Shown: piece by piece, positions 1 to 33,207 of the stretch
How the letters are laid out: every line of letters starts with the position of its first letter
Numbering within the stretch: position 1 is the first letter of the stretch
NCBI GenBank assembly: GCA_023129715.1
Contig: JAGMBO010000072.1
Location: 1 to 33,207 of the forward strand
Length of the DNA: 33,207 bases
Direction of reading: 5' to 3'
Origin: Candidatus Eiseniibacteriota bacterium
GTDB taxonomy: Bacteria > Eisenbacteria > RBG-16-71-46 > CAIMUX01 > WJJG01
The notes under the pieces: generated by a model
The model's input: only the letters and a program-made list of their open reading frames with translations
Databases searched by the model: none
Told to the model about the DNA's origin: nothing
Program-made: the position numbers and the translations under genes

Positions 1-771
1 GGGATCAGTTGCCGGCCAGCCAGCGTGACTCCCTGCCCGTTGTTCTTCCCGCTCCGAGTTCACAAACCGTCTAGCTCGGCCCCCAATGCAGGGAAGCCTG
101 TCAACCGCTCGGGCCCTGCCCTCCGCCAACTGCGCTCACCACTAGCCGTGACAGTGCCCCCTCTCGGCTCCCCGAGATGGATGGCTCGCAAACCGCTCTC
201 CGCTGTCGCGCTTGCTTGCCGGCCATTCCAACCAATTGCCTTGCTTCTCCTTAGGGTTATCGGTCAGCGCGCGCGGATCGGATTGGCAACCTGCACCATC
301 GATATGAGGGGATCGCGGTCCAAGGCAGCGTCGGCTCGCACCTCAAGCCTCCATCCGTCCGGGCGGCTGTGTCGTGGTCATCGACACCGCCCGGCCAACC
401 GGACTGTCCAAGGCCTGAAACAACACATCCAAGCTCAGTATCGGGCAGGAGCTCTTCCGGTACGAGGCACTCCTGCGATGGCAGCGAGGACGCCAGAGAC
501 TTGGTCGGGGCAGCTTCTCCGTCGGCTGCTAGGCCCCCGCGTGGATGGAGAAACGCGGCCTGAAAGATGTGGATGCGCGGCAGAACGAGAGGGTGCACTG
601 GCTGGCTCCTCCCCATTCCTGCCCGGCTCAGCAGACGGAACTGCGGAGCATGCAGGAACGCGCCCAGTCCGCCGGGAGTTGGCTCTGGTGTGTCTGGGGA
701 TTCAAGTGAATCCTGGCGTATGGAGCTGTCAGTCCTGACGACCGCATCGCCGCGTGCTTCCTGGAGAGGTG
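1..771. other. No supportable gene
   Basis: Open frames exist on both strands here, but they are arginine/proline-rich, overlap one another, lack convincing ribosome binding sites and show no family motif I recognise. The minus strand directly downstream of the methyltransferase remnant would be expected to encode the rest of that enzyme, but I cannot follow the fold beyond about position 772 in any frame. The stretch may be decayed coding sequence or true intergenic DNA. Confidence 0.5.
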
Positions 772-954
772 CCGCCGCCGGCACACCTCTATCGCGAGGG
801 GAGAGATGTCGATCCCGGTGACCGCACGCCCTTTCTGCTGCAGGTAGAGCATGGATCTCCCAGCACCACAGCCAACATCGAGAATCCGACCACGGACGCG
901 ACTGATCGCCTCACGCTCGTGCGGCGTCTACTCATCGTAATCATTGAAATACAT
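772..954 (-). pseudogene. Remnant of a class I SAM-dependent methyltransferase
   Basis: On the minus strand the frame from an ATG at 954 reads MYFNDYDE, then a TAG at 928-930, then continues in the same frame as TPHEREAISRVRGR and ILDVGCGAGRSMLYLQ, followed by GRAVTGIDISPLAIEVCRRR. This contains motif I of Rossmann-fold methyltransferases (DVGCGAG, SAM-binding glycine loop) and the acidic residue after beta-2 (GIDIS), in the right order and spacing. The TAG could come from a TGG tryptophan codon by one transition (inference). After about 772 the sequence no longer resembles a methyltransferase in any frame, so the C-terminal half is lost as well. It lies downstream of the M42 peptidase gene on the same strand. 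Because of the stop and the missing C-terminus I call it a pseudogene. The methyl acceptor cannot be told. Confidence 0.7.
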
Positions 955-1115
955 TGTCGTGTGGCCGATCACCGCGATGGTGCTATGCGGGCGTCTACGA
1001 CGGCAGATGCGAATGGTTCTGCGGGGCTGTGCGAGCAGCGCGCTGTGGACTCGCTGGAGGGCAATGCGGCGACACAGTCGAGCGCGATTCATCAGCGCCT
1101 GGTCGCCGCCCGTGA

Positions 1116-2177
1116 TCAGATGTCGGGATGGAACGATGTCTTCGCGTCGAGGCTGAGCACAAACTCCGCCATCAGCTTGGCCGCGTTGTCGAGATCATCC
1201 AGGTGGATGATTTCGGCCGGCGTGTGCATGTAGCGGTTCGGCACGCTGATCAGCCCGGTTGCCACACCGGTCCGCGAGGGCGCGATCACGTCGGCGTCGG
1301 TTCCCGTATGGCTCGCCGCCGCACATCGCTGGAACGGGATCTTCCACTTGCGGGCGACCTGGCGCAGGCGCCGCTCGACCAGCGGATTGATCGCCGAGCC
1401 GATAGCGATCTCGGGCCCCTTGCCGAGCTGCACGTCACCGAAGCGCTCCTTGGAGATGCCGGGCGTGTCGGTGCCGTTGGTCACGTCCGTCGCCACCGCC
1501 ACGTCCGGCTCCAGGTTGAAGGCCTGCAGCCGCGCGCCCCAGATACCGCACTCCTCCTGCACGGTGGAAACGCCGTAGACGGCCGCCTTCAGCTTCCGCC
1601 GGCTCAGGAGGCGCAAGGCCTCGGCCACGACCACTCCGCCCATCTTGTCATCAAGGCCGCGCGCCATGACGAAGCCGTTCTGCAACTCCTGGTAATGACT
1701 ATCGAAGGTGATCGTGTCGCCGACCGAGACATACTTCCCCGCATCCTTGCGGTTCTTCGCGCCGATGTCGATCCAGTGGTCCTTGATCCTCAGCTTGTCC
1801 TTGTCATCTTTCTGTTGCATGTGAATGGCGCGCCGACCGACAGCGCCCTTGACGACGCCCTTGTCGGTATGGATGTTGACGCGCATGGCGGGCAGGATCA
1901 TCGGGTCGATGCCGCCGATGGGACGGAAGTAGATGAAGCCCTCCTTGTTGATGTAGCTGACCATGAAACCGACTTCGTCGCAGTGGCCGGCCAGCATGAC
2001 GCGCGGCGAGCCCCCCGCATTCAGCACGGCCACGGTGTTGCCGTAGATATCGCTCTTCACTTCGTCGACGAAGGGCTCGACGTAGCGCTTCCAGATCTTC
2101 TGCGCTGGGGCTTCGAAGCCGGACGGACTGGGTGTGTTGACGAATTCTTCCAGAAAGGCCTTGGCTTGCCTGTTCAC
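1116..2177 (-). CDS. M42 family metallopeptidase (glutamyl/deblocking aminopeptidase-like)
   Basis: A cytoplasmic di-metal aminopeptidase of family M42 (the FrvX/CelM/TET group), 353 aa, a normal length for the family. The metal-site motifs are in order: AGHCDEVG near residue 63 (His and Asp), MARGLDDKMGG near 171 (bridging Asp), VQEECGIWGA near 206 (catalytic Glu and ligand Glu), ATDVTNGTD near 229 (Asp), and SHTGTDAD near 290 (His). TET-type members form dodecamers that trim peptides released by proteases; oligomerisation here is inferred from the family. The frame is open far upstream, but I chose the GTG at 2177 because GGAGG sits five bases before it and the family homology begins there. 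The gene is the last of the minus-strand block after four secreted-protein genes, but a 325-bp gap with its own promoter-like sequence suggests separate transcription. Substrate preference cannot be read from the sequence. Confidence 0.93.
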   Translation of the reverse strand: MNRQAKAFLEEFVNTPSPSGFEAPAQKIWKRYVEPFVDEVKSDIYGNTVAVLNAGGSPRVMLAGHCDEVGFMVSYINKEGFIYFRPIGGIDPMILPAMRVNIHTDKGVVKGAVGRRAIHMQQKDDKDKLRIKDHWIDIGAKNRKDAGKYVSVGDTITFDSHYQELQNGFVMARGLDDKMGGVVVAEALRLLSRRKLKAAVYGVSTVQEECGIWGARLQAFNLEPDVAVATDVTNGTDTPGISKERFGDVQLGKGPEIAIGSAINPLVERRLRQVARKWKIPFQRCAAASHTGTDADVIAPSRTGVATGLISVPNRYMHTPAEIIHLDDLDNAAKLMAEFVLSLDAKTSFHPDI

Positions 2178-2293
2178 GATGACCTCCGGTTGGGACGGCG
2201 GCGCAACCGCCGGATCGTGCGGCAGGGTCGGTGGGCGATCCCGCTGGCAGCGGACCCGTGTCAGCCGCGCATGTCGGCCAAGTAACGCAACGC

Positions 2294-2322
2294 AGCATAA
2301 TGGGCGACCCCGTTGAAGGCAA
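2294..2322 (-). promoter_or_regulatory. Possible sigma-70-type promoter of the M42 peptidase gene
   Basis: On the minus strand TTGCCT (2322-2317) and TATGCT (2299-2294) are separated by exactly 17 bases, each matching the consensus at four of six positions. Transcription would start near 2287 and leave a leader of about 110 bases. The prediction rests only on this match. Confidence 0.35.
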
Positions 2323-2389
2323 TTCCCAATCTCCCCGAGATGACGTGGGATCATGTCTCCTGGTGTTCCTCGATGCCGTGCGGGTGGAG

Positions 2390-2409
2390 TATTCCGGCGT
2401 GGCGGAATA
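2390..2409. repeat. Inverted repeat TATTCCG-(6)-CGGAATA
   Basis: Perfect 7-bp arms around a 6-base centre, in the gap between the 362-aa secreted-protein gene and the M42 peptidase gene, about 70 bp upstream of the proposed M42 promoter. It could be an operator or a weak factor-dependent terminator. No T-run follows on the minus strand. Confidence 0.35.
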
Positions 2410-2502
2410 GTCGGCATCGGCGATGATCGGCACCCGGGTTCGACAGGCTGCTCGGTGATTGAACGGTTGGCCCTTAGGCGAGCCCCCGCACACGGAGACC
2501 GG

Positions 2503-3591
2503 TCAGTCGACGTAGACGAGTCGGCGGGCAAGGGTCTGGCCGGCGACCGAGAGGCGGGCGAAGTAGAGGCCGCGGCTGACGGGCTCTCCGCGCTCATTGC
2601 ATCCCATCCATACCAGCCTGCCTTCTCGATCCGGTGCATGGCGATCGAGAAGCGTGCGCACCAGTCTTCCGCTTGCATCCAGGATCGCGATGCGCAGTGG
2701 CCCCGGGGATGCGAGTCGATACTCAAGCGCGACCTCCCCCGAGGCCGGGTTCGGGGCAACCAGCAGCCGCACGCGCGGATCTCGCCCGGAGGGCTCAGCG
2801 AGGCCCATGGCTGGACAAGGGTTCGGGTCGCAGCTACTCAACTCGTCGGCCCACATCCCACCCGCGGCGATACAGTCATCCTCGAGTAGCAACGAGCAGT
2901 CATCCCCGATGCAGCAGACCGCCGGCTGGGGACAGGGATTCGGGGAGCAGTCTTCGAGGAAATGCAGGAACGTTCCGCCCAGACCGGAGCATTCATTGGC
3001 CTGGACCACGAGACAGCCTCCATCCGCGAAGCAACAGGATCCTTGGGCGGGGCAGTCCGGGGAGATCACGACCACCGCGTCGCGGGAAGAGTCGGGAATC
3101 GGGAACCCGGCACGGTAGAACTCGATGTAGTCGAAGGTGACCGGCGTGGCCTGAGTTGCAGCCGAGGCCTCGAAGGTAATCGATGAGAGCGCTCCCGGAC
3201 CGGTGACCGTGTCGCCGCCGCAGATCGCCACGTGGGAGAAGAACACGGTGGAGTCGCCGATCTCGGGCCGCCACCAGGTGTTGTGGCAGAGATCGACTAT
3301 CAGCGATTCCTCCTGTACGGAGAGAAAAGTCAGCGCGGCCGGGTCGAAGCGAACAACGGCTTCATAGCCGTCGAAGCCACTGCCGGCCTCGTCGATCCAG
3401 AGGTAGAGCGTGAAGTTCGCACTGGGCCCCACACACAGCGTGTCGGGGTGGAGCGACACCGAGATGTCCCCTGCGGCGGGAGGGCAGAGGAGTAAGATAA
3501 GCGACACCGCCACGGGCAGCGCCCTGGATAGAACGAGTCCATCGAAAAGACAACTGCGCCGCGTGGCATCGTGGGCTGTTATCCCGCTCAC
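2503..3591 (-). CDS. Secreted protein: cohesin-like domain, two cysteine-rich repeats, FlgD-like C-terminal domain
   Basis: A 362-aa exported protein. The signal segment is at about residues 20-42 (hydrophobic AVSLILLLC, then PPAAGD). Residues ~43-174 form a cohesin-like beta-sandwich, with an FDGYEAVVRFDPAALTF strand and a GALSSITFEAS strand typical of the fold. Residues ~178-258 hold two tandem cysteine-rich units, each starting with a CC pair, containing a GG turn and ending in NPCP. They resemble the GACC-type repeats of other environmental bacteria (from memory, not searched). The last ~95 residues are the FlgD-like Ig domain (VAPNPASG, ILDASGRLVRTL, GLYFARLS). I chose the GTG at 3591 because GGGAGG lies six bases before it; an upstream ATG at 3609 would place that Shine-Dalgarno inside the gene. 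It is the last of the four secreted-protein genes in this block. There is no catalytic motif; a surface or scaffold role is inferred. Confidence 0.85.
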   Translation of the reverse strand: MSGITAHDATRRSCLFDGLVLSRALPVAVSLILLLCPPAAGDISVSLHPDTLCVGPSANFTLYLWIDEAGSGFDGYEAVVRFDPAALTFLSVQEESLIVDLCHNTWWRPEIGDSTVFFSHVAICGGDTVTGPGALSSITFEASAATQATPVTFDYIEFYRAGFPIPDSSRDAVVVISPDCPAQGSCCFADGGCLVVQANECSGLGGTFLHFLEDCSPNPCPQPAVCCIGDDCSLLLEDDCIAAGGMWADELSSCDPNPCPAMGLAEPSGRDPRVRLLVAPNPASGEVALEYRLASPGPLRIAILDASGRLVRTLLDRHAPDREGRLVWMGCNERGEPVSRGLYFARLSVAGQTLARRLVYVD

Positions 3592-3651
3592 TCCGCGCCT
3601 CCCAGACATCTGTGGCCGCAGGCCGAACAGCCGCGTCCAAATGACCGGGCC

Positions 3652-3681
3652 GGGGCGGCAGCTCTAGGCGCTGCCCGCCCC
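3652..3681 (-). terminator. GC-rich stem-loop between two secreted-protein genes
   Basis: An inverted repeat (GGGGCGGCAGC against GCTGCCCGCCCC, one bulged base, short loop) lies about 20 bp after the stop of the 1928-aa gene and 60 bp before the start of the next gene on the same strand. No U-tract follows, so it may be a pausing, mRNA-stabilising or factor-assisted element and not a classical terminator. Confidence 0.45.
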
Positions 3682-3700
3682 CGACTCACGGCAGCCCGGG

Positions 3701-6700
3701 TCAGTTCGCGACGATCATCTTGCGAGTGATCGTCCTCGCCTGTGTCTCCAGCCGGCAGAAGTAGAGCCCGGCACCGACCGGTTCACCCCGGTCGTCACAG
3801 CGGTCCCAGCGCACCGCGTGCATTCCCGCCGGCCACTCACCCGTCGCCAGCGTCCGCACCATCCGGCCGCCCACATCGTAGACCACCAGCTGCACCCGGC
3901 CCGTCTCCGGCAAGCCAAACGCGATCTCCGCCCCTCCCCGCATCGGGTTCGGACGGCTTCCCTGCAAACACACCTCGCTCGGCAGCACCGCCTCGGGATC
4001 GACCACCACGTCGCTCGGCGCGAGGAACAAGTCCTCGTTCCACGAATTACGCGCCGTCGCCTCCTCGAGCTTCAGCACCACCGCACCCGCGCGCTCACAA
4101 CGGAACCGCAGCTGCACCAGCTCGCCCGAGTGGCCGAAGGTCATCCCGTGCCCCAGTACCGCCGCGTTCACATCCGGCTTCCCTTGCGTTTCCATCACCC
4201 GGAAGAATACCTCTTCCGCATCCTCCACCAACGCACCCGCGTTCGACCCCAAGTAGCTGATCACAGCCTCGTCGTAGTCGACCACGAACCGCGTCCCCTG
4301 GACGATGCCTAGCTCGTCCTCCAGAACCACATGCACCACGAACTCACTGCCGACCGACAGCTCATCCGGAACCCGCAGCTCCAGCGCCACCGGCCCAGTC
4401 CGCGGCACATCCGGCAACCCAAACGGACCCTTCAGCGTCGGCCCCACCTCACCGTAGTTCAGCGCGAAGATCATGAGATCATCGAAGTCCACAGCGCCGT
4501 CCGGCTGCGGGATCCCCAGCCCGCTGTAGTCGTGGGTCGGACCGACGTCACACTCGGCATCTGACAGGGGGTCGGCGCGGTAGGTCCCCGAGAGCGCGCT
4601 GATGTCAGCCGTCCCCACGTACCCGTCGTAGGCAAGGTGCGGACGCACATCGCCCAGCCAGTAGTTCGTCGAGCGCGCCTCGTTGCCGTCACTCGCCTCC
4701 GGTCCGCTGTAGTGCAGTACGATGTCGTAGATGAACGCTCCGTAGTAGTAGATGTCACGGGCCACGATCGAGTGTGTCGCACTCGTCCCCGCACTCGTCT
4801 CGTCATACGCCTCGCTGCCTGCTCCCTCGTTCTGGGGATAGGCAGGCTCGCCTCCAGTGTATTCCGGGTAGTCTCCCCATGCGTTCCATCGGACCGTGAC
4901 CCCGTAGAAGTTCGTATCATGCCCCGTCGGGTTGTCCCAGCTCAGCTCCGCCTTCTGGTGGCCCGGCGCGGCCGTCAGACCCGTCAGCGGCGTCGGGACC
5001 GTGTTGTCCGACGTGATCACGTCACTGTCCGGTGTCGCCGGGTTCCCCATCGGGTCCGTCGCCGAGACCGTCACCGTCACGGTCCCGTCCGGCGTCGGGC
5101 AGTCCACGCTCACGATCGCGTCCGTCCAGGTCGCCAATCCGGTCCCCGAATCGTAGCTGTTCGGAGGGACCGCCGCACCAGCGCCGAGACCGACCAGGTT
5201 TGCTCTGATGTTCGGGATCCCGAACGTCGGGTCGTCGTCGATCACCGTCGCCGTGACCTTCGCCGCATCGGTGTCTTTGATGAACTCGTTCGTGTGCGTC
5301 AGCGTCACATTCTCGATTGCCACGCCCGCTATCGTCGGCACAGCCACGTCCACCTGGATCTCGCCGTCATCCTCATAGAACCCGCTCAGCGGCTGGTTGT
5401 TCTTATCTCGTACCGCCAGCACCGTCACATTCACCGGGCTCGTTCCCACGGCCAACCCCGTGAACGTCACCGTGAACAGGTCCCCGGGACCCGTCGCTCC
5501 GTCGATGTCGCCCAGGAGCACGCAGTCCACCGTCAGCTCGTTCGTCCCCGAGCTGGTCACATAGAACTGCGTCGCGTCAATGCCCGAGAGCAACGCACCC
5601 TGGCTCACGGCACCCGCATTCGTGCTCACCACCGCCCCGGCCCAGCTGAACTTGACCGAGTAGCCGTAGAGCAGGCCGCTGCCGCCGCCTAAGTACCGTA
5701 CCGTCACATCCCCGCCCGGACTCGCCGCCGTCAGCAACAGCGGATCCGGCAGGCACACGATGTTCTCGCCACCCGTCTTCCCGATCCATGGATCGTAGTC
5801 GACGTAGGTGCTGATCTCGTCGCCGGAACCGGGACCGACACCGCCCGGCCCAGTAGCATCGCCCCACCAACAGTGCTTCGCATCCACGGTGACCGTCGAG
5901 TAGTTATGACAGCCATCGCCGGCATTGTCGTAGATCGCATTCCACTCGAGCACGATCCCGGAAGCCGCCCCGTCGATCCCAACTCCGTGGCCCGTTCCGC
6001 CATAGCCACCATAGGCCCCGTCATTGTCGTGAATCCGGTTGTAGCGCGCGGTCACATTCGTGGGACCATCCTTGAGGCTGAGGGCACCTACCGACCAGCC
6101 AGAGCCGGCTACATTGGTGATCGCATTCCCTGAGATCGTCGCGCCCTCCGAAGCCACAAAGGAGATACCACCTTCCCGCGCGCCGTTGACCGTGTTGTCG
6201 GTGATCGTGGCGTTGTTGCTGCCAGGTGGGCCCATCCATGTGGCTCCCACCCAAATGCCGTGATCACCCGCGTTGGTAATAGTGTTCCCCTGGACCGTTG
6301 CGTGGTCTGACCCCCAGGCGATCCAAATGCCGTCACCGAGACCGTTTTCACTAATGCAATCCTTCACTGTGGCATACTGCGTCTTCATGAAATAGGGGGA
6401 ATACATGTTGCCAGTCCATCTAACGTTCTCGGCAGTAACGTGAGACAGCAGGGCCACGTCACCCCACGTGTAGTTCCGGAACTCTGCCATTACATACAAG
6501 CCGTAGCAGGCAGCTGTTACTGGCGTTTGTGTGAAGTTCTGAATGGTGAGGTTCTTGACCGTCACATTGCTTGCCGACACCCAAATGCCCGTACAACGGT
6601 TCTCAGTCTGCAAGGCTGTCCCATCAATGATGACGCCATCCCGGCTTTCGCCGATGAGCTCGAGTGATTCGTCGATGGTAACAAACCACCACTCCCCTGG

Positions 6701-9487
6701 ATGCCCGGGCCACTCTGTGGAGTTCGCGGTGGTGGCGCTGTATGTTCCGTTGGCAACGTTTACGGTGCTCGCACTGACCAGGTCGACACCTTCCTGGATC
6801 CGATTGGCAGCCCCCGTCTGTGGGCTATCATCATCCACGTTGAGCACGGAAAAGTCGCCCTGGAACCCCGGATCTGTGCTGCCATCCGCGCCGCTATTCA
6901 ACCACGGCGTATAGTCGACGTAGTCGCTGATCTCCGCGTCGACCCCGGTGGGCGTGTTCGTGCCCCACCAATTGCTCGAGGCGTCGACCGTCATCGTAGC
7001 GACCTGATTCTCGATACCCTCTCCGGCGTTTCCATACACTCCGTTCCCATGGAAGACGTTGCCTGTGCCAGCCGTCGCGTCAAAGTCCCCATTGTAACCC
7101 CACAGGAAGATCCCGTCTCCTTGGGTGACCTCATAGTCCTCACCAGAGTAGAACGTCTCAGTCGCCACGCCTGTCAGAAGATTCCCGGTGAACGTGTTGT
7201 CGTAGGCGCCCAAGTAGACGAAAACGCCGGCGAACTTGGCACCGTCGACGGTGTTTCCGGTGAAGGCATTGTCATGGGCACCAGAACTGACCCGGATTCC
7301 GGGACCGTTGGCGTTGGTGATCGTGTTGCCGGTCACCGTGTTGGAGTGACACTCGACGGAATCCCACGTGTTCTGTGCTTTGATTCCAGTGCCATCGCAA
7401 TCGGTCAGAGTGTTCCCAGTCACCAAGCAGCCGTTGCAACCGTCGAGCTTGATCCCCTCCTGTCCCGGATCGAACGTTCCAGAATCGGTGGAGATCGTAT
7501 TGCCCTCGATAACAGCCGACTGAGCATAGTAGCCGACAATCCCCCGGATGTTTCCGCTCAGTGCGTTGTTCCAGATGGTGTCGTTCACACAGTAGGCTGG
7601 GTTGGAAGACCTTGCATAGAAGAAGATCCCTGCACCGTCCTCATCCAGGTTATGGCCGGACACAATGTTGTCCCTGACCATCATGCCGTTGCTGTAGTTC
7701 TTGAGTACGATGCCCTGATACCCATTCCCGATACATGTGTTGCCGGAGATGATACCTGTTGGTGGATCAGAGGCCGTCTTGCCAATGATCTCAATCCCCT
7801 TCCCTGCATACTCACGGGCAGAATCGTACCATGTCCAGGGCATCTTGTTGTTCGTACATGTATTGCCAGTGATCGTGATTGCGCCCACGTAGTCGCCGAT
7901 GCTGATCCCAGTGTTGCAGTTGTCGACACACACGCAGTTGGTAATCGCGATTCCCTCGCTCTGCGTCAGCGAAGTACATCTCGCCTTGCCGCCTGCAATT
8001 CCGAAATACCCGCTATTCTGGACTTTGCAGTCGTCGATCAATACGTTCTTGCCATTCTGGATCGCGATTCCCCTGACATCATCCTGCCCGTCCAAGCCAG
8101 GGTCAACGAACTCGACGTACCCACCCCCACCAGGAGGGTTGAGCCCGGCGTTCTTGACTGTGAATCCTCTGAAGACGACGTCCTCAATCACCTCGTCGGC
8201 ACTTCCGTAGCCTGTGATCAACACTCCTCCCCGGCTGGCGTACGAGCTACTGCACCCTGAGTAGTGCCAATAAGGCATCAAGCCGTCGAGATCGATGATG
8301 CTCTGATCGATGCCGGATCCCTCGATGGTGAGATTGTCCGTGGTGACATGGATGTACTCGGCATAGATGCCATCCGCAACGCTGATAACATCCGCCGAGA
8401 GCGCCGCATCAATTGCTTCTTGGATGTACGTGTAGTGGTCAGACGCGGGATCCCAGTCGACCTTCAGGTACCAGATGTTCCCGGTGCCCTCAGCCGTGGG
8501 CTCGTCCCGTTCGGACGTGTAGAAGAGGTAGCTTGTCCCTCCGTTGTCGGTGAAACCGATCGGCCACATGTCGACCCAGACATTCGATCCATACTGGCCC
8601 TCGACGACGGCAAGCTCGTCGCCGTCGAAGAAGGTCCCATCGAGGATCGTGCCCGTCCAGCCAACGATCCACTGCCGTCCACCGGAGTACGGCGCGCAGT
8701 GGAACACGTAGTTCGAGCCAACCTTGTAGAGCGTCGGGTCGTAGTAGCCGGCAATCGTCTTGCTGTCGACAAGGTCCCACTCCGTATCGCCAGCATCGTA
8801 CTGGTAGATGTAGTAGGTGCCTGCCGAACCCAGCGCCAGGTAGAGGTTCCCGCCGTCCACGAAGAAATGACCGAGCCCCCCCGTCAAGCCGCTGGCCACC
8901 TCCAGCGGTGTGCTGAAGGATGCCGGGTTCGTCGGCGTCGATGAGTGCATGGTGTGGTAGCCGCCCGAGGCCTCGAGGATCCAGAGCTTGTTGTCGAAGA
9001 CGACCTCGTCATGATGGCCCTGCCCGGCACTCATCCCGGTCACGAACGGGCCGACCTCGTTCCATGAGCCGTCGTAGTACCATCCATAGAGGTCACAGGA
9101 TCCTCCGACGTCAATCGTCATGAAGCACCAGACATCGTCATCGAAGTAGGCGGCACCGGTTTCACCCATGTATCCAGCGGCGTTGTGCACTCCCGATACC
9201 ACTGTGGCGGTTGCGTCGTCGAGGTCAGCGACGCTGGAAGCCTTCTTGTAGTACGCAACATAGTCGTTGACGTCCGGATTCTGGCTCGAGTAGGGCCCCG
9301 TCACACTCGCCGACCGGCCGTAGAAGAGCCAGTAGTCGGTACCGTCGTAGACGATCGACTGGGCGCGCTCGTAGAATCCGTTGGCTGTCACCTGAACCGG
9401 CTGGCTCACTTCAAGAGTTGCTGCCTGCGCCAGGCCTCCTCCAAGAATCAGCAAACTGCACGCCAAGATCACTAGCAAGTGTCTCAT
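3701..9487 (-). CDS. Giant secreted beta-propeller/beta-helix protein with cohesin-, FN3-, dockerin- and FlgD-like modules
   Basis: A 1928-aa exported protein with signal peptide MRHLLVILACSLLILGGGLAQA. Residues ~24-350 look like the bladed propeller of glycosidase-like folds (repeated Y-D-G-x-x-Y/W-F-Y strands), with no assignable catalytic triad. Residues ~352-850 and ~895-1235 are two right-handed parallel beta-helix (NosD/PbH1) domains built of GNTIT-, N-A/G-I-x-G-type rungs, each closed by a WWG motif and YVDY-x-PW. Then come a cohesin-like domain (~1240-1382), an Ig-like domain (~1383-1500), an FN3-like domain with YPEY (~1500-1615), a dockerin-like segment (~1612-1682, ECDVGP then FDDLMIFALNYGE), a second cohesin-like domain (~1695-1832) and a FlgD-like domain (~1833-1928). 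The ATG has GAGGAG six bases upstream. Beta-helices of this kind often bind or cleave polysaccharides, so glycan binding is an inference. Base composition falls in the beta-helix part. Confidence 0.88.
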   Translation of the reverse strand: MRHLLVILACSLLILGGGLAQAATLEVSQPVQVTANGFYERAQSIVYDGTDYWLFYGRSASVTGPYSSQNPDVNDYVAYYKKASSVADLDDATATVVSGVHNAAGYMGETGAAYFDDDVWCFMTIDVGGSCDLYGWYYDGSWNEVGPFVTGMSAGQGHHDEVVFDNKLWILEASGGYHTMHSSTPTNPASFSTPLEVASGLTGGLGHFFVDGGNLYLALGSAGTYYIYQYDAGDTEWDLVDSKTIAGYYDPTLYKVGSNYVFHCAPYSGGRQWIVGWTGTILDGTFFDGDELAVVEGQYGSNVWVDMWPIGFTDNGGTSYLFYTSERDEPTAEGTGNIWYLKVDWDPASDHYTYIQEAIDAALSADVISVADGIYAEYIHVTTDNLTIEGSGIDQSIIDLDGLMPYWHYSGCSSSYASRGGVLITGYGSADEVIEDVVFRGFTVKNAGLNPPGGGGYVEFVDPGLDGQDDVRGIAIQNGKNVLIDDCKVQNSGYFGIAGGKARCTSLTQSEGIAITNCVCVDNCNTGISIGDYVGAITITGNTCTNNKMPWTWYDSAREYAGKGIEIIGKTASDPPTGIISGNTCIGNGYQGIVLKNYSNGMMVRDNIVSGHNLDEDGAGIFFYARSSNPAYCVNDTIWNNALSGNIRGIVGYYAQSAVIEGNTISTDSGTFDPGQEGIKLDGCNGCLVTGNTLTDCDGTGIKAQNTWDSVECHSNTVTGNTITNANGPGIRVSSGAHDNAFTGNTVDGAKFAGVFVYLGAYDNTFTGNLLTGVATETFYSGEDYEVTQGDGIFLWGYNGDFDATAGTGNVFHGNGVYGNAGEGIENQVATMTVDASSNWWGTNTPTGVDAEISDYVDYTPWLNSGADGSTDPGFQGDFSVLNVDDDSPQTGAANRIQEGVDLVSASTVNVANGTYSATTANSTEWPGHPGEWWFVTIDESLELIGESRDGVIIDGTALQTENRCTGIWVSASNVTVKNLTIQNFTQTPVTAACYGLYVMAEFRNYTWGDVALLSHVTAENVRWTGNMYSPYFMKTQYATVKDCISENGLGDGIWIAWGSDHATVQGNTITNAGDHGIWVGATWMGPPGSNNATITDNTVNGAREGGISFVASEGATISGNAITNVAGSGWSVGALSLKDGPTNVTARYNRIHDNDGAYGGYGGTGHGVGIDGAASGIVLEWNAIYDNAGDGCHNYSTVTVDAKHCWWGDATGPGGVGPGSGDEISTYVDYDPWIGKTGGENIVCLPDPLLLTAASPGGDVTVRYLGGGSGLLYGYSVKFSWAGAVVSTNAGAVSQGALLSGIDATQFYVTSSGTNELTVDCVLLGDIDGATGPGDLFTVTFTGLAVGTSPVNVTVLAVRDKNNQPLSGFYEDDGEIQVDVAVPTIAGVAIENVTLTHTNEFIKDTDAAKVTATVIDDDPTFGIPNIRANLVGLGAGAAVPPNSYDSGTGLATWTDAIVSVDCPTPDGTVTVTVSATDPMGNPATPDSDVITSDNTVPTPLTGLTAAPGHQKAELSWDNPTGHDTNFYGVTVRWNAWGDYPEYTGGEPAYPQNEGAGSEAYDETSAGTSATHSIVARDIYYYGAFIYDIVLHYSGPEASDGNEARSTNYWLGDVRPHLAYDGYVGTADISALSGTYRADPLSDAECDVGPTHDYSGLGIPQPDGAVDFDDLMIFALNYGEVGPTLKGPFGLPDVPRTGPVALELRVPDELSVGSEFVVHVVLEDELGIVQGTRFVVDYDEAVISYLGSNAGALVEDAEEVFFRVMETQGKPDVNAAVLGHGMTFGHSGELVQLRFRCERAGAVVLKLEEATARNSWNEDLFLAPSDVVVDPEAVLPSEVCLQGSRPNPMRGGAEIAFGLPETGRVQLVVYDVGGRMVRTLATGEWPAGMHAVRWDRCDDRGEPVGAGLYFCRLETQARTITRKMIVAN

Positions 9488-9598
9488 GACGGTCTCCTCC
9501 TCTGTACAGTGCGAATGGCGGGAGATCCTTGCTGCACCGGCTTCCCCGATTCGGACAGCCGAACAGGCGCGCCCCCCTTGTGCCCCCTTCTATGCGCC

Positions 9599-9617
9599 GC
9601 GCTGAACGACTCAGCGC
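9599..9617 (-). terminator. Hairpin at the 3' end of the 441-aa gene
   Basis: GCGCTGA and TCAGCGC form a perfect 7-bp stem around ACGAC; the stop codon of the 441-aa gene lies within one arm. No T-run follows on the minus strand. It may attenuate transcription into the 1928-aa gene 120 bp further on. Confidence 0.4.
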
Positions 9618-10936
9618 AGGTGAACGATGCGCATCTCCTGATGCCGCTTCGCATCGGCGACCCTCAGGAGGTAGATCCCTGCGGGAACCTGTTGTCCCCT
9701 CTCGTTCTGGCCGCTCCAGATGAGCCGGAACTCCCCCTGTCCATCGTAGCGGGGCACCGACTCCCAGATGCAGCGCCCGGAGACATCGAAGATGCGCGCC
9801 CACAGGCCACCGGCTCCGGTCCCGCTTGTCGCGGCGCCGCGCAGAGCCAGCGAGACACCTTCGAACCGATGGATCCGGGCGGGATTCGGCCCGATCAAAC
9901 GGAGCTCGAGCAAGCCACTGCCGGCCAGGTCGGCGTCGCTGCCCGGATTGAGCGGCACGTCTTGCCAGGACGCATCGATGATGATCAGCCCGGGATCGAC
10001 CGCCACCGGGTCATAGGGGTCGGTATGGACGTCCCAGACATGCCACGTGTCGAAGAGCACCTCGGTGGAATCGAAGTCGACCTGCGAGGTGAAGTGCAGC
10101 CGGGCGAGTTCTCCGGGGCCGTCGACACACAGGCCCGGGCCCAGCAGCACGCCTTCGATCCGCAGCAAGGTGGGACTCTCTTCGACCGTGTACCACCAGA
10201 GCGACGGCTCGGGATCTCCGGTCAGGAGACTCCCCGCCAGGGCGGAGTCGAAAACCACTTTCGTATTGTCGTACTCGAGGAAGACCTGGAAGCCCCGCAG
10301 GCTGTCGACCGAATCGATTTCCATCGAGATCGTGCAGGGATAGCCGTCGCCGAGCACATACTTCGGGTCGGGATCGAAGAAGAGCAGCGCTGCCGGATTG
10401 GCGATGAAGCGACCATCCCGGGTCACATCAGCCGGAATCGGCGCCCCCTCGCAGTCACGCAGGACCGCCTCCTCGAAATGCAAGGGCGACTCCCCTTGCG
10501 TCTCGCGCGCGGCAAAGGTCAGGCGCAGGATTTCCCCGGGCGCGGCCACACATTCGTCCACCGGGATGATGAAGCCCTCGATGCGCACCTCGTCGCCCTG
10601 GTCGTCGACCGACCAGTAGAGCCCATGGGGGGACGTATAGTCGGCGAACAACTGGCCCCGCAGGGCGCCAACGAACTCGACCAGTGAAGAATCGTAGGAA
10701 ACCACAACTTCAAACCCGCGCAGGCTGTCGAGATCGGCGACCTCGATGCCCACGGTGAATTCCTCAGGGTACGTGGCGTAGGCGATCTCGGGGTCGAAGA
10801 AAACCTCGACCGCCTGCGCTTCACTCCCCAGCAGGCAGAGCACTGCCACAAGGGGAACGAAGATGAACGCCCGGGAGCACCGCCGCCACCCTTCCGAGCC
10901 ACGCGACATCGACTGCAGAGATCCCTGCACGCTCAT
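9611..10936 (-). CDS. Secreted protein with two cohesin-like domains and a FlgD-like C-terminal domain
   Basis: A 441-aa exported protein. The signal segment is at about residues 20-42 (AFIFVPLVAVLCLLG, then SEAQA). Two cohesin-like modules follow at ~41-181 and ~183-319. Each has the DSLRGFEVVVSYDSS / DSLRGFQVFLEYDNT strand and a GEILRLTF / GELARLHF strand, so the pair probably arose by internal duplication. Residues ~336-441 are a FlgD-like Ig domain (IGPNPAR, IFDVSGRCIWE, GIYLLRVA). It has no dockerin-like segment, unlike its two large neighbours, so it could act as a docking partner for them (inference). The ATG at 10936 has GGGAGG six bases upstream; an in-frame ATG at 10963 lies before that site and is less likely. 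Only 60 bp separate it from the 962-aa gene, which suggests one transcript. Confidence 0.87.
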   Translation of the reverse strand: MSVQGSLQSMSRGSEGWRRCSRAFIFVPLVAVLCLLGSEAQAVEVFFDPEIAYATYPEEFTVGIEVADLDSLRGFEVVVSYDSSLVEFVGALRGQLFADYTSPHGLYWSVDDQGDEVRIEGFIIPVDECVAAPGEILRLTFAARETQGESPLHFEEAVLRDCEGAPIPADVTRDGRFIANPAALLFFDPDPKYVLGDGYPCTISMEIDSVDSLRGFQVFLEYDNTKVVFDSALAGSLLTGDPEPSLWWYTVEESPTLLRIEGVLLGPGLCVDGPGELARLHFTSQVDFDSTEVLFDTWHVWDVHTDPYDPVAVDPGLIIIDASWQDVPLNPGSDADLAGSGLLELRLIGPNPARIHRFEGVSLALRGAATSGTGAGGLWARIFDVSGRCIWESVPRYDGQGEFRLIWSGQNERGQQVPAGIYLLRVADAKRHQEMRIVHLR

Positions 10937-10996
10937 TGCGTTCCTCCCATTCGCTGCGTTCATCCAGTCACCATCGCTCTGCGCACCGCCCCGTTC

Positions 10997-13885
10997 CTAC
11001 CGCACGACCATCAGGCGATGCGTCTGTTCATGTTCTCCCGTCTGTAGGCGGTAGAAGTAGACCCCAGGCTCGACGAACCGGCTGCCCGCGCGCCGGCCAT
11101 CCCACGAGACTCGATGGACTCCCGGCGGCAAAGGGCCTTCGTGAAGGCGTTCGACCCACCGCCCCGCCGTATCGAAAACATCGATGCGCACGCGCTGCGC
11201 TTCCGGCAGGGTGAACGTGATCTGTGCCCGGCCGCTGGTCGGATTCGGTTCGACGCGCACGTTCAGAGACCCGCAGGCAGATCGATTCGGCTCGCCCAGT
11301 CCCTGGGGATCCCAGGATCCGGCCAGATCCACATTTCCGATGCCGCGGGCCTCGAAACCACTGATGACGACGTCCGTCGCCCCGAGCCCTGGCTCGAAAG
11401 TACCCACCGCCGGGTCGCTCCCGGCATCGCGCAAGCGGAAGCGGGCGACGGCGTGGATCCCCCCGGCCGCGGTGCTCCCACCAAGAGCCACGGCATCGAG
11501 TGCGATCCGCGCGCGCGACTCATCCCGCGCCACCAGGAACGTGCTCTCGAGCCCCGACCAGAACTCGCCTTCCGTCGCCCCGACCCACTCGAGCGCGGCG
11601 CCGTAGGCCAGCTCGACACTCGCCCCCACGAGACAACCGGGGTTGTCGCGCAAGCGCACGGTGACCTCGACCTGGCGGCCGTTGCGCTGCACATCGGCGG
11701 AGGCCAGCAGGCTGCCGCTGCAGGATCCCGGATCCGGCCCGTCCCGCTTGCCGGCCTGGGCGTTGTAGTTCAGGGCCAGCATGATCAGGTCTTCGAATTG
11801 GATGACATTGTCGGTCGTCGGCCGACTCTTGCGGCCGTAGTCGGTCGTCGGACCGATATCGCAGACGTTGTTGTAGTCCGGATCCCCCTCGCTCATCCCA
11901 TAGGCAAGACTGAGCACGAGGACATCGTAGATATCGACGACGTACAAACCGCCCACGGTGAAATCCCCGAGCCAGTAGCAGAGAGATGCATCGTGTGCCT
12001 CGGGATGAGCCCATGAGTTGTTGTCCACGGCATCGTAGGTGAAGGCCGTGTAGTAGTAGTAGTCGCGGACCGCCGGGTGATCGACGTGCTCGGTTCCGGT
12101 TCCGTCGTAGACCTCTTGCCACCCGGCGGCGATCGCCTCACTCGGACTGGACGGCCAAGCGGGTGCGCTGCCCGCGCCGGGTGGGTCGTCGTATTCGGGG
12201 TAGTTCCCGAAGCCCAGGCGATAGATCCGCACCCCGGCGAAGTCCTCGCTTGGATTGACCCAGGAGAGATCGACACTTAGATCGACATTGGCCGTGATCT
12301 CGGCCTCGAAGGATGTCACGTTCGCCGGACGCGTCGTATCGATGGTGAATGGGCCGTGCGTGGTGACCGCGCTGCAGTTCCACAGCCAGTCACAGGCGAC
12401 GATGTGGAAGTACCACTCACCATCCGGCACATCTTGGAACCAGTGGCGATAGGCCGCGGAATCGGGCGACCAGGGAGTAAACCAGTCGTAGCTCCCGCCG
12501 CGCGGGTCCGGCGCCCCGCCGTGGTCATGGTCGAGGATCAAGTAGAAGCCCCGCATCCCCACCGGACAGGTGCCCCGGTCGTTCACTGTGAGCCAATCGG
12601 CCCGATAGTCGTTGTTCGCGCTCGTGCTGCCTTCGGCGTGACTGCTGCTCGTCAGCACCGGCGCGAGCGGCGGAGTGATGTCATGCGAAGCCTGGCCGTC
12701 GACATAGACCGCCGCCAGGGGGGCATTGTCCGGGTCGCGGAGTTGACACTCGACTTCGTCCAAGTCGAGGGACACACAACAGTCGTGGGTTTCCTGCCCG
12801 GCCGCGACGGCAAATGTGAACTCCGCCAGCGTCCCGCTGCCCCCCGCGCCGGGCGTGGCGCCGAGAATGACCCAATCGGCGATCGCCCACCCGGCGGCGT
12901 TGTCGATCAGCGACTCGAAGTGGTTCTCCTCTCCGGCAAGGAGGGTTCCCGGCGCCACCGAGAGAACCTGCACGCATTCCGGGGGGAAGCGGATCAACAG
13001 GTGCGCGCCACGGACACCCGGCGAGAGCCCGCCACCGTCGTCGTAGATGACCTGGACGGCGCCGGTGTCATAGTCGGGCTGCTCTGAAAACCAAACGACA
13101 TCGGGACTCAGGTAGATGAAGCGATCGCCCTCCAGGCCGGCGGCACCCACCGATACGGCGTCGACATACATCGTGCCGCTGATCGACCGCTCCCCACCGA
13201 GCTTGATCCCGATTTCACGCAGATCTCCGGGGTCGGCCAGAGCTGCGAGATCCAGGGCGAGCACGCTCCATCCATGGGCGAGCCTCTGCATTCCGCCGTC
13301 AGACCAAACCTCCCCAGCCCCGGAGCGCGCATAGAGCCATCCCTGGACGGGATCCTCGGGGTGGCTGAAGCCGGGATTGTAGACGCGCAGGCGCAACGCA
13401 TCGCCGGCAACCGCACCGATGCTGCCATGGTGCCCAAAGGGCCAGGAGCCGGTGTAGTCGAGATGCTGTTCGTAGCCGGCCGGCCAGCCGCTCTGTTCGT
13501 GCGTATAGCGATCTTCGGACTGAACGTAGACGGCATCCAGCCAGGCATGCGCCGGATCGCCGGCGTCGTCGACGCCCTCCAGATGCAGCCCGACGGCGAA
13601 GGCGCCGCTACCATCGCCGACCGGATCGCCCCCCGGGGCCCATGGGTAGCGGGTAGCATCATCCCAACCTTCGGGGACGAAGGGCGCATATGGGCGCACC
13701 GCCTCGATTCCGGAGAGACCATCCGTGCGTCCGACGTATTGCAGGATCCATCCCTGACCGTCGGCCGAGAAGTCGAAGAGGGCCGCATCGGAAACCTGTG
13801 CCGGGGTTCCCCTCGGAATGGCCAGGGTGCCCAACACAAGGAAAACGACAACGAGGCCAACCTTCGGGGTCCGCGATTCCACCAC
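10997..13885 (-). CDS. Secreted modular protein: jelly-roll-like head, cohesin-, Ig-, FN3-, dockerin- and FlgD-like modules
   Basis: A 962-aa exported protein. The signal segment is VGLVVVFLVLGTLA near the N-terminus. Residues ~30-250 resemble a carbohydrate-binding jelly roll (LFDFSADGQGW, LHLEGVDD, GTMYVDAVSVG), probably ligand-binding by analogy. A cohesin-like module (~259-405), an Ig-like domain (~405-519) and an FN3-like domain with YPEY (~519-638) follow. Then come a degenerate dockerin-like segment (~637-712: DIYDVLVLSLAYG, CDIGPTTDYG, FEDLIMLALNYN), a second cohesin-like module (~725-865) and the FlgD-like end (~868-962: VEPNPTSG, VFDTAGRWVERL, GVYFYRLQ). I chose the GTG at 13885 because GGGGAGG ends five bases before it; the adjacent GTG at 13882 and one at 13936 are alternatives. 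It is the first gene of the minus-strand block, facing a 557-bp divergent gap. No catalytic residues were identified. Confidence 0.87.
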   Translation of the reverse strand: MVESRTPKVGLVVVFLVLGTLAIPRGTPAQVSDAALFDFSADGQGWILQYVGRTDGLSGIEAVRPYAPFVPEGWDDATRYPWAPGGDPVGDGSGAFAVGLHLEGVDDAGDPAHAWLDAVYVQSEDRYTHEQSGWPAGYEQHLDYTGSWPFGHHGSIGAVAGDALRLRVYNPGFSHPEDPVQGWLYARSGAGEVWSDGGMQRLAHGWSVLALDLAALADPGDLREIGIKLGGERSISGTMYVDAVSVGAAGLEGDRFIYLSPDVVWFSEQPDYDTGAVQVIYDDGGGLSPGVRGAHLLIRFPPECVQVLSVAPGTLLAGEENHFESLIDNAAGWAIADWVILGATPGAGGSGTLAEFTFAVAAGQETHDCCVSLDLDEVECQLRDPDNAPLAAVYVDGQASHDITPPLAPVLTSSSHAEGSTSANNDYRADWLTVNDRGTCPVGMRGFYLILDHDHGGAPDPRGGSYDWFTPWSPDSAAYRHWFQDVPDGEWYFHIVACDWLWNCSAVTTHGPFTIDTTRPANVTSFEAEITANVDLSVDLSWVNPSEDFAGVRIYRLGFGNYPEYDDPPGAGSAPAWPSSPSEAIAAGWQEVYDGTGTEHVDHPAVRDYYYYTAFTYDAVDNNSWAHPEAHDASLCYWLGDFTVGGLYVVDIYDVLVLSLAYGMSEGDPDYNNVCDIGPTTDYGRKSRPTTDNVIQFEDLIMLALNYNAQAGKRDGPDPGSCSGSLLASADVQRNGRQVEVTVRLRDNPGCLVGASVELAYGAALEWVGATEGEFWSGLESTFLVARDESRARIALDAVALGGSTAAGGIHAVARFRLRDAGSDPAVGTFEPGLGATDVVISGFEARGIGNVDLAGSWDPQGLGEPNRSACGSLNVRVEPNPTSGRAQITFTLPEAQRVRIDVFDTAGRWVERLHEGPLPPGVHRVSWDGRRAGSRFVEPGVYFYRLQTGEHEQTHRLMVVR

Positions 13886-13979
13886 AGGCACCTCCCCGGC
13901 AGTGTTGCCGCTCGACAGCAGGTTGATCACAGTCACACCGAGGGCATCGGGCAGCAGGAGAATCCTACCGACACCCGTA

Positions 13980-13993
13980 GTCAGGGCCCTGAC
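13980..13993. promoter_or_regulatory. Perfect 14-bp palindrome, possible operator
   Basis: GTCAGGGCCCTGAC is perfectly self-complementary and lies about 95 bp upstream of the 962-aa secreted-protein start, where a promoter would be expected. The symmetry and position fit a dimeric regulator site, but no regulator gene is present in the window. Confidence 0.3.
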
Positions 13994-14343
13994 GGCAGAA
14001 CGATTGTCCGAGGATCACCTGTTGCGATCCGCAATTGCTTGCGTCCGCTCAGACTTGAGAGACTTGCAGGAGCCGCACATCCGGCTGAGTCAACACGTAC
14101 CGCCGCGCCTGCATGTCATCTGCCCTGAGGCAAGGGGAGCCATCGCATCCATTGCGCCGATGTCGAGCACTGCGATGCCGTATGCGATGAAGTCACTCCT
14201 AGATCACTCGCCTCGTCCACAGGCTGCTCGTCACAAGGTCGATCTGCAGCATCAGTGACTCATCGATCGCCATTATAGCAAGTGCCTGCACAGGATGCAA
14301 GGGTCAGCCTCTCTGGATGTTGCTGCCAACGCACTTGCCCCCA

Positions 14344-14370
14344 CCGGGCCGGCGGCGTAGGCTGGCCCGG
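14344..14370 (+). other. Strong leader hairpin upstream of the disulfide oxidoreductase gene
   Basis: CCGGGCCGGC and GCTGGCCCGG form a 10-bp stem (one G-U pair as RNA) around GGCGTAG, ending 72 bp before the start codon. It could be a 5' UTR structure or a terminator blocking upstream transcription. No U-tract follows. Confidence 0.45.
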
Positions 14371-14391
14371 CGGCGACTCTGGCGCGGCCGC

Positions 14392-14424
14392 ACAAACCTG
14401 TTCGTAGGGTGTACAAACCTATTC
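14392..14424 (+). repeat. Direct repeat ACAAACCTrTTC, 21-bp spacing
   Basis: ACAAACCTGTTC (14392-14403) and ACAAACCTATTC (14413-14424) differ at one base. They are spaced by 21 bp, two helical turns, and end just before the Shine-Dalgarno of the disulfide oxidoreductase gene. The spacing suits a regulator bound on one face of the DNA, or a repeated RNA motif. The function is unknown. Confidence 0.4.
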
Positions 14425-14442
14425 TTGAAGGAGGATGCTGCG

Positions 14443-15093
14443 ATGGGCCTGCTCAAGCCTCAGGATAAGTCCCGCGTAGCAAAGCAACTCGCCGAGCTGA
14501 AGGGCGACGTCACCCTGGTGATGTTCACCCAGAGCACGGAGTGCCAGTTCTGCGAGATGACCCGCGAGATGGTCACGGAAGTTGCGGAAGTCTCCCCGAA
14601 GCTCCATCTGGAGGTCCATGACTTCGTTGCCGATGCAGCGCTTGCCAAGGAGTATGGGATCGAGAAGATCCCCGCGATCGTCCTTCTAGGCGAGCGGGAT
14701 CAAGGCATCCGCTTCTACGGCATCCCCGCCGGCTATGAGTTCGCCAGTTTCATCGATGCGATCCTCACTGTCGGCGGGCAGACTCCCGAACTGCCCCCCG
14801 AGGCCAACGATCTGCTGAGCCGCATCGAAAAGCCGGTGGATCTCCAGGTCATGGTCACCCCCACCTGTCCCTACTGCCCGGCGGCGGTCCGCGTGGCCCA
14901 CCGGCTTGCTCTGGCCAGCGACCAGATCACCGGCGCGATGGTCGAGATCTCGGAGTTCCCCCAGCTCGCGATCAAGTACGGTGTCCAGGGCGTTCCCATG
15001 ACCGTGATCAATGAAACGCACAAGCTCGCCGGAGCGCAGTCCGAAACCAACGTGCTCGAGGAGATCTTGAAGGCGCTGGAGTCCTCACCCTAG
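14443..15093 (+). CDS. Protein disulfide oxidoreductase with two glutaredoxin/thioredoxin folds
   Basis: A 216-aa cytoplasmic thiol-disulfide oxidoreductase of the PDO (glutaredoxin-like, two-domain) family; family members are of similar size. The N-terminal fold has CQFC (Cys34, Cys37) after VMFTQSTE, and the C-terminal fold has CPYC (Cys142, Cys145) after VMVTPT. The cis-proline loops are EKIPAIV and QGVPMTV. CPYC is the classic glutaredoxin active site, so the second domain is probably the main catalytic one. Such proteins reduce or shuffle disulfides and can receive electrons from a thioredoxin-reductase-like enzyme; none is encoded here. There is no signal peptide. The ATG at 14443 follows GGAGG by eight bases; the frame is open upstream but without homology. 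The stop overlaps the stop of the FetB-like gene on the other strand by four bases, so the two genes are convergent. Confidence 0.93.
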   Translation: MGLLKPQDKSRVAKQLAELKGDVTLVMFTQSTECQFCEMTREMVTEVAEVSPKLHLEVHDFVADAALAKEYGIEKIPAIVLLGERDQGIRFYGIPAGYEFASFIDAILTVGGQTPELPPEANDLLSRIEKPVDLQVMVTPTCPYCPAAVRVAHRLALASDQITGAMVEISEFPQLAIKYGVQGVPMTVINETHKLAGAQSETNVLEEILKALESSP

Positions 15094-15899
15094 CCGCGCC
15101 GGCGAATCGCTTCCGCCAAGAGCTGATGCCGCTGATTGAACAGCCGGCGATAGACGAGCATGGCCATACCGATGCTTCCCAGGGCAGTCCCGGCCGCCAG
15201 CATGAACATGATCATGATCTGATACCTGACCGCAACCACCGGATCGGCGCCGGCGAGGATCTGACCGGTCATCATGCCCGGCAAGGAGACGATACCGACG
15301 ACGGTCATCGAGTTGACGATCGGGATCATGCCGCGCCGAACGGCATCGGCGATCGGGCCGCGGGCCGCTTCCCAGCGCGTGGCCCCGAGGGCCAGCTCCA
15401 TCTCCACTTCCCCCCGGCGCTCCGTCAAGGTCTCGAGCAGGTGATCGACGCTCAGGGAGATCGCATTCATCGTGTTGCCCAGCACCATACCGAGCAGAGG
15501 CACGAGGTAGTGCGGCTCATACCAGGGGCGCACGCCGATGATCACGGCGGTCGCGGTGATCGTTGTGATCAAGCCGGAGGTAACCAGGGTCAGAAAGGCC
15601 CGCCAGCCGATTCCAGCGAGCGAGCGGCGGGGACGCCGGATCGCGGCGTGGGTGGCCCCGGCAACCATCAGCATGACGATCGGAGCTAGGGCCAAGAGGC
15701 TGCGCGCAGCGAAGACCCACTCGAGCACGTAGCCGATCAAGAGGAGTTGGACCACCGTGCGCAGGGAGGCAATCGCCAGCCGCCGCTCGATGCGCAGCTT
15801 CATCAGCAGGCTGATGACACCGGCAACGACCACCAGCCCGGCAGCGACGGCGAGGTCTTCCCACCCAAGGGCGATCGGTGAACCAGGGGTGCTACCCAT
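15090..15899 (-). CDS. fetB: FetB-like ABC transporter permease (UPF0014 family)
   Basis: A 269-aa inner-membrane permease of the FetB/YbbM family. The E. coli FetAB pair is linked to iron export and resistance to oxidative stress; the substrate here is inferred from the family. About seven hydrophobic segments are visible, for example LAVAAGLVVVAGVISLL, LLALAPIVMLMVAG and MIMFMLAAGTALGSIGMAML. The conserved family stretches LGMVLGNTMNAISL, ALGATRWEA and SLPGMMTGQILAGADP are present, the middle one being the probable coupling helix. The ATG at 15899 overlaps the end of fetA by eight bases and has GGGAGG six bases upstream, so the two are translationally coupled. The 3' end overlaps the convergent disulfide oxidoreductase gene. 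Confidence 0.93.
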   Translation of the reverse strand: MGSTPGSPIALGWEDLAVAAGLVVVAGVISLLMKLRIERRLAIASLRTVVQLLLIGYVLEWVFAARSLLALAPIVMLMVAGATHAAIRRPRRSLAGIGWRAFLTLVTSGLITTITATAVIIGVRPWYEPHYLVPLLGMVLGNTMNAISLSVDHLLETLTERRGEVEMELALGATRWEAARGPIADAVRRGMIPIVNSMTVVGIVSLPGMMTGQILAGADPVVAVRYQIMIMFMLAAGTALGSIGMAMLVYRRLFNQRHQLLAEAIRRRG

Positions 15900-16587
15900 C
15901 GCCCACCTCCCGGGATCCAGCGGCCTCGCGGTCGCCCCCGCCGGGGGCGATCATGTAGGGCTGCAGGTCCAGGACCCGGTCGCAGAGCCGATGCGCCTGA
16001 TGCCGGTCGTGCGTGACGACCAGCGCCCCGAGCCCTTGCCCGCGGGCCTCGGCAACGAGTCGCTCTTCGACCAGCTCCACCGACTCGGGATCGAGCGCGC
16101 TGGTCGGCTCATCCAGCAGAAGGATGGCGGGCTCGAGGAGCAACGCGCGCACCAAGGCCACCCGCTGCTGCTGTCCCTGGGAGAGGGACCTCGCCGGCTG
16201 GTCGAGACGGCGGGCGCCGAGGCCGAAGGCTTCGAGCAGCTCGGCGGCCCGAGCCGCGGGCCAGGGTGTAGCGCCGGCCGTGCGGTAGGTGAACGGCTTC
16301 TCGAGATTGAAGCGGACGGTCTCATCGAAGAGGATCGGCCGCTGGTCGACGAGCACGACCTGGCGGCGGTAGGCGGGCCAGCCGAAGGTCTCCGGCGGGC
16401 GGCCGTGCAGGAGGATCTCCCCCGCACAGGGATCGATCAACCCGGCAACGGCGCGCAAGAGGGTCGTCTTTCCGCAACCGGACGGTCCCGTGAGCGCGAC
16501 GCGCTCGCCCTCTCCCAGCTCGAGACTCAGGCCCGCGAACAGGCGCACGCCACCGGCTTCGACTGCGATATCGGCAACTCTCAGCAA
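15892..16587 (-). CDS. fetA: FetA-like ABC transporter ATP-binding protein
   Basis: A 231-aa ATPase subunit partnering the FetB-like permease. Walker A is GPSGCGKTT, the Q-loop VLVDQRP, the signature SLSQGQQQR, Walker B ILLLDEPTSALD and the H-loop VVTHDRHQ. Size and order match FetA/YbbL (about 225 aa). The LSQGQ signature, in place of LSGGQ, is a common variant of the class. I chose the TTG at 16587, four bases after GGAGG; a CTG at 16584 with seven-base spacing is an alternative. The frame is open further upstream, but that part is low-complexity and lacks homology. It shares a transcript with fetB and is divergent from the acyl-CoA operon. A run of nine G lies just before the Shine-Dalgarno. 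Confidence 0.92.
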   Translation of the reverse strand: MLRVADIAVEAGGVRLFAGLSLELGEGERVALTGPSGCGKTTLLRAVAGLIDPCAGEILLHGRPPETFGWPAYRRQVVLVDQRPILFDETVRFNLEKPFTYRTAGATPWPAARAAELLEAFGLGARRLDQPARSLSQGQQQRVALVRALLLEPAILLLDEPTSALDPESVELVEERLVAEARGQGLGALVVTHDRHQAHRLCDRVLDLQPYMIAPGGGDREAAGSREVGDG

Positions 16588-16599
16588 GAAACCTCCGCG

Positions 16600-16608
16600 C
16601 CCCCCCCC
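16600..16608. repeat. Nine-base C/G homopolymer before fetA
   Basis: Nine consecutive C on the plus strand (G on the fetA sense strand) end four bases before the GGAGG of fetA. Such tracts are prone to slippage and to assembly error. Confidence 0.6.
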
Positions 16609-16756
16609 GTCCGGGCACCCGGCCCGGATGGAGACCATTCTGCGCGGGCGAAGCCCCCGGGTCCACCCCCGCGAATCGCACGCTCCCACTCGCTTCCGCT
16701 CGCTGCGGATCGTCTGGCGGGCCACGAACAGTGTTGACGCAGGGCAGGCAAGGTCC

Positions 16757-16815
16757 CGGGGTCCGGGGTCCCAGGGTCCCAGGGTCCCGGGGCCCCGGGG
16801 CACCGGGCTCCTGGG
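16757..16815. repeat. Degenerate 8-bp tandem array (CRGGGTCC type), G4-capable
   Basis: About seven tandem units of roughly 8 bp, such as CGGGGTCC, CAGGGTCC (twice), CGGGGCCC and CGGGGCAC. The unit is nearly palindromic (GGGTCCC), so both strands carry regular runs of three or four G with 3-5-base spacers, which fits the usual G-quadruplex pattern. It sits about midway between fetA and the acyl-CoA operon. Confidence 0.65.
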
Positions 16816-16993
16816 CGCACAACGCGTTTGTCTGCAATTCGTTGGCGGAGGCGCGCGGAGCTGGTCTGAAACAAATGCACTAGATTGCGAAACTTCATGC
16901 CACAATGGCTGGGTTTCGCGCGACAATACTCCGCTCGCGTCAGCGAGCCACAGTCCGCGTGGTCGGCGGATGCGGGTCAATGGAGCAGGATCG

Positions 16994-18901
16994 ATGGAAG
17001 AAGAACGCGAAGGCAATGAGGCTCTGGCCCGGCTCCGCGAGGCCTACCCGGAGAAGTTCGCGTCCGAAGAGCGCATCTTCGAGCATGTGCACCGCGGCGA
17101 CCGGATCTTTATTGCCACCGCCTGCGGTGAGCCGCAATACCTGGTCAAGGCGCTCATCGAGTATGTCGAGTCGCACCCCAAGGCGGTCTTCGACGCCGAG
17201 GTGATCCATGTCTGGACCCTCGGCCTGGCGCCCTATACGAATGCCAAGTTCAAGAAGAACTTCCGCCACAACTCGTTCTTCATCGCCGACAACACGCGCC
17301 AAGCAGTCAACCAAGGACTGGCCGACTACTCGCCGATCTTCCTCTCCCAGGTTCCCAGCCTGTTCCGCAGCGGCGGCGTCGAGGTCGAGGTCGCTCTGAT
17401 CCAGACCTCACCCCCCGACGAGCATGGCTACATGAGCCTCGGCGTCAGCGTCGACATCACCAAGGCGGCGGTCGAGACGGCACGCATCGTGATCGCCCAG
17501 ATCAATCGCCATATGCCGCGCATCCATGGCGACACCTTCGTGCACGTCAGCGACGTCGGCTTCCTCGTACCCCACGACGAACCGCTGCTCGAGTATGCGG
17601 CAGCCGCCCCCGATGAGATCGCCCAACGGATCGGCCGCTACGTCTCGCGCATCGTCCAGGACGGCGATACGATCCAGGTCGGCTACGGCAGCCTGCCGAA
17701 CGCGATCATGGCGAATCTGAGCGAGAAACGCCATCTCGGCGTGCACACCGAGCTGCTCGGCGACGGCATCGTGCACTTGATGAAGTCAGGCGTCGTCGAC
17801 AACTCGCGCAAGAGTATCGACCGGGGCAAGTCAGTCGCCTCGTTCAGCATGGGCCGCCCCGAAACCTATCAATTCCTCGATGACAACCCGGCGGTCGAGT
17901 TCCGCCCGATCGACTACACCAACAATCCGCTGGTCATCGCCCAGATCGAGAACATGACCGCGATCAACGCGGCGCTGCAGATCGACCTCACTGGGCAGGC
18001 GACCGCGGAGTCTCTCGGGGCGACTTTCTACAGCGGCATCGGCGGACAGGCCGACTTCATGCGGGGGGCGGTCCTCGCCCCCGGAGGCAAGACGATTCTG
18101 AACCTCCCCTCGACGGCCCGGGGAGGAGAGCTCTCGCGGATCGTGCCTTTCTTAAGCGAAGGCGCCGGCGTCACACTCGGGCGCGGCGACATCCACTATG
18201 TTGTCACCGAGTATGGCGTGGCCTACCTGCACGGCAAGAACATCCGCGAGCGAGCCATGGCCCTGATCGCGATCGCCCACCCGAAGTTCCGGCCCGAGCT
18301 GATCAACGAGGCCAAGCGCCGCGGCCTGATCTACAAGGACCAAGCCTTCGTCCCGGGGAAAAAGGGCGAGTATCGCGAGTCACTGGAGACCCGCCGCACG
18401 ACGCGCCAGGGCCTGCCGCGCCTGCTGCGGCCGGTCAAGATCAGCGACGAGCCGATGCTCAAGGAGTTCTTCTACTCGTTGTCGGATCAGAGCATCTACC
18501 GCCGGTTCATCTCGCAGCGCAAGGACATGCCTCACGAGCGACTGCAGGAATTTGCGGTCATCGACTACACGCGCGAGATCGTGATCCTCGTCTTGATCGA
18601 ACATCTGGAAAAGCCCGACGAGTTGATCGCCGTTGGCCAATACGGTATCGATGAGAACACGCACTCGGCCGAAGTCGCCCTGGTCGTGCGCGACGACCAC
18701 CAGGGCCAGGGCGTCGGCTGGGAGTTGCTCTCCTATCTGACCCAACTCGCCCGGGCCGAGGGGCTCCTGGGCTTCACCGCCGAGGTGCTCATTGAGAACA
18801 CGCCGATGCTGCGTCTCTTCGAGAAGATGGGCTTCGACATCGAGCGCCGCACGGCGGAGGGAGTCTGCGAGCTGCGAATGCGATTCAGAGGAACCTCATG
18901 A
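16994..18901 (+). CDS. Acetyl-CoA hydrolase/transferase fused to a GNAT acetyltransferase domain
   Basis: A 635-aa cytoplasmic protein. Residues ~1-430 are a family I CoA-transferase/acetyl-CoA hydrolase (4-hydroxybutyrate CoA-transferase-like). They include GYGSLPNAIM, then LGVHTELLGDG with the probable catalytic Glu near residue 253, then GIGGQADFMRGA for the CoA site. Residues ~450-635 are a GNAT domain with acetyl-CoA-binding motif A in VVRDDHQGQGVG near residue 570 and NTPMLRLFEKMGF. The fusion could move CoA between acids while the GNAT part acetylates a protein or small molecule according to acetyl-CoA supply (inference). The ATG at 16994 follows GGAGCAGGA; an in-frame ATG at 16970 has a poorer site. 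The stop overlaps the next start as ATGA, so the two genes are coupled. It is the first gene of a three-gene operon. Confidence 0.9.
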   Translation: MEEEREGNEALARLREAYPEKFASEERIFEHVHRGDRIFIATACGEPQYLVKALIEYVESHPKAVFDAEVIHVWTLGLAPYTNAKFKKNFRHNSFFIADNTRQAVNQGLADYSPIFLSQVPSLFRSGGVEVEVALIQTSPPDEHGYMSLGVSVDITKAAVETARIVIAQINRHMPRIHGDTFVHVSDVGFLVPHDEPLLEYAAAAPDEIAQRIGRYVSRIVQDGDTIQVGYGSLPNAIMANLSEKRHLGVHTELLGDGIVHLMKSGVVDNSRKSIDRGKSVASFSMGRPETYQFLDDNPAVEFRPIDYTNNPLVIAQIENMTAINAALQIDLTGQATAESLGATFYSGIGGQADFMRGAVLAPGGKTILNLPSTARGGELSRIVPFLSEGAGVTLGRGDIHYVVTEYGVAYLHGKNIRERAMALIAIAHPKFRPELINEAKRRGLIYKDQAFVPGKKGEYRESLETRRTTRQGLPRLLRPVKISDEPMLKEFFYSLSDQSIYRRFISQRKDMPHERLQEFAVIDYTREIVILVLIEHLEKPDELIAVGQYGIDENTHSAEVALVVRDDHQGQGVGWELLSYLTQLARAEGLLGFTAEVLIENTPMLRLFEKMGFDIERRTAEGVCELRMRFRGTS

Positions 18902-21036
18902 GCACGAAGAGCACCGAGATCAAGAGTCTTTTCGAACCCCGCTCGGTCGCCGTGATCGGAGCCTCGCACGATCCGGCCAAGATCGGCCATACGATCCTGG
19001 CCAATATCATCACCTCCGGCTATCGCGGGAAGATCTACCCGATCAACCCGAAGGGCGGAACGATCCTTGATCTTCCGGTCTACGAGAGCATCGGCGCAAT
19101 CGACGGGGAGCTTGATGTCGCCTGCACGTGCGTGCCGGGCAAGTACGTCTTCGGCGCCGTCAAGGAAACCGCCGCCGCGGGCACGAAGTTCAATCTGATC
19201 ATCTCCTCGGGATTCTCCGAGATCGGCAACATCGAAGAGGAGCGCCGCATCGTTGCCTATGCGCGCGAGCATGGCATGCGTATTCTGGGACCCAACATCT
19301 TCGGCATGTTCTCCGCCGCCGCCTCGATGGACATGACCTTCGGCCCGGGTGGGATCTTGCCCGGCAGTGTCGCGATCATCACTCAGAGCGGAGCGCTCGG
19401 CCTGGCGATGATCGGCAAGACCGCCTCGGAGAACATCGGCATCTCGACGATGATCTCGGTCGGCAACAAGGCGGACATCAATGAAAGCGACTTGCTGGAG
19501 TACCTGATCGACGATCAGCACACGCACGCCATCATGATGTACATCGAGGGCGTGCGCGAGGGCGGCCCGCTGGTCGATGTGCTCCGGCGCGCGACGGCCA
19601 AGAAACCGGTGATCGTGATCAAGTCGGGACGCTCGAAACGCGGCGCCGCCGCTGCTGCCTCGCACACGGGGTCGCTGGCCGGATCGGACGAGATCTTCGA
19701 TGCCATCATGCGTCAGTGCGGAGTCCTGCGGGCCGAGAGCATCAAGGAGGGCTTCAACCTCTGTAAGTTCCTCGCTCGCACCAAGGTGCCGGATGGGAAG
19801 AACACCGTGATCATCACCAATGGGGGCGGCATCGGGGTGCTGGCCACCGATGCCTGCGAGAAGTATGGCGTCCAGCTACTGGATGACACCCAACGCCTGC
19901 ATGAGATCTTCAGTCCGGTGACGCCCAGCTTCGGCTCGACCAAGAACCCGATCGATCTTACCGGTGGCGCGGTGGCCAAGGACTACAGCACTGCACTGGG
20001 CGCCGCGCTGGAGAACGATGCGATCCAGGCCGTGATTGCGCTCTACTGCGAAACGGCGATGTTCGACGTCACCAACTTGTGGGAGATGGTCGCCCAGAAC
20101 CACGAACGCTACCAGGAAGCGGGGAAACCGATCGTTTTCTCCGCCTTCGGGGGTGAACGCATCGATGAGCAGATCAGGGCCCTCGCCAAGGAGAAGGTGC
20201 CGATCTTCGACGACGTCTACGAGGCGGTCTCCTGTCTGGGAGGGCTCTACCGCCATCACGACCATCTGACCAATCCGCCCCTGGCCCCCGAGGAGGTCGA
20301 ACTTGATGTCGCGGCGATCGAGGCAATCATCCGCGGCGCACGCGCCGAGGGGCGCACATTCCTGCTGGCTGATGAGGGGCACAAATTGATGGAGATCGTC
20401 GGTATCCGCCTGCCCCAGAGCCTGGTGGCTCGCAGCATCGAGGAAGCGGTCGCGCACGCCGAACGAATCGGCTGTCCGGTCGCGATGAAGGTCGTCTCGC
20501 GCGACATCCTGCACAAGAGCGATGCGGGCGGTGTCGCCCTCGATCTCGACAATCGCGAAGAAGTCGTCGACGCCTATCAGGCGATCATGCGCAGCTGCCG
20601 CGAGGTGGTCCCCCACGCCAACATCACCGGTATCGAGGTAGCCGAGATGGTTCCCCCAGGGCTGGAGCTGATCGTCGGCGCCCGTCGCGACCCCGGTTTC
20701 GGACCGATCGTCATGTTCGGCCACGGGGGCATTTACGTCGAGGTGATGAAGGATGTCTCCTTCCGCGCCGTGCCAACCAATCGCGCCGAGGCGCTCACGA
20801 TGATGCAGGAGATCCGCGCCTATCCGCTGCTGCAGGGCGTCCGCGGGGAGGACCCCAAGGACACCGAGAGTGTCATCGACGCGATCCTGCGCGTGGCGAC
20901 CGTGATCAGGAAGTGCAAAAGCATCACTGACATAGAGGTCAATCCGCTGATAGCATACGAAGAGGGTGAGGGATCCAAGGCAGTCGATGTCAGGGTCCTC
21001 CTTTCCACGAGTGAGGGAGGTAGGTCAGATGCGTAG
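18898..21036 (+). CDS. Acyl/acetate-CoA ligase (ADP-forming), fused alpha and beta parts
   Basis: A 712-aa cytoplasmic ADP-forming acyl-CoA synthetase that makes ATP from acetyl- or acyl-CoA, ADP and phosphate, or runs in reverse. The CoA-binding Rossmann domain is at ~1-130 (SVAVIGASHDPAKIG, IYPINPKG). The succinyl-CoA-ligase-like domain carries the phospho-acceptor His in AASHTGSLAGSD (His256). A ligase-CoA domain follows (NGGGIGVLATDACE), then an ATP-grasp domain at ~490-712 (VAMKVVSRDILHKSDAGGV, GARRDPGFGPIVMFG, DIEVNPL). The length fits the fused enzyme without the GNAT domain that PatZ-type relatives carry; here the GNAT domain is on the upstream gene instead. The ATG has AGAGGA upstream and overlaps the previous stop. 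The end overlaps the next gene by eight bases. Acyl specificity is not readable. Confidence 0.93.
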   Translation: MSTKSTEIKSLFEPRSVAVIGASHDPAKIGHTILANIITSGYRGKIYPINPKGGTILDLPVYESIGAIDGELDVACTCVPGKYVFGAVKETAAAGTKFNLIISSGFSEIGNIEEERRIVAYAREHGMRILGPNIFGMFSAAASMDMTFGPGGILPGSVAIITQSGALGLAMIGKTASENIGISTMISVGNKADINESDLLEYLIDDQHTHAIMMYIEGVREGGPLVDVLRRATAKKPVIVIKSGRSKRGAAAAASHTGSLAGSDEIFDAIMRQCGVLRAESIKEGFNLCKFLARTKVPDGKNTVIITNGGGIGVLATDACEKYGVQLLDDTQRLHEIFSPVTPSFGSTKNPIDLTGGAVAKDYSTALGAALENDAIQAVIALYCETAMFDVTNLWEMVAQNHERYQEAGKPIVFSAFGGERIDEQIRALAKEKVPIFDDVYEAVSCLGGLYRHHDHLTNPPLAPEEVELDVAAIEAIIRGARAEGRTFLLADEGHKLMEIVGIRLPQSLVARSIEEAVAHAERIGCPVAMKVVSRDILHKSDAGGVALDLDNREEVVDAYQAIMRSCREVVPHANITGIEVAEMVPPGLELIVGARRDPGFGPIVMFGHGGIYVEVMKDVSFRAVPTNRAEALTMMQEIRAYPLLQGVRGEDPKDTESVIDAILRVATVIRKCKSITDIEVNPLIAYEEGEGSKAVDVRVLLSTSEGGRSDA

Positions 21037-22069
21037 GCTGATCATTGCGTCGATGCGCAAGAGCGCCGGGAAGACCAGCGTGATCGTCGGTCTTGGGAAG
21101 GCCATGCAGAAAAAGATCGGCTACCTCAAGCCGTTCGGCGATCGCCTGCTCTATCGCAAGAAGCGGCTCTGGGACTATGACTCCGCTCTGGTAACCCGCA
21201 TCTTCGGACTCGATGAGAGTCCCGAGGACATGAGCCTCGGCTTCGATCACTCCAAGCTGCGCTTCATGTACGACGACGCCGGTACTCAGGAGAAGCTGCA
21301 GGAGATGCTGGCGGGCACCGCGTCGGGCAAAGAGGTCATGCTGATCGAGGGAGGCAAGGAGATCAGCTACGGCATCTCCGTGCATCTCGATCCACTGACG
21401 CTGGCCCGCCACATGGATGCGACCCTCGTCCTCGTCGTCAGCGGCGACGAGGGGACGATCCTCGACGAGGCCACCTTCATCAAACAGCACATCCGCACCG
21501 AGGACGTGGGCTTCGCTGGTGTGATTGTCAATCAGATTCACGATCTGGAGGATTTTAGGAACAACTACCAGAAGGCGATCGAGGAACTCGGCATTCCCGT
21601 GCTGGGAGTGCTCCCCTTCCAGGATCAACTGACCCACCTCTCGCTCGCCTTTCTTGCCGAGTGCCTCTTCGCCAAGGTCATCGCCGGCGAGGCGGGGCTG
21701 CAGCGGGTGGTCAAGGATATCTTCGTCGGCGCGATGTCGACCGATGCCGCGCTGCGTAATCCCTTCTTCACCAAGAGCAACAAGCTGCTGATCACCAGCG
21801 GCGACCGCAGTGACATGATCCTGGCGGCGCTGGAGGGCGACACCTCGGGAATCGTGCTGACGAACAACATCCTGCCCCCCGCGAACATCATCTCCCGCGC
21901 CGCCGAGCGCAACGTGCCGTTGCTGCTGATCGCCGCGGACACCTACGAGGCGGCCAAGCAGGTCGACAACACCGAGCGCCTGCTGACGAGCGAGGATGAA
22001 GAGAAGATCGCCCTGTTGGGCAAGATGATCGGAGAGCACATCGACGTACGCGCGCTGCTGGAGGGCTAG
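21029..22069 (+). CDS. Phosphotransacetylase-like P-loop protein with DRTGG-type domain
   Basis: A 346-aa cytoplasmic protein related to the N-terminal regulatory part of long phosphotransacetylases. A BioD-like P-loop NTPase domain has KSAGKTS at residues 11-17, VMLIEGGKE near 105 and a strand VGFAGVIVNQI. A C-terminal DRTGG-type domain (~240-346) includes LLITSGDRSDMILAAL, TSGIVLTNN and VPLLLIAADTYEAA. The catalytic phosphotransacetylase domain is absent, so it is probably a nucleotide-dependent regulator or ligand sensor for the CoA enzymes upstream and not an acetyltransferase (inference). The ATG at 21029 follows GGGAGG by eight bases and overlaps the previous gene by eight bases. The operon seems to end here, with a 79-bp gap before the radical SAM gene. 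Confidence 0.85.
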   Translation: MRRLIIASMRKSAGKTSVIVGLGKAMQKKIGYLKPFGDRLLYRKKRLWDYDSALVTRIFGLDESPEDMSLGFDHSKLRFMYDDAGTQEKLQEMLAGTASGKEVMLIEGGKEISYGISVHLDPLTLARHMDATLVLVVSGDEGTILDEATFIKQHIRTEDVGFAGVIVNQIHDLEDFRNNYQKAIEELGIPVLGVLPFQDQLTHLSLAFLAECLFAKVIAGEAGLQRVVKDIFVGAMSTDAALRNPFFTKSNKLLITSGDRSDMILAALEGDTSGIVLTNNILPPANIISRAAERNVPLLLIAADTYEAAKQVDNTERLLTSEDEEKIALLGKMIGEHIDVRALLEG

Positions 22070-22148
22070 CCCCGGGACGATCCGACGCGCAATCGGGAAC
22101 AGCCTCGGGCGAGACCCCGATCCGCTCGCGAGCATAGGACAATCACCG

Positions 22149-23207
22149 ATGGACAGCGTCCCCGCGCTGGAACTCCCGCCCTACCGGCCGCCGAGCGAGG
22201 CGGCCTCGGTACTCGTGCGAGTAACACGCGGCTGTGCCTGGAACCGCTGTCGCTTCTGCGGCATGTACAAGGATCTGCGCTTCTCGATTCGCGGCCTGGA
22301 AGAGATCGAGGCGGACCTCGCCATGCTGCGGGCGGCCTGGCCCGAGGCGCACTCGGTCTTCTTGGGCGATTCCGACAGCCTCGTTCATCCACAACTCCCC
22401 GCGATTGTGCGCGCCGTGCGCCGCACCTTTCCCGAGGCCGAGCGGATCACTTCCTACGCCCGCCTGCACACGCTCTGGCGGCGCCCGGCGGAGTTCCTGC
22501 AGGAACTTCGGGAAGCGGGTCTCACCCGCATCCATGCTGGACTCGAGTCCGGATCGCAGGTGGTTCTTGAGCAGGTGGCGAAGGGCATCGAGCCCGAGCG
22601 CGCCCAGGGGGCCGTGCAGAAGGCGCTGGCCGCAGGCTTCGATCTGAGTCTGTATGTCCTCAGCGGGCTGGGCGGCTCAACTGCCTGGGAGGCGCACGCC
22701 CGCGAGACCGCCGCGGTCTTGGCCGCGGTGCCTCCTCATTTCCTGCGCCTGCGCACGCTCGTGCTGCTGCCCGGCACACCGCTCTTCGACGCCTGGCAGG
22801 CAGGCGAGTTCGAACCGGCCGATCCGCTGACCCGGCTGCGGGAGACACAGCTGTTGCTGACCGAATTGAATGCCCGGCTCAACGGGCTTCCGTGCACCCC
22901 ACCCGCTGCGGGAGAGGAATCCCACGCTCGAGCAGGACGAAGCGCCCCCACCAGGCACAGAGAACCTGCCGATCCTGCGTCGCGCGAAATCGAGATCTGC
23001 AGTGACCACTTCTCGAACTACATCTGGGCGAACGGCGAGATGATCTATGGCGGCATCAATGGCTTCCTGCCGGGCGATGTGGAGTTGATCCTCGCGGCGC
23101 TCGATGCGGCCATCGTCGCCGCCCGCAACAGCCACCAGGTTCAAGACCCGGCATCCCTCGCCCGCGCGGGACGCATGACGGAACTCTACCGCGCCGGAGC
23201 ACTCTGA
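22149..23207 (+). CDS. Radical SAM protein with CX4CX2C cluster motif
   Basis: A 352-aa radical SAM enzyme of unknown reaction. The 4Fe-4S ligands are Cys29, Cys34 and Cys37 in GCAWNRCRFCGMYK, that is CX4CX2C and not CX3CX2C; I recall TRGCPWNRCxFCGMYK-type relatives with the same spacing. The TIM-barrel strands continue with VFLGDSDSLVHP, ITSYARLHT, RIHAGLESGSQVVL and YVLSGLGGS, typical of Elp3/HemN-like radical SAM folds. Residues ~250-280 form a low-complexity insert before the C-terminal SDHFSNYIWANGEMIYGGINGFLPGD segment. The ATG at 22149 has only AGGA about nine bases upstream. It lies 79 bp after the acyl-CoA operon and may be co-transcribed. The substrate is unknown. Confidence 0.87.
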   Translation: MDSVPALELPPYRPPSEAASVLVRVTRGCAWNRCRFCGMYKDLRFSIRGLEEIEADLAMLRAAWPEAHSVFLGDSDSLVHPQLPAIVRAVRRTFPEAERITSYARLHTLWRRPAEFLQELREAGLTRIHAGLESGSQVVLEQVAKGIEPERAQGAVQKALAAGFDLSLYVLSGLGGSTAWEAHARETAAVLAAVPPHFLRLRTLVLLPGTPLFDAWQAGEFEPADPLTRLRETQLLLTELNARLNGLPCTPPAAGEESHARAGRSAPTRHREPADPASREIEICSDHFSNYIWANGEMIYGGINGFLPGDVELILAALDAAIVAARNSHQVQDPASLARAGRMTELYRAGAL

Positions 23208-23218
23208 CTGGGCGGCGA

Positions 23219-23241
23219 CAGGCATGCGCCTGCTTCCAGGC
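23219..23241. terminator. Possible bidirectional hairpin between convergent genes
   Basis: CAGGC-ATGC-GCCTG-CTTC-CAGGC allows two mutually exclusive 5-bp hairpins. It lies in the 61-bp gap between the converging radical SAM and 1208-aa genes. No T-run is present, so this is a weak call. Confidence 0.3.
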
Positions 23242-23268
23242 TGCTCACCAAAGGCTAGTGAACAGGCG

Positions 23269-26200
23269 TCATTTCAGAAACGTCATCTTGCATGTTTTCG
23301 TGTACGAGCCCGCCTTCAGGCGATAGACGTACGTTCCCGCGGCGACGATCTCTCCGCGATGGTCGCGACCGGTCCAGGTCACCGCATGGCGGCCGGCGGG
23401 CAGGGTCCCGCCCACCAAGGTGACGATCCACCGCCCGTCCAGACCGAACACCGAAAGCTCGACGGTCTCCGTCCCCGGCAGATCGAATTCGATTCGGGTG
23501 GCAGGTTTGAAGGGATTGGGATAATTGGGGAACGCCTGGTGCAGAACAGGCATCCCCGGAATCGCGGTGGCGGTTTCGACCTCGCAGGGAATGGCCGCGT
23601 TGCGCGAGTCGCGTGCATCGACAGCCACGTTGGCCGGGACGTGACCCTCCGCCACCGTCACCCGCAGCAATTCGCCCTTGCCCCGGATCCGCGCGCCGTC
23701 GCTCAACAGGGCCAGGCCCGTGTCCAGACCATTGCGGTCGATGTTGCGGAGGAAGACTGGGCAGTCCTGCCCTGCCAGCAGTTCGCCGGCGGACAGCGAA
23801 AGGACGGTGCCGGCGGGCAAATCGGCCTTCAGGTTCAAACCCTTCAGATCCGCGCACGGTTCGACCAGGCCCAGCGACCAGGCGTCGGCCTCGACCTCGG
23901 TCCAGGCGAACCTCGCAAAAACGTCGGTTCCCGCCGGGGACTTGGTGAACACCGCATCGAAGTTGACGGCCATGATCATCAGATCGTCGAACCCGATGAT
24001 GTCGTCCGGCTGGGGAATGCCCACGCCGGTATAGTCGTCGGTGGGTCCCACGTCGCATTCGTTGTTGTATCCCGCATCGCCGTCATGGGTGCCGTAGCAC
24101 AGCGAGAGCCCGGCGGTGATGTCCGGGCCGATCGTGATGGCGCCGTCACCGTCTATGTCGCCCAGCAGGTAGCTGGTGGCCGGGCCGTTGCCAGTGGCCC
24201 TGGGCCCGTAGAGTCCCTCGGCGTCTGCGGCGAAGACCTCGTAGTAGTAGATCCCCCGCACCAGACCGCCCGGGCCGTCAACGTCGGTGAAGGCCTCCTC
24301 GCCGGGCTGGACCGTTCCCGCCAGTTCCCATTCCGGGCTCGCCAAGGCCCCGGCCCGGCTGAGCGGGCGCGTGGGGACGACGTCGTTGGGAAGGCCGCCG
24401 TACTCCGGATAAGCCGAGGCGCCGCCCAGATCGTCGTCGTACCAGAAGCCGCGCCAGATCTCCAGGCTGGTGAGGTCGGCGTCGGAGGGATCCTGCCAGG
24501 TGACGAAGATCTTAAGATTGCCCGGCTCCGCAGTCAGGGCAGTGACTGCCGCCGGGGCTGAGCAGTCAACGGTGATCGTCGCGCCGACGCTGTTCAGGAC
24601 AGGCGGCGGCACCAGGTCGATGGGATCGACGGTCACGCTCTCGATGAGCACCTGGCCCGTGCCGTCGGACACACCCTGAAAATCGATCGTGAACAGGTCC
24701 GAGTCCGAGGGGATACCGAAAGGCAGGGCCGAGTCGCCGTTGATCGAGTAGGTGATTGTCCAGTCGTCCACGGCGTTCTGGGTGACCGTGGAGGTGACGT
24801 CGCCGGTTCCGCTTGGATCAAGGACAGTCACATTGCTGTTGTCGAACGAGAGACCGCCATTGCTCTGCACCCGAATGCTGTAGCCTCGGATGTACTCGCA
24901 GCCCTGGGTGAAGTGGAAATCCACCTGCTTGGACTGACCGCACCCGATGGGGTCGGCGTCCACGGGCAGGGCCTCGAAGAGAGCCGCCGCCCCGCAGATG
25001 CTGAGGATATCGATGGCTACCTGACCGTACGGATTCCAATAACTGCCCGCCGACTCTGTTGCTTCGATCCTGAGGGTGTGGGAACCAACGTGGGATGAAA
25101 CGTCGAAGCTATGCCAGTACCAGTTTTCCCCCGGGTCGCCTGTCTCGATGCTGCCGATCAGGGAGCCATTGATGTAATAGCTCTGATCGTCGGTGCTGGC
25201 GCCGTCCAGGTAGCGCACCCAGAGGGTCTTAGTCCCTTCGACCGGACCGAAGTCCAGGTCGATGTCCGCCCAGGGTTCGTGGGGCAAGTCGTACTCAGTG
25301 GGCGACCAGACCGGACGACAGGAACCCGGGGAGATCCCGCCGTAGTTGCCGCCGATGGTGCCGGGAGCGGTGGGACCCCAGCCGAGCATGTTGTATGGCG
25401 CCTCCCCCATGACTGTCTGGTTCTCGGATGCCAGGGTACCGATGTCGATGTAGTCACAATTGCCCACCGGATTGGGGGCTGCGTTCACCGTCAAGACGCT
25501 TGAGGCGTCGGGCGAACCAGGCGGCGATTCCGGGTTGCCGGCGTTGTCCGTGGCCACCGTGTAGAAATCGTAGTCGCCGTCGCCGGGGATGACGAAGTCG
25601 ATCGGACTGGACGAGAAGGTCCCACCGTACTGCGCATAGGCGCCGCCGTCCACGCGGTAGTGGAGCTCGACGAAATCCACCCCACTGACCACGTCACTCG
25701 CCGTGTAGGGAATGCTCAGGCTGTAGCCGGTGTAGGAGCCGGGCAGCGAGCCCACGGACGAGGCGGGCGCGGTGGCGTCCTGGGTGGAGAAGACGGTCGC
25801 GGACCAGGCGGAATCCAACTTGGACCCGTTGCTCGCCTTTACGCGGTAGTAATAGATCTGGCCTTCGACCAGGCCGGCAAACGTTTGGGAGAGGCCGGCT
25901 ATCCAGCCCGATGTGGGGTGAACCGTGCCAAAGTCGGGCGCGGTGGAGCATTCGACGTAATACTGGATCGCCCCGGTCACGCTGTTCCAGGAGACGGTGT
26001 TGTCCGAGCCCGCAGTGAAGGCCGGTTCGGCAATCATCGTCGGCGGGAACAGCCCCGCGCCGATATTGAACTGGATGTCGTCGTAGACCATCGCCGGCGC
26101 CCAATTGCCGTCGGCGGTATGAAAGCTTTCCTCGGTCAGAAGGATGCGGCAAAGGTAGGCGTTCTGGGACAGAGCTGTCTGGCCGTCGCAAAGCCGCTCG

Positions 26201-26895
26201 ATCTGCGGATAGACACCCACCTCTGTCGGCCCGATGTTGGCGTCGTAGGCGGGATCGGTGGACAAACCGGAAACGGTCGTTGTTTTCAGGGGATTGTCGC
26301 AGGATCCCTGGGATCCCTGCCAGTCCCAGAACAGGACGTGGTAGCTGCTGTCCAGGGCGAAGTCCAACTCGGCGCTGCCGACGGAGTCGGTCAGGAAGAA
26401 GTCGAAAAGAAGATAGGACTCGAAAATGTAGGCGGGGTTGTCCTTGTAGGTCTCGTAATAGGCGTCGTTGCGGTTGCCCACGCCGGGCGCCACCTCCCAC
26501 CAACGTCCCGCGTACCCGATGCGTTCGTTGGAGGCGTCGTCCCCCTCGGTCCCCCAGAGTCCGGTCGGTTTGCCCACGAGCTTGACCTGGTAGGCAAAGT
26601 TGGGCTTGAGATTGACCGCCGAAAGATGCCCCGTGAAGGTCGGCTCGCCCGTCTCGTAGCTCACCGTGACGGTTGCGTCGTCGTACGTGTATGTGTCGAC
26701 GTAGGTCTGGGCGTAGCCGTTCTGGGCCAAGTCGGCCCATCTGTAGTCGATGACCGCCGGCGAGGTCACGACTCCGGCCCGCACAAGCTGCACGACGGTG
26801 CTCTTATCAGGTGGCGCCCCGGTCGCGAGTCCCGGCAGCACAGCGACCAAGGGCAGGACCAACCCAAGGGATGCCAAAATGATCAAGCGTTGCAC
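23269..26895 (-). CDS. Secreted modular protein with an unrecognised N-terminal domain and cohesin/FN3/dockerin/FlgD-like cassette
   Basis: A 1208-aa exported protein with signal segment LIILASLGLVLPLVAVLPGL. Residues ~25-290 form a domain I do not recognise (NLKPNFAYQVKLVGKP, GYAGRWWEV, YLLFDFF, YPQIERLC, ILLTEESFH), shared with the 380-aa protein at 31635. FN3-like (~290-385) and Ig-like (~385-475) domains follow. A probable jelly-roll/malectin-like domain (~480-635: IDIGTLASENQTVMGEAPYN, KTLWVRYLDG) is shared with the 840-aa protein. Next are a cohesin-like module (~640-775), an FN3-like domain with YPEY (~775-905) and a dockerin-like segment (~905-980) whose first half has the canonical calcium loop GDIDGDGAITIGPDI. 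A second cohesin-like module and a FlgD-like end (NYPNPFKPATRIEF, GTYVYRLKAG) close it. The GTG at 26895 follows GAGGAGG by five bases. It is the last gene of a three-gene operon. Confidence 0.88.
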   Translation of the reverse strand: MQRLIILASLGLVLPLVAVLPGLATGAPPDKSTVVQLVRAGVVTSPAVIDYRWADLAQNGYAQTYVDTYTYDDATVTVSYETGEPTFTGHLSAVNLKPNFAYQVKLVGKPTGLWGTEGDDASNERIGYAGRWWEVAPGVGNRNDAYYETYKDNPAYIFESYLLFDFFLTDSVGSAELDFALDSSYHVLFWDWQGSQGSCDNPLKTTTVSGLSTDPAYDANIGPTEVGVYPQIERLCDGQTALSQNAYLCRILLTEESFHTADGNWAPAMVYDDIQFNIGAGLFPPTMIAEPAFTAGSDNTVSWNSVTGAIQYYVECSTAPDFGTVHPTSGWIAGLSQTFAGLVEGQIYYYRVKASNGSKLDSAWSATVFSTQDATAPASSVGSLPGSYTGYSLSIPYTASDVVSGVDFVELHYRVDGGAYAQYGGTFSSSPIDFVIPGDGDYDFYTVATDNAGNPESPPGSPDASSVLTVNAAPNPVGNCDYIDIGTLASENQTVMGEAPYNMLGWGPTAPGTIGGNYGGISPGSCRPVWSPTEYDLPHEPWADIDLDFGPVEGTKTLWVRYLDGASTDDQSYYINGSLIGSIETGDPGENWYWHSFDVSSHVGSHTLRIEATESAGSYWNPYGQVAIDILSICGAAALFEALPVDADPIGCGQSKQVDFHFTQGCEYIRGYSIRVQSNGGLSFDNSNVTVLDPSGTGDVTSTVTQNAVDDWTITYSINGDSALPFGIPSDSDLFTIDFQGVSDGTGQVLIESVTVDPIDLVPPPVLNSVGATITVDCSAPAAVTALTAEPGNLKIFVTWQDPSDADLTSLEIWRGFWYDDDLGGASAYPEYGGLPNDVVPTRPLSRAGALASPEWELAGTVQPGEEAFTDVDGPGGLVRGIYYYEVFAADAEGLYGPRATGNGPATSYLLGDIDGDGAITIGPDITAGLSLCYGTHDGDAGYNNECDVGPTDDYTGVGIPQPDDIIGFDDLMIMAVNFDAVFTKSPAGTDVFARFAWTEVEADAWSLGLVEPCADLKGLNLKADLPAGTVLSLSAGELLAGQDCPVFLRNIDRNGLDTGLALLSDGARIRGKGELLRVTVAEGHVPANVAVDARDSRNAAIPCEVETATAIPGMPVLHQAFPNYPNPFKPATRIEFDLPGTETVELSVFGLDGRWIVTLVGGTLPAGRHAVTWTGRDHRGEIVAAGTYVYRLKAGSYTKTCKMTFLK
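25010..25455 (-). repeat. 446-bp duplicated segment, copy A
   Basis: Aligns without gaps to 29785-30230. I counted about 52 differences by hand, near 88% identity. It encodes the probable jelly-roll/malectin-like domain in the middle of the 1208-aa protein. Confidence 0.9.
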
Positions 26896-26943
26896 GATAG
26901 CCTCCTCTGGTTTCTCAAGGCACCCCTACGGGCCGGTGTCGGC

Positions 26944-27735
26944 TCACTTCAACAGGATCCCCTTCCTGGTGGCTTGTCGATCCCCTTGACCGTGGATGAG
27001 GAAGAGGTACGTTCCGCCGGATACGGCGCGCCCCCACCGGTCGGTCCCGTCCCACTGCACGGCGCCCGGTTCCCGACCGAGTTGTCCGCTCCAGAGCGTG
27101 GCCACACGACTACCGGTCAGGTCGAAGACCTCGACCGCGACGCCTTCGTCCTGCCAACCGTCGAAGCGGATCGTGGTCCGGGGACTGAAGGGGTTGGGCG
27201 CAAGTGAAAGGCCGAGTTGCTTCACCGGGGGGGTGTCGACGGAGGACACGACACCGACGAGAATCTTCGTCCCCGAAAGAGTGACATCCTCAATGACCTC
27301 GGCGAGCGAATCGTAGAGAACCACGCTGTCCACCTGGACGTGGCAGATCCCGTTCGCGAGGCCCTCGAAATTCCAGCGGTAGAGCTCACCAGGACCCGTC
27401 AAGAAACAGGTCGGGCCCATGGTGACCGAGCCTGCGTACCAGGCACCGGGCACGTCCTCATCGAAGAATGGAAAGAGCGGACAACCGGACTCCGAAAAAA
27501 GCTCTCCGGGCTGGCCCTCCTGGCCCGTTACCACCGTTTCGTCATAGCGGACCCACAGTTCGATGGTCCTGACGTCGATCGCATCGTCCAGCATCACCGA
27601 CAAACTGCCACCCTCGCCTACGGCGACGTGCTGGTCGGCGGGAGAGAAACGGAGTTCGACCTGCGAGAGGGCAGGCAATGCGACGACCAACATCGTGATC
27701 GCCACGGCGATGGCGAGGCATCTCGAATTCTTCAT
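26944..27735 (-). CDS. Secreted single-cohesin protein with FlgD-like C-terminal domain
   Basis: A 263-aa exported protein with signal peptide MKNSRCLAIAVAITMLVVAL ending near PALSQ. Residues ~25-165 form one cohesin-like module (VAVGEGGSLSVMLDDAIDVR, ELWVRYDETVVTG, GELYRWNFEGLANG). Residues ~170-263 are the FlgD-like domain (LAPNPFSPRTTIRF, VFDLTGSRVATL, GTYLFLIHG). It has no dockerin-like segment, so like the 441-aa and 362-aa proteins it could be a docking partner for the larger proteins (inference). The ATG at 27735 follows GAAGGG by seven bases. It is the middle gene of the operon: 62 bp after the 840-aa gene, a gap filled by a strong hairpin, and 48 bp before the 1208-aa gene. Confidence 0.86.
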   Translation of the reverse strand: MKNSRCLAIAVAITMLVVALPALSQVELRFSPADQHVAVGEGGSLSVMLDDAIDVRTIELWVRYDETVVTGQEGQPGELFSESGCPLFPFFDEDVPGAWYAGSVTMGPTCFLTGPGELYRWNFEGLANGICHVQVDSVVLYDSLAEVIEDVTLSGTKILVGVVSSVDTPPVKQLGLSLAPNPFSPRTTIRFDGWQDEGVAVEVFDLTGSRVATLWSGQLGREPGAVQWDGTDRWGRAVSGGTYLFLIHGQGDRQATRKGILLK

Positions 27736-27757
27736 GTCTGGCCCTTCAGTCCTGGAT

Positions 27758-27781
27758 GGGGCCGGCGTCGCCGCCGGCCCC
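27758..27781 (-). other. Perfect 10-bp intergenic hairpin with GNRA loop
   Basis: On the minus strand GGGGCCGGCG and CGCCGGCCCC pair perfectly around GCGA, a GNRA tetraloop. It sits between the 840-aa and 263-aa genes of the same operon, ending 22 bases before the downstream ATG. No U-tract follows, so an mRNA-stabilising or attenuating role is more likely than simple termination. Confidence 0.6.
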
Positions 27782-27797
27782 GTTCACGCGCCGAACA

Positions 27798-30320
27798 TCA
27801 CTTCAGCAAAGTCATCTTCTGGATCCGGCTGAAGTCGCCGGCCTGGATGCGGTAGAAGTAGATGCCCGAGCCCACAGGCTCGCCCTGATCGTCCTTGCCC
27901 ATCCAGGTCGCCGTGTAGCGGCCTGCGGACATGGACTCGTTCTTCAGGGTGGCGACCCGGCGACCGTCGATGCTGAAGATCATGATCTGCACATGCTGAG
28001 ACTCGGGCAGCGCGAAGTCGATCTTCGTCGAAGGCTTGAAGGGGTTGGGGTAGTTGGCCGAAATCGCGTACCTGGTCGGCGTATCCAGAACAACCGGGCC
28101 CTCCTCCATGGTGTACCCGAGGTCCTTGTTGCCCGAGTCGCGGGCCGTGATCAGGATGTCGTCGGGATCGAAATCCCCGGCCAGTTCGATTCGGATCAAC
28201 TCACCCTGGCCCCTGATGCAAGCACCGCGGCCCAGGAGGGCCAAGCCTGCATCCAGACCGTTGCGAGGGATGTTCTGCAGGAAGTAGGAACTGTTCTGCT
28301 GCCCCAGCAAGTCGCCCGCGGTGAGCGACAGGACGCCGTCTTCCGGCAGGTTGGCCCGCAGATTCACGCCCTTGAGGTTGGCGCATGGCTCGACCAGCAC
28401 CAGCGACCAGGTCGTGTCGTCGACTCTCACCCAGGAAAGTCTGGCGATCAGGCTGCCCTCGGTGGGCTGGCTCTTGGTCACCGTAACGTCCCAGTTGAGC
28501 GCGAAGATCATCAGATCTTCGAAGTTGATGAAGTTGTCGGTGGTGGGAATGCCCGAACCGCTGTAATCGTCCGTCGGTCCGACGTCGCACTCGTTGTTGT
28601 AGTCCCCGCCGGGGTCGCTGGTTCCGTAGGCCAGGGACAGGACCGTGATGTCCCCGCCGGTGACAGCGCCATCGTCAGGCGCCAGGTCACCCAGCAGGTA
28701 GCTGATGGACGATACATTGGCACCAGCTCCATAATGGCCGGCACCGTCCACGGAATAGACGACGTAGTAGTAGATGCCACGGCCAAGGCTGCCATCGACA
28801 AGGTAAGCGTCAGGAACCGTAACTGAGCCGGCCAATACCCATTCAGCGCTGGCCACGGCAGCGGCGTGGTCAGCGGGCCAGGCCGGTATGGTCGGGTTGA
28901 CGTCGTCGTATTCCGGATAGGCCGAGGTGACGTCATCACCGGTGTGCCACACGGCGCGCCACACCTCCACCCCCGTCTGGTCCCCTCCGGGATTAGTCCA
29001 GGTAAGGGTGACCTTGTCCTTGCCGCGTAGAGCCGCGAGGTCCGTGACGGCGGTCGGCGCGGACCTGTCGAGGGTGATCGTGTCGGAATAGCCGGTGATC
29101 ACGTTGTCCGCGTTGTCCTTGTATTCCGCATTGACTGTCTTGAGCCCGTCCGCGTCCTCGAGGGCCCAGGCCAACCTGGTGTCGCTGTAGGCCTCCCAAG
29201 CGGACCAAACGAGGGCCTCGTTCTGGAAGCGCATCCAGGTGGCACCGCTCACCACGCTGTTCAGGGTGACGCTCAGACTGGTGGCGTAAGCGTCGTCGTT
29301 GTTGATGACGAAGGATGTGTACACCGGATCGTCGCAGTCAACCAAGACGCTGGCGGTCCCCGAGAACACGACGGGCGTGATGGGTGAGTTGTCGAGCGCG
29401 CGGAAGTCCACACTGGCCATGCTAACGACACCCGTACCGGTCGCCGCACCGTGGAATTCCACCGAGAACAGGTCGGCTTCCGCCGAGATGCCGACGGATC
29501 CACCAAGGATCACATAGTCCAGGTCGTAGACGTGATCTGCGGTGACCTCGGTTACGAACGACTGGTAGGTAACACCCGTGGGTCTCTCGAAGAAGGTGAC
29601 GTCGCTCGGGCCGAAGGTCAGGGGCGCATTGCAGGTGACCCTTACGGTGTATCCGCGGACGTCGGTGCTGCCCGGCGTGTAGTGGAAGTTGACGACCTTG
29701 CTGCCGCTGCAGCTGATGGGATCGGTGTCGACCGCGATGGGCGCGATGATCGGATCGGTATTCTCGATGGTGATGGCAATCTGGTCGATGGCTACCTGAC
29801 CGTATGGATTCCACCAGGGACCCGCCGACTCTGTCGCTAGTATCCTGAGGGTGTGGGAACCAACGTAGGATGAAACGTCGAAGGTGTGCCAATACCAGTT
29901 CTCCCCCGGGTCGCCTGTCGCGATCGACCCAATCAGCGAACTGTCGATGTAATAGCTCTGGTCGTCGGTGCTGGTGCCGTCCAGGTAGCGCACCCAGAGG
30001 GTCTTGGACCCCCCGGCCGGACCGAAGTCAAGGTCGATGTCCGCCCAGGGTTCGTGGGGCAGGTCGTACTCAGTGGGCGACCAGACCGGACGACAGGAAC
30101 CCGGGGAGATCCCGCCGTAGTTCCCGCCGATGGTGCCGGGAGCCGTGGGTCCCCACCCCACCATGTTGTGTGGCGCCTCGCCCATAACCGTCTGGTTCTC
30201 GGAGGCCAGAGTCCCAATGTCAATGTAATCCTGATATGGCCCAGTGGGTTGAGCATTCGCCAGCCCTGCCCCCAAACTAACCAATGAAACAACACCAAGG
30301 ATTGTGATCAGGCTTTTCAT
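27798..30320 (-). CDS. Secreted modular protein: jelly-roll-like, cohesin, Ig, FN3, dockerin and FlgD-like modules
   Basis: An 840-aa exported protein with signal peptide MKSLITILGVVSLVSLGAGL ending near ANA. Residues ~29-182 are the same probable jelly-roll/malectin-like domain as in the middle of the 1208-aa protein (IDIGTLASENQTVMGEAPHN, KTLWVRYLDG, GSHTLRILATESAG). A cohesin-like module (~190-330), an Ig-like domain (~330-430) and an FN3-like domain with YPEY (~430-545) follow. Then come a dockerin-like segment (~541-611: GGDITVLSLAYGTSD, ECDVGPTDDYSGSGIP, FEDLMIFALNW), a second cohesin-like module and a FlgD-like end (~746-840: NYPNPFKPSTKIDF, IFSIDGRRVATL, GIYFYRIQ). I chose the ATG at 30320, seven bases after AGAGGGGG, over the ATG at 30347. 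It is the first gene of the second secreted-protein operon. Confidence 0.88.
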   Translation of the reverse strand: MKSLITILGVVSLVSLGAGLANAQPTGPYQDYIDIGTLASENQTVMGEAPHNMVGWGPTAPGTIGGNYGGISPGSCRPVWSPTEYDLPHEPWADIDLDFGPAGGSKTLWVRYLDGTSTDDQSYYIDSSLIGSIATGDPGENWYWHTFDVSSYVGSHTLRILATESAGPWWNPYGQVAIDQIAITIENTDPIIAPIAVDTDPISCSGSKVVNFHYTPGSTDVRGYTVRVTCNAPLTFGPSDVTFFERPTGVTYQSFVTEVTADHVYDLDYVILGGSVGISAEADLFSVEFHGAATGTGVVSMASVDFRALDNSPITPVVFSGTASVLVDCDDPVYTSFVINNDDAYATSLSVTLNSVVSGATWMRFQNEALVWSAWEAYSDTRLAWALEDADGLKTVNAEYKDNADNVITGYSDTITLDRSAPTAVTDLAALRGKDKVTLTWTNPGGDQTGVEVWRAVWHTGDDVTSAYPEYDDVNPTIPAWPADHAAAVASAEWVLAGSVTVPDAYLVDGSLGRGIYYYVVYSVDGAGHYGAGANVSSISYLLGDLAPDDGAVTGGDITVLSLAYGTSDPGGDYNNECDVGPTDDYSGSGIPTTDNFINFEDLMIFALNWDVTVTKSQPTEGSLIARLSWVRVDDTTWSLVLVEPCANLKGVNLRANLPEDGVLSLTAGDLLGQQNSSYFLQNIPRNGLDAGLALLGRGACIRGQGELIRIELAGDFDPDDILITARDSGNKDLGYTMEEGPVVLDTPTRYAISANYPNPFKPSTKIDFALPESQHVQIMIFSIDGRRVATLKNESMSAGRYTATWMGKDDQGEPVGSGIYFYRIQAGDFSRIQKMTLLK
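29785..30230 (-). repeat. 446-bp duplicated segment, copy B
   Basis: Partner of 25010-25455, same orientation, same length, about 88% identical by hand count. It encodes the N-terminal probable jelly-roll/malectin-like domain of the 840-aa protein. Confidence 0.9.
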
Positions 30321-30338
30321 TGCTCTTCCCCCTCTGAA

Positions 30339-30368
30339 AATGAACACTCTTTCAATGAACGCTCTTTC
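30339..30368. repeat. Tandem 15-bp duplication in the leader of the 840-aa gene
   Basis: AATGAACACTCTTTC and AATGAACGCTCTTTC lie head to tail with one mismatch, just upstream of the Shine-Dalgarno of the 840-aa gene. It could be a small slippage product or a regulatory site. Confidence 0.55.
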
Positions 30369-31350
30369 TTTCCTTGATCCTGATTAACCACATTGATTGC
30401 TCAACGGAACAGAACTCGGCCGGCGATTTCCCGAATGCGGATAACTGCAATCCGACAGTCCGGAATGCCCCCCGGCGAATTCGTCCGGGGCGCGTTCGAG
30501 TGGATTCCAGTACAGCCTCCTTGTTCAGGAAGTCCTGATCGTTTTGAATTGTGCGTCCACCCGTGGACTCAGTCGGTCCCCCCGTGTATCGGAAATGCCG
30601 AGCTCTGGTCGCCGGGTCAGTGGGACCAGGAGGCTGGGTACCCGGGAAAGTCGACAATGAGTTGTGAGGATCGCTTAACGTAGACGAAGGAGGCAGGCAA
30701 GTAGACAGGGCAGAGAACCGCTCGGGGACGAGGTCCGATGGAAAACCTCGGAGTCGGTACATTCCTACTACCCCCCCCGTGGCACCGTGAGAGCCGTGGC
30801 TCTCATCTGGAGCACTGTTTAGCAGGGCGAGGACAACGACACCATTGCTAGTAGAGTAGCAACTACAACCTTCGATATTCCAATTTCACCTTCGGTTTCT
30901 CATTTTCAACTATCTCGAATGAACAGTCAAGGGCAAAATGGGACAGGGGCGACCTGCAGCGGGGGTTACAAAAGATGCCCAGAGCCTAGGGATTATGGGC
31001 GCATGACGTCAGCGAACTCAAGCGAGCTCAGGCGATTCTGCCGGGATCGGGTGAAGGCCTGGCGTCCTCCCATGGTTGGAAGTAGGATTCCGGCGAGTGC
31101 TTACGGATCACAACTCCCAATCGAAGAAGAGAGGGCACGCATGCGAACTGGCTCTCATCCTCGCGGATCAGGGGCTCGGCGCCCCCCGGCGAGAAGCACG
31201 TCTGCCTCCCGGATGTGGGTGATGCTCGGCCCAACACAGTAGCGCCTGCGGGACATAGACTTACCGCCCCTCATTCCCGCTGCCACTGTGTAACTCCCGG
31301 CCTGGACCGATTCCTGAGGATTAGGTCCTGGAGTCCCCTCTCCGAAACTC
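30369..31350. other. Long divergent non-coding region with palindromes
   Basis: About 1 kb between the minus-strand operon and the plus-strand promoter. Short frames here lack family motifs and good ribosome binding sites. Inverted repeats stand out at 30470-30490 (CCCCGG arms around CGAATTCG), 30555-30568 (GTCCAC-CC-GTGGAC), 30788-30805 (TGAGAGCC-GT-GGCTCTCA) and 30845-30862 (TTGCTA-6-TAGCAA). The stretch near 30840-30920 is more AT-rich than its surroundings. I could not pick a convincing promoter for the minus-strand operon. Confidence 0.5.
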
Positions 31351-31379
31351 TTGACACATGGCTCACCCTCACGTATTCT
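31351..31379 (+). promoter_or_regulatory. Sigma-70-type promoter of the 380-aa secreted-protein gene
   Basis: A perfect TTGACA -35 box (31351-31356), a 17-base spacer and a TATTCT -10 box (31374-31379, four of six consensus positions). Transcription would start near 31386, giving a leader of about 250 bases. The leader contains a small hairpin, GCGGT-6-ACCGC, at 31444-31459. Confidence 0.6.
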
Positions 31380-31617
31380 GACAATTGCGACAACAGCATG
31401 GCTCTACGAAGAACACGTTGAGAACCGACTGCACGTAGGCGAAGCGGTCATTGCACCGCAAAGAGTCGCAAGATGAATGGTTGCTTCTGGTCAATCCACG
31501 AGCTCTCAGGGCTACTCTTGTATTCCCGGCACCTCAGGCCCGTCGGGCAAGCTGCCGCTCGTTACGAGGCACGCGTGCTCCTTCAGGCCACGCACATCCA
31601 ATGAAGGGAAGGTCGCG

Positions 31618-31638
31618 ATGAACGGTGAGTTCTCATGA
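31618..31638 (+). CDS. Six-codon leader peptide overlapping the next start
   Basis: ATG at 31618 encodes MNGEFS and stops at TGA (31636-31638), overlapping the ATG of the 380-aa gene as ATGA. GGGAAGG lies a few bases upstream of the leader ATG, a better ribosome site than the GGTGAG before the main start. Translation of the main gene may therefore be coupled to this mini-frame. It could be chance. Confidence 0.3.
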   Translation: MNGEFS

Positions 31639-32777
31639 AGCGCTCTACAGCATTCTCCGTTTGTCTTCTAGTGCTCTTTATTGGAGTAGAGGCTTATGGT
31701 TCCCCTGAAACGGTCATCGAATTGGTGCCCGGCTATGATGTGACCACGTGGCCTCCGGCTCCGTTTCGCTGGAAAGACGTTGCCCCGTACTTGTACAGCG
31801 ACACGTACCGCGCCACCTACTCCTACGACTCAGCAACGGTCATGGTCAGCTTCGCTCCCGGTGCGGATACGACCTTCTCTGGGTCGCTCTGGGCAACGAA
31901 CCTTAAGCCGCATTTCGCCTACCAGATGAAACTCGTCGGGAAACCGGAAAGTCTTTGGGGTAGTGCAGGCGACGATGTCACCAACGAGCTCATCGGCTAC
32001 ACCGGCCGCTGGTGGCGTAGCCAGCCGACCTCTGGAAACAGCAATGACGCGGAGTATGAAGCCTACCACGACAATCCCGACTATGTATTCGAGGGGTATC
32101 TTCTCTTCGATTTCTTCACGACGGACGCATCTGGCAACGCCGAACTCACGTTTCTGATCGACAGCAGCTTCCACGTCCTCTGGTGGGAACACCAGAGAGA
32201 CCCGCAGGCTTGCGACAGTCCCACTAAGTGGACCACTGTCGTGGCAGACGCCTCCAACCCCGCATATGAACGAAATGTAGGACCCACTACGGTAGGCGTC
32301 TATGCGCAGATCGAGCGGCTTTGCTACGGAGAATCCAGGCTTGGAGATGGCAACTACAATTGTCGGTTCTTGTTGACCGAAGAAACCTTTCATCAGAGTG
32401 GTGAGAATGAGGGGTACTGGGCATCGGCAATGGTATGCGACACAGTATACTTCGATATCGGAGATCCTTCTCATACTGGAGAGCCCACGGGGCTTCCATC
32501 TCTCACGCTCTTGCCGATGCAACCGAATCCGTGGCGGGAGCATTCCTTCGTCGAATTGATGATTCCCGCACCCGCGCTCGTGAGCCTCACGATATACGAC
32601 TCCTCGGGACGCGTGGTTTCCGTTCCCAGCTCAGCGGTTCTGGCCAGGGGCAACCATCGCCTTGGCTGGGACGGACGGGATGCAGCAGGTCGACCCGTTT
32701 CGGCGGGCGTCTACTTCTATCGTGTCGATGTGCCTGGCTTGACGGTAGGCCGTGGAAGGGTGTCCGTCGTCAGGTAG
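31635..32777 (+). CDS. Secreted protein with the unrecognised NLKPxFAYQxKL domain and FlgD-like C-terminal domain
   Basis: A 380-aa exported protein with signal peptide MKRSTAFSVCLLVLFIGVEA. Residues ~23-285 form the domain that opens the 1208-aa protein on the other strand: shared blocks are NLKPHFAYQMKLVGKPESLW, GYTGRWWRS, EGYLLFDFFTTDASGNAELT, VGVYAQIERLC and FLLTEETFH. The blocks keep the same order and spacing and conserved cysteines. I do not recognise it as a named family. Many aromatic residues suggest a beta-rich, perhaps ligand-binding, fold. Residues ~286-380 are the FlgD-like domain (MQPNPWREHSF, IYDSSGRVVSV, GVYFYRVDVPG). The ATG has GGTGAG five bases upstream and overlaps a six-codon leader frame. 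It has no cohesin- or dockerin-like module. A good promoter lies 250 bp upstream. Confidence 0.85.
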   Translation: MKRSTAFSVCLLVLFIGVEAYGSPETVIELVPGYDVTTWPPAPFRWKDVAPYLYSDTYRATYSYDSATVMVSFAPGADTTFSGSLWATNLKPHFAYQMKLVGKPESLWGSAGDDVTNELIGYTGRWWRSQPTSGNSNDAEYEAYHDNPDYVFEGYLLFDFFTTDASGNAELTFLIDSSFHVLWWEHQRDPQACDSPTKWTTVVADASNPAYERNVGPTTVGVYAQIERLCYGESRLGDGNYNCRFLLTEETFHQSGENEGYWASAMVCDTVYFDIGDPSHTGEPTGLPSLTLLPMQPNPWREHSFVELMIPAPALVSLTIYDSSGRVVSVPSSAVLARGNHRLGWDGRDAAGRPVSAGVYFYRVDVPGLTVGRGRVSVVR

Positions 32778-32791
32778 CATGTCCACTCAGG

Positions 32792-32972
32792 AAAGGAGGT
32801 GATTCAGGCTATTCGTAGCCAGACTGTCAAACCTAGTGGGAGGCGTAGAGGACAAACATCAAGTGCCGATTGCCACTTCTTTCGCGACGCCGCTCTCAGG
32901 CTTGCCAGCCTCTTCAGACTCCCTGTGGGGGGCCGGCCCGGGGTAGACGACACACCGGTGCCTCATCTCTAG
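32792..32972 (+). other. Extended Shine-Dalgarno-like element and 57-codon frame without a clear start
   Basis: AAAGGAGGTGAT (32792-32803) is complementary to the 3' tail of 16S rRNA over at least 11 bases, but no ATG, GTG or TTG follows at normal spacing. An open frame runs from a GTG inside the element (32799) to TAG at 32972, with an arginine-rich start (KPSGRRRG) and no recognised motif. It lies between two plus-strand secreted-protein genes. It may be a leader RNA element, a gene with a rare ATT start, or chance. Confidence 0.3.
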
Positions 32973-33055
32973 GGCGACAACTTCCGCTTAGCTCTCCACT
33001 GAAGACACGCGACGCCGCAGGTTGCTCTCCCGAGCAGCAAGATGGAGGTGGAACA

Positions 33056-33207
33056 ATGAACGTGATGCGAAGATTTTCAGTCTTTCTGGGTGTTGTTTTG
33101 AGCATTGGGCTGGCCAGTGCTGCAGGCGCTTCGGACTGCGTCCAGCTCGATATGGTGGATATCGGTGACCCTGCTTCGGAAGCCGGTCACAGTCTCGTGG
33201 GCTGGGG
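33056..33207 (+). CDS. Secreted protein, 5' fragment cut by the window end
   Basis: The first 50 codons of a gene running out of the window. The signal peptide MNVMRRFSVFLGVVLSIGLA ends near SAAGAS. The mature start reads QLDMVDIGDPASEAGHSLVG followed by WG, which aligns with IDIGTLASENQTVMGEAPHN and VGWG at the start of the 840-aa protein, so the same probable jelly-roll/malectin-like domain follows. The ATG at 33056 has GGAGG seven bases upstream. A cohesin/FlgD-like C-terminus is expected but not visible. It is 278 bp after the 380-aa gene. Confidence 0.8.
   Translation, partial: MNVMRRFSVFLGVVLSIGLASAAGASDCVQLDMVDIGDPASEAGHSLVGW

Follow-up and report, generated by a model that had tools for sequence, protein, structure and literature searches.

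A previously unclassified domain family of secreted, modular proteins, fused in some genomes to beta-mannan-cleaving enzymes

Two genes on opposite strands of the stretch of DNA considered here, namely the window of 33,207 nucleotides that forms contig C157 of a 4.8-Mb genome, encode proteins of 380 and 1208 amino acids that have a region in common. The question raised by this locus is what this region is and what it may do for the proteins that carry it. We will first describe the two copies and the genes around them, then the family and its predicted fold, and finally its association with carbohydrate active enzymes.

The two copies of the domain and their gene cluster

The original prediction of a common domain in the two genes is confirmed, since BLASTP aligns the proteins at 53% identity (149/283, E 2e-88), and a search of the whole genome finds two copies only, 56% identical to each other (Table 1). 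The domain spans residues ∼30–275 of the 1208-aa protein and ∼23–275 of the 380-aa protein, at 53–56% identity. It had been thought to fill nearly the whole mature 380-aa protein, of which it takes up ∼70%, residues ∼290–380 being a FlgD_ig/T9SS-type tail. The blocks by which it was first recognized, i.e., NLKPxFAYQxKLVGKP, GRWW, YLLFDFF, QIERLC, and LLTEE[ST]FH, are present in both proteins in identical order, although LVGKP and QIERLC do not extend to the whole family, whose common blocks are YRW, LKPNFAYQxKL, GRWW, SSYHVLW, and LTEESFH.

Both proteins are secreted and modular: each has a signal peptide, recognized by eye, and a C-terminal sorting-type domain, the combination that marks the T9SS/FlgD_ig-tailed class, with PF13860 above the cut-off and TIGR04183 at or just under it. 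In the 1208-aa protein the order is signal peptide, domain, fn3/OmpL47-like region, DYIDIG module, cohesin-like module, fn3 with a dockerin-like module, a further cohesin-like module, and FlgD_ig tail, where the cohesin-like and dockerin-like labels were assigned by eye.

Table 1. Coordinates of the features discussed, in positions of the window
Feature	Position	Strand	Evidence or remark
Domain copy 1, residues 23–275 of the 380-aa protein	31701..32459	+	BLASTP, genome search, motifs, AlphaFold2
Domain copy 2, N-terminal part of the 1208-aa protein	26062..26802	-	BLASTP, genome search, motifs; groups with G061 and G065
380-aa protein gene	31635..32777	+	Signal peptide (by eye), domain, FlgD_ig/T9SS-type tail
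FlgD_ig-like C-terminal tail, 380-aa protein	32553..32726	+	PF13860, E 6.8e-9
Loop after EETFH, 380-aa protein	32394..32417	+	Insertion point of the GH5 mannanase in relatives L007 and L078
1208-aa protein gene (P0001)	23269..26895	-	
DYIDIG module (unclassified), 1208-aa protein	25009..25458	-	Common to the 849-aa protein
FlgD_ig-like tail, 1208-aa protein	23311..23490	-	PF13860, E 1.7e-6
263-aa secreted protein (P0004)	26944..27735	-	Cohesin-like by eye, weak sorting tail; conserved neighbour
849-aa secreted protein (P0003)	27798..30347	-	DYIDIG module, cohesin-like, fn3, dockerin-like, T9SS tail; conserved neighbour
Further secreted DYVDIG-module gene	33056..33207	+	Start only; cut by the window end

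P0003, P0004, and P0001 are consecutive on the minus strand, and the 380-aa gene is divergent from them. Much of this gene order is kept in G061, L008 (G064), and L010 (G065), and neighbours similar to the DYVDIG-module gene are found in L005 and L010. A second surface-protein cluster lies on the minus strand at positions 2503–13936, where four further secreted proteins have matches to cohesin, beta-helix/NosD, FlgD_ig, and Mann_GBD_bact.

A coherent family with a predicted beta-sandwich fold

That the domain could not be assigned to a known family, as originally noted, is upheld. With the window copies and up to 30 family members as queries, the domain region has no match above the curated cut-offs of Pfam and NCBIfam, and none in the PDB by sequence. 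PHROGs gave isolated weak matches only, and a text search of the literature on the domain motif and on nested mannanases returned nothing useful. Structure prediction and fold comparison, proposed as a check, gave a confident beta-sandwich for the window copy (AlphaFold2, pLDDT 88.7, pTM 0.87), and a similarly confident model for the shortest member, L054, from which most of the helical insert is absent (pLDDT 85.3, pTM 0.85). Foldseek finds nothing in the PDB at E ≤ 1e-3 with either model. Set against Pfam, NCBIfam, and the PDB, this is a previously unclassified family, predicted to fold as a single unit of ∼250 residues.

The best partial fold matches are to Cu,Zn-SOD-like and neocarzinostatin barrels, and they raise the possibility that the domain belongs to the Cu,Zn-SOD/CHRD superfamily, having diverged far and lost its metal site. 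L054 matches the Cu,Zn-SOD of Hydra with a Foldseek probability of 0.99 over 89 columns, and the window copy matches the SOD-like 1s4i with a probability of 0.66. However, the former match has an E value of just 7.6e-3 and TM scores of 0.22–0.35 (TMt 0.35), with the neocarzinostatin score close behind, and hhalign comparison of the domain profile with the CHRD and Sod_Cu sequences of relatives returns a probability of 0.2–0.3%, i.e., no support for homology at the profile level. The SOD-like Greek-key barrel fold of CHRD (PF07452) and Cu,Zn-SOD (PF00080) partly resembles the predicted barrel core, whereas the domain has no profile similarity to them and about twice their length, and the SOD metal-ligand pattern was not seen by eye. 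We regard this kinship as very improbable. An isopeptide or ester-bond adhesin was also considered, as ester-bond domains are among the Foldseek matches of the window copy, and was set aside because the conserved Gln and Thr of the domain do not seem to follow the motif of such adhesins. CHRD domains, often in tandem, occur in 11 of 29 genomes of the window's relatives (L108–L121; genomes G005–G026); in the same search none was found in the window's own genome.

An initial scan across bacterial and archaeal genomes picked up 23 loci, and later genome searches brought the family to ∼40 copies in 28 genomes, distributed among Krumholzibacteriota, Eisenbacteria, Latescibacterota, Zixibacteria, LCP-89, Planctomycetota, Armatimonadota, and others. 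The spread is patchy: the domain was found in 1 of 47 genomes of the window's phylum, 3 of 8 Eisenbacteria, 5 of 80 genomes in the group holding the Krumholzibacteriia loci, 7 of the 392 planctomycetes drawn, and 1 of 194 genomes of an archaeal group. One copy (L021:1325-2329), on a contig filed as euryarchaeote, is placed by the tree with planctomycete-type copies and is possibly mis-binned. The domain of the 1208-aa protein shares 79% identity with that of G065 and clusters with those of G065 and G061 at 100/100, hence the two window copies are old paralogues. For the window itself, an assembly or binning artefact was rejected on its tetranucleotide composition, which fits the other contigs of the genome (median distance 2.84 versus 2.96 within the genome) and makes transfer or loss a likelier explanation than mis-binning. 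Searches for a viral, phage, or plasmid origin were without any match.

Among 30 sequences, with a mean identity of 45%, the residues invariant where present are R23, D26, L68–P70, A73–Q75, K77, R103, D116, H158, R206, E227, E228, F230, H231, G238, and W240 (numbered as in the window copy). Where it could be compared with the GH5 catalytic domain linked to it, in three pairs, the domain was slightly the better conserved (67 versus 62, 44 versus 37, and 46 versus 42% identity), and it is therefore under strong constraint.

Fusion to, and insertion of, mannan-cleaving enzymes

Within proteins, the domain is accompanied by FlgD_ig/T9SS-type tails, dockerins (as in L058), or PEP-CTERM-like tails (L014 and L016, by eye), and it also occurs as stand-alone single-domain proteins in L003, L004, L006, L008, L014, and L016. 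An unclassified module (WNDDFIAAFVDAEGINRHPGS) repeatedly accompanies it in planctomycetes (L015, L017, L020, and L025). Most copies are without a glycosidase. L019 joins it in one protein to a GH5 mannanase, matching PDB 8gf3 with E 4e-65, L015 combines a subtilase, a GH113, and the domain, and in L012 a DUF5060 enzyme accompanies it. GH113 enzymes are beta-mannanases.

In two genomes the enzyme lies inside the domain. L078 has a complete GH5 mannanase between ESFHQTG and GQWACAM, and in L007 a GH5 mannanase is inserted at the equivalent loop (ESFHQ[ST]G / GxWAxAM) and is itself split by a complete GH5 Man5A-like exo-mannosidase. The L007 cluster, which consists of a P0004-like gene, a P0003-like gene, the domain with mannanase, and a mannosidase, resembles that of the window in content and order. 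In L013, a gene for a mannanase that encloses a mannosidase lies two genes from the domain gene, and the same nesting, without the domain, is found in L102, which belongs to the family of the window genome. The splitting of a GH5 endo-mannanase at one loop by a GH5 Man5A-like exo-mannosidase is thus seen at L007:7890-12761, L013:1291-4938, and L102:6377-10105, with a partial fourth case at a contig end (L103:2846-4708). The NEP and EEF/EEY catalytic-type motifs of both nested enzymes are legible by eye in L007 and L013. As the arrangement recurs in several independent genomes, an assembly artefact is disfavoured. In an LCP-89 protein (L013:7329-9347), a different module (YYPDPWPGNGLIVLGSGT) interrupts the domain close to its N-terminal end and marks a second insertion point.

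A GH5 mannanase of this type occurs in 4 of the 28 domain-positive genomes, in all four either fused to the domain or within a few kb of its gene, and is absent from the other 24, the window's genome among them. As it is also present in 3 of 54 domain-negative genomes, no general co-occurrence is found, and the link between domain and mannanase is physical in some genomes rather than general.

Possible roles of the domain

Since it is fused elsewhere to mannan-cutting enzymes, the domain probably handles sugars. The reading that we prefer, and hold tentatively, is that it is a glycan-handling accessory module of surface-sorted multidomain proteins, most likely for beta-mannan or a hemicellulose related to it. 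Binding of the polysaccharide would occur through conserved residues of polar and aromatic type, and after T9SS-like sorting the domain would keep the enzyme against its substrate at the cell surface. In the window, the domain would instead hold the DYIDIG, cohesin-like, and dockerin-like modules there, with the 380-aa protein binding on its own and the 1208-aa protein acting as a scaffold-like partner. In favour of a glycan role are the GH5 and GH113 fusions of L019 and L015, the insertions in L007 and L078, the neighbouring gene in L013, the likeness of the L007 cluster, the surface sorting, the constraint, and a precedent for the reuse of SOD-like barrels in polysaccharide binding, namely the CHRD barrels that bind glycosaminoglycans (PMC13382577). 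The chief weakness of this reading is that the mannanase is absent from most domain-carrying genomes; moreover, the invariant polar residues are many for a binding module, and the enzyme carried by L012, of the DUF5060 type, is not an assigned mannanase.

The scarcity of glycosidases next to the domain would also fit a structural or protein–protein module of a surface matrix, of the cohesin/dockerin-type assembly, with the mannanases as cargo. The domain is found beside sorting tails and modules of the Ig-like, fn3, cohesin-like, and dockerin-like kinds, and it accepts an entire catalytic domain at one loop and, in L013, a different module at another. However, the linked enzymes are not a random sample (GH5 mannanase three times, GH113 once), and the charged and aromatic invariant positions look more like a ligand site than a spacer, so that we consider a structural role somewhat unlikely. 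The same residues, in particular R23, D26, K69, Q75, K77, R103, D116, H158, R206, E227, E228, H231, and W240, could instead mean that the domain is itself an enzyme, acting for example on a side group or linkage of mannan by means of its invariant His, Glu, Lys, and Arg. A conservation equal to or above that of the linked GH5 domains and the existence of stand-alone proteins fit this idea, but no enzyme family or fold is matched in Pfam, NCBIfam, or Foldseek, and we judge it quite unlikely. A more speculative proposal, in our opinion also decidedly unlikely, is that the family hosts catalytic domains in its own loop as a "Russian-doll" surface protein, where a glycan-active sandwich encloses an endo-mannanase that encloses an exo-mannosidase; the window cluster would then have lost, or never had, the enzymes, and catalysis may also be a property of the host domain.

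The accessory, glycan-handling module remains our preferred reading. Whichever role applies, an uncatalogued family with a confident predicted fold is scattered across many uncultured phyla and is physically tied to polysaccharide-degrading enzymes in several genomes. Once annotated, it would suggest a testable function for many surface proteins now labelled hypothetical. The architecture in which a catalytic domain is placed within it, found at one and the same loop in two genomes, is unusual for an enzyme.

Among known systems, the domain is closest in setting to the carbohydrate-binding module (CBM) families of CAZy, being likewise a secreted, predicted beta-sandwich module beside GH5 and GH113 mannanases and dockerins. 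It differs from them in having no sequence or fold match, in its ∼250 residues with a helical insert, in its unusual conservation, and in a binding activity that is so far putative. A CBM is a contiguous, separately folding part of an enzyme; here a separate fold is predicted and GH5 or GH113 is fused in some genomes, whereas in L007 and L078 the module is split by the catalytic domain that it encloses, and in the window it stands without an attached enzyme. The cluster also recalls cellulosome-like cohesin/dockerin systems and T9SS-sorted proteins, as it combines FlgD_ig/T9SS tails with cohesin-like and dockerin-like modules recognized by profile or by eye, but in the 380-aa and 1208-aa proteins the cohesin and dockerin calls were made by eye, and the scaffold is a putative one.
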